In this document: piece by piece, positions 1 through 64,000 of the stretch
How the letters are laid out: the number at the start of each line of letters is the position of its first letter
Position numbering within the stretch: position 1 is the stretch's first letter
Assembly (NCBI GenBank): GCA_036984305.1
Contig: BQWY01000001.1
Span: 3,555,501-3,619,500 of the forward strand
DNA length: 64,000 nt
Reading direction: 5' to 3'
Source: Nitrospira sp.
Lineage (GTDB): Bacteria; Nitrospirota; Nitrospiria; Nitrospirales; Nitrospiraceae
The notes under the pieces: model-generated
What the model was told of the DNA's origin: nothing
Seen by the model: only the letters and a program-made list of their open reading frames with translations
Database searches by the model: none
Translations under genes and position numbers: made by a program

Positions 1-614
1 CTTCGGCGACCCCCAGGATCTGCCGGTGCCCATCCACGCCCACGCCGATCGCCACCAACACCGACACATTCCGCACTTCTCCCGCCCAACTGCGCTTCAG
101 CACCACGCCGTCCAGATATAGGTACGGAAACGCGCTATCCAGACTTCGCGTCCGCCACGCCTCAATATGCCGGTAAATCTTCTGGTTCAGCCGACTGACG
201 GTCCCCGAGCTGACCCGGGTGCCCACAGCGCTTCCGTGATGTCTTCCACCCGTCGCACACTCACCCCCGCCAAGTACATCTCGACCAAGGCTTCTTCGAC
301 CGAGGATTCCCGCCGCCGATACCGCTCAATGATCGCCGTCTCAAAGAGCAACCGTCGCAGTTTCGGCATCTTCAGCGTCACGGGGCCAGCCTTCGTCTCC
401 AGCTTCCGCTGATAATGGCCGGCCCGGGTGTAGGCCCGCTCCGCGGCACGCTCGTACCGGCTCGCGCGACAAATCGTCTCCGCTTCGGCTTCCAGCAGCC
501 CGTTGAGCGTCTCTTCGACGCTCGACGCACCACCTCGGCGATATGGCCCTGCAGCGGCCCCGTATCCACCCGAATCGTCTCTGTAAGCGCATCCCCCTCC
601 GGCTGCTCTGTCAT
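1..614 (-). pseudogene. IS256-family (mutator) transposase, frameshifted, cut by window edge
   Basis: The reading starts at ATG 614 behind a strong ribosome binding site (AAGGAGGAGG) and gives an IS256-type N-terminal half: a VEETLN segment, LRR, FETAIIERYRRRESSVEEAL and MYLAGVSVRRVEDITEAL motifs, then YPYLYLDG-like and LKRSWAGEVRNVSVLVA-like segments near the edge. Two single-base deletions break it: one near 521-524 (just after EVVRR) and one near 221-224 (TGGGCACC where TGGGGCACC is expected). Because the family normally reads one uninterrupted frame, I call it inactive. The catalytic C-terminal half would lie left of the window. Such an element beside a duplicated caspase locus fits an accessory region. 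Confidence 0.85.
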
Positions 615-719
615 GGTGTTCCTCCTCCTTGATAGGTGACCCGCTTACCGCTCCCCGGCAAACAGATCAAGGCCACCACAACAAAAGTGCGAAAGATATG
701 TTACGTCATCGCATCCATC

Positions 720-3700
720 TCATGGCCTGATTGGCGTGGAGATAGGTAGATCTCGTCCCCGGGCGAAATCGAAGAGGGCCGGCCGTTGAATTGAAACCAA
801 TGTGGGGCTTTCGGGTCTATCCAGCGGGGTAGCGGCCTTCGCTTTCAGCTTACCCTCGCGGTAGTCTTTGTAGAGGCTCGGCACCCGCTCGGCTCCGTAG
901 CTCAACCACTCCGATAACTGGATATACGAATCCGTGGGCTTGTAGTTCGCCTTGTTCTCCGTGAGCCCTTCGCGGACCAAGGCATAGCTCAACAGCCCTT
1001 GCTGTGTCTTCTCCGTCTCTAAGGCATATTGATCGCGCTGACTGGCCGCCAAGATGCGCATACCCTTATCGAAGGCCAGCTGACCTAGCCCGCGGCTCCC
1101 CATCGGGCCGGGTTTGAACTCTTTGTCCTCTACCGAGGCTGCACTGTGACAGGCATCGACAATCATGACCAACTCTCCCGCATCCAGCGACCGGAGCCAG
1201 ACTGAGAGCTCTTCACTGGAAATGGCGTGCTCTAGCAGGTCTTTTCGTCCCCTGCCCGCCCCAAGGTCGGACGGCATCAGGTAGAATTGCCCCCGCTGGT
1301 CGGTGTCGCCATGCGTGGAGAAGGCGAGCAATACAAAATCCTCCGGCCGGGCCGACTGCAGCTGATCGGCATTGGCAATGCCCTGCAGAAGCGCCGCGTC
1401 AACGGACCGACCCGCGAGCGTCTCGATCACCGCTTGGATTCGGGCCTTGGTCGCATCGTTAGTCACTAGCTGGCCAGCCTGCTCCCCTGTCCCAAACTCA
1501 CTCACCAAGGTGATGGGGATCACCTGGGTCTCTCCGAAGACAGGTTGGCCCGTATCAGGATCCGTTACTTGACGCAGCCGCGCGCTCAGCTCGGCACCCA
1601 ACGTTTGCGCATCTCGAGCGGCATAGCTCAATCGACTCAAGGCGTCCTGCTCATACGCATTCACGCCGATGGTCACGACATATGCGCGGCCGGGCCGCGG
1701 GCGGAGAGCTGTAGGGATTGGCACGGTGATCCGGGCCGTGGCACTCTTCACGCGATCCACATTGAAAGCGTAGGCGGAGAGCTCGATGTCCTTCACCCCG
1801 GTCTTGCGGGGCAACCGAATGCCGGAGAAGGTGATAGTCGTCACCCCGGTCGCCGGATCGAGCGTGATTCGATGGCGCTCACGCCAGCGGGCCAGTTCCT
1901 GCTCCCGGCTCTGCCCCACATCGCCTTCCTCGTCTTCTGGGGCAGGAGACTGGGCCACCAGTTGCCCGTTCCGGAACAGCCGCAGGTCATACGCCCCGCT
2001 CTGCATCGGCACTGGTTGTCCGTCCCGCTGAATGAGAAGGGACTGGTTGCCGACCTCGACGCGCACATCTACAAGGCCTTGAGGCTCATCGACGACGCGC
2101 ACCTCCTTAATCTCGACGCGGGGCTGGGCGCGGTTCAGGTTTGCCACCGAGGGAACTACCGGCAACACCTCGCCCGCGAGCACCCGCGGCAAGAGCCGCG
2201 GCTCAAAATAGTCCCGCATGAAGATCTCCAGCGGCAATGCATGCAGCGGATCATCAGACACAATCCAGTGCAACCCCTTGATCTCCTCCAAATTGTTCGT
2301 GTCAAACCGCCCATCCGGCGTGCTAACGACCCACGTGTCGTCCCTGAAGCTAACCAGACGCGCCATCTCCTGGCCGGTATCCCTGTGCCAGAGGCGGGTT
2401 GTCCCATCTTTACTTGCCGTCAGGATCGTTCGGCCATCGGGGGCAAACACCGCAGAGCGTACTGCCCCGGTATGACCTTCAAAACGCTGCAATTCTCCCC
2501 CCGTCGCAACATCCCATAGCCGTGCCGAGTGATCCCTGCTTGACGTCAGAATTGTACGGCCATCGAGGGCAAACACCCCCGAGAAAACGTCTCCCTCATG
2601 GTCAAAACGCTGCACTTTTTGCCTTGTCGCAATGTCCCACAGGCGCGCCGTGCGATCAGTACTTGCCGTCAAGATCGTGCGACCATCGGGGGCAAACACC
2701 GCAGAGCGTACTGCTCCGGCATGGCCTTCAAACTGTTTTAGTTCTCGCCCGGTCTCAGTGTCATATAGCAATGTCTTAGAACTGAGCGTTCCTGCCAGAA
2801 AAGTCCGACCATCGGAGGCAAAGGTAACTGAGCTCACGGCGGCAAAGTTATTGCCAGTGATGGGATGCAACTTAATCCCGGTTGCAGCATCCCACAGAAA
2901 AGCGGAGCCATCCCGGCCTGCCGTCAGGATCGATCGACCGTCGGAGGTGAACGCCGCAATCTTTGCACTAAAGTTCTGCCGCTCTTCCCCGCTCGCAACG
3001 TTCCACAGACGCGCGGTGTGATCCCCGCTAACTGTCAGGATCGTGCCGCCGTCGGGCGCAAATACCGCAGAATGTACTGGCGCTGTGTGACCTTTGAGTC
3101 GGTGCCGTTCGCGCCCGGTTGTGATGTCCCACAAGCCCGCGGTGTGATCCTTGCTCGCCGTCAGGATCGTGCGACCATTGGGGGCAAATACCGCAGAGAA
3201 TACCTCTTCGGCATGGCCCTCAAAACGCTGCAATTCTTCCCCGGTCGCAACGTCCCACAAGCGCGCGGTGTGATCCCCGCTTGCCGTCAGAAACGTGCGG
3301 CCGTCGGAGGCAAGCTGGATATGGTAGACAATCCCGCCGGCATGGCCCTCAAAACGTTGCAACTCTTTCCAGCCCTCGATGTCCCAAAGACGGGTGACGT
3401 TATCCTCACTTACCGCTAGGATCGCGCTGCCGTCGGGGGCGAATGTCACTGAGGACACAGTACCGCTCTCGACTCCGAAACACCGCAATTGACGCCCGGT
3501 CTTCGTGTGCCACTGACAAATTCGATCCTCGCTTGACGTCAAGATCGTGCGGCCGTCGGGTGCGAAGATGGCAGATAGCAATCCATCAGTGTGTCCCAGT
3601 TGAACTTCCAATTGGACTCCTATTGCATCATTGCCAGTCGACCCTTCTACCAGACACAGGCCACTCGCTCCGATGCAGAAACACAGACTAACCCATACCA

Positions 3701-3758
3701 GCGTGAATCGACTCGGCCAGTTGATCCAATGCTGTTTCTTCAGTCGAAATGTGATCAT
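720..3758 (-). CDS. Exported WD40-repeat protein with C-terminal caspase-like (C14) peptidase
   Basis: The protein has 1012 residues. The N-terminus is basic then hydrophobic (about residues 17-35), fitting export. About ten WD40 repeats follow (residues 50-460; recurring FAPDGRTILTAS and ARLWD). A linker with TWVVSTPDGRFDT precedes a caspase-type domain near the C-terminus with His816 in FSTHGD and Cys870 in VDACHSA, the expected His/Cys dyad. WD40-caspase proteins are known in bacteria, and some act in regulated proteolysis or immunity; substrate and trigger here are unknown. The last 530 or so residues are practically identical to those of the protein at 12649-16203, while the WD40 parts differ. 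The start is ATG 3758 without a clear Shine-Dalgarno. It sits in a same-strand series of four caspase genes. Confidence 0.85.
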   Translation of the reverse strand: MITFRLKKQHWINWPSRFTLVWVSLCFCIGASGLCLVEGSTGNDAIGVQLEVQLGHTDGLLSAIFAPDGRTILTSSEDRICQWHTKTGRQLRCFGVESGTVSSVTFAPDGSAILAVSEDNVTRLWDIEGWKELQRFEGHAGGIVYHIQLASDGRTFLTASGDHTARLWDVATGEELQRFEGHAEEVFSAVFAPNGRTILTASKDHTAGLWDITTGRERHRLKGHTAPVHSAVFAPDGGTILTVSGDHTARLWNVASGEERQNFSAKIAAFTSDGRSILTAGRDGSAFLWDAATGIKLHPITGNNFAAVSSVTFASDGRTFLAGTLSSKTLLYDTETGRELKQFEGHAGAVRSAVFAPDGRTILTASTDRTARLWDIATRQKVQRFDHEGDVFSGVFALDGRTILTSSRDHSARLWDVATGGELQRFEGHTGAVRSAVFAPDGRTILTASKDGTTRLWHRDTGQEMARLVSFRDDTWVVSTPDGRFDTNNLEEIKGLHWIVSDDPLHALPLEIFMRDYFEPRLLPRVLAGEVLPVVPSVANLNRAQPRVEIKEVRVVDEPQGLVDVRVEVGNQSLLIQRDGQPVPMQSGAYDLRLFRNGQLVAQSPAPEDEEGDVGQSREQELARWRERHRITLDPATGVTTITFSGIRLPRKTGVKDIELSAYAFNVDRVKSATARITVPIPTALRPRPGRAYVVTIGVNAYEQDALSRLSYAARDAQTLGAELSARLRQVTDPDTGQPVFGETQVIPITLVSEFGTGEQAGQLVTNDATKARIQAVIETLAGRSVDAALLQGIANADQLQSARPEDFVLLAFSTHGDTDQRGQFYLMPSDLGAGRGRKDLLEHAISSEELSVWLRSLDAGELVMIVDACHSAASVEDKEFKPGPMGSRGLGQLAFDKGMRILAASQRDQYALETEKTQQGLLSYALVREGLTENKANYKPTDSYIQLSEWLSYGAERVPSLYKDYREGKLKAKAATPLDRPESPTLVSIQRPALFDFARGRDLPISTPIRP

Positions 3759-3949
3759 CGCAATCGTAGTCTAGTTCTTCTTTTACTCGCGCTGCTCACG
3801 TGAAGTGCCCCCTCGTATGGTTTTATGGTTTCGGCAAGTATCCTGCCTAGCCATAGGAATAGAAGCGACACCTCGCCCTCCTCCCAGCCCTGGCTGTCAT
3901 GATGAATTCACCCTCGCTTTATCGGTATAATGGAACTAACCAGCCTGAG

Positions 3950-4135
3950 ATTGGGGGCGGCCGAAATCGAAGAGGGCCGGCTGTTGCATTCGAACTGATG
4001 GTTTAAACCTTCTCGCGTATCCAGCGGGGTGTAGAAGCCCGGCGCCCATCTTCGTAGCCCAACCACTCCGATAACTGGGAACACAAGTCCTTTGGCTAAT
4101 AGTTCGACTTGTTCTCCATGCCGCATTTCAAGGCA
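3950..4135 (-). pseudogene. Decayed 3' tail of a WD40-caspase gene
   Basis: This stretch aligns by eye with positions 764-960, the 3' end of the caspase gene at 720-3758. Shared blocks are AAATCGAAGAGGGCCGGC, TATCCAGCGGGGT, CAACCACTCCGATAACTGG and TAGTTCG/CTTGTTCTCC. It has substitutions and indels and no open frame of the right length. It is therefore a remnant of another paralogue, not a gene. The rest of the gap between the two caspase genes (3759-4308) shows nothing I recognise. Confidence 0.7.
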
Positions 4136-4308
4136 AATGTCCTATCCCTTTCAGGCAGGCGAACCACCTGTCAAACACTGTAGCGGCGAAGAAAGTTATC
4201 CCCCACAGGCTGGCAACCTCTGCTCGCGCCTACATAGAGGTCTTCCGCTCATGTTCGATCAGGAGGTAACGATTCCGAGGTGTCGGGCCATCCCACATCT
4301 CCTCCTAT

Positions 4309-7300
4309 TCATCTAGAATCACTCGATTGACGCCACGGGGCGCTCCAGTCCCCACCAACTTTTGTGATCATGTGCATCGCATTCTCCACAAACGTGTCGA
4401 GCGAAGTACTGGTGCCTTCAATCCATAGTTCTTTAACCATGTTGTCTTTTTCGAGTATGATCTTGGCGCGAAGTTTGTCCCCGATGACCGTGTACAACCC
4501 ACTTGGCTTAATTGCACCCGGCAGGTCATCCGCCTCTACAAAGGCAACTGGCAATTCAGAGCCATGTTCCCTAGCAAAGCTCGCATCGCGCAGGAGTGTG
4601 CGCAGTTTGGCCTGGAGTCCAAGATCGTCATATGCCTTCCGTTCATTCATCAAGGTCGGGCGGAGGAGCAAAGGTTTAGGGTTATGCAACGGTATAGCGG
4701 CCCGGTCTTCGCTAGTTAGCTTGCCAATGTCGAAACTTTCGATCCAGCTGGACCTAGGCGAGGCAATATGAGGACGCTGAATTCCACCGATGCTCAACGC
4801 GAGCCGCGGAACCTCGTCGGCTACATAGTTGAAAAGTCTACCTACGTCTATGAAAGCGTCCTCTCGCAGAGCTGCTCCTTTCATGCCGCGTAGCAGTGCG
4901 TGTGTTAAGAGGCCTTGCTCGAATTGAGTTGCCTCGTAGCTCACCCTGTCCGCCGCGCTACCCATAAGCACATAAACACCAGTGCGATCTTTCAGTCGGT
5001 CCAGCGCTCGGATCTGATCGGCGGGAACGCTCCGCGCCTCGACTAGACTTTTCGAAACGGCCCCAGCAGCACAAGTATCGAGGATTATTACCTGGCGTTC
5101 GGTGGCGGGCGCATTTTTGATCCACTGGGCAAGCTCCTCACTGCTCACCGCATGCTGTCGTCGAAGTAGAGGATCCTCAAGGTTCGTGGATTTTGCTTCC
5201 CGTGTCAGGAAATAGTAACTATCACTTACGGATAGTCCGTGTCCAGATAAATACACAAATATGATGTCATTAGGTCCGGCTTTCCCGAGACGTCCAAATG
5301 CAGCCTCGATATTTGCCTTATTCGGTAGAGAGGTAGGATCGTCAGTATTAGTGGTTAGGAGTGCAACCTTGACGTGATCCGCACCAAAGAGCCGATGGGC
5401 CCCAAAGCGTATTGCCTTTGCCATGTCTTCGGCATCCTTGGCGGAATAGCGTAGATCAAGCTTTTCTGCACCAGCATAATCGGATATTCCAACGATGATG
5501 GCCCAGAGAGTAATGTGAGGCGACGTGAGCGGCTCAACCTCGCCTCTGGGATCATAAAGAGCTTCTGCTGCACGACTTTTGAGGTATCCTTCATAATTGT
5601 AGGCCTGCACCTCAATGTGGTTCTTTTGCCCCTGCTTTAACCACTTCGAATATTGGGACAGCGGTAGCTCAAGCGAAAGCGATTCGACATTGGGAGGAAT
5701 TGCACTTGGCCGGACATCCTCCGCCATCTCCTTCCCATTGATAGACACGGCCACTTTACCAATGCCTCCACCACGGTTGGCAACAAAAATCCGCAACACT
5801 GGATCCTCAGTGGATGGAGAATTGATACTAATTTTAGGATAGAGGGCAACCTGGGCGAATCCTTGTATGTTATGTCCAACCTCATGATTCGCTCCCAACT
5901 TCTTAGCAAGTAGACCAGGTTCATAATAGCGCGCTTTGAGTTGATCCAAGCTAATAGATTCAAGCTCGGAAACCCAGAATAGGTGGGCGACTTCGCCACC
6001 ATTGACAGCATCAAACTGACCCGCATTATCTATTACAGCCCAGGTGCCATCAACAAAACTCACGAGCCGTGCTAGTTCTTCCCCTGTTCGTGTATCCCAG
6101 ACACGGGATGTCCCATCTTTACTAGCAGTTATTACGTATTTACCATTCAATGAAAAGACCGCCGAATTGATTTGTTGGCTATGGCCCTGGTATCGGCGCA
6201 GTTCGCGTCCCGTCGCAGTGTCCCAAAGACGAGCCGTTTGGTCCCAACTGGCGGTCAGCACGTGACGGCCGTCCACCGAGAAAACGGCCGAGACGACCCA
6301 ATCGTCATGGCCTTCGAAGCGACGTATCTCTCGTCCCGTGGTCGTTTCCCAGAGCCGGGCTGTGTGATCCTCACTGGCTGTCAGTACATAGCGTCCATCT
6401 GCCGAGAATTCTGCCGAGAAGATTGCCCCGTCGTGCCCTTCCAAGCGGCGCACTTCGCGTCCCGTCGCAGCGTCCCAAAGACGTGCTGTCCCATCCCCGC
6501 TGCCAGTTACTACAGATTGCCCATCTTGAGAGAAGCTAGCCGAGTTTACTCCGTGGTCATGCCCGCTAAAAATACGTAGTTCTCGTCCTGTCGCAGTGTC
6601 CCAGAGCCGTGCTGTCCGATCCAAACTAGCCGTTAGTACATAACGACCTTCAGGAGAAAAGACTGCGGAAAGGACAGTATCGGAATGGCCTTCGTAGCGA
6701 CGCAGTGCTGCGCCCGTACTCGCATCCCATAACTGAGCAATTCTCTTAGACCAGAATGTAGTCAGCAGATGGTGCCCGTCTGAGGATAAACTGGCGCGAG
6801 AGATACGACCATTGTCGCTCTCAATGCGGCGCACTTCTTGCCCCGATGCAACCTCCCATACTCCAACCACCTCACCTGCTACAGTCACAATATTACGTTC
6901 ATCCGCAGAGAATGAACTGAAATCGACACCCACACCATAACCCTCGAAGCGGCGTATCTCTCGTCCCGTGGTCGTTTCCCAGAGCCGGGCTGTGCGATCC
7001 TCACTGGCTGTCAGCACATAGCGATCATCCGCCGAGAATTCTGCCGAGAAGACTGCCCCGTCGTGCCCTTCCAAGCGACGCACTTCGCGTCCCGTCGCAG
7101 TGGACCAAAGACGAGCCGTTTGGTCCCAGCTGGCGGTCAGCACGAGATGGCCGTCCGCCGAGAAAACGGCCGAGCCGACCAAATCGTCATGGCCCTCGAA
7201 TAGGCGGAGCTCTTGTCCTGTAACTAGGTCCCAAAGACATACCAACTCCCTATTATTAGTCAGTACATAATGTCCATCTGGAGAAATGATAGCGGACTTG

Positions 7301-8082
7301 AAACTACTTCCATGCTTGTTGAAGCGTCTGAGTTCGCGTCCGGTGGCAGTTATCCAAAGACGAGCCGTCCCGTCGTCGCTAGCAGTCAGGATATAGCGGC
7401 CATCCGCTGAGAAGTGCGCCGAGTTGACGGAGGCGCCGTGCCCCTCCAAACGACCTATCTCTCGTCCCGTGGTCGTTTCCCAGATCCGGGCTGTGTGATC
7501 CTCACTGGCTGTCAGCACATAGCGACCATCTGCCGAGAAGTGCGTCGAGTTGACGGACCCGCCGTGCCCCTCCAAACGACCTATCTCTCGTCCCGTGCTC
7601 GTTTCCCAAATCCGGACTGTGTCTTCCTCACTATCTGTCAGCACATAGCGGCCATCTGGCGAGAAGTGCGCCGAGTTTAAGTCGCCGGTCAACTCCAAAC
7701 GATGTATCTCTTGTCCCGTGCCCACTTCCCACAACCGCGCTGTCCGGTCCAGGCTAACCGTCACGACATAGTGGCCATCTGCCGAGAATTCTGCCGAGAG
7801 AACGGGACCGTCGTGTCCCTCAAAGCTATGTATATCTCGTCCCGTGCCCACTTCCCAGAGACGGACTGTCCGATCTTCGCTGGCCGTCAGAATGTAGCGA
7901 CTATCGGAAGAAAATATCGCGTCATTGACACTGGCGCTGTGCCCAAACTGAACCCGCAACGCCACCGGAACCGGAGCAATCGGAATAGCCTGCTTCGCAA
8001 CGGATTCCCCTGTGCCCACGAACATGCTCCACAGGACGATACCAGCAACCTGGCAAAACCGATAAAAGCGATACCCCACCAT
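4309..8082 (-). CDS. Exported WD40-repeat protein with caspase-like (C14) domain and extra C-terminal region
   Basis: From ATG 8082 the product has 1257 residues; a TTG at 8124 would add 14. I prefer 8082 because MVGYRFYRF followed by a hydrophobic run (VAGIVLWSMFVG) makes a plausible signal peptide, although the ribosome site is poor. About 15 WD40 repeats follow (residues 45-670; FSADGRYVLTAS and ARLWETTTGREI recur). The caspase-type domain carries His948 in YLSGHG and Cys1004 in LDTCAAG. Beyond it are about 250 residues without a clear family. It is related to, but well diverged from, the other WD40-caspases in this window. Many repeats are nearly identical to one another, which suggests continuing repeat turnover. 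The role is inferred only: a periplasmic or surface sensor protease. Confidence 0.83.
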   Translation of the reverse strand: MVGYRFYRFCQVAGIVLWSMFVGTGESVAKQAIPIAPVPVALRVQFGHSASVNDAIFSSDSRYILTASEDRTVRLWEVGTGRDIHSFEGHDGPVLSAEFSADGHYVVTVSLDRTARLWEVGTGQEIHRLELTGDLNSAHFSPDGRYVLTDSEEDTVRIWETSTGREIGRLEGHGGSVNSTHFSADGRYVLTASEDHTARIWETTTGREIGRLEGHGASVNSAHFSADGRYILTASDDGTARLWITATGRELRRFNKHGSSFKSAIISPDGHYVLTNNRELVCLWDLVTGQELRLFEGHDDLVGSAVFSADGHLVLTASWDQTARLWSTATGREVRRLEGHDGAVFSAEFSADDRYVLTASEDRTARLWETTTGREIRRFEGYGVGVDFSSFSADERNIVTVAGEVVGVWEVASGQEVRRIESDNGRISRASLSSDGHHLLTTFWSKRIAQLWDASTGAALRRYEGHSDTVLSAVFSPEGRYVLTASLDRTARLWDTATGRELRIFSGHDHGVNSASFSQDGQSVVTGSGDGTARLWDAATGREVRRLEGHDGAIFSAEFSADGRYVLTASEDHTARLWETTTGREIRRFEGHDDWVVSAVFSVDGRHVLTASWDQTARLWDTATGRELRRYQGHSQQINSAVFSLNGKYVITASKDGTSRVWDTRTGEELARLVSFVDGTWAVIDNAGQFDAVNGGEVAHLFWVSELESISLDQLKARYYEPGLLAKKLGANHEVGHNIQGFAQVALYPKISINSPSTEDPVLRIFVANRGGGIGKVAVSINGKEMAEDVRPSAIPPNVESLSLELPLSQYSKWLKQGQKNHIEVQAYNYEGYLKSRAAEALYDPRGEVEPLTSPHITLWAIIVGISDYAGAEKLDLRYSAKDAEDMAKAIRFGAHRLFGADHVKVALLTTNTDDPTSLPNKANIEAAFGRLGKAGPNDIIFVYLSGHGLSVSDSYYFLTREAKSTNLEDPLLRRQHAVSSEELAQWIKNAPATERQVIILDTCAAGAVSKSLVEARSVPADQIRALDRLKDRTGVYVLMGSAADRVSYEATQFEQGLLTHALLRGMKGAALREDAFIDVGRLFNYVADEVPRLALSIGGIQRPHIASPRSSWIESFDIGKLTSEDRAAIPLHNPKPLLLRPTLMNERKAYDDLGLQAKLRTLLRDASFAREHGSELPVAFVEADDLPGAIKPSGLYTVIGDKLRAKIILEKDNMVKELWIEGTSTSLDTFVENAMHMITKVGGDWSAPWRQSSDSR

Positions 8083-8127
8083 CTCCAACTCATGACAGCC
8101 TGAAGTGTTCACGGCATAATCCAACGG

Positions 8128-8206
8128 GTCAGTATGAGATCCTTACCGGGCGCCAAGTCGGAGAGGGCCGCATTTTGGCTTGAACTTGACGCCACTAAAT
8201 GGGGCC
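8128..8206 (-). pseudogene. Short decayed copy of the caspase-gene 3' tail
   Basis: Positions 8128-8206 resemble 740-810 and 12696-12766: GAGATC..ACCGGGCG, then AGAGGGCCG, then a match to AATGTGGGGC. In translation it echoes the FDFARGRDLPIST ending as SDLAPGKDLILT. It lies just downstream of the caspase-subtilase gene and upstream of the next. It is too short and diverged to function; I read it as a relic of tail exchange or deletion between paralogues. Confidence 0.5.
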
Positions 8207-8226
8207 TGTTGGCAGCCAGTTGATCA

Positions 8227-11200
8227 TTAAGTGAGAGCCTTTCTAAGGCGAACAGACAAGTCCTGCTGAAGGAGTGCCTCTCGCAGTGCGGTCGATGGCT
8301 CATCTCCCCGCTGGCCGAGAATCATCGCATCCATCCGCCGTTGTATTTCTTCATTTACCGTATAATGGTACAAAAGTTCTGTCTCAAAGCTGCTCAATTG
8401 CTCCACGCTTCTCCCTCGGGCGGAGACAAACAAGGAAACATAATCCGCTCGAATGCGGTCTGGCTGCGTCCCCTCGGGATACAATGAGGCAAATAACGGG
8501 ATAGTTTGTTCTTCGGCTGGCGCCAGAACCTTCGGCTGAGCACCCATAAGGGGAACTTCAAGCAGCGCGGCGATGTTCAAGAGTCCCGCCCCGTAATCGC
8601 TATCCCAATTTGCCGTAGTACAGAACCCTGTTGGTGGAGAATCCATAGTTTTCTCTGATGGCCGCCACGCACTGGCACGGAGGCTCGAACGAAAGGCCTG
8701 TGTCAGTAATCCCTGCCTCTCCAACTCATGAAGCGCCGGGTCGTTCCGATGGGCAGTTAACCATAACGCAGCGGCTCCGGCCACGTGTCCGGTGGCAAAT
8801 GTGGTACCTTTGCCCATACCATTGATGTGTTCATGCTTCTCATTCAGAGTTGCCCGCCAGACGGACTCTCCAGGCGCCATGATGTCAACCGCTGAACCGC
8901 GGGAAGAACCCTTCCATGGTCGACAGTGTATATCCCCTGCAGCCACCGCAATCGTTGATTGAAACCGCGCAGGCCAAACCACTGTGCGGACATAGTTCCC
9001 CGCAGCTGCGACAATTAAAACGCCGTTTTTCTCCGCAGTTTTGACCGCCCTCCACATGGTGAATGTGGGAGGGCCTCCCATCGCTATGGAGATCAGCCGT
9101 GGGTTTCCAGCGATCTTGTGGTCCGCAACGTCTTGAATTGCCTGCGCAAGATAGCTGGTATTGAACTGACTGACTGTCCTATGGACCCGTAACGGAATAA
9201 GCTGAGCTCCGCGTGCGATACCGTTGACGCATCCAGGGGCCTTCGCAAGTTGGCACCCCGCAGGGCTCACGATGACACTTCCACTTGAGGTGCCATGTCC
9301 GGGATTGTCTAGCCATCGATCATTCAGTAGAGGATCAAAGGCATCCGCCTTACCCTCGTAGTAATTCTTGCTGTTGGCCGCGTCGATTGGACGCTTACCT
9401 CTGACTTCGTCCCACGTTTCAGGGTGATGGCGATAGCCAGTGTCCGGGTGGGCAATAACGATGCCTTCTGCCTCCGCTCCCTCCGTAGCCTCGACACGAT
9501 CCCTGATTTCCTTCCATGCGTCCATCACGTGAACCTGCTTAAGATTCCATTGATCGTCCGCCACTGCCGCTGGGTCATGCGTGTCATCCCCCGATACATC
9601 GCGCTTATCAATGCCTCGCTCAGTTTCTACCCCTGGCACTTGGAGTTCCAACTGTGGCTCAACCCGTTTCGCCCCGGTCTGTTTCTGGATTCGATACGCC
9701 TCCTCAAAAGCCTCGCCAACTGATACCGCTTCGTCGGTATCGCGAGAACTGGATTTGGGAAGAAGTGCCAACGCTCTCCCCTCCTTGTCGATAGGAAGCA
9801 CCAGATCACAATTACCATTCTCCTTTGCATCTCCAGATGCGCATAACCTCAATCCATCAACACTTTTGGTCTGCGCTTTTTTTGCTTCCGTTTCGTCAGC
9901 AAAGTGGAGGGCGAAGGATGATAGCTTCACTCCGACTCGGCGAATGCCGATCATGGTTTGAGCGGTGTTCCATTCATCGGGATTGGACATAAGTGGGGTA
10001 CCTGCTTTCGTACCATGGGTGGCGTGCGCCAAGAACAGTGATAGGGAATCCATCGCCGCTTTTTGCGTGGCTGCCGCCGATCGTCGCAATGGGCCTTTCG
10101 GAAAAACTGAGGGATCTATAGGCTTTGTCGTGGCGATAACTTTTATCGTATCGAGGACCATGGAGTACCCATCTGGAACGCTCATTGCGACCGGCTTTGA
10201 GGGGATGAATGTCTTCCCCGCACCCAACTCCTGCTGCTCACCTTCGGCTAGGGGATAAAGGATGCTCACGCTTCCATCGCTCGAAACGTCCAGCACGTAA
10301 ATAAAGAGAGCACGTCCACTCCTGTTGTGTACCGCGTATCTCAGCTGACACCATTTTGGTGGCTCCTCTCCTGTCGCGCGAAATCTCTTCATTGCTTCTG
10401 GAGGGCAAGCGGTTAGCTCCTGAGGCGATTGGGAATCCGAAACTCTCTGCACATCCAATGCGATGTGAAGTTTTGATCCTGGGTTCTTTAAATCAAGCAG
10501 TACCATCCAGTGAATTAGGTCTTTGACTCGGTCAGTCACTGTTTGAACAGCATCGCGATCGTCGATTGAAACTGGAGCGGCTAACGGCTGCCTATCCCCA
10601 CTTTGTATCCAGAGCTTTCGTTCCCGTTGAGTAACTACCAGCCGGGCACCGGCGGCATCGTCGACTAAGGCAATCGCTTGAAACTCTTGCATCTTTTCTT
10701 TCGCGTTCAAAAGCTCGAATGAGTTTCCAGAAATGTCCACATAAACCGGTATCGAGACCCCCCCGAACGTCGACGCCTCCAGGACCGCTCGAGACTGAGG
10801 CTTTATTTCTGCGGGCCCTATGACTTCTGCGTCCGCTTCGAAATCTAAAACGCTTGTGACTTTGACAGTAGCAATCGCCCGTTTTTCGTCGAAATCCGCA
10901 CTTTGCGGCGCAAAAACCTTGAGCGTCGAGCCGGTTCCTAGACCAAAGGCCTTCCCAGCTTCAATTCTCACCCTTCCGGTCCCTATTGGGTCAACTAGTA
11001 CATAAGGCTTGGTCAGTACTCTGTCGACCCCAAAGACGACTACGTCCTGGCCGGGTCCCTCCAGTTGGGGCTCTTGAGTCGGGAACCGAGCATTGACCTC
11101 TCTCTTCACCTCGATCATGATGTCGCGATATGTTGCCCGATCGGAAGCTCCCTTCAGGGCAGACGCTAAGAACCAGGTGAGCACACCATGTCGTCTCCCT

Positions 11201-11919
11201 TCAAAATCTGTTTCGTTTGATAGTTGCTTTGCCAAAGAACCAGAAATCAGCACATAGTCCGCATTGGTCGGCCTGATATCGGCTTCTCCCTCTCCCATCC
11301 GCAAACTGGTTGCATATTGATGAGGGATTGGTTGTTGACGCTTGTCCATTTCGATTTCTCGAGTAATGTTGCCACCTTTAGTGCTCGTCCCGGAATGGCA
11401 CGTGTCGAAAATGAGCGTGATATTGTTGGTTTTTTGTGCAAGCTGTCCAATTAGTCCATTAATCTCATCGTCCGTAATGTCAAAAACGCCCGGTGTCCGA
11501 CTATCATAAGGCACCAAAGTCTCATCCAATTCATCTATCTCGTCACCAGAGTCATCCTTCACTTGTGACCCATGGCCACTGAAATGCAAAATGATGACGT
11601 CTCCTTTCTTGGCTTTCGCAATTAGGTGATTTTGGATCGTATCGATAATATTTCGATGGGTAGCCTGCTCGTTCTCGAGCATACGGATGTTCTCGGGGGG
11701 CATTCCAAACTTCCCAATTAGTACTTCACGCATTAAACGAATATCATTCACAGCACCGCTGAGTTGCCTAATGCTGTTTGACTTGTAACGGTCAATCCCG
11801 ATGAGCAGCGCCAATTTGCCAGGGTTATAAGCTGGGAGTTCAGTTGCGACACAAGAATTTGCAAAAAGCAACACCACAACTGAAACCAGTTGCACCCGGT
11901 ACAGCTGAAGTGACCACAT
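8227..11919 (-). CDS. Caspase-like / DUF4384-like / subtilisin-like fusion protein with Ser-to-Thr change
   Basis: Start ATG 11919 has a strong site (AGAGGAGGAGAAAT), giving 1230 residues. Residues 1-28 form a signal peptide (LVSVVVLLFA core). Residues 33-300 are a C14 caspase-like domain with His116 in HFSGHGSQ and Cys174 in FDTCHSG. A DUF4384-like beta-rich region lies around 485-600 (LRYAVHNRSG..LFIYVLD, GYSMVLDTIKVIAT). Residues 815-1080 are a subtilisin-like (S8) fold: Asp826 in HPDTG, His875 in PGHGTSSG, oxyanion Asn975 in AAAGN. The nucleophile motif, normally GTSxATPHVAG, reads GTTFATGHVAG, so Thr1040 stands where Ser belongs. The S8 part may be a pseudo-protease or a Thr-dependent one; the caspase dyad looks intact. 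It has no WD40 repeats, unlike its three neighbours. Confidence 0.85.
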   Translation of the reverse strand: MWSLQLYRVQLVSVVVLLFANSCVATELPAYNPGKLALLIGIDRYKSNSIRQLSGAVNDIRLMREVLIGKFGMPPENIRMLENEQATHRNIIDTIQNHLIAKAKKGDVIILHFSGHGSQVKDDSGDEIDELDETLVPYDSRTPGVFDITDDEINGLIGQLAQKTNNITLIFDTCHSGTSTKGGNITREIEMDKRQQPIPHQYATSLRMGEGEADIRPTNADYVLISGSLAKQLSNETDFEGRRHGVLTWFLASALKGASDRATYRDIMIEVKREVNARFPTQEPQLEGPGQDVVVFGVDRVLTKPYVLVDPIGTGRVRIEAGKAFGLGTGSTLKVFAPQSADFDEKRAIATVKVTSVLDFEADAEVIGPAEIKPQSRAVLEASTFGGVSIPVYVDISGNSFELLNAKEKMQEFQAIALVDDAAGARLVVTQRERKLWIQSGDRQPLAAPVSIDDRDAVQTVTDRVKDLIHWMVLLDLKNPGSKLHIALDVQRVSDSQSPQELTACPPEAMKRFRATGEEPPKWCQLRYAVHNRSGRALFIYVLDVSSDGSVSILYPLAEGEQQELGAGKTFIPSKPVAMSVPDGYSMVLDTIKVIATTKPIDPSVFPKGPLRRSAAATQKAAMDSLSLFLAHATHGTKAGTPLMSNPDEWNTAQTMIGIRRVGVKLSSFALHFADETEAKKAQTKSVDGLRLCASGDAKENGNCDLVLPIDKEGRALALLPKSSSRDTDEAVSVGEAFEEAYRIQKQTGAKRVEPQLELQVPGVETERGIDKRDVSGDDTHDPAAVADDQWNLKQVHVMDAWKEIRDRVEATEGAEAEGIVIAHPDTGYRHHPETWDEVRGKRPIDAANSKNYYEGKADAFDPLLNDRWLDNPGHGTSSGSVIVSPAGCQLAKAPGCVNGIARGAQLIPLRVHRTVSQFNTSYLAQAIQDVADHKIAGNPRLISIAMGGPPTFTMWRAVKTAEKNGVLIVAAAGNYVRTVVWPARFQSTIAVAAGDIHCRPWKGSSRGSAVDIMAPGESVWRATLNEKHEHINGMGKGTTFATGHVAGAAALWLTAHRNDPALHELERQGLLTQAFRSSLRASAWRPSEKTMDSPPTGFCTTANWDSDYGAGLLNIAALLEVPLMGAQPKVLAPAEEQTIPLFASLYPEGTQPDRIRADYVSLFVSARGRSVEQLSSFETELLYHYTVNEEIQRRMDAMILGQRGDEPSTALREALLQQDLSVRLRKALT

Positions 11920-12648
11920 ATTTCTCCTCCTCTGGTGAACTAACCCAAGAAACTGCACCCCGAAGACCGATCCCTTGCACGTCAGAAACTGGCAGGGGTA
12001 CCGTCCTACTCCAACTCCCAGCGGTAAGGAAACCCTGTGCTTTTCTACTGCACTACTATCTGGGCGTCGTGTAAGTCCAGGATAGCGGGATCCACGCCCT
12101 TCGTGCTTACGATTTGCGTTTGATCAGGGCAAACTTCACATCTAAATGTACGCATTGGGCCCCTGCCTTGATCGTTCAGTGACGCATTTGCCGACGGATT
12201 GAGAGTACAAATGGTGAAACGATCTCCGGTACTCTAAAGGTGATACTGGCCAGAAAAGCACCGATTTTAAGGCAAGCCGTCAATCAACCACGAGTTATAC
12301 TCAGGCTTGAATGGCTCAGATTGCATCCGCCGTGGCGGCACTCGCCATGGGGCATGGCAGCTACTTTGGCGGTCTTGGGCGACTTGCCGATAACATCACA
12401 CGTACGGATTGTGCCGAAGGGCTCTCGTCAATCTCCCTACTCCATACTCGTCCTGATCTCTGCTTTCATGAGTGGTCGAGTTTCGACGACCACGGTAAGT
12501 AATTTCACGATCATCCGGCATTGGATTAATGAAGGGTGCCGATAGCGTTAGGTGGAGACGGTACATGAAATGTCCTTATCGTGGGATTGTCACCCTGCCC
12601 GCCCCGAGTTCTCGCTTTAATGAGCGTATCTTTCTAACACCAACGGTG
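11920..12648. other. Intergenic stretch without a recognised gene
   Basis: About 730 bases lie between the caspase-subtilase gene and the next WD40-caspase gene. I see short open frames on the plus strand but none with a credible ribosome site or family motif. No tRNA, insertion-sequence end or clear terminator is evident. Confidence 0.5.
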
Positions 12649-15600
12649 TCATGGCGTATGGCCGTCTTGATTCTTGAATGACTTAGCCGTGGAGATAGGT
12701 AGATCTCGTCTCCGGGCGAAATCGAAGAGGGCCGGCCGTTGAATTGAAACCAATGTGGGGCTTTCGGGTCTATCCAGCGGGGTAGCGGCCTTCGCTTTCA
12801 GCTTACCCTCGCGGTAGTCTTTGTAGAGGCTCGGCACCCGCTCGGCTCCGTAGCTCAACCACTCCGATAACTGGATATACGAATCCGTGGGCTTGTAGTT
12901 CGCCTTGTTCTCCGTGAGCCCTTCGCGGACCAAGGCATAGCTCAACAGCCCTTGCTGTGTCTTCTCCGTCTCTAAGGCATATTGATCGCGCTGACTGGCC
13001 GCCAAGATGCGCATACCCTTATCGAAGGCCAGCTGACCTAGCCCGCGGCTCCCCATCGGGCCGGGTTTGAACTCTTTGTCCTCTACCGAGGCTGCACTGT
13101 GACAGGCATCGACAATCATGACCAACTCTCCCGCATCCAGCGACCGGAGCCAGACTGAGAGCTCTTCACTGGAAATGGCGTGCTCTAGCAGGTCTTTTCG
13201 TCCCCTGCCCGCCCCAAGGTCGGACGGCATCAGGTAGAATTGCCCCCGCTGGTCGGTGTCGCCATGCGTGGAGAAGGCGAGCAATACAAAATCCTCCGGC
13301 CGGGCCGACTGCAGCTGATCGGCATTGGCAATGCCCTGCAGAAGCGCCGCGTCAACGGACCGACCCGCGAGCGTCTCGATCACCGCTTGGATTCGGGCCT
13401 TGGTCGCATCGTTAGTCACTAGCTGGCCAGCCTGCTCCCCTGTCCCAAACTCACTCACCAAGGTGATGGGGATCACCTGGGTCTCTCCGAAGACAGGTTG
13501 GCCCGTATCAGGATCCGTTACTTGACGCAGCCGCGCGCTCAGCTCGGCACCCAACGTTTGCGCATCTCGAGCGGCATAGCTCAATCGACTCAAGGCGTCC
13601 TGCTCATACGCATTCACGCCGATGGTCACGACATATGCGCGGCCGGGCCGCGGGCGGAGAGCTGTAGGGATTGGCACGGTGATCCGGGCCGTGGCACTCT
13701 TCACGCGATCCACATTGAAAGCGTAGGCGGAGAGCTCGATGTCCTTCACCCCGGTCTTGCGGGGCAACCGAATGCCGGAGAAGGTGATAGTCGTCACCCC
13801 GGTCGCCGGATCGAGCGTGATTCGATGGCGCTCACGCCAGCGGGCCAGTTCCTGCTCCCGGCTCTGCCCCACATCGCCTTCCTCGTCTTCTGGGGCAGGA
13901 GACTGGGCCACCAGTTGCCCGTTCCGGAACAGCCGCAGGTCATACGCCCCGCTCTGCATCGGCACTGGTTGTCCGTCCCGCTGAATGAGAAGGGACTGGT
14001 TGCCGACCTCGACGCGCACATCTACAAGGCCTTGAGGCTCATCGACGACGCGCACCTCCTTAATCTCGACGCGGGGCTGGGCGCGGTTCAGGTTTGCCAC
14101 CGAGGGAACTACCGGCAACACCTCGCCCGCGAGCACCCGCGGCAAGAGCCGCGGCTCAAAATAGTCCCGCATGAAGATCTCCAGCGGCAATGCATGCAGC
14201 GGATCATCAGACACAATCCAGTGCAACCCCTTGATCTCCTCCAAATTGTTCGTGTCAAACCGCCCATCCGGCGTGCTAACGACCCACGTGTCGTCCTCAA
14301 AGCTCACCAGACGGACCAGCTCGACCTCGGCTCGTGCGTCCCAGAGCCGTGTCATCATAATGTCCCCGTCCTCTCCATTGACAGTCAGAACGTGGCGACC
14401 GTCGGGAGAAATGACCGTCGATCCCGCATGCCCATGGATTCGTCGTATTTCTCGTCCAGTCGCTGAGTCCAAGAATCGAATTGTATGATCAAAAGTCATT
14501 GCAATAATTTGCTTGCCATTGTGGGTAAAGACTGCCGACTTAAATTCGTCGTTGATGAGCTTGACTTTCACCAATTCCTGCCCTGTCGCTATTTCCCACA
14601 CCTGCAGAGTTCTATCGCTGAGAGTAAGAATACGGCGGCTATCTGATGAGAAATCCATGTACCCAACCACACTATTATGGTTCTCGAAGCGTCGCACCTC
14701 TCGCCGACTTTCCATATCCCAGAGACGCGCAGTTCCGTCGTAGCATCCTGCCAAAACATACCGACTGTCAGGAGAAAAAATGGCCAACTCGACAGGTGCA
14801 AAGCGGGCTTTGAACCTATATACCTCTTGCCCCGCAGCCGTGTCCCACAACCCGACCGTTTCGTCGAAGCTGGCAGTTAGCACAAAGCGCCCGTCAGGGG
14901 AGAAAACGGCGGATTGTACCCGGCGGCGATGCCCCTCAAACCTGCGTACTTCACGCCCTGTGGCCGTCTCCGACATTCGAACAGCACGATCCCCAGTTAA
15001 GGATAGAAGATATTTCCCAGCCGGAGAGAAAACCTCATTTCGGGCCACATTGCGATAGTCTTTGAACCGGCGCACCTCTCGTCCCTGATGAATATCCCAA
15101 AGTTCGGCAGAGCCAAGGCTACTTGCTGTCAGCAAATACTGCCTGTCGGGGCTGAAAACTGCGCTGTGGACGCTGCGGCCAAAGTGCGCAAATCGGCGGA
15201 TTTCTTCCCCAGTTTGAATCCCCCAGAGTCGGGCAGTTGTATCTTGGCTGCCTGTTAACACTTGATCGCCATCGGGAGAGAAGACAGCTGAATCGACCTC
15301 CTCGTCATGCCCGACGAAACGTTTAATTTCTCGCCCCGTCTCCACTTCCCACAAACGAGCGGTTCCATCACGGCCCGCTGTCAGCACTTGACGTCCATCG
15401 TGAGACAAGACGGCTGAATTGACCTCCTCATCATGCCCGACGAAACGTTTAATTTCTCGCCCCGTCTCCACTTCCCACAAACGAGCGGTTCCATCACGGC
15501 CCGCTGTCAGCACTTGACGTCCATCGCGAGAGAAGACGGCCGAATTGACCTCCTTGTCATGCCCGACGAAACGCTGGATTTCTCGCCCCGCCCCCACCTC

Positions 15601-16203
15601 CCACAAACGGGCAGTCCCATCGCTATTCGCCGTGAGCACCAGACGGCCATTAGGATGGAAGACAGCCGATTTTGGTACGGGATCGTTCACCACAAAGCGC
15701 CGAATCTCCTGTCCCGTCGCTGTCATCCAGACACGCACGATGCCTGGGTATTGGTAGAGTGCTAGGACAAACTGATCATCAGAGGAGAAGACCGCGTAAT
15801 GCGAAGGTATATCTCCCCCTGCGTTGAATTGGCGTAGTTCATGCCCCGCCAAAGTCTCCCAGAGTCGGATCTTCATGTCAGTACCAGAAACAAGGATCTT
15901 GTGACCATCTGAGGAGAAGACCGCTGTAAATGCGCGAAAGTGGTCGGGCTGGAAGTCGCGCACCTCACGGCCGGTCTTGACCTCCCAAAGGTGAGCCCCG
16001 GTACCCTCCGCTGTCAGCACATGGCGCCCGTCAGGCGAGAATGTGGCTTGCCGCACTTCACTACGATCAAACTGGACACGAAGCTCTATTGAGGGTACCG
16101 AGAATCGAGAGGTCTCACTGGCATCAGGGGCGTTATGGTTAACGAGTAAAGGAAACATGCTCGTGAGCACAACGCTAGCCACGTACCTACCCAAGCGAGT
16201 CAT
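12649..16203 (-). CDS. Exported WD40-repeat protein with C-terminal caspase-like (C14) peptidase
   Basis: I choose ATG 16203 (site GAGAGGAAAG) over the upstream in-frame ATG 16284, because MTRLGRYVASVVLTSMFPLLV then reads as a normal signal peptide; the product has 1184 residues. About 14 WD40 repeats occupy residues 45-640, including two almost identical neighbours (about 126-bp period, 15295-15546). The shared linker (TWVVSTPDGRFDT) leads to a caspase domain with His980 in FSTHGD and Cys1034 in VDACHSA. From the linker to nearly the end it is practically identical to the protein at 720-3758, but the last dozen residues differ (TAKSFKNQDGHTP). Function is inferred as a secreted sensor protease, with WD40 repeats as the variable recognition part. 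Confidence 0.85.
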   Translation of the reverse strand: MTRLGRYVASVVLTSMFPLLVNHNAPDASETSRFSVPSIELRVQFDRSEVRQATFSPDGRHVLTAEGTGAHLWEVKTGREVRDFQPDHFRAFTAVFSSDGHKILVSGTDMKIRLWETLAGHELRQFNAGGDIPSHYAVFSSDDQFVLALYQYPGIVRVWMTATGQEIRRFVVNDPVPKSAVFHPNGRLVLTANSDGTARLWEVGAGREIQRFVGHDKEVNSAVFSRDGRQVLTAGRDGTARLWEVETGREIKRFVGHDEEVNSAVLSHDGRQVLTAGRDGTARLWEVETGREIKRFVGHDEEVDSAVFSPDGDQVLTGSQDTTARLWGIQTGEEIRRFAHFGRSVHSAVFSPDRQYLLTASSLGSAELWDIHQGREVRRFKDYRNVARNEVFSPAGKYLLSLTGDRAVRMSETATGREVRRFEGHRRRVQSAVFSPDGRFVLTASFDETVGLWDTAAGQEVYRFKARFAPVELAIFSPDSRYVLAGCYDGTARLWDMESRREVRRFENHNSVVGYMDFSSDSRRILTLSDRTLQVWEIATGQELVKVKLINDEFKSAVFTHNGKQIIAMTFDHTIRFLDSATGREIRRIHGHAGSTVISPDGRHVLTVNGEDGDIMMTRLWDARAEVELVRLVSFEDDTWVVSTPDGRFDTNNLEEIKGLHWIVSDDPLHALPLEIFMRDYFEPRLLPRVLAGEVLPVVPSVANLNRAQPRVEIKEVRVVDEPQGLVDVRVEVGNQSLLIQRDGQPVPMQSGAYDLRLFRNGQLVAQSPAPEDEEGDVGQSREQELARWRERHRITLDPATGVTTITFSGIRLPRKTGVKDIELSAYAFNVDRVKSATARITVPIPTALRPRPGRAYVVTIGVNAYEQDALSRLSYAARDAQTLGAELSARLRQVTDPDTGQPVFGETQVIPITLVSEFGTGEQAGQLVTNDATKARIQAVIETLAGRSVDAALLQGIANADQLQSARPEDFVLLAFSTHGDTDQRGQFYLMPSDLGAGRGRKDLLEHAISSEELSVWLRSLDAGELVMIVDACHSAASVEDKEFKPGPMGSRGLGQLAFDKGMRILAASQRDQYALETEKTQQGLLSYALVREGLTENKANYKPTDSYIQLSEWLSYGAERVPSLYKDYREGKLKAKAATPLDRPESPTLVSIQRPALFDFARRRDLPISTAKSFKNQDGHTP
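12690..14296 (-). repeat. About 1.6-kb near-identical segment shared with 737-2340
   Basis: The caspase-encoding 3' parts of two genes match almost base for base: this copy spans about 12690-14296 and the other about 737-2340. One visible difference is CTCGTCTCCGGGCG here against CTCGTCCCCGGGCG there. The match ends abruptly at GACCCACGTGTCGTCC, where the WD40 parts diverge. This fits recent duplication or gene conversion. Both copies have the same orientation, about 12 kb apart. Confidence 0.9.
15295..15546 (-). repeat. Tandem 126-bp WD40 unit duplication
   Basis: Two consecutive 126-bp units within the caspase gene at 12649-16203 (GACCTCCTCGTCATGCCCGACG... and GACCTCCTCATCATGCCCGACG...) are nearly identical. 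Each encodes one 42-residue WD40 blade (GHDEEVNSAV...DGRQVLTAGRDGTARLWEVETGREIKRFV). The similarity is far higher than between other blades, so the duplication is recent. Confidence 0.85.
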
Positions 16204-17081
16204 GTCTTTCCTCTCGAGACCATTGAAGTTGCATGGCTTACACCGACTCCACTCCAGTGGAATGAGTCCATAGTGCGACATCAAGGTGACCTTGCCCCGT
16301 TCATTACACCAAAGCTGAGGAGGTCAACTTGAGCCCCAGCTGGGGCCGGTTATTAAAGTTGGTCATGCATCCGGGGATGTGACCTCCCTACGGCATACTG
16401 AAGGTGCTCATTGCCCAAGGTTCCAAGCACTAGATTTGGTCGAAGGACGCTTCCAATAACTAAATAATCGTCCCTTATAAAAGATGAGACCTTTCGGTCA
16501 TCTCGCACACCTAATATATATGAGGGCCTTAGGCAAGACACATTCCTGGGAGCTGATTCAAGAAACGCTCTCAAACCCCCGCAGTGTGTATCTTTTTGTG
16601 CATCACGAATGTATCTAACGGGATACAGTTATTCGCCAATGGTTGAGTCTCTGGCAAGCTACTACGCCGCATTAGTAAGGCAATGCTGCTAGCTCAGGAC
16701 CCGCCAGGTATTCGCGTAACCACGAACATTTTTAGGTTGAATCATGCTATTGGCGTGCGCGGCATTGCCTTCATAGGTGGACAATGACCGGACGGTCATT
16801 GCACGTTACGCCATTCAAGACATCTAGCTCGGGCTATCCTGTTGGCGGTTGGCGGTGGACCCATCATTGGGCGCTGGCGGGTTGAGCCCCCGCAGGTCGA
16901 CGCGGCGAGCTGTCCAATGTCGGCGAGATAGGAGTTAGGCACAGATGCTGTGCCTCAGCGTGCGGTTCCGAAATGGTAAGTTAACGCGAATACTTCTGTA
17001 TTCGCTAGCCAACCATTCAATCTGAACTATTTTCCACTGGGATAACCGACCGAGGACAGGCAATAACCGTCCCCAGCTAGC
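16204..17081. other. Intergenic stretch without a recognised gene
   Basis: Nearly 880 bases hold no open frame with a convincing start or family motif. It contains a small inverted repeat near 16783-16801 (AATGACC-GGAC-GGTCATT) and one copy of an 18-bp sequence (16881-16898) that recurs at 19288-19305. Confidence 0.5.
16881..16898 (+). repeat. 18-bp direct repeat, copy 1
   Basis: GTTGAGCCCCCGCAGGTC occurs here and again at 19288-19305 in the same orientation. The two copies enclose the small protein, the beta-barrel and the XRE regulator genes. Exact 18-bp repeats at both sides of a gene group can mark an old insertion boundary, but no integrase or inverted ends lie inside. Confidence 0.5.
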
Positions 17082-17228
17082 TCACCTAGATCGCTGCTCT
17101 AATTTCTTCACGGCGGCCAGTAGCTCATGGAGCGCCTCGATTATGAATGCGATTTGCGTAGCCACGTCGTCTGAAACCTTCCATCTCCTCAACGCGTGTT
17201 CGGCATTCAAAGTTTCTTGAGAGGCCAT
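17082..17228 (-). CDS. Small hypothetical protein (48 residues)
   Basis: ATG 17228 follows a very good ribosome site (AAAGGAGGACGGT), so translation is likely despite the small size. The product, MASQETLNAEHALRRWKV..., is predicted largely helical, with a hydrophobic face (IAFIIEALHELLAAVKKLEQ) near the C-terminus. It has no signal peptide and no family I recognise. The open frame extends further upstream without a better start. The helical end could support oligomerisation. It stands alone, between an empty stretch and the outer-membrane barrel gene, on the same strand as the latter. Confidence 0.55.
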   Translation of the reverse strand: MASQETLNAEHALRRWKVSDDVATQIAFIIEALHELLAAVKKLEQRSR

Positions 17229-17640
17229 ACCGTCCTCCTTTCTCATTCCAGACAAGCGTTCTAACTCGACGCAGTGTGGCAACCGAATACAGAGGAACTG
17301 AACTGGGTAGTCAGCCTGCTTATGGACCAACTAGTCGGCGCATGTTAGACAGCGGGATCACGAACTGCAATGGAAAGATACCGGAATACACGTATTTCGT
17401 GACGGGTACTGTCGGATTTGTTTCGCTAAGATAAGATGGGGTGAGGATTAAATTTTGAATGTCGTCGCCGTGATGCTACAGGCAGTAAGAACGGCCTGCT
17501 CACCATCGAGGAGCACCTCATAGATCCTCCGCAGATCATGCGTCTAACGGACTGCCTTTTCCCAAAACGGCTCACGCCCAATAATTCTGTGCTCGGATTA
17601 TGCTCCCTGCGCCTTGCCTTCCCCTCCGCCGTGCGAGGTT
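17229..17640. other. Intergenic stretch without a recognised gene
   Basis: About 410 bases between the small protein and the beta-barrel gene. An open frame on the minus strand (17426-17644) has no convincing start or motif, and I see no terminator with a T-run. Confidence 0.45.
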
Positions 17641-18348
17641 TCAACGAAAATGATAGGACAGGCCAAAGGTGACCGCATGGGCCTGGTAGTCGGCTTTGAG
17701 TCCGGTCCCTAGTCCAAGTGCAGGGTCGAGGACATTATCAAAACTCAAGCGGGCATACTGATAGTTGTACTCCACGACGAGTGCCACCCGTCGGTCCTCC
17801 GTCAGATAGGATCGATAGCCAGCCAGCGCATGAAAGCCCGGCGCGCCATTATCGGAACTCGTCATGCCTGTCGGATCTTTGAGTCGGGCGAAAAACACCC
17901 CGAGGCCAAGGCCCGCATACGGTTCGAAGCTTTTGATCTGCGCCCGGGCCACCAGGTCGAGCGTCACCGTGATCACGCGGAGGCTCGTGCGGTCAAACGT
18001 CCCGACGGCCGGCGCAGGACCGGTCACGACGGCCGGTTGAGCCAGGATATCCGGCTTGGCATGCGAGGCGCTGACTTCGAATCCGAAGTTGCGGAGCTGG
18101 GGGAGGAAGTACCCCGCCTTCACTCCGAACTGCAACGAATTCTTGAGATCGAGATCCGAGAACCCTACTCCCGACGGCCCGCCGGTCGCCCTGATATTGC
18201 CCAAGTTATTGGAGATTTGAGGACCCAGTTGACCAGCCACATAAAACTCTGCATGGGCCGATTGAAGCACACCCAATCCACTACCACTGAAGCAGATCGC
18301 AAAAACTATCCCAAGTACCTCAAGATAGCGGGATCGCCTAATGGACAT
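17641..18348 (-). CDS. Outer-membrane beta-barrel protein
   Basis: The 235-residue product starts at ATG 18348 behind AAGGAGGCTGAC. A basic N-terminus (MSIRRSRY), hydrophobic core and a QSAHA|E cleavage site give a clear signal peptide of about 33 residues. The mature part alternates hydrophobic and polar residues in short strands with glycine-rich turns (FGVKAGYFLP, FEPYAGLGLGVFFA, LVVEYNYQYARLSF) and ends in an aromatic/basic FGLSYHFR, typical of an eight-stranded OmpA-like or OmpW-like barrel. A substrate cannot be assigned. It diverges from the XRE regulator at 18508, and the shared upstream region holds two copies of ATTGGTACAT, so regulation by that protein is plausible. Confidence 0.8.
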   Translation of the reverse strand: MSIRRSRYLEVLGIVFAICFSGSGLGVLQSAHAEFYVAGQLGPQISNNLGNIRATGGPSGVGFSDLDLKNSLQFGVKAGYFLPQLRNFGFEVSASHAKPDILAQPAVVTGPAPAVGTFDRTSLRVITVTLDLVARAQIKSFEPYAGLGLGVFFARLKDPTGMTSSDNGAPGFHALAGYRSYLTEDRRVALVVEYNYQYARLSFDNVLDPALGLGTGLKADYQAHAVTFGLSYHFR

Positions 18349-18387
18349 TGTCAGCCTCCTTGTGAACTGAAGATGCGGTCAGTCCGT

Positions 18388-18435
18388 TTAATTGGTACAT
18401 TGCCGACACCAATATTAACCTTATTGGTACATAAC
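18388..18435. promoter_or_regulatory. Two direct ATTGGTACAT repeats between divergent genes
   Basis: ATTGGTACAT occurs at 18391-18400 and 18423-18432, 32 bp apart (about three helical turns), in the gap between the barrel gene and the XRE regulator. Spacing on one face of the helix fits a pair of operator sites. Binding by the adjacent XRE protein is inference. Confidence 0.45.
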
Positions 18436-18507
18436 TATACTCTAAAGAGATACTTTGTAAATTAAAGTCTACTTTTAAGACCATTCCCTTTTCTCCAGTG
18501 GCAGTTC

Positions 18508-18852
18508 ATGCTTTCGCCCCACGAGAAAAGGATGAAGGACTTACTGAGGCGGTTGGGTCGGAGGATCAAGGAGATTAGGAAAGCGCGGCGCCTGACCCAG
18601 GAAGCACTTGCCGAGCGGATTGCATTGAGCGCTCAATACCTGAGTCGTATCGAGAGCGGATACCAAAGTCCCTCGGTTGAAACGCTCGCCAGGCTCGCCG
18701 ACAGCCTCGAAGTGGAACTGTGGGAGTTATTCCAATTTGGGGATGGAGACACTGTCAAGGAGTTGCGGGAAGCGGTGCGGAAGGTCGCCCAGGAAGGTGA
18801 CGAAAAACAGTTGCGCTTGGCGCTGAAGGTCTTGCGAGCTGTCGTTCGCTAG
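18508..18852 (+). CDS. XRE-family helix-turn-helix regulator
   Basis: This 114-residue protein has a classical Cro/C1-type HTH at about residues 14-68: RRIKEIRKARRLTQEALAER, then LSAQYLSRIESGYQSP and ETLARLADSLEV, with the usual Q-x-x-L-S-R-I-E recognition helix. The remaining 45 residues are charged and helical (VKELREAVRKV, EKQLRLALKVLR) and probably mediate dimerisation. It is cytoplasmic and DNA-binding. An in-frame ATG a few codons on (MKDLL) is an alternative start; neither has a strong ribosome site. It diverges from the beta-barrel gene, with a direct repeat between, so it likely controls that gene or itself. Confidence 0.85.
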   Translation: MLSPHEKRMKDLLRRLGRRIKEIRKARRLTQEALAERIALSAQYLSRIESGYQSPSVETLARLADSLEVELWELFQFGDGDTVKELREAVRKVAQEGDEKQLRLALKVLRAVVR

Positions 18853-19671
18853 TCGCAATGCCAGATAATCGACGCTCGCTGACTGCTTTAAAGGGGAATA
18901 GGCCCTCTTAAACCCAGCAGGTACGGGGAATGGTTCTACAGGAGCCGATCAGCGCTCACGGCATTTGGTCCCTCTATTATTGTCAGGCTACCAGTTCATG
19001 AGATGGTCCGGGTCCCCGGCCGTCAATTCATGCCTTGGCGCACCGTATCCTGTACGAAATCGCTTCGAACGGGGTCAGTATACCAGTAAGCCGAACATCC
19101 ATAATACTTTGCTACCGCCCTGCTACCAGAACACCATAACTCAGGCAAATCCACCAGGGTACAAACCGCTCCTATCCTTTGTTCTTACGCTCAGATAGAT
19201 GCTCCTGGATATACTCGGGTTGGTCAACGAGGCATCTCTTAATCGGAGCACACCGATGGCGGTGGAAGCAATCTAAAGTGCACTCATGTTGAGCCCCCGC
19301 AGGTCAGGCTTCATTGACAAGTAGTTCCGGCCTTCTTGTTTCTTGGATGTATTTGCTCTGCTCGCTGTGTGAGCCTGAAGAAGGCGCAATCATCCCAATT
19401 CCCCTGCTGTCCAAAAGCCGTTGTATCCCCGGTCTCCCCGTCTGAACGTCCACCCTCCGCCCTTAGTTGATAGGCACCGTTGTCATTTTGTCTTCCATCA
19501 CCTGGCCTTGTTATTACGCAGTGAGGGAAAACGCAATGACAATGGTCTTCCCCCTTCCTATCGTAGAAGCCGCACAGTGCTTTTTCCATTTTTCCACGAA
19601 ATTCCCGGGTGATTTTCCGTGGAATTCCCAGCAGGCGGCTGGAGTGGAACTGAACAAGGAAGGGAGGAGTC
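18853..19671. other. Intergenic stretch without a recognised gene
   Basis: About 820 bases contain only short open frames without motifs. The second copy of the 18-bp repeat is at 19288-19305. The last bases give a strong ribosome site (GGGAGGAGTC) for the following gene. Confidence 0.5.
19288..19305 (+). repeat. 18-bp direct repeat, copy 2
   Basis: GTTGAGCCCCCGCAGGTC is identical to 16881-16898 and in the same orientation; flanking bases differ at once on both sides. Confidence 0.5.
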
Positions 19672-21855
19672 ATGGATACAACAGATCAAACAATACTAGA
19701 AAGGTGTGCCGACGACTACCGTCGTCTCAAGGAGTTACGTGAACAGATACCGAGCGGCACGCTTTATCGACATACTAAGCGGCTGTGTGAACTGGGGTGG
19801 CTAGAGCGCAAGGGCGCCTTCTACCGCACGACGGAGACGGGTCGCCGCAATTTATTCGAAGCGAACTGGAGTCGGCGGTGGAATCGACTTGAGAAGCTCT
19901 ATCCACCACTGGCCCTCATCCCGACAGCCGTCCACCGTGCCTTAATAGAGCTCATTTTCGCTGCGATCATCTGCCGTCAATATGCAACCCGCCCCGATCG
20001 CCATCCGTTCTTTGTCTGTGCGGGAGGCACGCTCCAGTGGAAAACATCGGCAGGGATTTTCGTATGTCACGCGGTCGGCTTGGATCCGAACCTACATACC
20101 GTGGATTGTGGGAGTGAAACAGGGAAGTCACTCTTTGTCCGTCGGACCGCGACCGGTGCGATTGCCTTTCAACGGGACCTGCTGAGTACGTCCTTCGTCG
20201 CCTTAGACGAGTTCCAGACAGCCGATCGGGCTGTCCGGTGCGCCCTGAGCCCCTTCTTAAGCGGGAGGCTCGTGGTTCCGTGTGAAAACGAGCGCGTGAC
20301 GGTGCGCCCGGTTTCCCTGCTAACGCTAAATCCTCGGGAGAGCGCCACCGTGGAAAGCCAACTTGGGCTCTCCGCCCCGTTGATTCGACGTGCGATCGTC
20401 GCGAACGTGGAGGCGACCTCGATGCCTGATCTGGCCGCAACGGGCCAGGACGCCATATCCGCCGCTCAGAGGCATCCGCCCTTGGCGTTGAATGCGCCAA
20501 GCGTCGACTGCCAACGTCATCATCGGGTCATCGTGGAACTGGTTCGAGGCCTTCTCAAGCCTGAGGCACACGACCGAGTCGATGTCGAAGTGGTTGTCAA
20601 CCTCTGCACGGGTATGACGGCCCTGCTCACCGACGCCGAGGAGGCAATCGCGCAAGTCTGTCATCGGCTCGGCATCTTGGCCGAGACGATGCAATGGGCT
20701 CGACCAGGATGGATCGAGAGCCTTGGAGCATTTTCTCTCGACGGCCGCCTGCGCCCTCGCTCACCCCACGCCGCATCAGACACCAAGGACGGACAACTCT
20801 CCCCGGTAGCCGTGCCGGCGCCACCTACCCTAATGGTGGAAACGCGACTTGTGCGACGGGAGCCGGGGTTGCCCAGTTTGCAGCTCAGTGACCACCTCCG
20901 CGGCCGGTTGACCTGGCTTGCCGTGGAGACCGGTCGCTCCTTGGAGGAGACCCTCACGCTGTTGCTGCAACATTACCTCCGATGGCGTGAATGCCCAGAG
21001 ACATTCAGTGCTTTGCAACGTAGTCTCGAATTGGCCCACCAGCTCAAGATCGCCCAGATCGAGCCACAGGTCCTAGCCGACTACCTTCAAACCGAGTCCG
21101 ACCTTGGTCGGTACGGATACACCATCCAAGATGTGCCGCAAGCTCTGCGACTGGTTGCCTACTTGGCGCAACTACCGGAACCCTGGAGTTGGGAGCGAGT
21201 GCGCGAAACAATTAATAGTCTCCGGATTCTAATCCATGCCGGAATCACTCCAACCTTCGTAGGCGAAACCTGCGTGTTGTATGAACGATTGGTGGCGCTC
21301 GGGTTTGACACACGCTCTGTCGAAGCGCTGGCTACACTTCTGGAGAAAACCCGTTCGTTTCGTCAGCGCCGGGCTCGGCTGCTCGCAGCCATCATTAGGT
21401 TGGCGGACGACTATGTCGAAACCCAAGACGCACTCGCACAACGTGCACACCTGTTCCGTGAGCTCAACGATCTGGAAAGGGAGCGAGGCGAGGTTGCTCA
21501 ACAAATCGAAGAAGCACAGACAAAGCTGGCTACCATCCAACAGCAAGACGCCGAAATGCGAGAACGGCACAATCAAGTAGAACAGGAGATCCGAGCACGG
21601 GAATCAGAATTAGAAGTCCTCCAGGCGCTGAAAGCCGTGCTTATTGGCAACCACGAACGGGCCGAGCGGTTTTGGCAAGAGTGCGAACAGTGGCGGGAGA
21701 TCCGACAGGTTATGCCGACGCTTCCCAACGACCTTACGGGATTGCTCTCGGCGGGGCTGCGGGAGAAAATCCTAAAGCTGCTGGCGAGTCTCTGCGCTGA
21801 AATTGAGATCAACGATAAGCAAAGATTGGAACCCGAACGTCCCAACCACGGCTGA
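19672..21855 (+). CDS. Winged-helix / AAA-like ATPase-fold protein with C-terminal coiled coil
   Basis: The 727-residue product starts at ATG 19672 behind GGGAGGAGTC. Residues 1-65 look like a winged helix (GTLYRHTKRLCELGWLERKG..YRTTETGRR). Residues 110-260 resemble an AAA+ core: a P-loop-like GGTLQWKTS at 118-126 with Trp where Gly is usual, Walker-B-like FVALDEF at 175-181, a sensor-like LLTLNP, and possible Arg fingers in LIRRAI. A second glycine-rich spot (GSETGKS, 147-153) is one residue short of a P-loop. Residues 590-690 form a coiled coil (DLERERGEVAQQIEEAQ..MRERHNQVEQEIRARESELEVLQ). I cannot name the family. It lies with an excisionase-like gene and an integrase, so it probably belongs to a mobile element; nucleic-acid remodelling is a guess. 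Confidence 0.6.
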   Translation: MDTTDQTILERCADDYRRLKELREQIPSGTLYRHTKRLCELGWLERKGAFYRTTETGRRNLFEANWSRRWNRLEKLYPPLALIPTAVHRALIELIFAAIICRQYATRPDRHPFFVCAGGTLQWKTSAGIFVCHAVGLDPNLHTVDCGSETGKSLFVRRTATGAIAFQRDLLSTSFVALDEFQTADRAVRCALSPFLSGRLVVPCENERVTVRPVSLLTLNPRESATVESQLGLSAPLIRRAIVANVEATSMPDLAATGQDAISAAQRHPPLALNAPSVDCQRHHRVIVELVRGLLKPEAHDRVDVEVVVNLCTGMTALLTDAEEAIAQVCHRLGILAETMQWARPGWIESLGAFSLDGRLRPRSPHAASDTKDGQLSPVAVPAPPTLMVETRLVRREPGLPSLQLSDHLRGRLTWLAVETGRSLEETLTLLLQHYLRWRECPETFSALQRSLELAHQLKIAQIEPQVLADYLQTESDLGRYGYTIQDVPQALRLVAYLAQLPEPWSWERVRETINSLRILIHAGITPTFVGETCVLYERLVALGFDTRSVEALATLLEKTRSFRQRRARLLAAIIRLADDYVETQDALAQRAHLFRELNDLERERGEVAQQIEEAQTKLATIQQQDAEMRERHNQVEQEIRARESELEVLQALKAVLIGNHERAERFWQECEQWREIRQVMPTLPNDLTGLLSAGLREKILKLLASLCAEIEINDKQRLEPERPNHG

Positions 21856-21875
21856 AGCCTGCCGACGAGACGCAC

Positions 21876-22589
21876 TCAGATCGGCCGGTCTGCTATTGGT
21901 ACAGCTGATGCCCAGACCCAAGCCTTGCAATCCTGGAACAACAGGAGAAGACCCTCTTGGGCTGGCGCTAGCGGTTCGGCGAGACCATATCGGCGTTGAT
22001 GCCGATCACGCACGGTGGACCACCACGTCCCAACCTCTTTACCCGTGGTCCCTTGGTCGACCAAGCCGCACAGGATCAAGAATCGGACAATCTGATCCCA
22101 AGGGGTTCGGCGATAACTGAGTGTCTGGAAATAGTGGACCAGGAAGAACACGACCCTGCGCTTGCCCCGATGCCGTCCTCGCGCGGGTGGATTGCCCCAG
22201 ATCGCTTGGCGGCCAACTGTGACAGAAGATCTATATTGCATCCGGGCTCGCAGGATCCCAGCCCACTGTCCCCACAGACCCTGCACCTCGTGTACACGTT
22301 CGCGGCTCCCTAGCCAGCCAGTGTTCGTCACTGGCTCCAGGCTCTGCTGCGCTTGCTCCAGACAGCGAATGCTCTCCAGCACCGCTGACCACGATGGCTG
22401 TTTCTGCCATTCTTCCTCGGGCCAGACAAAGATGATCAGGAGAAAGGCGAAGACCTCCACATCGCCCGGCACCTCTCCCTCGCTTTCAACAGCACGAAGC
22501 AACGCCCGAGCCTCCAAGCTCGCGAAAAACTGACTGAGCCGGGGCGCCACGCCGAACGTCGTCTCCCACCGGATTATCCATTCTTCCAT
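21876..22589 (-). CDS. Hypothetical protein (237 residues) of the mobile segment
   Basis: I place the start at ATG 22589 (MEEWIIRWETTFG), although the frame is open further upstream; a purine-rich AAGGAG lies rather far away. The product is rich in Trp and Arg and has no signal peptide. One hydrophobic patch (VEVFAFLLIIFVW) could be a buried helix. No motif that I know is present. Its stop is only about 20 bp from the stop of the convergent ATPase-like gene, and it diverges from the HTH/integrase pair, so it is probably a component of the same element. Confidence 0.5.
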   Translation of the reverse strand: MEEWIIRWETTFGVAPRLSQFFASLEARALLRAVESEGEVPGDVEVFAFLLIIFVWPEEEWQKQPSWSAVLESIRCLEQAQQSLEPVTNTGWLGSRERVHEVQGLWGQWAGILRARMQYRSSVTVGRQAIWGNPPARGRHRGKRRVVFFLVHYFQTLSYRRTPWDQIVRFLILCGLVDQGTTGKEVGTWWSTVRDRHQRRYGLAEPLAPAQEGLLLLFQDCKAWVWASAVPIADRPI

Positions 22590-22707
22590 CACGATGCCTG
22601 ATTCACTCCTTAGGAGGGAAAGCGTTTCGACTCTCAACTGGCATCCATCATATCGTGTATCTAGACCACAGAGAAACAACTTAAGTGGCCCGGACGGAGG
22701 CGAGGAG

Positions 22708-23025
22708 ATGCCCAATGCACATGAGATCCTGACAGCTGCGGAAGTGGCCGCATGGCTACGGCTCGCGGTGTCCACTGTCTACAGCTGGGCGGCACAGGGA
22801 ATGATCCCATCTATGCGACTGAATGGCTGCCTTCGCTTTGACCGCGCAGAACTGGCCCGGTGGATTGAACAGGCACGGATAACATCCTCACACGCGCCCT
22901 CTCGATCAGGCTCTGAACAGCCACTCCATGTGGTCAGTCAGCTAAGCAGAACAGCCATGGCAGATGCTGGCAAGCAAGTCATCCGCACACGACGTCTGAC
23001 GGTCCGTAACCACAGCATGGGGTAA
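22708..23025 (+). CDS. Excisionase-like helix-turn-helix protein
   Basis: ATG 22708 is chosen because of the site GGAGGCGAGGAG; the frame is open earlier. The 105-residue product begins with an HTH_17/MerR-like domain: ILTAAEVAAWLRLAVSTVYSWAAQGMIPSMRL then LRFDRAELARWI, the standard layout of excisionase-type DNA-binding domains. The remaining tail is basic and low in structure. It lies 12 bp before the tyrosine recombinase gene on the same strand, which is the usual arrangement of a recombination directionality factor with its integrase. Alternatively it may be only a regulator. Confidence 0.75.
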   Translation: MPNAHEILTAAEVAAWLRLAVSTVYSWAAQGMIPSMRLNGCLRFDRAELARWIEQARITSSHAPSRSGSEQPLHVVSQLSRTAMADAGKQVIRTRRLTVRNHSMG

Positions 23026-23037
23026 AAGAAACGAGCG

Positions 23038-24081
23038 ATGGGCATTTATCGACGTCCTGACAGTCCCACGTACTGGATGTCTCTGCAAATCCAAGGTCGG
23101 CGTGTCAGGTTAAATACCGGTGTATCGGACCGTCGCCTCGCGGAAGAACTCTTTGCCGCCTGGAAAGCCGAAGTGGCCAGGAGACAATGGCTTGGTAAGC
23201 CGCCAGGCGACACACAGCGGACCGTGTCGGAGCTGGTTCATGAGTACCGGTTGAAGGTGACCCCGCAGAAAACGCCGGAGTCCAGGTGCCGAGATCAAAT
23301 CATTCTGGACCGGCTAGAAAAGCAGTGGGGCTCCTTGCTGACGGGGGAACTCACGGCCAAGATGATCGAGGATTATCTGGCAGAGCGACGGAAGACAGTC
23401 TGTTTTGCCACGGCGTCCAAAGAACTCGGCGTGCTGAAATCCGCCTATCGGCACGCGATCCGATGGGGATGGGCCAGGACCAATCCCTTTGACGGCATCC
23501 CGCTCAACCAAGAAGGCGCTGAACGACTTCGATGGCTCACACACGAGGAAGAAGGCCGCCTGCTTAAGGCCTGCCCGGCCTGGCTGCGTGAGATGGTAAT
23601 AGTCGGCCTCGACACAGGATTGCGCCGGGCCAACCTCGTAGGTCTCCAGCGGCAATGGGTTCATCAGGATGGGACAGTCCTAGTGATTCCCAAACAGTAC
23701 GTCAAGGCCAAGAAATCAGTGGTAATCATTCCATTGACCGCTCGAGGCCGCGAAATCATCGGGGCCAAACTCACCCTCTCCCCTGACCAGGCTCTCTTCA
23801 CGCGACCAGATGGCGCACGGCATACCTTCGCCTCCGTCAGCACAGCCTTCGCGCGTGCTGCCCGAGCCGCAGGACTACTTCACGTATCGTTGCATACCCT
23901 ACGGCACACATTTATCAGTCGACTGGTCCAAGCGGGTCGCTCCCTAGCTGAAGTCGCAGTCTTGGCGGGGCACCGGGATCTTCGCGTCACGTTACGGTAT
24001 GCGCATCTTGGGCCGAATCAATTGGCTGATGCGATCAAGGTGCTCGAACCGCTACGATCGACAGCCGGTGATGCAGCGTAA
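23038..24081 (+). CDS. Tyrosine recombinase / phage-type integrase
   Basis: The 347-residue protein has an N-terminal SAM-like core-binding part (about 60-150) and a C-terminal catalytic domain. Catalytic residues are recognisable: Arg196 in DTGLRRANL, His286 and Arg289 in HTLRHTF, His312 in AGHRDLRVT and nucleophile Tyr321 in RYAHL. It should cut and rejoin DNA through a 3'-phosphotyrosine and would integrate or excise the element carrying 19.6-24.1 kb. No tRNA lies nearby, so the attachment site is not identified. The stop lies about 40 bp before a decayed IS3-type element. Confidence 0.88.
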   Translation: MGIYRRPDSPTYWMSLQIQGRRVRLNTGVSDRRLAEELFAAWKAEVARRQWLGKPPGDTQRTVSELVHEYRLKVTPQKTPESRCRDQIILDRLEKQWGSLLTGELTAKMIEDYLAERRKTVCFATASKELGVLKSAYRHAIRWGWARTNPFDGIPLNQEGAERLRWLTHEEEGRLLKACPAWLREMVIVGLDTGLRRANLVGLQRQWVHQDGTVLVIPKQYVKAKKSVVIIPLTARGREIIGAKLTLSPDQALFTRPDGARHTFASVSTAFARAARAAGLLHVSLHTLRHTFISRLVQAGRSLAEVAVLAGHRDLRVTLRYAHLGPNQLADAIKVLEPLRSTAGDAA

Positions 24082-24122
24082 GCCTGTGGGAGGCGCAAAC
24101 GAGCAGAAGGTATGATGTGAGG

Positions 24123-25099
24123 TGGACTTCCCAGACTTTTGCGGACACATAGTTAAGCCGGTTTCGACACGGCTTCAAATGCTTCCGGACTGACTCCACT
24201 GAGATGTCTGTGTCGTCGGGTGCGATTATGAACAGTTCGATGTACTGATAGATATCGGCCGTGGCCATCTCACGAGTCCTGTAGATGCGCTTTTTGATCC
24301 GTTCCTTCTTCAAACTGCTAAAGAACGATTCGGCCACGGCATTATCCCAGCAGTTGCCCCGCCAGCTCATACTAGGCTCCAGATGATGCGCATGGCAGAA
24401 ACGCCGCCACGCATCGCTGCCAAATTGTGAGCCTTGATCGGAATGAATCAGGGTATGCTTTGGCTTGCGTCGGCGTACGGCCATGAGGATCGCGTCCAAC
24501 ACAAGTTCTAGGGCCATTAAGGGTTTGGTTGAACAAGCGACAATGCGGCGAGAGTACAGATCCATCACGACGGCCAAATAGAGCCAGCCTTCCCAGGTGC
24601 GCACGTACGTAAGGTCGGTGACCCAGGCTGTGTTCGGCCGGAGGACGGTAAACCCTCGTTGCAGTGTATTCGGCGTCAGGAGTGAGGTGGGGCCTCTGGC
24701 GTACCGGGGAGTTCGATACCCGTGGAGGGCTTTGATATGATTGGTCCGCATAATCCGAGCAACACGATGTTTGCTACAAGTCTCGCCCGCTTCTCGCAAA
24801 TCGAGAAAAATCCGCGGGGCACCGTGGATGCCGTGGCTCGCCGTATAGGCCGCGCGGATCAGGCCCAGTAATCGCTGTCCTTCAACGCACGATCGGAGAG
24901 GGGGTCCCGTAGCCATTGATAGAACCCGCTGCGTGACACGTCTAAGAGACGGCACATGACGGCCGTATCAAACTCACGACGATGTGCCTTGATGAACGCA
25001 TACTTCACTCGAACATGCTGCGACTTGAGTCGATTGCCCATAGGTCCTCCCTGGCTTTAACGATCACTCGAAGGTGTCCGTTAAAGGCTGGGAAGTCCA
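24123..25099 (-). mobile_element. Decayed IS3-family element with inverted repeats and 3-bp target duplication
   Basis: The ends are imperfect inverted repeats of about 26 bp: TGGACTTCCCAGACTTTTGC at 24123 and TGGACTTCCCAGCCTTTAAC read inward from 25099. AGG flanks both ends (24120-24122 and 25100-25102), a 3-bp duplication typical for the family. At 977 bp it is short for IS3; the upstream orfA is missing. Confidence 0.85.
24150..25041 (-). pseudogene. IS3-family transposase orfB, frameshifted
   Basis: Read leftward, the orfB product starts as VKYAFIKAHRREFDTAVMCRLLDVSRSGFY and continues in another frame as QRLLGLIRAAYTASHGIHGAPRI after a one-base loss near 24872-24880 (GACAGCGA for GACCAGCGA). 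The DDE catalytic residues are all present: Asp in WVTDLTYV, Asp in HSDQGSQF, Glu in NAVAESFFSSLK. A second one-base loss near 24233 (TTCATAATCG for TTCTATAATCG) shifts the conserved C-terminal YNRTRRHRHL..SPEAFEA out of frame; its natural stop would be at about 24150. Two frameshifts and loss of orfA mean it cannot make its own transposase. Confidence 0.85.
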
Positions 25100-25223
25100 A
25101 GGTGGCCCCATTCAGATCGCAAGGGGCTTAGTAGAGGAGGGCTTTTCGAAGCAGGTCCAAGAATTAACCCACTCCAAGCTACGTTGGGCCAAAAATCCTG
25201 TTGCACCGCATGAAGCGAATCCT

Positions 25224-25679
25224 TCAGTTTGTCTCAACATCGAAGCTAAAATGGACTTCCAGCGCCGCATTCCCCTGATCGTCGCGGCCTTTACCATCAA
25301 TTCGGCATCGTGCAAGATCAATGCAATGCTGGTTGGAAATTTGAACGTCGTTCCACCTGTGGTTCTGGCCTTCAAAGGTGTGAGTCCAGTCAAACGTGCT
25401 GCCTGTCAAGATCCTCCTCGCTACCTTGCCACCTGGGACGGGTAGGAAGGCCGTCTGATTGTAGGAAAGGTGTGTATTGTCTTTTCTGAGTTCCTTGACT
25501 TCATAAAAGACAGTTGAAAAAACTGTCCGGCCGTCTCCACTTATCCTCAGATTCCCAACCCGGATTCTAACTCGAGTCTTGCGGCCCTTCTTGGTGAAAA
25601 CATCCGCGTCTCCTCCGCCAACGAAGGGCACGGGAGATGCGGTGAATGATTGATCAATAGTTGCAACTGGCATGGTCAT
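25224..25679 (-). CDS. Hypothetical protein (151 residues)
   Basis: ATG 25679 has a strong site (AGGAGGTC). The product is beta-rich with alternating polar and hydrophobic residues (TRVRIRVGNLRISGDGRTVFSTVFYEVKEL, ALEVHFSFDVETN) and has no signal peptide or membrane helix. I do not recognise a family. A compact beta-sandwich is possible. It stands between the decayed IS3 element, about 120 bp downstream, and a stretch with a perfect 22-bp palindrome upstream, and may be cargo of the mobile segment. Confidence 0.6.
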   Translation of the reverse strand: MTMPVATIDQSFTASPVPFVGGGDADVFTKKGRKTRVRIRVGNLRISGDGRTVFSTVFYEVKELRKDNTHLSYNQTAFLPVPGGKVARRILTGSTFDWTHTFEGQNHRWNDVQISNQHCIDLARCRIDGKGRDDQGNAALEVHFSFDVETN

Positions 25680-25860
25680 GACCTCCTAGTTTGTGGTTCT
25701 CGGGGCTCAATTAGTGAATGGACTTACGCAAGCTCTGTGCCTTAAGAAATGACTAGTGACTCAAGGATACATACGCGTATATTTTAAGCCAAATCCCAAT
25801 CTGCACTTGGTAACTGTACCTTAGTATTTTGACTTGATCCTGTATTGGAATGGATACGTC

Positions 25861-25882
25861 ATCGTATCCGATCGGATACGAT
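25861..25882. promoter_or_regulatory. Perfect 22-bp palindrome, operator-like
   Basis: ATCGTATCCG/ATCGGATACGAT reads identically on both strands over 22 bases. Additional GGATACG at 25852 and ATCGTATA at 25883 extend the pattern. There is no T-run, so it is not a terminator. It is followed by a TATAAA-like box near 25886 and fits a dimeric-repressor operator. Confidence 0.5.
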
Positions 25883-25977
25883 ATCGTATAAATACTGTCG
25901 CTGTGGGTGCGTGTCTCATCGCGGCTATGTGCGGCTCAAAAGAAAACCCGCAGCACATGGGTTAGCCGTTGGGTATA

Positions 25978-26145
25978 ATGGGCATCTGCAATCTGAGAAC
26001 GACCGGCACACAAATACACAAATATGGGGTCAGGTTGAGGTGGCCCTTTGGTCTTCTCAAGGAGACCGAGGAGAACATTCGAGCTCTGCTAGGCCTTAAT
26101 CTTAACAGTGATGACACCGGTGAGGAGCACGAGGAGGAGGAATAG
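25978..26145 (+). CDS. Possible small protein (55 residues) with acidic tail
   Basis: An open frame from ATG 25978 to TAG 26145 encodes 55 residues. The N-terminus is basic and mixed (MGICNLRTTG, KYGVRLRWPFG), the middle may be helical (LLKETEENIRALLGLNL) and the end is strongly acidic (SDDTGEEHEEEE). No clear ribosome site precedes it and I recognise no family, so it may be spurious. It lies just downstream of the 22-bp palindrome, which could control it. Confidence 0.3.
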   Translation: MGICNLRTTGTQIHKYGVRLRWPFGLLKETEENIRALLGLNLNSDDTGEEHEEEE

Positions 26146-26382
26146 TAGAATGGAGACGTAACCGATGGCGGGGGGTCAATTCATATCCCGAATTTAGGCG
26201 GCTTGTGTGTGATGAAGCCTTGCAGGGACCCACAAACCAGCGTTAGAGTGCCTCGCATTTGACTCATCTTGATCGTTGTATTTGCTTCAATCGGGAAGCG
26301 CTTGACCTTCTCCCAGAAAACGAGACCAGCGAAAACGAGAAAAATCGGCTAGCCTGTAGCCCTCTCACCCAGGAGGGCAACG

Positions 26383-26649
26383 ATGAAGAAAAGTCGGTAT
26401 TCGGAAGAACAAATTGCCACGGCGCTGCGGCAGGTCGAGGCCGGCGCTCCCATTCCGGAGGTGACCCGGAGCCTGGGGGTCAGCGAAGCCACGTACTACC
26501 ACTGGCGGAAGAAGTATGGGCCGATGGCCGTGGGTGAGATCCGGCGGCTGCGTCAGCTTGAGGAAGAAAACCGGAAGCTCAAGCAGCTCGTCGCCGATCT
26601 GACCTTGGATAAAGTGATTTTGCAGGAGGTGCTTGCAAAAAAGGCCTGA
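26383..26649 (+). CDS. IS3-family transposase OrfA
   Basis: The 88-residue protein starts at ATG 26383 behind CAGGAGGGCAACG. It has the OrfA helix-turn-helix ([36 protein letters not shown]) followed by a leucine-zipper-like helix ([32 protein letters not shown]), the DNA-binding half of the transposase. The end contains a slippery A_AAA_AAG (26637-26643) just before the TGA, placed for a -1 shift into orfB, which lies in that frame. The IS407-like subgroup is my best guess. Confidence 0.9.
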
Positions 26650-26669
26650 AGCCCACGCGCAAGCGTACC

Positions 26670-27509
26670 TTGGTCCGGGAGGTGCTGGGCCGGCACCCCA
26701 TTGGGGTACGACGAGCCTGTGGGCTAGTCAGATTGAATCGGGCCTCGTGGTATTACCGCCATCATGGGCGAGACGACACGGCGATTCGGATGCGGATGAA
26801 GGAATTGGCTCAGGCGCGTCCGCGCTTTGGCTATCTGCGGTTGCATGTCTTGCTCCGGCGTGAAGGCTGGAGGGTGAATAAAAAGCGTGTGCATCGGATC
26901 TATCGGGAAGAAGGGCTGACGGTGCGGTTCCAGCGGCGACGGAAGCGCGCGAGTCACCTGCGCGTGGTCCCGCCACGCCCTACACAACTGAATGAGCAAT
27001 GGAGCATGGATTTTGTCGCAGACACCTTGCTGGAGGGCCGGCGGTTTCGGACGCTAACGGTCGTGGATAATTACACGCGGCACAGTCCATTAATTGAGGC
27101 GGATCTGACCCTCACGGGAACGAAGGTGGTGGCGGCCCTGGAGCGGGCCGCGAAGCGGCACGGCTATCCGATGTTGATCACCGTGGACAATGGCAGTGAA
27201 TTCGCCTCCAAGGCGCTCGATGCCTGGGCCTATGCGCATGGCGTGAAGCTCGATTTCATCCGACCGGGGAAACCCATAGAGAATGCGGTGATTGAGAGTT
27301 TCAACGGGCGATTTCGGGACGAGTGCTTGAACGCCAATGTGTTCGTCTCGCTCCACGATGCCCGACAGAAGATTGAAGCGTGGCGGATCGATTACAATGA
27401 GCACCGGCCGCATGGCTCCCTGGGGGGTCTCACGCCCAGGGAATTTACGGAGCAAGCGGCCAAAACCGGGCTGCAGGAAGGCCCGAATTTCCAAATTTCT
27501 GCGGTCTAG
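26670..27509 (+). CDS. IS3-family transposase OrfB (DDE integrase)
   Basis: The 279-residue frame carries the HTH_21 part ([32 protein letters not shown]) and an rve-type catalytic core with Asp in [10 protein letters not shown], Asp in TVDNGSEF and Glu in [16 protein letters not shown], then [15 protein letters not shown]. It is intact. Translation is probably mainly as an OrfAB fusion through -1 frameshifting (26637-26643); an own start at 26670 is possible. The same protein is encoded at 32513-33352 on the other strand. Confidence 0.92.
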
Positions 27510-27621
27510 TTTCTGGGGAGGTGTCAACACAGGAGATCACTTCTTCAGCATTGGTGTAATGAAGGGGGGAAGGTCAGCACCTCCTGCCCTGGTGGAGAAA
27601 TAGCCGATTCCAATCGTTACA

Positions 27622-30267
27622 TCAATTTTCAGGGAAGGCGATGGATAGTTGGCTAGGTACTAGGTGGATGCGGATTTTCCCACGTAGAGATCCGCCTGTT
27701 CTATGAAGCTCAATGGTCAAGGTAAAGGCACGTTCATCTCCAGGACTAATCGGCAGGGTGAAATCTAGAGTTGCCTTCAAGTTCTTGAGTATATTAGCTT
27801 CGGTTGCAAAGGCGAATAGCTTTTCAACGTGTGCTCCATCCTGTCGCAAGTCTGGACGTCTATAGAGAGGTGCATGAGGAAGGTTGGAAGGATAAACAAT
27901 GACTTGAGATGAAAGTGACTCATCTACGAAATGTAGGGTGCCTTCTGTGTGTTCCTCGCGAGATGCTGGAATGGAGTGGGGCGTGCTAGTTCTTGCCAGC
28001 ATGATCCCCTTCTTAAACCCGCCCCGGGTCTCTCGCTTTTCCTTTTGGACGGACTTAAGATGAGCAGCAGAGATGTTCATACTTGTGCAAAGTCCCGCTG
28101 TTACTTCGCCCAGGTCTGCAAGCTCTGCAACCAAGTCTTCCCCGGAACCTGCATCTAGAGCTTCGAAAGCCTCCTCTACTAGCTTCTGCTTGAGTGCCGT
28201 GATGAGTGCGTCTCCTTGCAGTCGGATTATCTTGGCCCGTTCGCCTCGCTTATCAATGATCTCTGGTATCTTGTCGCGAACAATTTTGTTGTAATCAACC
28301 CGCTCCTCATCAACTCCAAAAAGGTCGATACACTCGACTTTGGCACCAAACTTGGTTAGCAAATAGTATGCGTGTGAGAGTATGCCACCAGCTAGTTCAA
28401 TGACGAACTGGCGTTTCGCGGACTGCTCGGCCAATTCCTTCGCAAAAGTAGGATTTCGGATAATCGTGGCGTCGGAAGGGTCCACGATTACCCGTTCGAT
28501 ACGTTCTCCCCCGGAAAGCCTATTCTGGAGAGCGTGCCAATCAACATCTTTTCTAATATGAAAATCCCTGGAAGTGGTGAGTTTTCGCCTCGGGGCGGCA
28601 CGTGGAGGTCCGGGTAGCTCAGATTTGCTGTGAAACCAGGGCAGTACATTGTGTCGGGTAGCCTTGGGGTGATTCTCGATAAACCACATAAGTGCGATGG
28701 GCTCTTTCGAGGCTTCTGCTATGCGCCGGGTGGTATGCGCAATCTCAAGGATCCACTCCTTCTTATTGATACTGAGGCGCCAATCGAAAGGTGGGCGTAC
28801 CGAAGTTGGTGTCCATTTTCCTGATTGATCAGCTGTAACAAAAGTCCCCTTGTGGCGGGTTCTATGGGAGATTACATAAGGCAATCCTGAATAATCCTTC
28901 CCTGCCTTCCTTAGTTTGACATCTTTCGTATCGACCTCAATTGTATCGTGGGAGTACCAGTACAGTCCCTCTGGAATTCCCCAGAGAGACTCGATGCGAA
29001 CTACTCTATGCCCCGGTTGGGCTCTCGCCCATGCCGATGCTACCGACGGAATGAAATGATGGGCGACGATGCAGAGTTCGTGACTATGTAATCCAAGCTT
29101 ATTTACCTCGCCAGCAAACACGCTTAACAGCCATTGTTCGGCTTCGAGATGATTAGCGAGTCGGTCGCTACGTGGCAACATTTCTCGCTTGTCTTTTGGA
29201 ATGTTTGGCCCCTCAGTCCGAATTATGAGCGGACGCTTTAGAAGTTCCTGGAGATCTTCTTTCATTGCAATTGAAATCGTTCCTGCAAGTAAAGAGCGAA
29301 TAATCTTCTGGTTATCAATGATAAAGAACGGGGGCATTCTATAGCCGAGCTGCCTATAAATGGCGGCATTCCGAAGTTTTATGTATTTTTTATAATCACT
29401 CTCACCGGCAAGCCGAAAAGTGCGTAGGCATTTCACTTTAAGACTAGAGATTTTGGTGGAAAAGAGCTGCCTTGGGTCTACCCCCACAGTTAATTCAGCT
29501 GCATCAGCTTGGACAATCCAGATTTTCCTGCCATCCCAAACCCACTCAAAGTGGATGCGCTTCTTGAACTGGGTAGCCCATTTCGCAACTTGTCGAAGCC
29601 GAAAAGGGATTTCGTGCTCAGAGTTGCACGTGAGATCAAGGGATGAAGGATGCTTCCCCTCGCGCCAACTTCTAATTCCGATAGGTATGGTTCGTCCTGG
29701 ATGGGTTTCTGTGGCCTCAAGTTCTACTACCCAATCACGAGGTTCCTTACTCACATGCCGCTCGTTTGATAGATGTCCTACTCGTCTTGGCTTGACGGGC
29801 TCCTGCGTCACCCAATGCACTACGGTGGTGTTTGGCGTCGAAATCGTTCCCCGCAGCCGGGCAATGAATTCTGGGATTGCTGCTGCGGAGGCCAGGCCAG
29901 AAACAAGACTCCCTCTATCGAGCATGGTCTCGGCCGCTCCGCTAGACCGAATCATGACAGCTGAACTTGCTGACAAGCCGATCTGTACTTGCACACCTAG
30001 AACCCAATTGTTCAGAGTGGTAAGAGGAATCTGCGTTTCAAAACAGCTGGCGGAGATTACGAAGTATGGGGGAGTCCATTCCGTAGGTAGAACACTCAAC
30101 CCGAAAGCCTTCCATCCAACTAGGCTTGGAGAAATATCACTGGATTCTAACTTGCGGAAGCCTATATCGGCGATGAGATATATGGAGCGTGATGGGAGGA
30201 AATCCTTACTTGGTGCATGGTTGGATGACTTTATGGACCCACGTGCGCCTCGATGGTGCCTGGCCAT
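27622..30267 (-). CDS. PEP-synthase-like ATP-grasp protein fused to MazG-type NTP pyrophosphohydrolase
   Basis: The 881-residue product starts at ATG 30267; its site AAGGAG overlaps the methyltransferase stop (TAAGGAG). Residues 48-255 resemble the ATP-binding domain of PEP synthase/PPDK: GWKAFGL..PTEWTPPYFVI, the IRSSG motif at 106-110 and a WDGRKIWIVQAD end at 245-254. Residues 285-450 look like a second diverged copy (MPPFFII, PLIIRTEG, LWGIPEGLYW). Residues 658-760 match MazG-like enzymes: YNKIVRDKIPEII, then Glu698, Glu699, Glu702 and Glu715, Asp718 as the EExxE..ExxD metal site. The last 100 residues are beta-rich and unknown. No swivelling His domain is seen, so normal PEP synthesis is unlikely. 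It is the last gene of a four-gene operon; nucleotide sensing or destruction is inferred. Confidence 0.75.
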   Translation of the reverse strand: MARHHRGARGSIKSSNHAPSKDFLPSRSIYLIADIGFRKLESSDISPSLVGWKAFGLSVLPTEWTPPYFVISASCFETQIPLTTLNNWVLGVQVQIGLSASSAVMIRSSGAAETMLDRGSLVSGLASAAAIPEFIARLRGTISTPNTTVVHWVTQEPVKPRRVGHLSNERHVSKEPRDWVVELEATETHPGRTIPIGIRSWREGKHPSSLDLTCNSEHEIPFRLRQVAKWATQFKKRIHFEWVWDGRKIWIVQADAAELTVGVDPRQLFSTKISSLKVKCLRTFRLAGESDYKKYIKLRNAAIYRQLGYRMPPFFIIDNQKIIRSLLAGTISIAMKEDLQELLKRPLIIRTEGPNIPKDKREMLPRSDRLANHLEAEQWLLSVFAGEVNKLGLHSHELCIVAHHFIPSVASAWARAQPGHRVVRIESLWGIPEGLYWYSHDTIEVDTKDVKLRKAGKDYSGLPYVISHRTRHKGTFVTADQSGKWTPTSVRPPFDWRLSINKKEWILEIAHTTRRIAEASKEPIALMWFIENHPKATRHNVLPWFHSKSELPGPPRAAPRRKLTTSRDFHIRKDVDWHALQNRLSGGERIERVIVDPSDATIIRNPTFAKELAEQSAKRQFVIELAGGILSHAYYLLTKFGAKVECIDLFGVDEERVDYNKIVRDKIPEIIDKRGERAKIIRLQGDALITALKQKLVEEAFEALDAGSGEDLVAELADLGEVTAGLCTSMNISAAHLKSVQKEKRETRGGFKKGIMLARTSTPHSIPASREEHTEGTLHFVDESLSSQVIVYPSNLPHAPLYRRPDLRQDGAHVEKLFAFATEANILKNLKATLDFTLPISPGDERAFTLTIELHRTGGSLRGKIRIHLVPSQLSIAFPEN

Positions 30268-30279
30268 TTGGGGGGCTCC

Positions 30280-31110
30280 TTAGCGGAAGGTAGGAATCTT
30301 CAGTCTCGGTGAGAAAAATAGAACTTCCTTTCCAATCTTTGCAGATCGAGCGGTGTGCTGAAGCAATAGGTGTCGCGAGCGCACAGAACTGTACAACTTC
30401 TTAATCTCGGGAACATCGTCATACGATACAACCCAGGTAGCGGTGATACGGCCGACTACTTTTCTAACTTCGGCATGATCTCTTGGGGTGTATTTGTTTA
30501 GGTATAAGCGTGCTCCTGACTTGTAGTATGGCGGGTCGAGATAAACGAAGCTCTCTTTTGGAGGACACGCCTCGTTTAGGAATGCGACCGCATCCAATCG
30601 GGTGAGGTGGATTTGGCTTTTATAAGACGCAATCCTTCTGATTCGTCTACATAGCTCGGTCTTGTTGAAACGGGCATCAAGCTTCCAGATTCCCTTTTGA
30701 TCTTTACCTCCTATCATGCCTCCGTTAAGGATACCCGAATGGTTCGTTCGGTTTAGAAAGAACAGGGCGAACCCTTGAGCGAGTATTCCAGAGGGAAGGC
30801 CGTCCTTGTAGATGGAACTTTGGAAAATCCACTCGTCGGGTGTTACCTCTGTTGAGATTATCAAGTCGATCAGATCGTTGTTTCGAGTTAGAACGCATTT
30901 CCAGAATGCATATACTGCGGGATCTAGGTCATTTAGGTGAATTTCTCTAACCTTATTCGAGAAAAGGAGACTTAGAGCCAAACTAGCTCCTCCCGCGTAT
31001 GGCTCATAGTAATCGCAACCGTCTAGGCGATTCAGAGAAATGATCTCCTCGAAGAATGGGTAGAATCGCCATTTTCCGCCGGGGTATCTAAGGGGCGATG
31101 CATCCCTCAT
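30280..31110 (-). CDS. D12-class N6-adenine DNA methyltransferase (Dam-like)
   Basis: The 276-residue protein begins SPLRYPGGKWRF, the standard N-terminus of D12-class enzymes, and carries SAM motif I as YYEPYAGGASLAL (residues 34-46) and the catalytic motif DPPYY at 192-196. NDLDPAVYAFW and NRTNHSGILNGG are also typical. It should methylate adenine N6 in a short target; the specificity cannot be read. The ATG overlaps the stop of the membrane-protein gene by 4 bp (ATGA), so translation is coupled. No restriction nuclease is seen beside it. In this setting it may mark self DNA for the system. Confidence 0.88.
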   Translation of the reverse strand: MRDASPLRYPGGKWRFYPFFEEIISLNRLDGCDYYEPYAGGASLALSLLFSNKVREIHLNDLDPAVYAFWKCVLTRNNDLIDLIISTEVTPDEWIFQSSIYKDGLPSGILAQGFALFFLNRTNHSGILNGGMIGGKDQKGIWKLDARFNKTELCRRIRRIASYKSQIHLTRLDAVAFLNEACPPKESFVYLDPPYYKSGARLYLNKYTPRDHAEVRKVVGRITATWVVSYDDVPEIKKLYSSVRSRHLLLQHTARSAKIGKEVLFFSPRLKIPTFR

Positions 31111-31685
31111 TGAGCTTCGCCAGCTGCCCCGCTCCTCTTTGCCCGCGTAGGCCCGAAAATTGTATCAGCTATCTCGGCCAGTTTCGCAACTGTACTGTCG
31201 GAAAAGTATCCCACGAGAAATGCCAGACCGAGGACGAGTGGGCCGGAATCGACAGCATGTCGGTCAAACACTCGTATCAGACCCGAGGAGATCAGTGCGA
31301 CTACAACTAGCGATAGTCCACCAGAAATGTGGGGGGTGAACAGCCGCCACAGGCGACGATCCATGTGCCAAATCTGCCTGGCAACGGAATGGTAGAGCCA
31401 TTTAATGTCAAATAGGGTGCCGCCGAATGTTCCACCTAACCAAGCCAATCCATACAAGAAGAGAACCCTGTATTTTGGATCTGGTATGTGAAACCAATTC
31501 TTGGGGTACTCCAACCATAATAGGAGCATTGTTGCGGGTACGAGAATAAAAAGCATGGCGAGATAGATAGCTTCAATTCGAATCCAGAATTGAGGGGTTG
31601 GGTCAGTGTACTTCGACTGCCATTCCAATAATTTGCGATTGTCAGTTGGATTTGCGGGAGCAAAGTCAGTGGAGGGAGATGTCAT
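31107..31685 (-). CDS. Membrane protein with about four transmembrane helices
   Basis: The 192-residue product has hydrophobic segments at about 37-58 (IEAIYLAMLFILVPATMLLLWL), 74-93, 119-141 (ISGGLSLVVVALISSGLI) and 150-166 (PLVLGLAFLVGYFS), with a soluble N-terminus and a basic C-terminal end. No enzyme motif is seen and I do not recognise the family. The ATG follows the TAA of the HIT gene with no gap, and the stop overlaps the methyltransferase start, so it is an obligate part of the operon. If the operon is defensive, this is the natural candidate for a membrane effector; that is inference. Confidence 0.75.
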   Translation of the reverse strand: MTSPSTDFAPANPTDNRKLLEWQSKYTDPTPQFWIRIEAIYLAMLFILVPATMLLLWLEYPKNWFHIPDPKYRVLFLYGLAWLGGTFGGTLFDIKWLYHSVARQIWHMDRRLWRLFTPHISGGLSLVVVALISSGLIRVFDRHAVDSGPLVLGLAFLVGYFSDSTVAKLAEIADTIFGPTRAKRSGAAGEAQ

Positions 31686-32339
31686 TTATGCCGCAACAAC
31701 GTTTTCCTGGTCGGATGCTTGAAAAGTTGACAATGTTTGTAGGCGCTTGATTGTGGTTAATACGGTCGGTAGCTGGTGGTGCTCTCTCCAATTGTATTGG
31801 TTCTCCATACCGAGTCGCGCAGCGATCGCCTTCCTGAACAGTTGGCTACCGAAGTCATGATGTGTGGTAATCCTGCCAGAGCCAATCGGCTGTTCCAGGT
31901 ACAGATAGTCTTCTCCTGTAGCGTGGGCGATCCGACAGTGTGTTAAGTCGGCGACTTCCCAATTGGCGTCACTCGGAAGATAAGGCAAAACTGCTTGCGC
32001 GAGATTAAACCTGATCGGGACGAGGTGGAGGTGCGCATGATCAACACCGCAGCCCACACTCCGGCTAGCCATGTAGGGGCCGTGCTCGAAGGCAGCTGCA
32101 GTTCCATAATGCTGTACAAGAAGATTAAATAGAAATTGTTTGATTTCTAGGATCTCAGGGAGAAAGGATTCGGGAATTGCGCCGAATGAGATGAAGTGAC
32201 GTTTAGGAACTAGCAGCAACCATCCTTCAACGAGTGAACCAAGGGAGGGGAGTGCGACGAAGTTTGGCGATTCGAATAGGGGTTTGTTCCAAACAGATGT
32301 TTGTGATTCGAGTTCTGAGCAAAGCCTGCAGTTGTTCAT
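31686..32339 (-). CDS. HIT-family (histidine triad) protein
   Basis: The 217-residue protein starts at ATG 32339 with site AAGAGGAGG. A CxxC pair (Cys4, Cys7) opens the protein, as in HIT/GalT-like enzymes with bound zinc. LLLVPKRHFIS and the triad HAHLHLVP (His101, His103, His105) after CGVD are clear. HIT proteins cleave or transfer nucleotidyl groups from NpX substrates such as Ap4A or adenylylated compounds. The 110-residue C-terminal part is not typical of small Hint proteins. It is the first gene of the four-gene operon with the adenine methyltransferase and the MazG fusion, so a nucleotide-related job is likely. Confidence 0.85.
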   Translation of the reverse strand: MNNCRLCSELESQTSVWNKPLFESPNFVALPSLGSLVEGWLLLVPKRHFISFGAIPESFLPEILEIKQFLFNLLVQHYGTAAAFEHGPYMASRSVGCGVDHAHLHLVPIRFNLAQAVLPYLPSDANWEVADLTHCRIAHATGEDYLYLEQPIGSGRITTHHDFGSQLFRKAIAARLGMENQYNWREHHQLPTVLTTIKRLQTLSTFQASDQENVVAA

Positions 32340-32495
32340 CTTCAGAAGCCTCCTCTTCCTGATTCCACTAGAGTGGCGGGACGAGGCGAAAAATTTTAGG
32401 AAAATAATTATACCCGCTTACGGTCTGGCAGTATACCCTCAAGGGTCCCCTGTCCCCACTAGGCGGCCACAGAAGAAAATATTGCCGTATGAGCG
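32340..32495 (-). promoter_or_regulatory. Promoter region of the HIT/methyltransferase operon
   Basis: On the minus strand a perfect TATAAT lies at 32407-32412, about 68 bases before the HIT start codon. The -35 at 17-bp spacing (TATACT) is weak. The region sits between the operon and the inverted IS copy; no other gene fits in. Confidence 0.5.
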
Positions 32496-32512
32496 TGACA
32501 CCTCCCCAGAAA

Positions 32513-33352
32513 CTAGACCGCAGAAATTTGGAAATTCGGGCCTTCCTGCAGCCCGGTTTTGGCCGCTTGCTCCGTAAATTCCCTGGGCGTGAGACCCCCC
32601 AGGGAGCCATGCGGCCGGTGCTCATTGTAATCGATCCGCCACGCTTCAATCTTCTGTCGGGCATCGTGGAGCGAGACGAACACATTGGCGTTCAAGCACT
32701 CGTCCCGAAATCGCCCGTTGAAACTCTCAATCACCGCATTCTCTATGGGTTTCCCCGGTCGGATGAAATCGAGCTTCACGCCATGCGCATAGGCCCAGGC
32801 ATCGAGCGCCTTGGAGGCGAATTCACTGCCATTGTCCACGGTGATCAACATCGGATAGCCGTGCCGCTTCGCGGCCCGCTCCAGGGCCGCCACCACCTTC
32901 GTTCCCGTGAGGGTCAGATCCGCCTCAATTAATGGACTGTGCCGCGTGTAATTATCCACGACCGTTAGCGTCCGAAACCGCCGGCCCTCCAGCAAGGTGT
33001 CTGCGACAAAATCCATGCTCCATTGCTCATTCAGTTGTGTAGGGCGTGGCGGGACCACGCGCAGGTGACTCGCGCGCTTCCGTCGCCGCTGGAACCGCAC
33101 CGTCAGCCCTTCTTCCCGATAGATCCGATGCACACGCTTTTTATTCACCCTCCAGCCTTCACGCCGGAGCAAGACATGCAACCGCAGATAGCCAAAGCGC
33201 GGACGCGCCTGAGCCAATTCCTTCATCCGCATCCGAATCGCCGTGTCGTCTCGCCCATGATGGCGGTAATACCACGAGGCCCGATTCAATCTGACTAGCC
33301 CACAGGCTCGTCGTACCCCAATGGGGTGCCGGCCCAGCACCTCCCGGACCAA
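32513..33352 (-). CDS. IS3-family transposase OrfB, second copy
   Basis: The 279 residues are the same as those of OrfB at 26670-27509, including the DDE residues. The gene itself is intact, but its partner orfA has lost its 5' end (next entry), so an OrfAB fusion cannot be produced from this copy; it may be mobilised only by the complete copy. Confidence 0.9.
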
Positions 33353-33372
33353 GGTACGCTTGCGCGTGGGCT

Positions 33373-33580
33373 TCAGGCCTTTTTTGCAAGCACCTCCTGC
33401 AAAATCACTTTATCCAAGGTCAGATCGGCGACGAGCTGCTTGAGCTTCCGGTTTTCTTCCTCAAGCTGACGCAGCCGCCGGATCTCACCCACGGCCATCG
33501 GCCCATACTTCTTCCGCCAGTGGTAGTACGTGGCTTCGCTGACCCCCAGGCTCCGGGTCACCTCCGGAATGGGAGCGCCG
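33373..33580 (-). pseudogene. IS3-family OrfA, 5'-truncated
   Basis: Reading leftward, the frame joins OrfA from ...[20 protein letters not shown] to the LAKKA end with the same slippery A_AAA_AAG. The first 20 or so codons and the left IS end are missing; the break is at 33580, where foreign sequence begins. Confidence 0.85.
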
Positions 33581-33688
33581 CTTCAGGCGGAAGCCCTAAA
33601 GCTGTTCCTGCCCTTCCTGGACCGACGGTGCAATCCCAACAGGAAGCCATTTCGGTTGATCGGTATTCGGATCGAACGGTTGAATTAG
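33581..33688 (+). pseudogene. Fragment possibly from the 3' end of a DNA polymerase IV (dinB-like) gene
   Basis: Directly at the broken IS end, the plus strand reads LQAEALKLFLPFLDRR then NPNRKPFRLIGIRIERLN and a TAG at 33686-33688. The RLIGIRIERL ending resembles the C-terminal little-finger end of Y-family polymerases (RLIGVRVSxL). Only about 35 codons remain. The identification is tentative; the rest of the gene is not in the window. Confidence 0.4.
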
Positions 33689-33706
33689 AAGCGAGACGGC
33701 TCTGGG

Positions 33707-35620
33707 CTATGGCCGGGTAACCGTCACGATGTATGTCTTGACGGTCACACCGTCCTGCGCCCGCACCTGAATTGGAAAGGACGTCACTCCGATATTGATG
33801 AGCACGGCCAAGCCTGGAGGACCGGATGGGACGACTTGGCCGTTGATACTGAGCGCGGCGGTGGCATCAGCCACCGTCGCCATGACGGTAACGCTGGGGG
33901 TGAATAGACCCGTGCCCGTCACGGTATAGGCCGTATTGGAGGGAGTGAAGAGTGGAAGCATGACCCCGGGAGACACCACGAGGCCAGCCAGATCGGCATT
34001 GGACGAGGCTGCACGAGTGACGGCCACGGTGTAGGTTTTCGAGGCTGCACCCCCGGCAGCTGTGACGACCAGAGTGATAGTATTGCCTCCAACATTGAGT
34101 GGGAGGGGTCCAAATACTTGGCCTGACGCCACCACCTGTCCGTTGATGGTCAGCGTCGATGTCGCGTCCGCAAGGGTTGCGGTGACGGTGGTCGTCGCGT
34201 TGGCATTAGGCGCCGACACCGCATAACTCGTCGTACCGGAATCAAATCCTGGAGAAAGCGGTCCGGCGGACAGCGCGAGACTCGCCAGATTTGCATTCGC
34301 CGTTCGTGTAATGGTCACAACATAGGTCTTGACGCTGCCGTCTTGGGCTGTGACCACAATCCTAAATTCGTTGGCCCCTACATTGAGTGAGAGGGGCCCG
34401 AAGGTCTCCCCAGATTGGACCGTGGTCCCATTGATGGCAATCGTCGCCGTCGGATCTTGAACAGAGGCTGTCAATGTGGTGCTTGCTACCGTGCTCAAGA
34501 CGGTGACGGAGTAGCTGGTCGTCGTGGGTGCGAACCCCGGGTCGAGGGCCCCGGCCGATACACTCAATGCGGACAGATTATTGTTGCTCGATTGTGGTCG
34601 TGAGATCTTCACGGAATAACTTCGTGTTGTGCCATCCTGTGCTCGAACATCAATGGCCACGGTGCTGTCACCGATGATGAGTGGGATGGGACCTGAAGGC
34701 TGCCCAGACGACACAGCCTGTCCGTTTATGGTGAGCTGAGCGCTCGCATCCGCAAGCAGTGCGGTAACGGTGGTTTGAGTGGTGGCGTTATCCGTTTGGA
34801 CTGAGTACGAGCTTATGTCCGGCGAGAAAGCTGGAGATAGCGCTCCTGCCGAGACCTCCAAGGCCGCCAAGTCGGCCACCCCGGAGGCACCTCGGATCAC
34901 CACGACGGAATACTGCTTTGCGGTTCCACCTGGAGGTGAGACCGTAATGGTAAAGGGGTTAGGTCCCAAGGCGAGGGAGACCGGCCCAAACGGTTGTCCG
35001 CTAATGGCCGCTTGTCCATTCACACTGATCTGGGCCGTAGGTTCCGCCGGCGTAGCCGTGAGCGTGGTGGACGAAGTCGAGTTACCGGTCTTCACCGTAT
35101 AACCCGTGACACTCGGATCAAACCTCGGCGAAAGCGCAGCCGCCGAGACCGATAGGGCGGCAAGGTCCGCCAAAGGCGAGGCCGATCTGGTGACAGTAAT
35201 CGTATAACTGCGGGTGACTCCCCCTGGAACGGTCTCCTCGACCAGGAGTACGACAGGCAGCGCGGCACCCACCTTAAGATTATCGATCACATAGGGGTCA
35301 CCCGATGGCACGTTTTGGTTGTTAATTTTCAAAATGGAGCGTTGGACGTCCGCCAGCGCAGCCCGAATAGTGACCGCCGTCACAGAATTGGGTACGGTGA
35401 CCGTATACGTTACGACCTTCGGGTCAAACGGAGGGGACAGCGCCGGAGAGGCGGAGGAGGATGCCCCAGTTGTCGACACCTCGAGGGAGGCCAGCAGCGC
35501 ACGCTCGTTATCGGGTGGTGGCGCAGGATTATCACCACCTGGAATGCACCCTACTAGCATGGCGCAGGACAGGATCAAGCAACTGAAAAAGGCGTGCACT
35601 CGTTCAAGTGAACGGCCCAT
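33707..35620 (-). CDS. Lipoprotein with six cadherin-like beta-sandwich repeats
   Basis: I choose ATG 35620 (MGRSLERV, site GGGAG) over ATGs up to 30 bp upstream. The signal ends in a lipobox, LSCAMLVG|C, so the mature protein should be lipidated. Six tandem units of about 90-100 residues follow, each opening with LAxLxVSAGxLSPxFdP and closing with TYTVxVTRxA, the pattern of the cadherin-like beta-sandwich family (Pfam PF12733). The C-terminus ends in the last unit (KTYIVTVTRP). Such modules are usually extracellular and structural or adhesive. It is the last of five same-strand paralogues and starts within a few bases of the preceding gene's stop, suggesting co-transcription with it. Confidence 0.8.
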   Translation of the reverse strand: MGRSLERVHAFFSCLILSCAMLVGCIPGGDNPAPPPDNERALLASLEVSTTGASSSASPALSPPFDPKVVTYTVTVPNSVTAVTIRAALADVQRSILKINNQNVPSGDPYVIDNLKVGAALPVVLLVEETVPGGVTRSYTITVTRSASPLADLAALSVSAAALSPRFDPSVTGYTVKTGNSTSSTTLTATPAEPTAQISVNGQAAISGQPFGPVSLALGPNPFTITVSPPGGTAKQYSVVVIRGASGVADLAALEVSAGALSPAFSPDISSYSVQTDNATTQTTVTALLADASAQLTINGQAVSSGQPSGPIPLIIGDSTVAIDVRAQDGTTRSYSVKISRPQSSNNNLSALSVSAGALDPGFAPTTTSYSVTVLSTVASTTLTASVQDPTATIAINGTTVQSGETFGPLSLNVGANEFRIVVTAQDGSVKTYVVTITRTANANLASLALSAGPLSPGFDSGTTSYAVSAPNANATTTVTATLADATSTLTINGQVVASGQVFGPLPLNVGGNTITLVVTAAGGAASKTYTVAVTRAASSNADLAGLVVSPGVMLPLFTPSNTAYTVTGTGLFTPSVTVMATVADATAALSINGQVVPSGPPGLAVLINIGVTSFPIQVRAQDGVTVKTYIVTVTRP

Positions 35621-35640
35621 CTTGAAACTCCCATGCGCCA

Positions 35641-36678
35641 TCAAGGACATGTACCTGGTGTAGGATCTGCGAGATGGTAGACATGAAGAACATAGCTCAT
35701 GGCTGTCACGGTGTCTTGGGCCCTTACCTCAACGGGTATGGAGGTGGGGGTAGGATCGCGTTGGAGAATCAGAACAGTGACGGGCTGGCCCGAACCAGTT
35801 GCTTGCCCGTTGACGAAAAGGCTTGCTGTGGGATCGGACACAATAGCTGTTACCAGGATGGCCTGTGTAAACAAGCCGGCATTGCTGACGACGTAACAGG
35901 TGGTTGTAGGACTGAAAGCAGGTGATAGCGAAAGAGAAAATACCTGCAAGTCGGACAACGTGGCATTGCTCGAAGCAGCGCGTATGACCTGGACTGTATA
36001 GGTCTTGGTGGTAATGGTATCAACCCCTCGCACCTGGATGACGAAGTTGTTCGATCCGACATTGAGAGGCACCGGACCAAAAACTTGGCCAGAAGTAACT
36101 TGTGCACCGCCGATCGTAATAGTTGATCCAGCTTGTTCGGCCGTCGGGGTAATGGTCGTTTGTGCTGCGCTATTCGGGGCACTGACCGTATAATTCACCG
36201 TGTCAGAGGCAAAACCTGGTGATAAGGGGCCGGCCGAAAACACGAGGCTCGACAAATTGACGTTGGCTGAGCGAATGATTGTGATCGTATAGCTCTTTGG
36301 CGCACTCCCCTTCGGCGTGACGACGACGGGGATAGGATTCTGTCCAACGTTAAGCGCGATCGGCCCAAATGGCTGTCCCGACTGGGCAGGCTGATTATTG
36401 ATCTGGAGCGTCGCGCCGGGCTCGAAGGTCGTGGCTGTCACCATGGTGGACGCAATTCCATTCCCAACTGTCACGGTATAGTTCGAGGTGGCGCCCTCAA
36501 ACGGCGGAGCCAACTGCCCGGCTGATACTTCAAGCGAGGACAGATCGGACGCGGTCGTTGGGACAGGAGCCGGGTCTGAACTCGGAATACAGGCGGCGAG
36601 GAGAATTGTCAAAGACACCACGACCCACACGCTCCGCACACGCGGAAGGGAAAAGCGGCGTCGGGCTATGGCGTTCAC
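35641..36678 (-). CDS. Lipoprotein with three cadherin-like beta-sandwich repeats
   Basis: GTG 36678 is preferred because VNAIARRRFSLPRVRSVWVVVSLTILLAA|C then forms a standard lipoprotein signal; the frame is open up to 36801. No strong ribosome site is seen for either. Three repeat units follow (LSSLEVSAGQLAPPFEG, LSSLVFSAGPLSPGFAS, LSDLQVFSLSLSPAFSP). The last is diverged and ends in LHVYHLADPTPGTCP instead of a regular strand. It is the shortest of the five paralogues, with a single terminal Cys. It lies directly before the six-repeat gene. The role is inferred as a surface or periplasmic structural protein. Confidence 0.75.
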   Translation of the reverse strand: MNAIARRRFSLPRVRSVWVVVSLTILLAACIPSSDPAPVPTTASDLSSLEVSAGQLAPPFEGATSNYTVTVGNGIASTMVTATTFEPGATLQINNQPAQSGQPFGPIALNVGQNPIPVVVTPKGSAPKSYTITIIRSANVNLSSLVFSAGPLSPGFASDTVNYTVSAPNSAAQTTITPTAEQAGSTITIGGAQVTSGQVFGPVPLNVGSNNFVIQVRGVDTITTKTYTVQVIRAASSNATLSDLQVFSLSLSPAFSPTTTCYVVSNAGLFTQAILVTAIVSDPTASLFVNGQATGSGQPVTVLILQRDPTPTSIPVEVRAQDTVTAMSYVLHVYHLADPTPGTCP

Positions 36679-36801
36679 GCGGCAAACTATGCCACAGAGT
36701 GAATGACCGAAACAACTGGATGGGTGCGGGTTTGACGCTTCCTGATAAGCCAGCCTGTAGGATTTTCCAGTCATAAGACTAATGAGGAAAAACGAGTTCA
36801 T

Positions 36802-37166
36802 CTTGCGTAGCGCTACGTGTGGACGGAATCCCCAGTGCAGATGCGAATCAGGGTGCGACTAGTGACCCGTTGATCGTCAGCCCAATATGAACGTCCCGAG
36901 TAGTTCCTGCTCCCTTGGCTATGAGAAGGGAAATCGGCCGACAGACCTCTGAGAGTATTACGGTAGAGTCACAGTTTGCCTGTATGGTTCCGGAGACGGT
37001 CGATACACCCCCCAAAAGATGTCATGAGGCTGTCCCCAACATCGAGAAGTCGCTTGGTGGCATGTTCGCCTCAAGGCACACCGCAGTATCGGGTCACACC
37101 CTTGCTCCCGCAAGGACGTTGCTCGGTATTGGTCAAGGATTGGGCTCAAACCACTGACTTGGCAGA
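36802..37166 (-). other. Intergenic stretch with a possible repeat-gene remnant
   Basis: Around 36835-36920 the minus strand reads like a worn beta-sandwich unit (GLTINGSLVAP, compare LTINGQVVASG in the neighbours), followed by stops. The rest of the 365 bases shows no gene. Confidence 0.35.
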
Positions 37167-38477
37167 CTACCGCTCTACGTCGACCCGATAGCTTTTCGTG
37201 CTTCCATTTTGGGCTCGGACCTCGATCGTGATACGGGTCGTGTTTTTGGGAAGGGCGACGGGACCGAACGGCACACCGGACTTGGCCGTAATCCCATTGA
37301 TCTTCAGCGTTGCCTCGGCATCCTCCGTCGTGGCCGTGACCATGGTGATTAAGGTCAATTTTGGCGCATCCACCGTGTAGGAGGTGCGGCTCGGGTTGAA
37401 AGCCGGCTTGAGCGGCCCGGCCGTGAGTTGCAGATTCGCCAGGTCTCGGTTGCTCGATTCCCCTCGCGCGACGAGGACCGTATAGACCTTCGCCGTCACA
37501 CCGTCCTGCGCGCGCACGGCAATCGTGATCGTGGTTGTCGTTCCCGTTGGATTCAGCGCGATCGGACCGAAGGGGACCCCTGAGACCGCGGCATTCCCGT
37601 TAATGGTCAGCGTCGAACTCGCGACTTGCACCGTGGCCGTCACGGTCGTCGTCGAAGTCGTGCTTGGCGCCGTCACGCCATACGTGACGGTGTTGGAACC
37701 AAAGGCTGGGTTGAGCTTCCCCGCCGATACTTGCAGGGCCGACAGATTGGCATTGCCGGGTCCGGCCCGATTGACCAGCACCGTATAGGTCTTGGTCGTC
37801 GCGTTCACGGCGGTGACCACGATGTTGATGACATTGTTCCCCGTGGCGAGATTGATCGGTCCGAACGGTTGCCCCGAGGTGGCCGCCTGATTGTTGATCT
37901 TGAGAGTTGCACGCGGATCGGACAATGTCGCGGTGACCGTTGTCTGCGTGGTCGTGGACGGCGCCGACACCGCATAGCTGGTGGTTGCCGGATCGAACTC
38001 CGGGGAAAGGGGTCCCGCGGAAAGTTCAAGCCCGAACAAATCGGCCGGCCCACCGCGCGTGACCACGACCGTATAGCTCTTGGACGCCCCTGGGCCATCG
38101 ACCAGTATGCTCAGAGGATTGATGCCGACATCCAGCGAGATCGGACCAAAGGGCTGGCCCGGCGTCGCCGGCTGATTATTCACTTGAAGAGCGGCCGAGG
38201 CATTGGCCGGAGTCGCCGTCACGGTGGTGTCGCTTGTACCATTGGGCGTCAAGACGTCGTAGGTACTCACTGCAGGAGTGAAGCCAGGATTGAGCGGTCC
38301 GGCCGAAACCTCCATGTTCGACAGGTCGGCTGGAGAACTCGTCGCGGAGGATGAATCGCCATCAGGGATGCAGCCGCCCGAACTGATGATGAGACAAAGC
38401 AGAATGGCGAGCAGTTCAGAGGTGTTTGATCTGCAAGGTCGGTGGCTGACCCGCCTTGCGGGAGATGCTGGATTCAT
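37167..38477 (-). CDS. Lipoprotein with four cadherin-like beta-sandwich repeats
   Basis: ATG 38477 follows GGGGAGG and opens a long lipoprotein signal (MNPASPARRVSHR..., ILLCLIISSGG|C). The four repeats begin LSNMEVSAGPLNPGF, LFGLELSAGPLSPEF, LSALQVSAGKLNPAF and LANLQLTAGPLKPAF. The product has 436 residues and ends in ITIEVRAQNGSTKSYRVDVER. Each unit carries the conserved TLxINxxxxxSGxPFGPIxL turn. Lipidation places it at the membrane, probably the outer membrane. Its job is unknown; the paralogue family next to it differs chiefly in repeat number. Confidence 0.8.
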   Translation of the reverse strand: MNPASPARRVSHRPCRSNTSELLAILLCLIISSGGCIPDGDSSSATSSPADLSNMEVSAGPLNPGFTPAVSTYDVLTPNGTSDTTVTATPANASAALQVNNQPATPGQPFGPISLDVGINPLSILVDGPGASKSYTVVVTRGGPADLFGLELSAGPLSPEFDPATTSYAVSAPSTTTQTTVTATLSDPRATLKINNQAATSGQPFGPINLATGNNVINIVVTAVNATTKTYTVLVNRAGPGNANLSALQVSAGKLNPAFGSNTVTYGVTAPSTTSTTTVTATVQVASSTLTINGNAAVSGVPFGPIALNPTGTTTTITIAVRAQDGVTAKVYTVLVARGESSNRDLANLQLTAGPLKPAFNPSRTSYTVDAPKLTLITMVTATTEDAEATLKINGITAKSGVPFGPVALPKNTTRITIEVRAQNGSTKSYRVDVER

Positions 38478-38596
38478 GAATCCTCCCCTGACCACGTGAC
38501 GCGGAATTACTCTTCCGTCCATTACGTAGCTAGGGGAAGCAGTGTACGTGTGAGCCGAAAGAAATGGCAACCGGCACAAATGAGGGGGGCACAATG

Positions 38597-41449
38597 CTAT
38601 GGAGCCGCCCGTGTGACGGTTACGGTGTAGGGCTTCTGCATACCATTTTGAGCTGTCACAATGATGTTAATCGGATTGGCCCCTTCACTTAACATGATCG
38701 GTCCAAAAGCCACGCCCGAGTTAGCAGGTGCCCCGTTAATCGTCATCGTTGCTGTCGCGGAATCGGCCACGGTAGCTGTTACTGTCGTGACGGCAACCGT
38801 GTTTGGAGCGGACACATTGTAGCTCGCGGTGCCAGCATCAAACGCAGGCATCAGGGTACCCGCCGAGACTGCCAACGCCGACAGATTATTGTTTCCCGAG
38901 AGAACGACCGCCGCCCGATTGACTGTCACCAAATAGGGTTTTTGACTCCCGTTTGGCGCCGTCACGATAATAGAGATGGACGTGCTCGACCCTGCTGCCC
39001 CTAATGTAACCGACCGGCTGGTTCCTGATTGCCCATTAATAGTGACGGTCGCACTTCCATCTTGTGGTTGCGCTGTGACCGTGACACTGCTCACATTGCT
39101 TCCGACATCCACCGAGTAGTTCTGTTGATTCGCATCAAAGGACGGCGATAAGGTCCCCGAAGTCACGGTCAAGCTCTGAAGGTTGTTGTTGCCCCCCAGC
39201 GCCGCCCGATTGACTGTCACAAAGTAGGTTTTCTGCGCCCCATTCGGCGCCGTCACGACAATCGCGAAGGGCGTGCTCGATCCCGGTCCTTGAAGGGTGA
39301 TCGACCGAGATTGCCCGGAATTGGTCCCTTGTCCGTTCACCATCAGGGTCGCACCCGTATCCTGCAGAGTCGCGGTCACGCTGATGCTGGAGACAGTGCT
39401 CGCTACATCAACATTGTAGCTAGTCGTGTTGGTGTCGAATGCCGGACTGAGTGTCCCCGGTGACACGGTTAGTCCAGATAAGTTGTTGTTCCCCCCTAAG
39501 GCAGCCCGATTGACTGTCACAAGGTAGGCTTTCTGCGTCCCATTCGGGGCCGTCACGACAATCGCGAAGGGCGTGCTCGATCCCGGTCCTTGAAGGGTGA
39601 TCGGCCGAGATTGCCCGGAATTCGTTCCCAGCCCGTTCACCGTCAGGGTCGCACTCGTATCCTGCAGAGTCGCGGTCACGTTGATGCTGGAGACAGTGCT
39701 CGCCACGTCGACGTTGTAATTTGTGGTGTTACTGTTAAAGCCTGGGCTCAAGCTACCTGGCGATACGCTCAGGCTTTGTAGATTGTTATTCCCACCCAAG
39801 GCAGCTCGATTGACTGTCACAATGTAGGTCTTCTGCGTCCCATTCGGTGCCGTTACCACAATCGGGAAGGGCGTGCTCGACCCTGCTCCGCCAAGTGCGA
39901 TGGACCGAGCTTGCCCGGAGTTGGTACCCTGCCCGTTCACCATCAGGGTCGAACTCGTATCCTGCAGGGTCGCCGTCACGCTGATGCTGGAGACAGTGCT
40001 CTCCACGTCGACAGAGTAACTGGTCGTGTTGGCATTGAAGCCGGGCGATAGCGAACCGGGAGAAACTGTGAGGCCTGATAGGTTGGTATTGCCGCTAAGC
40101 GTTTGGGTCACAGTAATAACGTAGTTGGTTTGCCCACCGTTTTGCGCAGTGACCACGATAACAATTGGCGTCGCAGTCCCGGGTGGATTGAGCCCCACCG
40201 TCTGGGGCGAACCGGGTGTTCCGTTTATGGTTAGAGAGGCACCTGACTCAGCGGGCGTCGCCGAAACCGTCACACTGTTCACGTTGTTCGCCACGTCTAG
40301 CGTATACCCCAAGATCGTGCTAGCAAAGCCGGGCTGGAGTGTCCCTTGATTCACCGTCAAGCTAGAAAGAGAGGAATTCGCCGATGGCTGACCGCGTGTG
40401 ATGGTCAGTGTGTAGGTTTTGGTAGGAGGCGTCGCCTGTGCCGTCACGACGATGGTAAAAGCATTGTCCCCGACATTGAGCTGTACGGGAAAACCCGCTC
40501 CCGATGCGGCAGGCTGAGGACTAAAACCCGGGCCGCTTATTGTAATCGTGGCAGATGTGTCGGCTGCCGTTGGCGTGATGGTCGCTGAGCTTGTCCCGAA
40601 CGGGACGGCTGCCGTGTAGATTGTGGTATTCGAGGCAAACGCCGGGGATATTTGTCCAGCAGAGGTAGCAAGGTTACCGAGATCCGGAGTCCCCGCCCTG
40701 GTGACCACCACGGTATACGCTTTGGACGTATTGTTTTGGGCCAGTACGAGAATGGTGATGGTGGTCTGGCCCGAACTGAGCGCAATCGATTGACTGGGCT
40801 GGCCGGACGTGGCCGCCACGCCGTTTACCTGCAACGACGATGTCTCATCCGACAATGTGGCAATCACGGAGACGGATTGGGTGCTGAATCCCGTCGTGGC
40901 GGTATAGGCCGTCGTCGCGGGGGCGAAAGCCGGATCCAACCCAGCCGACGACGTCGGGCCCGTCGAAATGATGAGTTGCTGAAGATTGGCGTTCGATCCC
41001 CGATTGATGACAATCGTGTAGGCCTTGGTCAATCCCGGCGCATCGACCGTCACAATAAAGTTGTTGGCCCCCGGGCTCACGTCGAGTGGATTTGAATTCT
41101 GTCCGGATACGAGCGTGGACGTTTGTCCGCTCGGCACTTGGAGACGAATCGTCGTATTGCCGGGGTTCGGTACGGTGGTCTTGATGTTGACGGTTGTAAC
41201 GGATCCACCGACATCGCCCATGTAGTTGGTTGTGTTCCCATCGAAGGCGGGTGAAAGACCAACGGGCTGCTGGCCGGAATAGGTGACCTCCAACCCCGAG
41301 AGATTGGCAACGTTACTCGCGACGCCGGGACTGTCTGAACTCGGGATACACCCTACGAGAAATGCAAGGAGGGCGAACGGGAGAACCGCCTGATACAGAC
41401 ACGTCTTGAATGCAACGAACCTCGGCTGCCCAGCCGCCTCGAGTTTCAC
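38597..41449 (-). CDS. Lipoprotein with nine cadherin-like beta-sandwich repeats
   Basis: The GTG at 41449 directly follows GGGAGGGT. The signal MKLEAAGQPR..LPFALLAFLVG|C has a good lipobox. Nine units make up the 950 residues. Units 5-7 are about 300 bp each and almost identical in DNA (39190-40080), with shared stretches such as SSTPFAIVVTAPNGTQK and ATLMVNGQGTNSGQ; the others are more diverged. The conserved start of the units is LSGLTVSPGxLSPxFxxNTTSYNVDV. It is the largest of the paralogues. Repeat number probably changes by slippage or recombination, as in many surface proteins. Confidence 0.82.
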   Translation of the reverse strand: MKLEAAGQPRFVAFKTCLYQAVLPFALLAFLVGCIPSSDSPGVASNVANLSGLEVTYSGQQPVGLSPAFDGNTTNYMGDVGGSVTTVNIKTTVPNPGNTTIRLQVPSGQTSTLVSGQNSNPLDVSPGANNFIVTVDAPGLTKAYTIVINRGSNANLQQLIISTGPTSSAGLDPAFAPATTAYTATTGFSTQSVSVIATLSDETSSLQVNGVAATSGQPSQSIALSSGQTTITILVLAQNNTSKAYTVVVTRAGTPDLGNLATSAGQISPAFASNTTIYTAAVPFGTSSATITPTAADTSATITISGPGFSPQPAASGAGFPVQLNVGDNAFTIVVTAQATPPTKTYTLTITRGQPSANSSLSSLTVNQGTLQPGFASTILGYTLDVANNVNSVTVSATPAESGASLTINGTPGSPQTVGLNPPGTATPIVIVVTAQNGGQTNYVITVTQTLSGNTNLSGLTVSPGSLSPGFNANTTSYSVDVESTVSSISVTATLQDTSSTLMVNGQGTNSGQARSIALGGAGSSTPFPIVVTAPNGTQKTYIVTVNRAALGGNNNLQSLSVSPGSLSPGFNSNTTNYNVDVASTVSSINVTATLQDTSATLTVNGLGTNSGQSRPITLQGPGSSTPFAIVVTAPNGTQKAYLVTVNRAALGGNNNLSGLTVSPGTLSPAFDTNTTSYNVDVASTVSSISVTATLQDTGATLMVNGQGTNSGQSRSITLQGPGSSTPFAIVVTAPNGAQKTYFVTVNRAALGGNNNLQSLTVTSGTLSPSFDANQQNYSVDVGSNVSSVTVTAQPQDGSATVTINGQSGTSRSVTLGAAGSSTSISIIVTAPNGSQKPYLVTVNRAAVVLSGNNNLSALAVSAGTLMPAFDAGTASYNVSAPNTVAVTTVTATVADSATATMTINGAPANSGVAFGPIMLSEGANPINIIVTAQNGMQKPYTVTVTRAAP
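39190..40080 (-). repeat. Three tandem, nearly identical 300-bp units
   Basis: Landmarks such as GATTGACTGTCACAA(A/G/T)GTAGG occur at about 39208, 39508 and 39808, exactly 300 bases apart. The intervening sequence is almost unchanged (AATCGCGAAGGGCGTGCTCGATCC, GTATCCTGCAGAGTCGCGGTCACG). The unit equals one 100-residue beta-sandwich module, so this is a recent in-frame expansion within the lipoprotein gene. Confidence 0.9.
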
Positions 41450-41829
41450 ACCCTCCCTCCCCTCTTCGTTTCGCTGTTGTAGACTGGGCGTTCGAGTGCG
41501 ACTCCCGACCGAGTGTTCATCGTGACGCCTACGTGAAGACCGTATCCTATCCGGCGGCCAACCCTGTATTCAAGTCCCTACACCGAGTGCAGAAACCCAG
41601 GAAAATGGCCGTATTCCTCAGTTTGCGCCCGTCTGCATGCGCCATCACCCGGCGGAAGGGCATCGATTTCCACTGCCTCTCACCGACAAAAATGCTGGAT
41701 ATTGACCGACAAAGCGTAGGTCGAGACCTACCTCATTCAGGCCTGAGGACAGCCAATGTGTAGAGGGTACCGAATTCCTGGTCCTGGGATGAGCAGGCAG
41801 CAAAGACCGACGGCGGCGTCCCTGAGCGT
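41450..41829. other. Intergenic stretch without a recognised gene
   Basis: About 380 bases upstream of the nine-repeat gene hold its promoter region by position, but I cannot point to clear -35/-10 boxes, and no coding frame has motifs. Confidence 0.4.
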
Positions 41830-42272
41830 GATTGTAAGTTACGAAGGTTCACCATAGCCCACACGACTGACGAGCGCGGTGTAGCTCTTGGATGTGCGAT
41901 TTGTTGCGGCTCTACGAGTGGGGCAAGCGGCGTGGTACCCGGATTCAACGCAATCCGAGCGAATGTCTGTCCCGACGCGGCCGGTTAGTGTTGGTCAACG
42001 TGGCAACGGGATTCACCGTGGCTGCGGTCACGGTCGATGCGACGGAGGTCGGCGCAAGCACCCTCATAGGTGGTCACTGAAGATACAACTGTTGGAACTA
42101 GGGGACCGATTGACGTCCTCAGCGAAGCCTGATCGGATGGCGAGGCACTACGGCCCTGCGAATCGCCGTCCGGGAGGAAGGACACGAGCACCCCGCAGAG
42201 AACGCTGAACACAAAGCACCAGAGCAACCAGGAAGGTTCCTCCGGTGCGCTTGGATGGTCTCCTGACTGCAC
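41830..42272 (-). pseudogene. Decayed cadherin-like lipoprotein gene
   Basis: From 42272 the minus strand starts like its neighbours: a hydrophobic signal (SWLLWCFVFSVLCGVLVSF), then LPDGDSQGRSASPSDQASL.. (compare IPDGDSS..SSPADLS) and SIGPLVP...VSSVTTYE. The frame then breaks. Further left another frame reads SKSYTALVSRVGYGEPS, like the end of a repeat (KSYTVVVTRxGxAxP). The lipobox Cys is lost (SFLPDG). It is the remnant of a sixth paralogue. Confidence 0.65.
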
Positions 42273-42313
42273 AGGCTCTCTCCTAAGCTCTTTAGGTCTA
42301 TACGAATTCCAGT

Positions 42314-44821
42314 CTATTGACTGACCGTTACTGTATAGGTCGTCGTCGGTGGCCCCGTCCCCGGCGTCACCACGATCGTGATTGTGGTGGATGGCCCAAC
42401 CAGAGGCACCGGGACTGTCGACGGATTGCCATTCACCGTGATTGTGGACCCCAGCACGGCAGGTACAGGAGTCACAATGACCTGTGACGCTGCCAGTGGG
42501 GCAGTGGCCGTATACGCCAACTGTCCGCTGCTAAATACCGGGGTGAGCGCCACATCCACGGTCCCAGTAGACAGTGTGAGGCTTAATAGATCGGCACTGT
42601 TCCGGTTCACAGTCACGACATAGTCCTTTGTTGGACCGGTTTGAGGCGTAACCGCAATGGTGATGACGTTGGGTCCGATATTGAGAAGGATGGGTCCAAA
42701 TGCTGCCCCAGACAATGCTGGACTGCCGTTGACCGTCAGCGTTGAGACCGCGTCCGCCAGTAGGGCGGTGACCATCGTCGTCAGCGTCCCGTTGGGCACG
42801 TTGACCGTATAGTTGGTGGTATTCGAGCTAAAACTTGGAGAGAGCGCGCCCGCCGATATCACCAGGTTCGACAGATCGCTATTCGTCGATGCGGCTCGCG
42901 TCACGATCACGGTATACGTTCTTTGTGCCCCGACGACAGGCGTCACCACAATGGTGATGGTATTGTCCCCGATAGCCAATGGAATGGGTGCAGACGCCAT
43001 TCCTGATGGTGTGATGACTCCATTGATCGAAATCACAGCGCCATTGGCCGCAGCAGCCGTCACTGTAGTTGAAGTGGTCGAATTAGCCGTGTTGACGCTG
43101 TAACTTGATACCGTTGGAGAAAAGACCGGCACTAGGCTGCCGGCAGAAACTGTGAGGTTGCTCAAATCTGAGCCTGTGTCGACATTAACTATGACCGTGT
43201 AAGTTCTGCTCACGTTCCCGGCAGCTGTGACCACGACCGAAATAGAGTTCACACCTGGGTTGAGCAGGATCGGACCGAACGCTGACCCTGATGTCGCCGG
43301 ACTTCCATTAACGGTGAGTGTGGATGCTGATTCGGAGACCGTGGCCGTGACCGTCGTCGTCAATGTGGTTGTGGGCACATTATTGACGGCATAGCTCCTG
43401 GTGGATGCGTTGAACGCCGGCGTCAACGGGCCAGCGGACAGTGCCAAGGTGGACAGATTGGGATTGCCGCTACGGGCTACCGTGACTCTGTATGTCTTGA
43501 TTCCACTGGCGCCACTCTGTGGAGTCACCTGTATGGTGATGAGGTTGTCTCCGGGATTGAGGTTAATTGGGGTCGAGGCAGAACCCGACGGCGTTGCTAC
43601 CCCGTTAATCGTGATTGTCGCTGTCGAGTCTGCGACCGTGGCGGTTACGGTGGTCGTGGTGGTCGTATTGGGCGTTGCGACCGTGTAATCGGTCGTATTG
43701 GTGGTAAAGGTGGGATTCAGTGCACCCGCGCTCAGCGTCAGGTTTGAGAGGTTCGCGTTGATGGAAGCTGGGAGTCTGGTGACGATCAGCTTGTAGGTGG
43801 TCGGTGTCACTGTCGGCGCAGAAACGATGATGTCTATCGTCGTCTGCCCGACGGCTAGGTTGATCGGTGGCGATGCCTGTCCGGAGGTGACCGCCTGACC
43901 ATTTATTAACAGCGTCGCAAAGGTATCGGCGGCAGTCGCGGTCACGGTCGTTGAAGTCGTCGCATACGGAGTCGTCACCGTGTAGTTGGTTTGCAACGGA
44001 TCGAGCGCCGGCGTCAGGATGCCAGCAGAGACCTGCAGCGCAGCAAGGTTCGTATTGGGACTCCGCGTGATGACGAGACTGTACGTCTTCGTTGCGCCGA
44101 GGGCGGTGACTTTGATACTGATCGGCGGATTCGGACCGAGTTGGAGGATGATCGGCCCAACAGGCTGTCCCGACAGGGCCGGCGCGTTGTTGACCTCAAG
44201 GGTAGCAGTGCTATCTGCCGTCGTTCCTGTCAGACTGATACTGCTGACGGCGCTTCCCACTGTCACTGAGTAAAACGTCACGTCTGGATCGAACCGCGGT
44301 GAGAGCGCAGGGACAAGAGACCCAGATGAGACAACGAGGGCAGCTAGATTGGCATTTATTCCCCTTGAGACCGATACGACATAAACTTTGCTTGCTCCTG
44401 GGACATCAACCGAAACTGTGATGCTGTTTACACCAGGATTGAGCGAAATGGGACCGACCAGCTGTCCTGAGATTGCCACAACATTGTTAATTCGAAGTGT
44501 TGCTTTCGGGTCGCTGGTAACGGCCCTGAGATTAACCGACGCGGTGGCGCCCCCAACTGCGACAGAATAGCCGGTTGTTTCAGCCGTGAATGCCGGCGAA
44601 CCACCAATGACCTGTGTGCCGTCTAGGATTTCCAGACTTGACAGGTTGGCTGCGCTACTCGAAACCGGTGGTGACCCGCCGCCACCGATACAGGCCGTCA
44701 GGGTTGCCGTGGCGAGGATAACGGAGAGCGCTCCACCGAAAATTCTCCCGATCCAGCTGCTTGCGTCCCGCTGAGACTGATCAGTTTGCCCGTGCTCAGC
44801 TCCGCTCTCCATGGTGTGCAT
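42314..44821 (-). CDS. Lipoprotein with eight cadherin-like beta-sandwich repeats
   Basis: I choose ATG 44821 (MHTMESG, site GGGAGGG); the signal ends ALSVILATATLTA|CIGGGGS. The frame is open to 44932 and would add 37 residues with a CCPACRHEW piece, which is odd for an exported protein. Eight repeats follow, beginning LSSLEILDGTQ, LAALVVSSGSL, LAALQVSAGIL, LSNLTLSAGAL, LSTLALSAGPL, LSNLTVSAGSL, LSNLVISAGAL and LLSLTLSTGTV. Thr and Ser are very frequent. The protein ends PTTTYTVTVSQ. It is the first gene of the cluster in the direction of transcription. Confidence 0.8.
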   Translation of the reverse strand: MHTMESGAEHGQTDQSQRDASSWIGRIFGGALSVILATATLTACIGGGGSPPVSSSAANLSSLEILDGTQVIGGSPAFTAETTGYSVAVGGATASVNLRAVTSDPKATLRINNVVAISGQLVGPISLNPGVNSITVSVDVPGASKVYVVSVSRGINANLAALVVSSGSLVPALSPRFDPDVTFYSVTVGSAVSSISLTGTTADSTATLEVNNAPALSGQPVGPIILQLGPNPPISIKVTALGATKTYSLVITRSPNTNLAALQVSAGILTPALDPLQTNYTVTTPYATTSTTVTATAADTFATLLINGQAVTSGQASPPINLAVGQTTIDIIVSAPTVTPTTYKLIVTRLPASINANLSNLTLSAGALNPTFTTNTTDYTVATPNTTTTTTVTATVADSTATITINGVATPSGSASTPINLNPGDNLITIQVTPQSGASGIKTYRVTVARSGNPNLSTLALSAGPLTPAFNASTRSYAVNNVPTTTLTTTVTATVSESASTLTVNGSPATSGSAFGPILLNPGVNSISVVVTAAGNVSRTYTVIVNVDTGSDLSNLTVSAGSLVPVFSPTVSSYSVNTANSTTSTTVTAAAANGAVISINGVITPSGMASAPIPLAIGDNTITIVVTPVVGAQRTYTVIVTRAASTNSDLSNLVISAGALSPSFSSNTTNYTVNVPNGTLTTMVTALLADAVSTLTVNGSPALSGAAFGPILLNIGPNVITIAVTPQTGPTKDYVVTVNRNSADLLSLTLSTGTVDVALTPVFSSGQLAYTATAPLAASQVIVTPVPAVLGSTITVNGNPSTVPVPLVGPSTTITIVVTPGTGPPTTTYTVTVSQ

Positions 44822-45155
44822 CACGGTTGCGCCCTCCCCCATTTGCCGCATCCTCCGCGCCGTTCGCCATTCGTGACGACATGCAGGACAGCAATATTCG
44901 CCATCTTCGCCGAGCGGGGCGTATCTGCCCATCCCAGCTTAGGACGGGATGGGCCGGCCTTTTGAGTCTGAGCAGAATGGCTACGGTTTGCCCGATTGGC
45001 GGGACTAGCAGGAAGAGATCGATATTACTGATGTTTATTCATGACTTACAGGCGACAAGGAGAGGCCCCTGCTCCGGCGGAGCTCGCCAGGAAAAAGTAT
45101 AGATCGCGGGAACAGCGACGTTGTGGGTCTGAGCAGAGCAGAGGGGAGAACACCG
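44822..45155. other. Intergenic/leader stretch with a GC-rich hairpin
   Basis: A stem-loop CCCATCCC-AGCTTAGGAC-GGGATGGG lies at about 44933-44957. On the plus strand it is followed by CCGGCCTTTT, so it could act as a terminator in that direction. On the minus strand it is the 5' leader of the eight-repeat lipoprotein gene. The rest shows no gene. Confidence 0.4.
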
Positions 45156-45722
45156 TTACCAGTATCGGGTTGGTCCACAATCTACGTGCAAAAACTGCTG
45201 TTTGGGGTAGTAGCCCACCCCGCCACGCCCCAGGCGACGAGCGTGTTGGCATACCGACCGCAACGGGACGCCTTGAATGTGGAAGTCGATCGCCTGAGCG
45301 GAGACGTGATAGCTATGCCGCGCCACCTGCTCGTTATGTTTGATGAGATACCGGTGATATTCGGGCGACCGATAGGCCGAATGCAGGATGATTTCCTTGT
45401 CGCGTCCCACCTGGGCATGCACCATGTTCAGTGTTTCGAGCACCCGCCGGTCCATACCCGCCACCTTGTTTGAGTAGTGACAGCGCATGAAGTAATTCAA
45501 CACTTCAAGGGCTCCCGTATCGTACCGGCCTTGTGCATCGCGATAGGTGATATCCAGACGTTCGCTCGTCTGTGGCTTGAACAGGAGCAGTCGCCCCTCG
45601 CCGAGCGACCGTGCCTCGGCGCAAGAAGGTTGCCAGAGGCGCTCACCGAGTAGACACGCGCCGGCCACCATCGAACGAAGAAGTGCACGACGATTCCATT
45701 CTGTGTGGAGTAGTCGGTCCAT
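45156..45722 (-). CDS. DUF882 / YcbK-like M15-type peptidase, exported
   Basis: From ATG 45722 the product has 188 residues; a TTG 42 bp upstream is the alternative. The start NRRALLRSMVAGACLLG carries twin arginines before a hydrophobic stretch, suggesting Tat export. The enzyme core has the zinc-ligand pattern of M15 peptidases: SAYRSPEYH, then HSYHVSAQAIDFHI (His and Asp ligands) and a terminal FLHVDCG (His). Homologues act on cell-wall peptides or serve as peptidoglycan-binding proteins; the exact bond is not known. It lies about 100 bp downstream of glnS on the same strand. Confidence 0.8.
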   Translation of the reverse strand: MDRLLHTEWNRRALLRSMVAGACLLGERLWQPSCAEARSLGEGRLLLFKPQTSERLDITYRDAQGRYDTGALEVLNYFMRCHYSNKVAGMDRRVLETLNMVHAQVGRDKEIILHSAYRSPEYHRYLIKHNEQVARHSYHVSAQAIDFHIQGVPLRSVCQHARRLGRGGVGYYPKQQFLHVDCGPTRYW

Positions 45723-45820
45723 ACGTTGCCAGGAGAAGCGAAACAGATCTGCAGGCGGAATCAAAAAGCAGCCGGAAGTCTTGTATCAGAATCGGATTGG
45801 AGGGTCAACTCGAAATACAC

Positions 45821-47518
45821 TTAGGAAGTTCCCTTCTTCTTTTTTTCGATCTTCGCCCACGTGTCCCGGAGCGCCACGGTTTGATTGAACACGAGGTGCT
45901 GGGCCGCCGAATCCCGATCGACGCAGAAGTAGCCCTGTCGTTCGAATTGATATCTCGTGCCGGGCTTGGCGCCGGCCAAACTCGCCTCAACACGGGTGGA
46001 TCTCAGAATACTTTGCGAATGCGGATTCAGCTGATCCACAAAGTCTTGGCCCCCCTCATCGCTGGATTGCGGCTCACCGAGTAGCGGGCCGTACATCCGC
46101 ACTTCGGCCGGCAACGCATGCGGTGCCGAGACCCAATGTATTGTGCTCTTTACTTTTCTCGTGGCTCCGGCCCTGCCGCTTTTCGTGTCCGGATCGTACC
46201 TGCACCGAACCTCGCTGACTTCGCCCGTTTGCTCGTCTTTGGTGAACCCGATGCATTGAACGATGTAGGCATAGCGAAGGCGAACCTCTCGCCCCGGCGC
46301 CAGTCTGAAAAATTCCTTGGGCGGATCCTCTCGAAAATCGTCGCGCTCGATAAAGAGCGTTTGAGAAAAAGGCACGGCGCGGGTGCCGGCGGCAGGATCT
46401 TCTGGATTATTGACGGCCTCGAGATGCTCGACCTCATGCTCCGGGTAGTTGTCGATCACCAGTCGAACGGGATTCAGCACCGCCATCACGCGAGGCGCGC
46501 GCTTGTTCAGATCCTCGCGGAGAAAATGCTCGAGCAACGCCATCTCCACAATCGAGTCACGCTTCGAGACCCCAATGTGCTCACAGAACGCTCGTATCGC
46601 TTCGGGCGTATACCCTCGGCGGCGCAATCCCTTGATCGTCGGCAGGCGCGGGTCGTCCCATCCCTCAACGTGTTTTTCGTCGACGAGCCGCAACAGCTTC
46701 CGCTTGCTCATGACAGTGTGGGTGAGATTCAGGCGCGCAAATTCGATTTGTTGTGGGACCGAGGTCATCTCGGTCTCGCGCACGACCCAATCGTACAACG
46801 GCCGATGATCCTCGAACTCCAGCGTACACAGCGAATGCGTAATTCCCTCGAAGGCATCGGAGAGTGGATGAGCGTAATCGTACGTCGGATAGAGACACCA
46901 CCGATCACCCGCTCGATAGTGACGAGCTCGGCGAATACGGTAGAGCACGGGGTCCCGCAGGTTGATATTCGGCGAGGCCATGTCGATTTTCGCCCGAAGA
47001 ACGTGCGCCCCATCGGCAAATTCACCGGCCCGCATGCGACCGAACAGATCGAGATTCTCTTCGGGGCTCCGCTCCCGATAGGGACTCGCCTGCCCCGCCT
47101 CGGTCAACGTACCCCGGCGCGCTCGAATCTCATCCGGGGTGGAACTGTCAACATAGGCATTCCCCTTTTCAATCAAGCGAACCGCACACTCGTAGAACCG
47201 GTCGAAGTAGTCCGATGCGTACAGCTCTTTCGCCCAGGTGAATCCCAACCACCGAACATCGTCCTTAATCGCCTCCACATATTCCATGCTCTCAGTCGTC
47301 GGGTTGGTGTCATCGAATCGGAGATTACAGGTACCGTGATACTCTTCAGCCAAGCCGAAGTTCAGGCAAATCGACTTCGCATGGCCAATGTGGATATATC
47401 CGTTCGGTTCGGGCGGAAAACGGGTCGCCACGCGCCCACCGTGTTTCCCAGCCTGGCGATCCAGCGCGACGCGCTCTCGGATGAAATTTGAAGCCCCTGA
47501 TTCGTCTGAAGTCGTCAT
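45821..47518 (-). CDS. glnS: Glutaminyl-tRNA synthetase
   Basis: The 565-residue class I synthetase attaches glutamine to tRNA-Gln. The Rossmann part has [17 protein letters not shown] (HIGH motif near residue 43) and LRFDDTNP; the second signature is VMSKRKLL. The anticodon-binding barrels follow ([22 protein letters not shown]..). Length and domain order match bacterial GlnRS. It lies downstream of both tRNA-Gln genes with a terminator hairpin between (47552-47588). Having GlnRS means Gln-tRNA can be made directly rather than only by the amidotransferase route. No gatCAB genes are in the window. Confidence 0.97.
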
Positions 47519-47551
47519 CGTTCGTGCGTGCTCCCCGCGCAGGGGGAGAAG

Positions 47552-47588
47552 TCAAAACACAAAGAGCCGGCCTTGTCCAGCCGGCTCT
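47552..47588 (-). terminator. Rho-independent terminator after the tRNA-Gln genes
   Basis: Read on the minus strand, AGAGCCGGC-TGGACAAG-GCCGGCTCT is followed by TTGTGTTTTGAC, a nine-base-pair GC-rich stem with a T-rich tail. It sits between tRNA-Gln(UUG) and glnS and should end the tRNA transcript. Confidence 0.75.
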
Positions 47589-47618
47589 CCTCTTCTCAAT
47601 GCCCCATGATGCCGGATA

Positions 47619-47692
47619 TGGCTGGGGGACTAGGAATCGAACCTAGGTAGCCAGCTCCAAAGGCTGGCGTCCTGCCGCTAGACGATCCCCCA
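47619..47692 (-). tRNA. tRNA-Gln (anticodon UUG)
   Basis: The minus strand folds as a full cloverleaf of 74 nucleotides with encoded CCA: acceptor TGGGGGA/TCCCCCA, anticodon stem CCAGC/GCTGG with loop CTTTGGA (TTG anticodon, reads CAA), and T-arm CCTAGG-TTCGATT-CCTAG. Confidence 0.95.
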
Positions 47693-47741
47693 GCGCGACA
47701 ACCGGTCACCCCTTCAAGTAGACGTCGTGGGGAGAGTAAAA

Positions 47742-47815
47742 TGGCTGGGGGACTAGGAATCGAACCTAGGTAGTCAGATCCAGAGTCTGACGTCCTACCG
47801 CTAGACGATCCCCCA
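47742..47815 (-). tRNA. tRNA-Gln (anticodon CUG)
   Basis: The second 74-nucleotide cloverleaf differs from its neighbour mainly in the anticodon arm: TCAGA/TCTGA with loop CTCTGGA (CTG anticodon, reads CAG). Acceptor stem, T-arm and encoded CCA are the same, so the pair arose by duplication. Confidence 0.95.
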
Positions 47816-47851
47816 ACCAACCCAGCAGACTAATATAATGGGTACGACCAG

Positions 47852-49312
47852 TCAAGCCGCGGCACGCGCGCGTTCCACACCCTTGCGCAATCGAAGTAGG
47901 GTGCGCTCTCGGCCCAACAGTTCCATCACCTCGAATAGCCCGGGACTGGCCGTTCGTCCGGTCAGCGCCACACGGACCGGCTGCGCGACTTGCCCCATCT
48001 TCATACCCTTTTCTTCGACAAATGTCTTGAAGGTCGCTTCCCAGACAGACGCTGAGAAATCGGGGATGGCGGCGAATCGATTCGTCAACTCCTCAAGCAC
48101 AGAGGCAATGTCCCGCGTCAAGTATTTCTTGGCGGCCTGGTCTTCGACAGCAACCGCATCATCGAGATATGGACTAATCCAATGCGCCAGCTCTAAGAGC
48201 GTTTTTGTCCGGTCTCGGACGACCGGAATTGCTTTTGCCACAGTCTCGCTGGGCACTTCCCCCAAATGAAAACGAATAATCTCATCATGAAGTCCTGCTG
48301 GCAGCTGCAAACCATGAAGTTGAAGTTCCTTTAGCAACCTGAGGAGCGCATCTGCAATTTTTGACGGGTCGCCATGTTTTATGTGCTGTTCGTTGACCCA
48401 TAAGAGTTTGTCAGGGTTAAAGACCGCTGCTGATTTTTGCACGTGATCGAAGGAGAACTTTTCGATCAATTCTTGCGTGGAAAAAATCTCCTGATCGCCA
48501 CACGACCATCCGAGTCGCGCTAGATAGTTGATCATCGCATCCGGCAGATATCCCATTTCCTTGTAGGCCATGATCGATGTTGCGCCGTGGCGCTTCGAGA
48601 GTCGGGTCTTGTCGGAGCCCAAGATCATCGGCAAATGAGCAAATCGGGGCAGCGGGAACCCGAGCGCTTCGAAGATGGGGATCTGCCTCGGGGTATTCGT
48701 GAGGTGATCGTCGCCCCTCACGACATGAGTAATACCCATCAGGGCATCGTCGACGACCACAGAAAAATTATAGGTCGGAATGCCGTTTGATCGAAGGATG
48801 ATCAAGTCGTCCAGCACGTCATGCTCAAAGACCACGCGGCCTTTAATCAGATCGTCGACAACAGTTTGTCCTTGCTGAGGGGCCAGAAAACGCAGCGCGG
48901 CATCCCCCACCGGATTCGTGATTCCTCGCGAGCGACATCGTCCATCATAACGTGGCGAGAGGCCTTTGGCCTCCGCCTCCTTTCGACGTGCGTCGAGCTC
49001 GTCGGGCTTGCACACGCACCAGTAGGCCTTGCCCTGCCTGAATAGGCTGAATGCGTGCTCGCGGTAGAGCTCTAATCTCTCGGTCTGTCGAAATGGTCCT
49101 ACATCCCAATTTAGACCAACCCATTCCAGGCCTTCTAGAATGGCCTTGATCGAATCCTCTGTCGAACGACTTTGATCGGTATCCTCGATCCGGAGGACGA
49201 ATTTGCCGTTGTGGCGTTGGGCGTATAGCCAATTGAAGAGGGCCGTGCGGACTCCACCAATGTGAAGGAAGCCTGTAGGGCTTGGCGCAAACCTGACACG
49301 CACCGGATGCAT
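47852..49312 (-). CDS. gltX: Glutamyl-tRNA synthetase
   Basis: The 486-residue class I enzyme attaches glutamate to tRNA-Glu. It begins VRVRFAPSPTGFLHIGGVRTALFNW (HIGH-type motif), has CRC-like and Cys-containing insertion segments (YWCVCKPDELDARR), and the KMSKS equivalent is DKTRLSKRHGATS. The C-terminal anticodon-binding helices end in LLRLRKGVERARAAA. It is upstream of the two tRNA-Gln genes on the same strand. With glnS also present, this enzyme is probably discriminating for tRNA-Glu, but that cannot be read directly. Confidence 0.96.
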   Translation of the reverse strand: MHPVRVRFAPSPTGFLHIGGVRTALFNWLYAQRHNGKFVLRIEDTDQSRSTEDSIKAILEGLEWVGLNWDVGPFRQTERLELYREHAFSLFRQGKAYWCVCKPDELDARRKEAEAKGLSPRYDGRCRSRGITNPVGDAALRFLAPQQGQTVVDDLIKGRVVFEHDVLDDLIILRSNGIPTYNFSVVVDDALMGITHVVRGDDHLTNTPRQIPIFEALGFPLPRFAHLPMILGSDKTRLSKRHGATSIMAYKEMGYLPDAMINYLARLGWSCGDQEIFSTQELIEKFSFDHVQKSAAVFNPDKLLWVNEQHIKHGDPSKIADALLRLLKELQLHGLQLPAGLHDEIIRFHLGEVPSETVAKAIPVVRDRTKTLLELAHWISPYLDDAVAVEDQAAKKYLTRDIASVLEELTNRFAAIPDFSASVWEATFKTFVEEKGMKMGQVAQPVRVALTGRTASPGLFEVMELLGRERTLLRLRKGVERARAAA

Positions 49313-49506
49313 AGCGAGATCGATGGATTGAGGACCGCGACGGTTTGTTGGCAGCGCGATCTATATCATGCAGTCTGAAGAGATGTACAGGAAGTCCCGC
49401 TCTACGGGGTGGTCACACGACCTCGTAACTTGGAAGTGGTCTGCCGAGGCGTGCGCCCTTGAGGCACCACTTCCGCTAAGGCCGCGGGTAGCAGACGGAC
49501 GATGCC

Positions 49507-49926
49507 TCAGTGCCCTTCTTTCACGAGATTCTTATTCACAGGAGGAATTTCGACGACAACGTCCGAGCTGCCATTCGGAACGCACTGACAACCTAGTCGG
49601 GAATGTAATGTAATGGCCGGGGCCTCATCGAGCTGATCGAACTCGTCATCAGTTCCCTCGTTACACGACTCGATCCCCTGCTTTACATATACGTGACAGG
49701 TGGAGCACGCGCACACGCCTCCGCACGCATGCTCGAGATCGATTCCGTGGGCCATTGCAATATCCAGAATGCTCCCGGGCAGTCCTGTTTCTCCGTACGG
49801 TAGCTTGGATGGATCGACTTCCACTTGCTTTGACACGTTGTGCACCGGATCTATGAATGTGACGGTGTACGACTTGGTCGGTAAGCTGTAGTCGGCTTTG
49901 GTTATGTAGGGATTTGTTCCGCCCAT
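49507..49926 (-). CDS. fdx: [2Fe-2S] ferredoxin of the Isc type
   Basis: The 139-residue protein has the adrenodoxin-like fold with cluster ligands in HACGGVCACSTCHVYV (C-x5-C-x2-C spacing) and a fourth Cys in SRLGCQC. TGLPGSILDIAMAHGIDLEHACGG is typical. A segment with acidic residues (NEGTDDEFDQLDEAP) matches the partner-binding helix. It probably donates electrons during cluster assembly by IscS/IscU. Its N-terminus is about 25 residues longer than E. coli Fdx. It is divergent from iscR, so the cluster is split into two transcripts around the operator region at 50050-50074. Confidence 0.9.
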   Translation of the reverse strand: MGGTNPYITKADYSLPTKSYTVTFIDPVHNVSKQVEVDPSKLPYGETGLPGSILDIAMAHGIDLEHACGGVCACSTCHVYVKQGIESCNEGTDDEFDQLDEAPAITLHSRLGCQCVPNGSSDVVVEIPPVNKNLVKEGH

Positions 49927-50018
49927 TGTTATAGAAGCTCCATTATTTCAATGACTTGACAATATCAATCCTGGTTCCTCCGTAGCCGAGCGTGGATCAT
50001 GACTCCAGGTTCAAGAGG

Positions 50019-50074
50019 TTGACATGACCAAAATCATGATGATACGTTTATATACGACTTTTTGAGTCGGAGAT
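50019..50074 (+). promoter_or_regulatory. iscR promoter with IscR type-1-like operator
   Basis: TTGACA at 50019-50024 and GATACG at 50041-50046 form a possible promoter. ATATACGACTTTTTGAGTCG at 50050-50069, continued by GAGAT, carries GACT-N5-AGTC flanked by ATA and GAT. That is the layout of the type-1 site bound by [2Fe-2S]-IscR (ATAxxxGACTxxxxxAGTCxxxTAT). It lies about 40 bp before iscR and predicts autorepression. Confidence 0.65.
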
Positions 50075-50111
50075 CAAGATGGTCTCCGATTAGAAGTGTC
50101 GGGATCAAGAA

Positions 50112-50591
50112 ATGCTGAAATTGTCCAAAAAAGCAGACTATGGCCTGATGGCCCTGCAATACATGGCAGGGTTGCAGAATAGCGACCAGACCCATAGTCG
50201 CATCGCGAACACAAAGGAAATCGCGGAGGAGTACCGGATTCCATCCGAGCTTCTCGCGAAGGTCCTTCAAACCCTTGCAAAGAGTGGCTTGGTCGAAAGC
50301 CATAATGGTCCCAAGGGCGGTTATCTCCTAGCCAGGAGTGCGCGGGACATCACCATCGCGCAAGTACTCGAGGCGATCGAGGGGCCGTTGGGGATTATGG
50401 ACTGCTCACACGTAGAAGTGGAGGGCGTGCCCTGTTCCCAACAGGAACATTGCACCATTCGCACACCCCTCTTACGGCTCCAAGACAGTATTTATCAGTT
50501 GCTCAATAACATGACGCTCGAAGACATGGTCGGAGGAGCGCCGCTAATCACCGTTCAATCACTGACTGCAGGGCAAGGAGTCATCCGATGA
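50112..50591 (+). CDS. iscR: Rrf2-family Fe-S sensing regulator
   Basis: The 159-residue protein begins [19 protein letters not shown], the Rrf2 winged-helix start, followed by the recognition region ([31 protein letters not shown]). Three cysteines in [18 protein letters not shown] (C-x9-C-x5-C) can hold a [2Fe-2S] cluster; the spacing differs a little from E. coli IscR. With its cluster it should repress the isc operon; without it, release. The stop overlaps the iscS start by 4 bp. An IscR-type site lies just upstream. Confidence 0.92.
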
Positions 50592-51805
50592 AGTTCCCCA
50601 TCTACCTCGATTATCACTCAACCACTCCCGTAGACCCGCGTGTACTGGAGGCGATGCTCCCGTACTTCACGGAGAAGTTCGGGAACGCAGCCAGCCGCAA
50701 TCACGCCTTCGGCTGGGAGGCCGAGGAAGCTGTTGAGGCTGCGCGTCAACAACTCGGTCGCGCCATCAATGCCGACGCCAAAGAGCTCGTCTTCACGAGC
50801 GGGGCCACGGAGTCCAATAATCTGGCCCTCAAGGGCGTCGCGGAAATGTATAAGGAGAAGGGGGATCACCTTATTATCAGTTCGACCGAACACCGATCGG
50901 TCCTCGACACCGCGAAATCGCTTGAGACCAAGCGAGGGGTCAAGGTCACGTACCTGCCGGTGGACAAGTTTGGCATGGCGAACCCTGAAGAGGTTCGGGC
51001 AGCCATTACGGAGAAGACCGTGCTGATTTCGGTCATGCTGGCGAACAACGAAATCGGCACGATCAATCCAATTGCCGAAATCGGTAAGGTGGCGAAGGAG
51101 AAAGGGGTGCTCTTTCACTGCGATGCCACCCAGGGAGTCGGGAAAATTCCTGTCGACGTCCAAGCAATGGGCATCGATCTCCTCTCCTGTTCCGCGCACA
51201 AGATCTACGGCCCCAAAGGGGTCGGCGTCCTGTACGTCCGGAAGAAAGCCCCGCGCGTCCGTTTGGCGCCCTTGCTGGACGGTGGCGGGCACGAGCGCGG
51301 GATGCGGTCCGGCACCCTGGCTGTTCCCTTGATCGTGGGATTCGGCAAGGCCGTTGAGATTTGTATCCAGGAGATGCAGGCCGAATCGAGCCGGCTGGCG
51401 GCCCTGCGCGATCGGTTGCATTCCAGCATCACCGACGCTCTGGAAGAGGTCTATTTGAACGGTCATCCGACGCAACGCTTGCCGCACAATCTGAACCTGT
51501 CCTTTGCCTTCGTGGAAGGTGAGTCACTCCTGATGGGCATGAAAGAGATCGCGCTATCGTCCGGATCAGCGTGTACCTCGGCCACGCTGGAGCCCTCCTA
51601 CGTCTTGAAGGCACTCGGCGTAGGAGCGGATTTGGCACACTCGTCGATTCGATTCGGCTTGGGTCGCTTTACAACCCAAGAGGAAGTCGATTACACGGCG
51701 AAGCGCATGATCGAAACCGTGTCCAAGCTTCGGGAGATGTCACCCTTGTATGAGATGAGCAAGGAAGGGATCGATCTCAAGTCCGTTCAGTGGGCGGCTC
51801 ACTAA
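50588..51805 (+). CDS. iscS: Cysteine desulfurase
   Basis: The 405-residue PLP enzyme removes sulfur from cysteine and passes it to IscU. The start [17 protein letters not shown] is typical; the PLP lysine is in [19 protein letters not shown] and the persulfide cysteine in [21 protein letters not shown]. The C-terminal segment ([25 protein letters not shown]) matches IscS. Length is as for the family. It is translationally coupled to iscR and followed by iscU about 30 bp on. Confidence 0.97.
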
Positions 51806-51836
51806 GCTCGCGATCGATTAACAGGAGGAATCCAAC

Positions 51837-52265
51837 ATGGCCTACAGCGACAAGGTAGTGGATCATTTCAATAATCCGCGCAACGTCGGATCGTTCAAAA
51901 AGGACGAGGACGGCGTCGGTACAGGCATTGTCGGCGCTCCAGAATGCGGCGACGTGATGAAACTGCAGATCAAGGTGCAAAACGACACGATCGTCGACGC
52001 CAGGTTCAAGACGTTCGGTTGCGGTTCTGCTATCGCCAGCTCAAGCTTGGCCACCGAGTGGCTCAAGGGCAAAACAGTCGAAGAAGCTGGTAATATCAAG
52101 AACACCGACATCGTGCAGGAACTGAATCTTCCGCCAGTGAAGATTCACTGCTCGGTCCTGGCCGAAGATGCGATCAAAGCCGCGCTGAGCGACTACAAAA
52201 AGAAACTCGGCCCTCAGGCGGACGGCGAGTCCGCAACGGCCGTAAAGGGGGAGACGCATGGATAA
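51837..52265 (+). CDS. iscU: Fe-S cluster scaffold protein
   Basis: The 142-residue scaffold starts MAYSDKVVDHFNNPRNVG behind CAGGAGGAATCC. Cluster ligands are Cys in PECGD, Cys in TFGCGSA and Cys in KIHCSVLAEDAI, with Asp in the first motif. LPPVK, the HscA recognition peptide, is present just before the third Cys. The tail (PQADGESATAVKGETHG) is slightly longer than in E. coli. It overlaps the next gene by 8 bp. Confidence 0.97.
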   Translation: MAYSDKVVDHFNNPRNVGSFKKDEDGVGTGIVGAPECGDVMKLQIKVQNDTIVDARFKTFGCGSAIASSSLATEWLKGKTVEEAGNIKNTDIVQELNLPPVKIHCSVLAEDAIKAALSDYKKKLGPQADGESATAVKGETHG

Positions 52266-52608
52266 TAACCAGACAGCGACGCCTGTTGTGACACTCACAG
52301 AGTCCGCTGTGAAGGAGGTCAAGCGACTGCTGGACCTCCAAGGGGTCACCGAGGGCGGGCTCCGACTCGGAGTGAAAGGAGGGGGGTGCTCGGGGTTGAG
52401 CTATACCGTAAATTTCGACGAGAAGATCGGCCCCCATGACCAGGTGTACGACATTGACGGGATCAAAGTTATCGTGGACACCAAGAGTGCAATCTATCTG
52501 CAGGGCACACAGCTCGATTTCCAAAAGGATTTGATGAGCGGCACGTTCAAATTCGTGAATCCGAACGCCTCCAAAACGTGCGGGTGCGGAGAATCGTTCT
52601 CCGCCTGA
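52258..52608 (+). CDS. iscA: A-type Fe-S carrier
   Basis: The 116-residue protein has the HesB/IscA fold with ligands Cys in GGGCSGLSY and the pair in SKTCGCGESFS. VTLTESAVKEVKRLL opens the domain. It accepts clusters from IscU and hands them to target proteins. The start ATG lies inside the end of iscU, behind AAAGGGGGAGACGC. IscA versus ErpA cannot be distinguished with certainty, but the operon position supports IscA. Confidence 0.93.
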   Translation: MDNNQTATPVVTLTESAVKEVKRLLDLQGVTEGGLRLGVKGGGCSGLSYTVNFDEKIGPHDQVYDIDGIKVIVDTKSAIYLQGTQLDFQKDLMSGTFKFVNPNASKTCGCGESFSA

Positions 52609-52668
52609 GGGCCGACGACGCGTCGCATCGACTCAGCATCGACTATACAACGAATCGTCATTGACGCC

Positions 52669-53394
52669 ATGGAACACACTCAAACCGGCACGAAGCGGAC
52701 CGAGCTCAATATGGCTCGGAGTATGTGCTGGCATTGCCAATCCGAAGTGACAGGTGAGTACTTTTGTGACCGCTGCGTTAAAGTGCAGCCGCTTTCAAAA
52801 GAATCCGATTACTTCACATGTCTCGGATTGCCTCGTCTCTTGTCAATTGATGCCGACGCGCTGGAACAGCGTTTTTACGAAATGAGCCGCGCCTTCCATC
52901 CAGATTTTTTTCAGGTCAAAACCGAGGCGGAGCGAGCCATCAGCCTCGCCAACTCGGCACTTCTGAATACGGCCTATCGGACGTTGAAAGATCCGATCCA
53001 ACGGGCTGAATACCTCGTCGGACTCGAGTCCGGATCCGTGAAGGACATCCGATCGACGCCACCAGCCGATCTGTTCGAAGAAATTCTTTCGTTGCAAGAG
53101 GATCTTGAGGAATACCGAACCGCTGTCTCCGAAGGGTCGCTGGACGGTCTCAGCCACCTGGAATCCAAACTGGAAAAGGACAAGCAGAGTCTTCAGCAAC
53201 GGCAGCAAGAGATCGAAGCGCAACTTCGGACGCTGTTCGGCCGATGGGATGCACTCGTCCAAACCCATTCCAACGCAACGTCGTCACAAGAGAGCAAGCA
53301 GGCCGTCATTAAGGAGCTACGCGAGGTCCTCTCTCACCGCACATACGTCCGCAATATTGTCAGTGATCTCACCGCCACCCTTGAGGCGGCTTAA
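52669..53394 (+). CDS. hscB: Co-chaperone HscB with N-terminal zinc-finger-like extension
   Basis: The 241-residue J-protein delivers IscU to HscA. The J domain has YFTCLGLPRLLSIDADALEQRFYEMSRAFHPDFFQ with the HPD triad, then ANSALLNTAYRTLKDPIQRAEYLV. The C-terminal three-helix bundle (EEILSLQEDLEEYR...) binds IscU. In front of it lies a tetracysteine motif, MCWHCQSEV..YFCDRC (CxxC-x10-CxxC), which E. coli HscB lacks but eukaryotic HSC20 proteins carry. It may bind zinc or an Fe-S cluster. Start ATG 52669 is uncertain; later ATGs at 52711 or MCWHC would keep the finger. Confidence 0.93.
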   Translation: MEHTQTGTKRTELNMARSMCWHCQSEVTGEYFCDRCVKVQPLSKESDYFTCLGLPRLLSIDADALEQRFYEMSRAFHPDFFQVKTEAERAISLANSALLNTAYRTLKDPIQRAEYLVGLESGSVKDIRSTPPADLFEEILSLQEDLEEYRTAVSEGSLDGLSHLESKLEKDKQSLQQRQQEIEAQLRTLFGRWDALVQTHSNATSSQESKQAVIKELREVLSHRTYVRNIVSDLTATLEAA

Positions 53395-53405
53395 GGATAC
53401 CAAAC

Positions 53406-55226
53406 ATGGCTCGCATTGTTGGCATCGACCTTGGCACGACCAATTCCTTGATCGCTTATATGGACGGCCAGACACCGCGTGTCATGTCCAGTCGCACCGG
53501 TCGTACGATGGTCCCGTCCGTGGTCGCACTGACAGACAATGGCCTCATCGTCGGTGACCCGGCGAAGGAACATCTGGTCCGCAGTCCGGATCGAACGATC
53601 TATTCCATCAAGCGCTTCATGGGGAAGGGACTGCAGGACGTCGCCGGAGAGCTGGCTTACTTTCCCTATCAGGTCCACGAGAAAAACGGGGTTATTCGCA
53701 TTCAACTCGGCGAAAAAAGCTATTCCCCACCACAAGTGTCAGCCATGATTCTGAAGGAGCTCAAGCTTCGAGCGGAAACGGCCCTGGGCGAGGACATCCG
53801 GCAAGCCGTGATTACGGTCCCCGCCTATTTCAACGACAGTCAGCGGCAGGCCACCAAGGATGCCGGCATGATCGCAGGGCTGGACGTGCTTCGGATCATC
53901 AATGAGCCGACCGCCGCTTCCCTGGCCTATGGCCTGCAGGAACGAACTCAAGGCACCATTGCGGTGTACGATCTGGGTGGTGGAACATTCGACATTTCGA
54001 TCCTGAAACTCAAAGAGGGGATCTTCGAGGTTCTCGCTACGAATGGTGATACGCATCTGGGAGGAGATGACTTCGATCGTCGCCTCGTCGATCTGTTCCT
54101 AGCCGACATTCGACAGCGTCATGGGCTCGATCTCACGAAGTTCCCGGATTCGATGCAGGCGCTTCGCCTGGAAGCAGAGCGGGTCAAGATCACGCTCTCG
54201 ACGGATACGAAGGTGTTTGCCCAGTTGGATTTACCAGGGGCCAAGGGGCCCTATCGTCGCGAGGTGACACGCGAACAATTCGACCGTCTGGTGGATGACC
54301 TCGTCGAGATGACGCTCCGGCCTTGCCAATTGGCGTTGCGTGACGCGGGACTGAAGGCCTCTGGAGTCGACGAAGTGGTGCTGGTGGGAGGGTCAACACG
54401 AATGCCCTTGGTTCGACAGCGCGTGCAGACATTCTTTGGGAAAGCACCGCATTGCAACCTCAATCCTGATGAAGTTGTGGCGCTAGGGGCCGCCGTGCAA
54501 GCGGGCATCCTCAGTGGATCGACGCAGAACATGCTATTGCTCGACGTCACACCGCTCTCGTTGGGCATTGAGACGATGGGTGGCGTGATGAGCCCACTGA
54601 TCCGTCGGAACACGACCATTCCGACCAGCGCGAAGGAAATGTACACGACGTACGTAGACGGTCAAACCTCGGTGGACCTACACATCCTGCAAGGCGAACG
54701 CGAGCTGGTCAAGGACAACCGCAGTCTCGGACGTTTCCAATTGAAGGTTCCGCCGCTCCCGGCGGGAATTCCCAGAATCGAAGTGACCTTTCTCATCGAT
54801 GCCAACGGGATTCTGAACGTGTCAGCCAAGGATATCCGCACGGGGGCCACCCAATCGGTACAAGTGAAACCTTCGTATGGGCTGAGCGATCAGGAAGTGG
54901 AGCGGATGGTCGAAGATTCGTTTAAATTCGCGGCCGAAGACCTAAAAGCCCGTCAACTTATCGAGGCACGAACCGAGGCGGAGGCCATCCGTGCCGCCAC
55001 CGAAAAGGCACTGGCACGAGGCGGCCAGCTCATTACTGCCGAAGAAACCGCGCGCATTCGGGAGGTCCTCTCCACCCTCGCGAACGCGGCTCACGGCTCG
55101 GATCACCGAGCCGTCCGGACGGCAATCGGCGAGCTCGAGCAGGCCACGCATCATCTTGCGGAAGTTTTGATGGACACCTCGCTCAAGGAAGCCCTCCAGA
55201 ACAAGAAACTTTCTCAAGTGACCTAA
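53406..55226 (+). CDS. hscA: Hsp70-type chaperone for Fe-S cluster transfer
   Basis: The 606-residue chaperone uses ATP to release clusters from IscU. It starts [20 protein letters not shown] with Hsp70 signatures [14 protein letters not shown]-like ([14 protein letters not shown]) and [14 protein letters not shown], and a substrate domain with [16 protein letters not shown]. It lacks the long C-terminal tail and EEVD end of DnaK, and its position after hscB fixes it as HscA. The ATG is 12 bp after hscB. Confidence 0.95.
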
Positions 55227-55243
55227 CGCGAGGAACCCTTCCC

Positions 55244-55456
55244 ATGGACGTCACCTGGCAAGATACAGAGGAACTCGGCATTCAACTGCTCGAAGCGCAC
55301 CCCGGTGTGGATCCGCTCACGGTACGCTTTACCGACCTGCATGCATGGATCATTGCCCTACCCTCGTTCAAGGATGACCCCAAGAAATCCAACGAGAAAA
55401 TTCTCGAATCCATTCAAATGGCGTGGTGGCAGGAATTTAAGGACGCGCAGGGGTAA
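55244..55456 (+). CDS. iscX: Fe-S assembly protein IscX
   Basis: The 70-residue acidic protein has VTWQDTEELGIQLLEAHPGVDPLTVRFTDLHAWI and the PSFKDDPKKSNEKILESIQMAWWQEF end typical of IscX (YfhJ). In E. coli it binds IscS and modulates cluster assembly. It is the last gene of the isc operon, 17 bp behind hscA, with site GAGGAA. Confidence 0.95.
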   Translation: MDVTWQDTEELGIQLLEAHPGVDPLTVRFTDLHAWIIALPSFKDDPKKSNEKILESIQMAWWQEFKDAQG

Positions 55457-55501
55457 TCGGGGGTCGGCCTTCCCTCCACGAGTAGTCCAAACGACAACGC
55501 A

Positions 55502-57976
55502 TCACGGCAAAGGGGCTTCTGGCACGGGCGTGTCAGGACTCGGCTGGACCATTACAGGAGCCGGAACGGGCTGCGGAGATGGGAAGACGTCGGGCGAGAG
55601 GTCTTGCCGATAGAAGTCCGCCGGATCCAATCGTGGAGCCGCAGTTTGCGTAGGTTCGGTGCCCCTCGCGAAGAGTTCGACAGAGGTATGTTCGCTGCTG
55701 GTATCGTCGGCCAGCAAACCGGTGTTGTGATCGACCTTGACGTACATGATGTCTTCGGGAATTTCAAACGGGACTACCGGTAGCTGTTGCAATGCTTGTT
55801 GCATAAACCTCACCCAAATCGGTAGTGCCGCATGCGCCCCGGATTCGGTTTCGCCGAGGGGCCGCCGATCGTCGAATCCCACGTAAGTCCCTACAGCCAG
55901 ATTCGGTGTCATGCCGATAAACCACGCATTGGTGTACTCGTTCGACGTGCCGGTTTTCCCCGCCATCGGACGTCCAATAGACTTGGCCAGCTGTCCCGTC
56001 CCACGCTGAATGACATCTTCCATCATGTTCGTAATGAGGTAGGCGGTCTCCTTCGACACTACTTGGCGGGGCTGCACCTGGGCTTCTTCCAACACCTGGC
56101 CGTTTTTGTCTTTGACCATCGTGATCACGTACGGATCGACGCGGGTCCCCTGGTTGCCGAACACCCCATACACCGACGTGAGTTCCATGAGACTGACGCT
56201 CGACGACCCGAGGGCCAAGGACAAATCCGGAGCCAGTGGGCTGGTTACTCCCACCGCCTTGGCGAACTCCACGACGTTCTTGATGCCGATTTTGTCCAGC
56301 AATCGAACGGTCGCCAAATTATGCGAATGCGTCAACGCTTCGCGCAGGGAGACCACACCGTGGAAGCGTCTCCCGTAGTTTTCCGGTTTCCAGATCTTTT
56401 CCTCTTCTTCATCCTCATACACCACCGGGGCATCGAGCACCACACTCGCCGGACCAAGTCCCTGCGCGAGCGCCGCCGCGTAGATAATCGGTTTGAACGC
56501 GGACCCCGGTTGCCGGTGCGCCATGACGGCGCGATTATATTCGCTCCGCGAAAAATCGTATCCTCCGACCATGGCTCGAACAGCGCCGCTGGCCGGATCC
56601 AGCGCAACCAGCGCTCCCTCCACCACCGGTTCCTGCTCGAGCTTGACGTGGATTTGATTTCGTTCGACTTTTTTGACGCTCACCTCGATGACATCCCCGG
56701 GCTTGAGCACGTGCTTGGGGGACGAGACGGTCTTGAAGTCCTTCGTCGGATCTCGCCCCACGAGCTGCCGCTGCGCCCAGGCCATGTCCTCGAACGCCAG
56801 ACGCGCGGTCCTATTGCCGACCTGCACCTGAAAGTGGTCCTTGGTCGCTTTGGTCACGACGCCTTGTACGAATTCCCCTGGATTGGGAAGCGGCGTCTCT
56901 ATCTCATCGGAAGCCAACTGAGTAGGATCCGTGGTCCCCACCGGACCGCGCCACCCTTGACGCTTATCCAACTCCCGCAGCCCGTCCCGTATCGCCTGGT
57001 CGGCGACCTGCTGCATATCCAAGTTGAGGGTGGTGTAAATTTCCATTCCGCCTTTGTACGCGGCACTTTCACCGTATTTCCCGACCAAGTATTGACGGAC
57101 ATACTCCACGAAGTACGGTGCGACGCTGTCCGCGCTGAGCCGACGAAAGACGAGCCGCTCGTTGATCGCTGCCTCGCGCTCCGCGGGAGTGATGAACCCG
57201 GCTTCCTCCATGCGTCCCAGCACATGCTCCTGCCGCTTCTTGGCCCGCTCCGGAGACCGCAGCGGTGAGTAGTGATTGGGAGACTTTGGGAGCCCGGCCA
57301 GAAGCGCGGCCTCGGGCAGCGTCAGATCTTTGAGTTCCTTACCAAAATACGTGTCTGTCGCCGCTGCGACCCCATAGGCCCCTTGCCCGAAATAAATCTG
57401 ATTGAGATACAGCTCGAGAATCTGTTCCTTGCTGAGAATCAGTTCCATTTTGTAGGCGAGGATCAGCTCTTTCACCTTGCGACTGAACGTGCGCTCGGAG
57501 GAGAGAAACAAGGACCGCGCCAGTTGCTGGGTAATGGTGCTGGCCCCTTCCACTCGCCCGCGACGACGAAGATTCGTCACTGCCGCCCGGGCGATGCCGA
57601 CGAAGTCGAGGCCGGGATGTTCGAAAAACCGCGCATCCTCGACCGCGATGACGGCATTGATCAGATTCTTTGGCATCTCAACCAGTGGCGTGACAATGCG
57701 ACGTTCGATGAAGAATTGACCTATCAATTGGCGATCGTCGGAGTACACACGCGTCACCTGGCTCGGCTGGTAGGTTTCGAGCATGTCGAGGGCAGGCAGA
57801 TCTTGGGCGAAATACCAGAGCGTGCCGACAGCGGCGCTCGCCCCGAGTACGGCACATCCAAGACCGGCCAACAACGTGACCTGCCACCATCGCCAGCGAC
57901 GTCGAGACGGGGGCCCGTTTGACTCGCCCGATTCGGAGGAGTAGCGGCTGAAAGGGGGTTTCGACTCGTCTAACAT
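55502..57976 (-). CDS. mrcA: Class A penicillin-binding protein 1A
   Basis: I choose ATG 57976 (MLDESKPPFSRYSSES), giving 824 residues; the frame is open upstream but runs to the typA start. A basic cytosolic stretch is followed by one membrane helix (WWQVTLLAGLGCAVLGASAAV). The GT51 glycosyltransferase has EDARFFEHPGLDF and STITQQLARSLFLS. An OB-like insert (about 350-480) and the transpeptidase follow, with serine motif GSAFKP, SHN and KTGTSNEYTNAWF. It polymerises and cross-links peptidoglycan in the periplasm. The proline-rich tail (PSPQPVPAPVMVQPSPDTPVPEAP) is probably disordered. It is convergent with the isc operon. Confidence 0.93.
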   Translation of the reverse strand: MLDESKPPFSRYSSESGESNGPPSRRRWRWWQVTLLAGLGCAVLGASAAVGTLWYFAQDLPALDMLETYQPSQVTRVYSDDRQLIGQFFIERRIVTPLVEMPKNLINAVIAVEDARFFEHPGLDFVGIARAAVTNLRRRGRVEGASTITQQLARSLFLSSERTFSRKVKELILAYKMELILSKEQILELYLNQIYFGQGAYGVAAATDTYFGKELKDLTLPEAALLAGLPKSPNHYSPLRSPERAKKRQEHVLGRMEEAGFITPAEREAAINERLVFRRLSADSVAPYFVEYVRQYLVGKYGESAAYKGGMEIYTTLNLDMQQVADQAIRDGLRELDKRQGWRGPVGTTDPTQLASDEIETPLPNPGEFVQGVVTKATKDHFQVQVGNRTARLAFEDMAWAQRQLVGRDPTKDFKTVSSPKHVLKPGDVIEVSVKKVERNQIHVKLEQEPVVEGALVALDPASGAVRAMVGGYDFSRSEYNRAVMAHRQPGSAFKPIIYAAALAQGLGPASVVLDAPVVYEDEEEEKIWKPENYGRRFHGVVSLREALTHSHNLATVRLLDKIGIKNVVEFAKAVGVTSPLAPDLSLALGSSSVSLMELTSVYGVFGNQGTRVDPYVITMVKDKNGQVLEEAQVQPRQVVSKETAYLITNMMEDVIQRGTGQLAKSIGRPMAGKTGTSNEYTNAWFIGMTPNLAVGTYVGFDDRRPLGETESGAHAALPIWVRFMQQALQQLPVVPFEIPEDIMYVKVDHNTGLLADDTSSEHTSVELFARGTEPTQTAAPRLDPADFYRQDLSPDVFPSPQPVPAPVMVQPSPDTPVPEAPLP

Positions 57977-58094
57977 GGGGACCGAGAGGACTTTGAACAG
58001 TCCTCTACATCTTTTCCAACTTACAATGGGCTCCACCAAACTGCAAGCCGGACCGCCTTTCGTGGCGCGCCTGCACGAAGCACGGGACTGCCCC

Positions 58095-58169
58095 TTGCTT
58101 GTGTACAGGCTGTGCTCTCCGGTATACTCCCTATTCGGACGCCTGCCCGTGGGCGTCTTTTTTTTGACC
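58095..58169 (+). promoter_or_regulatory. typA promoter followed directly by a terminator-like leader hairpin
   Basis: TTGTGT (58099-58104) and TATACT (58123-58128), 18 bp apart, look like a promoter. Only about 10 bases later GGACGCC-TGCCCGT-GGGCGTC is followed by eight T (58138-58166), a complete intrinsic terminator 15 bases before the typA ATG. It could attenuate typA or define a very short RNA. Confidence 0.55.
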
Positions 58170-58182
58170 AAAGGCTCTACTC

Positions 58183-60078
58183 ATGTCTCAACCAACAGGC
58201 GCAACGCAGGACCTCCATCCCAAGGGCAAAGCCGGCGGATGGGCGCGTCGGGAAAACATTCGGAACATCGCGATCATCGCCCACGTCGATCACGGAAAAA
58301 CCACGCTGGTGGATGCGGTGCTCCGCCAGACTCATGTCCATCGCAAAATCGACGACATGGGCGAACGCATCATGGACTCCATGGACCAGGAGCGCGAGCG
58401 TGGCATCACGATTCGAGCGAAGAACGCCAGCGTCACCTACCGAGACGTCAAAGTTAACATCGTCGACACGCCAGGGCATGCCGACTTCGGCGGTGAAGTG
58501 GAGCGCACGCTTCGCATGGTCGACGGTGTCCTGTTGCTGGTCGACGCGAAGGAAGGTCCTATGCCACAGACCACCTTCGTGTTGCGGAAGGCCCTGGCGC
58601 TGGGCCACCGCGCCATCGTGGTCATCAACAAGATCGATCGTCCCGACGCCGTCATTGACGACGTGCTGAATCGGACGTTCGATCTGTTCGTGCACCTGGG
58701 AGCGACCAACGAGCAACTGGATTTTCCGGTTGTCTACGCCTCGGCCCTCAAAGGCATCGCGACCGTGGACGCCAACAAACCGGGGATCGACATTAGTCCT
58801 CTGCTGGATACGATCCTTGAGCAGATCCCTGCCCCGATGGTGCATCAGAACGCTCCGCTGCAGATGCTGGTGTTGGCCCTGGCATACGATTCGTATAAAG
58901 GCAAGATGGGCATTGGGAAATTACTTGCCGGCTCGCTGACGAGACGCCAGCAGGTCGCACAGATCCGGCGCGACGGGACACAGCTCCCCGGACGCGTCAG
59001 CGAACTGGCGATCTACTCAGGTTTGGATCGGGTGGATGCCGAACAGGTCGAAGCAGGTGAGATCGTGGCCGTAGCCGGCTTGCCCGAGATTCAGATCGGC
59101 GAAACCATCGCGGACCCGCAACAGCCGGTGGCCTTGCCTCCCGTGACCATCGACGAGCCCACCGTCCAAATGACTTTTGCCGTAAACACCAGCCCATTTG
59201 CGGGACGCGAAGGGAAGTACCTGACCTCCCGACACCTCCGCGAACGCCTCTACAAAGAACTGGAAACCAACGTCTCGCTGCGAGTGCAGGACACCGACAG
59301 TGCCGATCGCTTCCTCGTTGCGGGGCGAGGAGAATTGCATCTCGCCGTGCTCATCGAGCAAATGCGACGCGAAGGCTACGAACTGCAGGTCTCCCAGCCG
59401 GAGGTGATTTTCAGAAAAGACAACGATCGACTGAGCGAACCCTATGAGGACCTGTCGATCCAGGTCCCTTCCGAGTATCAAGGCGCGGTGATCGAAGAGG
59501 TCGGGCGACGGCGGGCCGAACTGCGGCACATGAAGCTCGTCCATTTCGACGGCGGAGGGTCAGAAACGCAACTCGAATACTCCATCCCCACCCGCGGGAT
59601 CATTGGCCTCAAGACCTACCTCTTGGCGAGGACCCGTGGAACGGTCATTCTGCACCATGTCTTTCGAGACTACGCCCCCGTGGCTGCACAGGACCTCGAG
59701 GTTGCACCCCACGGCTCGCTCGTGGCTTTTGAGGATGGCACCAGCACCGGCTACGCCCTGTTCATGACGCAAGAGCGCGGGGCCCTGTTCATCGGGCCGG
59801 GCGTCGACGTGTACCGCGGGATGGTGGTCGGACAAAACAGTCGGGACGAAGATCTCGATGTGAACGTCTGCAAGACCAAGCACTTAACGAACATGCGGGC
59901 GTCCGGATCGGATGAAGCACTCGTACTCACACCGCCGCGTGAGATGACGTTGGAATTCGCGCTCGAATATATCGGACCGGATGAGTTGGTGGAGGTCACG
60001 CCCACGAGCTTGCGTCTCCGCAAGCGGATGCTCAACCCCGAGGACCGCCGCAAGGCCAAGAAAGACCGGAAAGCTTAG
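58183..60078 (+). CDS. typA: Ribosome-associated GTPase TypA/BipA
   Basis: The 631-residue translation-factor GTPase resembles EF-G. G motifs: [17 protein letters not shown] (G1), [11 protein letters not shown] (G2), [15 protein letters not shown] (G3), [10 protein letters not shown] (G4) and YASALKG (G5). Domains III and V and the BipA-specific C-terminus ([46 protein letters not shown]) are all present. It acts on ribosome assembly and stress adaptation. The start has AAAGG about 12 bases ahead, right after the hairpin described at 58095-58169. Confidence 0.96.
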
Positions 60079-60121
60079 GGTAGCTCCGCTCGCACCTTCC
60101 AGGAGGGCATGGTCAACCCTC

Positions 60122-60880
60122 GTGAAGATCAAACGCAAAGCACCGAAACCAGGGAAAGCCGGTCGACCGGCCTTTGTCGTGGGTTGGTCGTTTTCGCTGC
60201 CCACGATCACCGATTTGAAATTTTGGTTCGACCTCGAATACGGTGGGCCGCTGAAGCTCGTACCTGAAAACGGCGCCACCGCCTCCTGCGTCCGGATGAC
60301 ACTCTCTCACATCCAATGGTCGACAAGCCTGGTTTGTCCGCTCCCCGAGGAGGAGTCGGAAAGGTGGCGGCACCAACTTCACTGGGGCCATACACAGACG
60401 GCCGCCATCCTTCATCGCCAAGGGCCTCCCTCGCAGGCACGCGACCTGCAGCTATTCCTCAGCCGGCTCGCCAGAGGATTAGTCCTCCTCAGCGAGGGAA
60501 CGAGCTACGACGTGCATACCGAAGCCTTTGGCAATCCTTCCGATTGGAAGGATCGTACGCTGACCAGCTTTTGGTTGGATGATCATGTGACCGTAATACA
60601 ACCTGAAGCGGAAGATCCAACCTCCGAATGGTTCCGCACAATGGGCCTCACCAAATTCGGCCTGGACGAATTGGAAACGGCCCGCCCGCGCGGCTTGGCT
60701 GGTGGACGGACGATCGAGATATTGATGGACGCCGCCGAGACGATCCTCGATTCGGGACAAAACCCCACCGTAGGATCGACCATTCACGCTGCCCGGAATG
60801 GCCTCACACTCCACATCGTCTCCCATCGCACGCTTCCCCATACCACGGGCCCTCTCCCCATCCGCCGCCTGCAGTGGTAG
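60122..60880 (+). CDS. Conserved-looking hypothetical protein (252 residues)
   Basis: GTG 60122 is preferred, with CAGGAGGG ahead; no ATG lies suitably in this frame. The product starts with a basic stretch (KIKRKAPKPGKAGRPA) and continues as a soluble alpha/beta protein: FSLPTITDLKFWFDLEYGG, HWGHTQTAAILHRQG, LLSEGTSYDVHTEAFGNPSDW, FGLDELETARPRGL. It has no signal peptide or membrane helix. It may belong with DUF4261-like proteins, but I am not sure. It is 43 bp behind typA on the same strand and could be co-transcribed. Confidence 0.65.
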   Translation: MKIKRKAPKPGKAGRPAFVVGWSFSLPTITDLKFWFDLEYGGPLKLVPENGATASCVRMTLSHIQWSTSLVCPLPEEESERWRHQLHWGHTQTAAILHRQGPPSQARDLQLFLSRLARGLVLLSEGTSYDVHTEAFGNPSDWKDRTLTSFWLDDHVTVIQPEAEDPTSEWFRTMGLTKFGLDELETARPRGLAGGRTIEILMDAAETILDSGQNPTVGSTIHAARNGLTLHIVSHRTLPHTTGPLPIRRLQW

Positions 60881-61075
60881 TTCACGGTGAGGCTCCCATG
60901 GACCACACCGGTGACGACAGCAGCAGCCCTTCTCAGGCAGTTGGGAGGGCGTGCACGGCCGGTTCCAAGTGGTTGTGCACTCGGTAGGCCTTTTGCCCGG
61001 TTGACTTCGATTTTCGCCACATGATACGAAAATCACCTTTGCGTATTGCAGATCTTCAACCAGAAGGAGGGTTCG

Positions 61076-61546
61076 ATGGGTGATGCGAAACCAACAGTAA
61101 AGGTCGGCGATACAGCTCCTGATTTCACGCTCAAGGATCAGGACCAGAAGGACGTCAAGCTGAGCGAGTACAAAGGCAAGAAGAATGTCGTCCTGTGCTT
61201 CTACCCGCTGGATTGGAGCCCGGTATGCCAAGGGGAAAACAAGTGTCTAACGGACGATTTCCCAAAGTTTGAGGGAGCCAATGCCGAAGTGTTCGGTGTG
61301 AGTTGCGATAGCTTCTTTTCCCACAAGGCATGGGCCGACGCGCTCGGCCTGAAGCACCGCTTACTGGCGGACATGCACCGCACCGTCTCCAAGGATTATG
61401 GCCTGTACTTCGAGCCCTTGAATTGCTCTCAGCGTGCCACCGTCATTGTCGACAAGAACGGGAAGGTTGGGTACGTAAAGGTGCAAGAGATTAAGGTGGC
61501 GCGAGAAGACAAAGAAATTCTCGCGGCCCTCGAGAAGCTCTCCTAA
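61076..61546 (+). CDS. Peroxiredoxin (AhpC/TSA family)
   Basis: ATG 61076 follows AGAAGGAGGGTTCG; the product has 156 residues. [38 protein letters not shown] is typical of the family, and the peroxidatic Cys sits in DWSPVCQGE (usually FTPVCTxE; here Ser replaces Thr). [17 protein letters not shown] and a later Cys in PLNCSQR may offer resolving cysteines. It reduces peroxides in the cytoplasm. It precedes a thioredoxin-like gene that could recycle it. Confidence 0.9.
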
Positions 61547-61565
61547 TCGGTTCTCAACGTGATGG

Positions 61566-61597
61566 CCAAGACCGGGGCGAGTTCGCCCCGGTCTTGG
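61566..61597 (+). terminator. Strong stem-loop after the peroxiredoxin gene
   Basis: CCAAGACCGGGGCGA and its exact reverse complement TCGCCCCGGTCTTGG are separated by two bases, a nearly perfect 15-bp hairpin 20 bases after the stop. It lacks a T-run, so it may be a terminator or an mRNA-stabilising or bidirectional element. Confidence 0.6.
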
Positions 61598-61624
61598 CCT
61601 CGCCACTTCATCTGGATGTCATTC

Positions 61625-61957
61625 ATGGCCGGACAGGTTGAAGACGTCAGTGACGAAAACTATTCCCAGTTTACCGACGCGGCGGCGGCAATCGTGGCAT
61701 ACGGGTTGTCGACCTGCGAACCTTGCAATCAATACGATCCGATCCTCGAGGAAACGGCGGCCAAGTTTCCGACACTGAAAGTCGGCAAGGCCAAGATGCA
61801 CGTACCCGGCCGATGCCGTGAAATCAAGAAGGCGCATATGTTCGAAACCTATCCCACGACCCATTTTTTTTCGAACGGCAAGCTCGTTCTAACTCGCGAG
61901 GGTAAGGTCGAGGCCACAGAATTGGCCGCACTCATTTCAGATCACCTTCTCAAGTAA
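61625..61957 (+). CDS. Thioredoxin-like protein with CEPC active site
   Basis: From ATG 61625 the protein has 110 residues. The fold signature is AAAIVAYGLSTCEPCNQYDPILEETAAKFPTLKVGKAKMHV, with active site Cys-Glu-Pro-Cys instead of CGPC, and a cis-Pro in ETYPTTHFFSNGKLV. No signal peptide, so it should be cytoplasmic. It lies 80 bp behind the peroxiredoxin gene and could reduce it, or serve as another disulfide reductase. The open frame extends to 61559, but that reading runs through the hairpin and is less likely. Confidence 0.85.
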   Translation: MAGQVEDVSDENYSQFTDAAAAIVAYGLSTCEPCNQYDPILEETAAKFPTLKVGKAKMHVPGRCREIKKAHMFETYPTTHFFSNGKLVLTREGKVEATELAALISDHLLK

Positions 61958-62049
61958 CCCTTCTCGCCGACCGGCTAGACATTTCCGTCCGCCATTTCAG
62001 GCGTAACGACCCTATCTCATCCTCTGCCAGGCCACGGTATCATAAGGGC

Positions 62050-62916
62050 ATGCGGGATCAGACTGATTGGCGGATCGTTGTTTTCGAACGGAAATGGCCG
62101 CGATGCCTGACACCAGGGATGCTTTTCCTCAGTCTGATGGCATTCGCTGTCAGTCCTCACGCGCTTGCTGATACCGTGGCCATACTACATGCCGCAAGGA
62201 CCGGTCCGGATGGCGCGGCAATGGCTCTCGTTCCTGACGGCGCGTTCATAATGGGCAGTTCAAATGGACAGGAGGACGAGCAACCGTCGCATGTTGTCGA
62301 GGTCTCAGCCTTTTACATGGATCGCTACGAAGTCACTGTCGCGCAGTATGCGCGCTTCCTTAAAGCCGTCAACGCCGAACGTCCGATGGCCTGGGGAGAG
62401 GCCACGAGCGGGCAGCATGACAACAAGCCGGTAGTCGGAGTCGATTGGTTCGACGCGAAGGAGTACTGTGAATGGGCGGGGAAACGACTACCCACGGAAG
62501 CCGAGTGGGAAAAGGCCGCTCGTGGCACCGATGAACGTCCGTATCCCTGGGGCACTGACCTACCCACGCGCGCGCACGCGAATTTCCATCAGTCCGAGTG
62601 GAGGGGCTACCGAACGGTCATGAATGTCGGACAGACCGAACGAGGCTACAGCCCATTTGGGGTTTACGATCTGGCTGGGAACGTGTGGGAGTGGACGGCC
62701 GATCGATATGAGGCGCAATACTACGCCAACAGCCCGGTCAGGAATCCTCCGGGGCCATCCTTGGGTCCATTGCGGGTCCTCAGAGGGGGTGGTTGGAACA
62801 GCCAGGCGGAACAACTCCGGGCGTCGAACCGAGGCGGGTATCCACCGGCAGCTCATCGAAGCGATTTTGGCTTTCGATGCGCAATGGATGCTACTACACC
62901 AGAAGAGCGACCGTAG
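62050..62916 (+). CDS. Exported formylglycine-generating-enzyme-like (SUMF1) protein
   Basis: The 288-residue product has a signal peptide (core TPGMLFLSLMAFAVSPHALA) and an FGE-sulfatase domain: MALVPDGAFIMGSS, EVSAFYMDRYEVTVAQYARFL, KPVVGVDWFDAKEYCEWAGKRLPTEAEWEKAARG, YDLAGNVWEWTADRY, VLRGGGWNSQ and GFRCAMD. Many bacterial members are not true sulfatase activators but act as binding or C-type-lectin-fold proteins; the two active-site cysteines of FGE are not evident. A periplasmic role is likely. It is convergent with the MotB-like gene. Confidence 0.85.
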   Translation: MRDQTDWRIVVFERKWPRCLTPGMLFLSLMAFAVSPHALADTVAILHAARTGPDGAAMALVPDGAFIMGSSNGQEDEQPSHVVEVSAFYMDRYEVTVAQYARFLKAVNAERPMAWGEATSGQHDNKPVVGVDWFDAKEYCEWAGKRLPTEAEWEKAARGTDERPYPWGTDLPTRAHANFHQSEWRGYRTVMNVGQTERGYSPFGVYDLAGNVWEWTADRYEAQYYANSPVRNPPGPSLGPLRVLRGGGWNSQAEQLRASNRGGYPPAAHRSDFGFRCAMDATTPEERP

Positions 62917-62920
62917 GCCG

Positions 62921-63610
62921 TTACGATGATGCGGACGGCGCGTGCGGCCTGAAGCGAAGCTTGAAGATCACTCGTCGACTTTTCCCTCGATCGGGAAGTT
63001 GGATCTCATCATACACCAGGTCCTGCCGTCCCCGTCCGCTGGCTGACGTCTTTTCCTGGAAGCAGGCATAGGCCCAAGGCACCGCTTGTCGGATCACTTC
63101 CAGGCTCTTCACCATGACGTTCAGCGAGCGTTCCTGGCTCAGCTTGAGGTTATGGATATCGGTTCCACGATCGTCTGTGTGCCCCTCGATGACAAAAGAT
63201 TGGATACGATCTCGAAAAGCCCCGCACAAGAGCGTTGCGTACGTTGGCATGGCCTCGGCCAAGAATCGTTCGGCGGCTCCTGAGAGCGTGCCCTTGTCGA
63301 ACTCAAAATTCAGCAAGGCCTCCGGCACCACGATCTGCAACACGTTGACGTCCAGCGGATCGGCCTGTAACAAGAGGTCGAATCGCCTGAAGTGGTCCCG
63401 CAGGACGGTCTGCAGATCGATGTTCGGCTGACGCACCGTCGGCTCCGGTGATGTGGGAGTGTGGGCTACGGTTTCGGACACCTTCGTGACGTAGGCCGCA
63501 AAGAGCAGCATGAAGATGACCGCGAGCGAGGTCATCAGGTCGGTGACGCCGTGGGTCACGGTCGACCCCTCATGAGGGGATCCGGATGCGCGCATGCGAA
63601 AATGGTGTTC
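62921..63610 (-). CDS. MotB/OmpA-like protein with one membrane helix
   Basis: GTG 63610 (VEHHFRMRAS) is taken, with ATG 63595 as alternative. About 229 residues: a short cytosolic part, a helix near residues 20-42 (THGVTDLMTSLAVIFMLLFAAYV) whose Asp resembles the proton-carrying Asp of MotB, then a periplasmic OmpA-like peptidoglycan-binding domain (LNFEFDKGTLS, FVIEGHTDDRGTDIHNLKLSQERSLNVM, SRRVIFKLRF). It follows directly on the gene at 63624, as MotB follows MotA. The pair could be an ion-driven complex; ZorB of Zorya defence has the same layout. Confidence 0.8.
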   Translation of the reverse strand, partial: EHHFRMRASGSPHEGSTVTHGVTDLMTSLAVIFMLLFAAYVTKVSETVAHTPTSPEPTVRQPNIDLQTVLRDHFRRFDLLLQADPLDVNVLQIVVPEALLNFEFDKGTLSGAAERFLAEAMPTYATLLCGAFRDRIQSFVIEGHTDDRGTDIHNLKLSQERSLNVMVKSLEVIRQAVPWAYACFQEKTSASGRGRQDLVYDEIQLPDRGKSRRVIFKLRFRPHAPSASS

Positions 63611-63623
63611 CACGGTGGAGGAT

Positions 63624-64000
63624 TTAGGCCGCCCCTTTGACCGTCGCACGTTGCCGCAGGTTGGCGAGCCAGCGGAATCCAGCTCCGATATGTTGCGACT
63701 CGTCTCGCTCGAGCACATCTCCAAGATGACGGAGATCCACCGTCAATCGGCCTGCCAATTCGTCCAGTTGTAACTGAGTTCGCTCTTGGGCGTGCCGGAA
63801 ACTCCCGACCGATTGTGTCAGTTCAGCAATCGCCCGCTGCAGATCCTGCATGGGCGTCGCCAGGCCGTCACGCACTCCCTTGGCGATGTCGCCTATGGCT
63901 CGCGGCTGACCAACCGAGGATTCGCGCTGGGCACGCTGCGCAAACGTTTGTACGGCCGAGGTCAGCGCCGAGACCGAAGGCGCCAATCGGTCCGTGATGG
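63624..64000 (-). CDS. C-terminal part of a coiled-coil protein, likely MotA/ExbB-like partner (cut by window edge)
   Basis: The visible 125 residues are helical and Ala/Gln-rich with heptad-like spacing (ALTSAVQTFAQRAQRESS, MQDLQRAIAELTQSVGSFRHAQERTQLQLDELAGRL) and end in FRWLANLRQRATVKGAA. The start is beyond the right edge. The stop is 13 bp before the MotB-like gene. Long coiled-coil tails after a MotA-type channel are known in ZorA and related proteins, but the membrane part is not visible here, so the family is inferred only from the neighbour. Confidence 0.5.
   Translation of the reverse strand, partial: ITDRLAPSVSALTSAVQTFAQRAQRESSVGQPRAIGDIAKGVRDGLATPMQDLQRAIAELTQSVGSFRHAQERTQLQLDELAGRLTVDLRHLGDVLERDESQHIGAGFRWLANLRQRATVKGAA

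Follow-up and report, generated by a model that had tools for sequence, protein, structure and literature searches.

A caspase–pro-subtilase fusion of Nitrospirales with threonine in place of the nucleophilic serine

Substituted subtilases are exemplified by CspA and CspC of C. difficile, which according to the accessible part of PMC6636752 have an S8 fold with a prodomain and a substituted catalytic triad, while CspBA consists of two S8 proteins fused to each other. In that part of the source, CspA and CspC each carry two changed triad residues and lack a caspase, whereas the Nitrospirales fusion described here is altered at the nucleophile only, and to another hydroxyl residue; its S8 domain thus departs from the CspC-like pattern of two changed triad residues. 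Bacterial metacaspases and orthocaspases with C-terminal accessory domains share with the fusion a p20-type His/Cys dyad and the arrangement of an N-terminal caspase with other domains, and PMC3501461, PMC8283722 and PMC6426788 contain neither “subtilisin” nor “subtilase” as words in their main texts. Of the conflict systems described in the accessible part of PMC7159879, the EACC1-caspase type resembles the fusion in having a caspase whose C-terminal domain varies, and the NucA-trypsin-S8 type in joining S8 to a further protease. The fusion differs from both, with the model of the EACC1-associated caspase (NF047832) scoring 50.8 bits against a cut-off of 140 and no NucA endonuclease domain found by Pfam in the three complete fusions.

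Two further groups of natural S8 proteins were compared with the fusion. Ser-type pro-subtilases of the same sublineage (e.g., L085 and L055 in Nitrospira, L074-L087 in other phyla; 24-38% identity) share with the fusion the prodomain, the S8 domain, the C-terminal region and the motifs AH[PL]DTGY and HGT, but they have a Ser nucleophile, Ser at BPN' 125 and, in most of them, Thr at 68, and they lack a caspase. S8-trypsin fusions on plasmids of Rhizobium, Sinorhizobium, Ruegeria and Polaromonas (L235-L238) contain a related S8 domain of 35-38% identity next to a trypsin domain that is recognized by Pfam in three and by eye in L235. All four of these, out of 229 matching plasmid records, keep Ser, and fusion to a second protease alone therefore does not bring Thr. 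Finally, subtiligase, peptiligase and omniligase were engineered as S221C with P225A or P225N; in the accessible part of PMC7921005, subtilisin residues 68, 125, 221 and 225 form one group, and a bulkier nucleophile gains room when the residue at 225 is small. Going by that part, the engineered ligases share with the fusion a bulkier nucleophile at 221 and a replaced Pro225, and the cluster 68/125/225 that is changed in the fusion is the contact cluster that the engineers opened. The fusion differs in being natural and in using Thr instead of Cys.

Fusion gene and caspase domain

The fusion gene lies in the window, i.e., the whole 64,000-nucleotide stretch of Nitrospira sp. DNA that was analysed. 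From the N- to the C-terminus, its product consists of a signal-like N-terminus, a caspase, a middle region, a prodomain, the S8 domain with Thr and a C-terminal helical region:

8227..11919, minus strand: fusion gene, 1230 aa, inner stops absent; full-length homologues L073/L127 and L126
11059..11817, minus strand: caspase (C14) domain, aa 35-287; Pfam 8e-29, above cut-off
11572-11574, minus strand: His116, codon CAT, intact caspase dyad
11398-11400, minus strand: Cys174, codon TGC, intact caspase dyad
10120..10320, minus strand: DUF4384-like stretch, aa 534-600; Pfam E 1.5e-4, 22.2 bits, below the cut-off of 27
9643..9927, minus strand: subtilisin-type prodomain, aa 665-759; from an AF2 model and structural alignment
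9586..9636, minus strand: linker between prodomain and S8, aa 762-778; pLDDT<50 in the AF2 model
8695..9468, minus strand: S8 domain, aa 818-1075; Pfam 1.9e-24, above cut-off
8230..8547, minus strand: C-terminal helical region, aa 1125-1230; helices in the AF2 model, aligned with the Ser relative L055

The ATG at 11919 is preceded by a Shine-Dalgarno-like AGAGGAGGAG (by eye), and a GTG at 11958 is an alternative possible start of the frame. A p20 domain with the His/Cys dyad places the caspase in Peptidase C14 (metacaspase/orthocaspase), and its best solved relative is metacaspase-1 (4f6o; 1.1e-18, phmmer). The dyad is intact in all three complete fusions, and the caspase has kept Asp172 before the Cys and an ND motif, which we take to be the S1-pocket acids for a putative Arg/Lys specificity at P1. 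The initial annotation had placed this intact dyad and the S8 residues Asp826, His875 and Asn975 in one chain, and its residues, codons and positions check out. Identities as PatA/PatG, mycosin or QhpE were rejected, their models matching below the curated cut-offs.

Thr1040 and its surroundings in the fusion clade

The S8 residues on which the argument turns are the following:

9442-9444, minus strand: Asp826, codon GAC, catalytic
9295-9297, minus strand: His875, codon CAT, catalytic
8995-8997, minus strand: Asn975, codon AAC, oxyanion Asn
8800..8802, minus strand: Thr1040, codon ACA, replacing the nucleophile Ser (BPN' 221)
9283..9285, minus strand: Ser879 (BPN' 68), Ser in all four Thr copies, whereas 35 of the 38 Ser-type rows have Thr
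9082..9084, minus strand: Ala946 (BPN' 125), Ala in all four Thr copies, whereas each of the 38 Ser-type rows has Ser
8788..8790, minus strand: Gly1044 (BPN' 225), G, G, G and S in the Thr clade

Translation and profile alignment agree with the earlier reading of Thr1040 in place of the nucleophilic Ser, encoded by the second codon of ACC ACA; the first encodes T1039. Related fusions were found in three other Nitrospirales genomes, two of them complete caspase-S8 fusions and one a 5'-truncated copy (G200); the clade thus comprises only four sequences, one truncated. All four, each from a different genome, have Thr, written with three synonymous codons, together with D826, H875 and N975: the subtilisin fold, Asp, His and oxyanion Asn of Peptidase S8 are present, and the Ser nucleophile is not. 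For comparison, 84 S8 segments were reduced to 79 by removing nested frames and to 76 by removing duplicates, of which 65 are readable at the nucleophile column and 11 gapped there; the profile alignment gives Ser in 61 of the 65 and Thr in the remaining 4. Collecting homologues in this way, as the initial annotation had proposed, also bears on its worry that Thr might be an isolated change among Ser homologues. This does not hold for the fusion clade, and Ser is found in all 61 readable relatives outside the fusion. No caspase is encoded at any of the 41 Ser-type loci L074-L114. A tree was built, with the nucleophile column masked, from 48 of these S8 segments that have at least 250 residues and no gap in any of the four catalytic columns. 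On it, Ser and Thr are exchanged just once, along the branch that leads to the fusion clade (support 100/100).

As for neutral decay or a sequencing error, the truncation of one of four copies indicates that the gene can be lost, but we consider this explanation very improbable. Thr in all four copies with three different codons rules out a sequencing error or isolated mutation, the frames are open, and synonymous sites are saturated among complete copies at a low non-synonymous divergence (pN/pS 0.17-0.26 in S8), so that conservation already refutes it. Within the protein, conservation is highest in the Thr-S8 domain and exceeds that of the caspase: between the window and L073, identity is 59% in the caspase, 35% in the middle region, 36% in prodomain and linker, 68% in S8 and 45% in the C-terminus, and between the window and G679 the respective values are 74%, 50%, 54%, 77% and 60%. 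A scan of 385 Nitrospirota genomes located the Thr pattern at 2 places, one in the window and one in G200, with a pattern that misses the motifs of G679 and L073. The corresponding Ser pattern, limited to TCN codons, turned up at 75 places in 62 genomes. A looser Thr pattern matched 2 of 11 genomes, the window's own and, at pattern level, G006.

The surroundings of Thr1040 suggest more than a lost nucleophile. Among 24 columns conserved in the Ser-type relatives (38 Ser rows longer than 290), 21 are kept, including D826, H875, G948, A972, G974, G1038 and T1039, and the oxyanion Thr and S1 glycine are kept as well; the three that differ in all four Thr copies are the nucleophile, BPN' 125 and BPN' 68. 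Conserved S8 columns are mostly active-site ones anyway, which makes three changes among them weak statistics, and several changes are expected on the long stem of the Thr clade (1.12 changes per column). When the Ser rows are restricted to the 13 nearest, 62 columns are conserved, and 10 of them differ in all four copies (817, 830, 879, 931, 946, 955, 978, 989, 1040 and 1058), a less tidy picture than 3 of 24. BPN' 225 is Pro in 47, Ala in 6, Val in 6 and Thr in 2 of the 61 Ser-type segments, and with Pro225 thus replaced in 14 of them, its loss may predate Thr. Since the same Thr and reshaped neighbours recur in every related fusion found, selection for a redesign seems a better account of Thr1040 than a stray mutation, and an active site that is otherwise kept while its packing cluster changed with the nucleophile would suggest redesign over simple inactivation.

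Prodomain, linker and a possible caspase switch

The AF2 model of prodomain and S8 domain (pTM 0.88) shows the prodomain as strand-helix-strand, strand-helix-strand, and a likeness of the prodomain to the Ser relatives is seen by eye. Fold searches with this model returned subtilases among the matches listed (VIA-align Z up to 37.7), and the model matches unautoprocessed Pro-S324A Tk-subtilisin (2zwo, 3wiu, 2z2z; Z about 35 over 342-344 residues) in an alignment that spans model positions 25..485. The linker is probably disordered, judging from the model, and contains a single basic residue that is kept in all three complete fusions:

9601-9603, minus strand: Arg773 in the linker

We tentatively favour a lineage-specific, probably exported and caspase-gated caspase–pro-subtilase fusion whose S8 active site would have been redesigned, not lost. 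Self-maturation would be difficult for a Thr enzyme, and the S8 cleft would therefore be plugged by the prodomain until a signal arrives; the putatively Arg/Lys-type caspase could then cut the linker, with a candidate site after Arg773 in the three sequences, and open the cleft, thereby replacing the autoprocessing that activates ordinary subtilases. The opened S8 domain might then bind a peptide and use Thr1040 as a slow peptidase or as an acyl-trap or transferase. The stricter version seems rather unlikely to us: a natural threonine-nucleophile subtilase reshaped at BPN' 68/125/225, which its prodomain would keep latent until the caspase of the same chain turns it on and which, as these positions form the cluster opened for peptide ligases, may favour acyl transfer over hydrolysis. 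Were Thr1040 active, the subtilases would gain a threonine-type member, which to our knowledge current classification does not expect, and evolution would have come near the design of subtiligase.

An exchange of Ser for Thr usually cripples serine proteases. It is quite possible, if short of probable, that Thr1040 blocks the chemistry permanently and that the intact S8 cleft and the uncut prodomain provide ligand-binding or allosteric control of the caspase, comparable to the germinant sensor CspC. The S8 precedents CspA and CspC, the match of the model to an unautoprocessed pro-subtilisin and the high S8 conservation, which equally fits a binding role, all agree with such a pseudoprotease; yet each of those precedents has two changed triad residues, while the fusion retains Asp, His, Asn and the oxyanion Thr, and all four copies have a hydroxyl residue without drift to Ala or Gly. 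The regulatory pseudo-protease of the initial annotation accordingly stands as possible, with the kept active site and changed packing cluster suggesting redesign more. With an inactive Thr1040, this would be an unusual pseudoprotease that retains all its other catalytic residues and is joined to a caspase whose dyad is intact. It would then also be a clean system for asking how the control of one protease domain by another works.

The annotation's other proposal, an S8 domain that is mainly a substrate or bait cut off by the caspase to free a signalling piece, appears improbable. It draws some weak support from the conserved Arg773 in the low-confidence linker, and autoproteolytic effector release is proposed for EACC1-caspase systems in the accessible part of PMC7159879, but it leaves both the conservation of S8 above the caspase and the joint change of the nucleophile cluster unexplained. 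Active or inactive, the fusion offers a testable bacterial caspase-to-subtilase relay.

Searches elsewhere and neighbouring genes

Phage origin was rejected, as none of 50,697 phage records contains a place that covers 80% of the protein, and a related-locus search found no relative of the fusion on viral contigs. Likewise, none of 427 matching plasmid records covers 80% of the protein. A general Thr background in S8 was discarded, as the sole viral-contig match with Thr falls within a frame of 88 aa that has no S8 context; Ser-codon stretches in this comparison number 88 + 12, and 83 of the 92 matches read lie in S8-like frames. A motif scan of the own-genome paralogue and ten relatives' caspase loci (L041-L051, 14-15 kb each) found no S8 frame beside these standalone caspases. 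In the window, the fusion is flanked by two caspase genes:

4309..8124, minus strand: downstream neighbour, WD40 repeats and caspase
12649..16284, minus strand: upstream neighbour, WD40 repeats and caspase

Two-gene EACC1-caspase systems are characterized by a 5' EACC1 gene with one TM helix. On the upstream side of the fusion, the gene encodes this WD40-caspase in the window, a protein of 262 aa that gave no Pfam match in G679 and a caspase at L127.

The nucleophile position across the fusion clade

The Nitrospira fusion gene encodes both protease domains in one frame:

G000:C1:3555501-3619500: the window, within a 4.35-Mb genome
Window 11919..8227, minus strand: fusion gene, intact frame, 1230 aa
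aa 35-287: caspase C14 domain (Pfam, above cut-off)
aa 818-1075: S8 domain (Pfam, above cut-off)

Translation of this frame bears out all caspase and S8 active-site residues named in the initial annotation, including Thr1040 in place of the nucleophilic Ser, and this Thr is present in 4/4 clade members (codons ACA, ACC, ACC, and ACG). The finding is real and stronger than that annotation knew: the Thr is fixed, traced to one change, matched by changes at neighboring positions, and located in the best conserved domain.

A whole-protein search of 395 genomes of the phylum found a sole close match to the S8 half beyond the window genome's own (G200, 71% identity; a match in G575 has the same contig and coordinates), with all remaining S8 matches at 41% identity or less. 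The G200 copy carries GTTFATGHVAG, is truncated at its 5' end immediately ahead of the S8 Asp, and is decaying or rearranged. At its locus (L004 / L033:5606-6688, minus strand), the S8 half alone is kept, with unrelated sequence preceding it and pN/pS still low. Scanning a collection of 84,980 species genomes gave 42 loci, one of which (L073) encodes a full-length homologue that matches the window protein at 50% over 34-1229 and comprises an extra degenerate caspase, an intact caspase, and then an S8 domain with GTTFATSHTSG. Searching the order (234 genomes) added a further complete fusion, G679, with the motif GTTFASGNVAG. As motif patterns, the Thr form occurs at 2 places (window and G200) and the Ser TCN form at 75 places in 385 Nitrospirota genomes; a pattern search of viral contigs, with frames read, found no true Thr case. 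In L073, the OFTM313 fusion (L127:7283-12151, plus strand), the N-terminal second caspase-like domain (aa about 40-290) has its His and Cys replaced (FFSGVGV, LLILDLNFE), giving a single chain of pseudo-caspase, caspase, and Thr-S8.

Ser-type relatives and changes around the site

Fetched loci provided 76 distinct aligned S8 segments; at the nucleophile column, 65 are readable and have Ser (61/65) or Thr (4/65), the latter being the fusion clade. When this column is masked, a tree of 48 rows unites the Thr rows (support 100/100) on a long stem (1.12), and a single change is sufficient. Among 41 loci of Ser-type relatives (L074-L114), some cut by contig ends, no frame of at least 180 aa matches the window caspase at 1e-3. 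On plasmids, four relatives (L235-L238) have S8 fused to trypsin (identified by Pfam in three, by a motif seen by eye in L235), and all keep the Ser nucleophile, which argues that related S8 domains joined other proteases more than once and that Thr accompanies the caspase. On Polaromonas plasmid pPNAP01 (L235:1-2595, plus strand), the S8–trypsin frame is open over 865 aa without a listed gene (the PLSDB tables are incomplete). On the Ruegeria, Sinorhizobium, and Rhizobium plasmids (L236-L238), the fusion gene adjoins a second trypsin-like gene, an arrangement resembling multi-protease conflict systems.

Conservation of at least 90% among 38 Ser-type rows defined 24 columns. The Thr clade retains 21 of these, and all four copies depart from the other three: Thr to Ser at 879, Ser to Ala at 946, and Ser to Thr at 1040, or BPN' 68, 125, and 221 in our own motif-based numbering (from His64, Ser221, and the SLG motif). 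With the 13 nearest relatives alone as reference, 10 of 62 columns differ. At position 1044 (BPN' 225), the four clade members carry G, G, G, and S, and the 61 Ser-type segments carry P (47), A (6), V (6), or T (2). Residues are smaller at three changed positions, and the nucleophile gains a methyl group. PMC7921005 places residue 225 between the helix that carries residue 221 and the one that carries residue 64, measures its distance to Val68, and describes that Asn225 bonds to Ser125 and that P225A relieves crowding from the larger S221C nucleophile; Ser125 is listed among five key residues in the subtilisin core (PMC11593635). We take the site changes as a putative concerted accommodation of Thr, with weak statistics because conserved S8 columns mostly lie near the site and because the comparison with the nearest relatives gives 10 differing columns.

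Domain conservation, prodomain, and possible function

S8 is the best conserved part of the protein, with 77% identity between window and G679 and 68% between window and L073 (caspase: 74% and 59%), and 161 of 260 columns (816-1075) are identical in all four Thr copies; no dN/dS is given because synonymous sites are saturated. Modelling 641-1230 with AF2 from 21 sequences (pLDDT 80.9, pTM 0.88) gave a structure that aligns over model 25..485 with unautoprocessed Pro-Tk-subtilisin (2zwo, 3wiu, 2z2z; 342-344 residues, Z about 35, 2.8-2.9 Å), which identifies 665-759 as the predicted prodomain. The following linker (762-778) has pLDDT <50 in this model. The three complete fusions share a basic residue at six of the 24 basic positions in 640-830, R773 being the single linker residue among them. 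All three have Sec signal peptide-like N-termini, as judged by eye.

We tentatively favor a caspase-gated remodelled S8 module. Rated equally plausible is a pseudoprotease that only binds; the closest S8 pseudoprotease is CspC, described with two triad residues changed (PMC6636752). Among the top-ranked matches of literature searches with limited coverage of subscription papers, none dealt with a caspase–S8 fusion or a naturally occurring Thr subtilase, a result that does not prove absence.

Gene neighborhood

The window fusion gene is flanked by two WD40-caspase genes, with a further WD40 gene at 720-3758. Four large minus-strand genes cluster in 720-16284, namely the fusion and three WD40 genes, two of these with caspase domains. 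Downstream, the G679 fusion is accompanied by a TPR-CHAT gene (L126:10654-17553, plus strand; 2299 aa); upstream, the L127 fusion is accompanied by one gene for a caspase and one for a VWA protein. The fusion therefore keeps company with caspase-superfamily genes, like the conflict systems described in PMC7159879, although those of their defining features that we tested are absent here. Adjoining the window's caspase cluster is a possibly mobile region:

23038-24081, plus strand: phage-type integrase
30280-31110, minus strand: D12-class adenine methyltransferase

At 33707-38594, the minus strand encodes two proteins that carry arrays of cadherin-like beta-sandwich domains.

Follow-up and report, generated by a model that had tools for sequence, protein, structure and literature searches.

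The window, by which we mean the whole stretch of 64,000 nucleotides analysed here, carries a four-gene cassette on its minus strand, which encodes a HIT-like protein, a membrane protein, a D12-class DNA methylase and a large fusion protein, and which lies between two copies of an insertion sequence (IS). The genes and flanking elements are as follows.

32496..33580 (-), second IS copy, inverted, with the four cassette genes between both copies (DNA comparison)
31686..32339 (-), HIT/HINT-like protein, 217 aa, with an N-terminal CxxC and a HAHLH motif, first gene of the operon (PF01230, E 0.0026, a match below the curated cut-off)
31107..31685 (-), membrane protein, 192 aa, with about four hydrophobic segments (hydropathy)
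30280..31110 (-), D12-class adenine-N6 DNA methyltransferase, 276 aa, with DPPY (PF02086, E 3e-15)
27622..30267 (-), tandem ATP-grasp/phosphohistidine-like/MazG fusion protein, 881 aa (ORF translation)
26442..27526 (+), IS copy with an IS3-type (rve) transposase (PF13683/PF00665)

The methylase and membrane-protein genes overlap by 4 bp, and the fusion gene starts 12 bp after the methylase gene. The first-pass annotation of this DNA considered the fusion protein by itself, which proved to be incomplete, since this protein is one part of a conserved cassette and its neighbouring genes are the main finding.

Conservation, linkage and mobility of the cassette

Full-length homologues of the fusion protein (23-40% identity) are present at 11 other loci, which rules out that its architecture is a product of chance. 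The sample consists mostly of MAG contigs, with finished or named-species-level records for four members only. The gene order HIT, membrane protein, fusion is constant in all 12 loci, which come from several phyla, while a D12 methylase adjoins this core in nine of them. It does so in five arrangements, a linkage which argues that the methylase is not a bystander.

Methylase between membrane protein and fusion gene: window
Methylase upstream, same strand: G203, G204, G116
Methylase upstream, divergent: G200, G202
Methylase downstream, same strand: G645
Methylase downstream, convergent: G198, G201

No D12 methylase was found near the copies on the Caulobacter plasmid W01 and in G478, which are the two most divergent members, and at the Elusimicrobia locus the contig ends within the fusion gene, where adjacency is not readable. 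Two further candidates, L012 and G541, were rejected as members because their similarity is confined to MazG, and G1333 and G1474, which hold divergent matches to the membrane protein, were rejected because neither a HIT nor a fusion gene is adjacent.

The core genes are co-inherited, with correlations between their distance matrices of r 0.90-0.92 (0.90 for both fusion-membrane and fusion-HIT), and those with the methylase are at r 0.47-0.65 (fusion-methylase r 0.47, p 0.007). The lower values would be as expected if the methylase were a specificity component subject to occasional exchange.

In the alignment of HIT proteins from the 12 loci, A102, H103 and H105 are invariant and H101 is kept in 11 (Trp in G478), and the HxHxH histidine triad is complete in 11/12. 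Distant relatives of this protein on the plasmids L083-L087 adjoin cysteine desulfurase genes (Streptomyces, Lactococcus and Rhizobium) or, on a Parabacteroides plasmid, genes encoding ThyX, an ATP-binding protein and dihydrofolate reductase; this suggests that the wider HIT family takes part in nucleotide or modification pathways. The membrane protein, for which Pfam, PADLOC and NCBIfam gave no match, has 20 invariant columns across the 12 loci and the conserved motifs K-x-L-x(5)-A-x(3)-W-x(2)-DR-x(2)-WR and F-x(2)-GYF-x-D-x(9)-A-x(3)-FG. As for the methylases, the DPPY motif occurs in all nine that were aligned.

The GC content of the cassette block is 49.5%, compared with 56.6% outside it, and a DNA search of 40 related genomes did not find the cassette. 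Full-length fusion genes are rare in each group searched (3/198 with the window included, 2/398, 2/298 and 1/199). The two flanking IS copies are 1085 bp long, 100% identical and in inverted orientation. They end at the same outer point (26442 and 33580 of the window), where there is no obvious matching terminal repeat, and each copy may therefore be truncated. The cassette of G645 (contig L075) is located beside genes for TniQ, TniB and a Mu-type transposase, as cargo of a Tn7-like element. Within this element (L075:1382-17266), the cassette has as neighbours a gene for a HerA-type ATPase and a weakly matching TnsE-like one, followed by a DUF3800 gene. Moreover, an nSTAND3 NTPase and a GNAT-PIN protein are encoded near the copy on plasmid W01, and Fic genes are found near the cassette in L004 and L005.

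Domain anatomy of the fusion protein

All motifs quoted in the first-pass annotation were found in the 881-aa translation, namely GWKAFGL (residues 51-57), IRSSG (106-110), WIVQAD (250-255) and YNKIVRDKIPEII, the last with E698, E699, E702, E715 and D718. Library matches are weak, with E 0.007 for PRA-PH (PF01503) in the window protein and 0.0003 in its best relative, and E 0.025 for PPDK_N in two relatives. NCBIfam, PHROGs and PADLOC gave nothing above chance for the fusion protein, and sequence searches of the PDB gave no convincing match. The following parts were distinguished.

29437..30204 (-), residues 22-277, first PPDK_N-type ATP-grasp domain (hhalign and predicted fold)
28582..29436 (-), residues 278-562, second, degenerate PPDK_N-type ATP-grasp domain (predicted fold and hhalign)
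28303..28569 (-), residues 567-655, probable phosphohistidine swivel domain, candidate catalytic H632 (invariant His and fold alignments)
27973..28299 (-), residues 657-765, MazG/PRA-PH pyrophosphohydrolase domain (PF01503, best E 0.0003 among members)
27625..27960 (-), residues 770-881, beta-rich C-terminal part, poorly conserved (low pLDDT, no family match)

The full-length model, built with seven sequences, has a mean pLDDT of 58 and a pTM of 0.38, and a separate N-terminal model reaches 65 and 0.70, respectively; given this modest confidence, we claim the fold class alone and not structural details.

Two halves resembling PEP synthase had been proposed, and both the profile comparison and the predicted fold place them with ATP-grasp domains of the PPDK/PEP-synthase type; over the first 450 residues the predicted folds match PPDK, PEP synthase and rifampin phosphotransferase (RPH). 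The second copy, which had been placed at residues 285-450, is present and has a longer extent than proposed, since it reaches about residue 562 as a complete domain. The assignment of residues 22-277 and 278-562 as complete ATP-grasp domains of the PEP-synthase/PPDK/RPH type is thus supported by these models and profiles. With PPDK_N domains of the genome to which the window belongs and of its relatives as the hhalign reference, the first domain had a probability of 93.7% (E 2e-7) in local and 96.4% (E 1.1e-9) in global mode and the second one of 92% (E 6.7e-7), compared with E values of 0.2-0.8 for the controls (MazG, C-terminal part, HIT, membrane protein and methylase). The model of the first half aligned with PPDK 1dik at a VIA Z of 12.0 (210 residues, rmsd 4.2) and with RPH at 10.8, both of which outrank other ATP-grasp families. 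For the second half, a VIA Z of 14.0 was obtained with PEP synthase 2ols and of 13-14 with RPH (5hv1/5fbs; best 13.9, 230 residues, rmsd 3.5). A single PPDK_N domain interrupted by an insertion was rejected, because the alignment of either half covers an entire ATP-binding domain from one end to the other.

The ATP-site residues K53, R107, E241 and Q253 of the first domain are kept in all 12 homologues. E241 and Q253 pair with the EW and Q positions of PPDK_N and have a spacing of 12, which is also the E-Q spacing of dikinases. The position of the "QxR" Arg is occupied by an invariant Asp255 (12/12), which may have changed the chemistry of this domain relative to dikinases; owing to this replacement, we file the protein as dikinase-like and not as a dikinase. 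In the second domain, K297 and R350 are retained, while the Glu is always replaced by Met527 and QxR is absent from the alignment of 12 homologues, so that it is probably a pseudo-site or a binder of another ligand. The protein has neither a pyruvate/PEP domain (TIM barrel) nor an acceptor domain for a drug, and the second ATP-grasp domain fills the space between the first one and the His region.

The first-pass annotation saw no phosphohistidine swivelling domain, which is probably wrong. H632 (codon 28372-28374) is invariant in 12/12 and stands in the context G-[GS]-x-L-[SA]-H-[AP] across the homologues, with GG-x-LSHA in the window protein, a form of the motif GG-x-[T/L]-S-H-A. The top local profile alignment (hhalign) puts it on the catalytic His of dikinases (GGMTSHA/GGRTCHA) with an E value of only 0.07, and Pfam gave no PF00391 match for the fusion protein or its relatives. 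The fold alignments extend to residue 647, both with 5lu4 (model 281-647 to chain 1-471, covering the PPDK central domain) and with 2ols (282-647). Because the His-bearing region is in the right position and two fold alignments run across it, residues of about 565-650 are likely to form such a domain, despite the E value and the missing Pfam match.

The MazG domain, with helices predicted at residues 686-748, contains the metal motif EExxE-12-ExxD (E698, E699, E702, E715 and D718), which is complete and invariant in 12/12. Metal competence had been named as a point to check, and from the intact motif the site should bind metal. Its closest relatives are stand-alone annotated NTP pyrophosphohydrolases (33-42% identity over about 100 residues), and the stand-alone MazG-like enzymes of the YNKLVRDKIP type have the same signature and metal motif. 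Those proteins are common in phage contigs, whereas here the domain is part of an 881-aa enzyme. A phage origin of the fusion was rejected, as 49 viral contigs contain stand-alone MazG domains only; no relative of the membrane or HIT protein was confirmed when these were searched for in viral contigs and in phage records. A different MazG fusion was observed at L012:1426-3291, which joins an N-terminal MazG-like domain to PLDc_2 and a type III restriction-like helicase, and just upstream of it (L012:3-1229) is a CRISPR-ring-nuclease-like or CARF-looking gene.

A protein of this anatomy may, as the first reading had suggested, be a sensor or kinase of the ATP-grasp type whose action is coupled to the destruction of NTPs. 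The impression that its domain order is unfamiliar was also borne out, since neither a paper nor a family model for such an order was found, and searches of the freely accessible literature gave no description of PEP synthase, PPDK or ATP-grasp domains combined with MazG, HIT or phage defence.

Comparison with known systems

The fusion protein shares with RPH, PEP synthase and PPDK the ATP-grasp type, the order and spacing of the ATP-site Lys/Arg/Glu/Gln and a downstream His-bearing region with GG-x-x-S/C-H-A. Unlike these enzymes, it has a tandem ATP-grasp with a degenerate second copy and the Asp in place of the QxR Arg, lacks a PEP/pyruvate or rifampin domain, and carries MazG and a beta-rich tail in addition.

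The best PADLOC model for the methylases was PD-Lambda-5_B (PDLC04018) at all six loci tested (E 1e-116 to 3e-37; 1e-108 in the window). The cassette thus has a methylase subfamily in common with PD-lambda-5, an E. coli prophage defence system, which restricts most phages tested in E. coli (a strain without the mrr region) and was described as a compacted RM+Abi-like system (PMC9519451). For the other three proteins of the window, PADLOC searched at E 1 gave nothing except a CARF_TM hit at chance level, and it gave none for the Caulobacter set. NCBIfam likewise had no matching profile for these three proteins. PD-Lambda-5_A is therefore absent and the cassette is not PD-lambda-5, compared with which it adds three further conserved proteins.

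Similar to BREX and Pgl, the cassette combines a DNA methylase with phosphotransfer- or phosphatase-type enzymes and has no obvious nuclease. However, no PglZ, BrxC or PglX homologue was detected in it by PADLOC and NCBIfam, and all folds are different. Searches of Pfam, PADLOC and NCBIfam revealed no nuclease family in the four genes, with the C-terminal 110 residues of the fusion protein unassigned, and no recognisable DNA-binding domain is present in the cassette. MazG domains have been computationally predicted for defence among the DefensePredictor candidates (PMC13092281), and the available part of that source names no tandem ATP-grasp fusion and no HIT or membrane partner. A published description of the four-gene cassette was not found.

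Possible function of the cassette

The reading that we favour, at about an even chance, is that the cassette is a mobile, methylation-linked defence system against viruses or other foreign DNA, with a core that handles nucleotides. The constant core order points to it, together with a D12 methylase that is kept though its place changes, and so does the best methylase model, which belongs to a system shown to block phages. It is also suggested by the invariant ATP-site residues, H632 and MazG metal motif along with the correlated distance matrices, by the fold or motif of three of the four proteins, which marks them as enzymes that depend on nucleotides or SAM, and by the patchy, GC-poor, IS-flanked or transposon-borne cassette with its nSTAND3 and Fic neighbours. 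Against it we count the two members (W01 and G478) with no D12 methylase nearby, the lack of a nuclease or recognisable DNA-binding domain, the swivel domain that is not significant by profile and the Asp for the QxR Arg, with which the chemistry may differ.

The self-marking, the direction and substrate of phosphotransfer and the order of events that we infer would be as follows. The methylase, judging from its constant linkage, would mark host DNA, and the entry of unmethylated DNA would activate the core. The first ATP-grasp domain would bind ATP and pass a phosphoryl group via H632 to a small molecule, probably a nucleotide, which might be held by the second, degenerate domain. MazG could act on an NTP/dNTP or on the product and strip pyrophosphate from it, the HIT protein could hydrolyse or transfer a nucleotidyl group, and both might keep phosphotransfer in check or end it. 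The membrane protein may be the envelope anchor of the complex or an effector, and the invader would be stopped by nucleotide consumption or by a nucleotide signal acting through this protein. Only tentatively do we suggest a new, nuclease-free class of immunity, in which the marks set by an adenine methylase would tell self from non-self and gate a membrane-associated complex that, by ATP-driven phosphohistidine transfer and with its built-in MazG and its HIT partner, would produce a nucleotide signal or drain nucleotides.

Alternatively, the three nucleotide-type enzymes found together may belong to a nucleotide or DNA hypermodification pathway, in which the phosphotransferase, MazG and HIT would make or clean up an unusual nucleotide, the methylase would modify the same DNA and any protection would come from the modified DNA itself. 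The plasmid HIT relatives beside genes for cysteine desulfurase, a ThyX-type thymidylate synthase and dihydrofolate reductase are in line with this. Nevertheless, we regard it as rather unlikely, for enzymes that are particular to known DNA hypermodification, such as a polymerase, kinase, glycosyl- or amidotransferase, are missing from all 12 loci, such a pathway has no use for the conserved membrane protein, and the D12 methylase is of the ordinary SAM-dependent N6-adenine type.

An addiction or toxin-antitoxin-like module, whose nucleotide-depleting core would be restrained by DNA methylation and which would maintain a mobile element and not act against phages, is unlikely. The IS- and transposon-borne cassette, the methylase retained next to the core and the possible toxicity of MazG or of phosphotransfer would fit such a module, while the cassette is unusually large and multi-component for one and two members persist without a methylase. 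We find it quite improbable that the genes are a stress or nucleotide-pool housekeeping operon that was spread by transfer and has no tie to foreign DNA: MazG and HIT proteins often work in nucleotide sanitation, but the operon is rare and patchy within each group searched, constantly linked to a methylase and situated in mobile contexts. A small-molecule phosphotransferase for resistance or catabolism, like rifampin phosphotransferase or HpeHI, with the methylase as a bystander, is very improbable. The nearest folds are indeed the ATP-binding domains of RPH and HpeI, but the middle domain is a second ATP-grasp and not drug-binding, and a fused MazG and fixed HIT and membrane partners have no place in such enzymes.

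If the cassette does act in defence, it would be a methylase-linked system with no recognisable nuclease, in which phosphotransfer parts of central metabolism are joined to a nucleotide pyrophosphohydrolase. It would bear on a question shared with BREX, namely how methylation gates immunity in the absence of an obvious nuclease, and the conserved residues named above make it directly testable by point mutants.

Finally, several other features were observed in the window. An excisionase-like HTH gene and a tyrosine integrase (22594-24081) are close to the IS-flanked cassette. Four large genes are arranged in a row at 720-16284 (-); among them, the one at 4309-8124 (-) encodes a protein with at least 11 WD40 repeats, and in the product of the one at 8227-11958 (-) a caspase-type domain (Peptidase_C14) and a subtilase domain occur together. 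As well, paralogous lipoprotein-like genes with cadherin-like beta-sandwich repeats occupy 33707-44932 (-), and PF12733 was confirmed for the one at 35641-36801.
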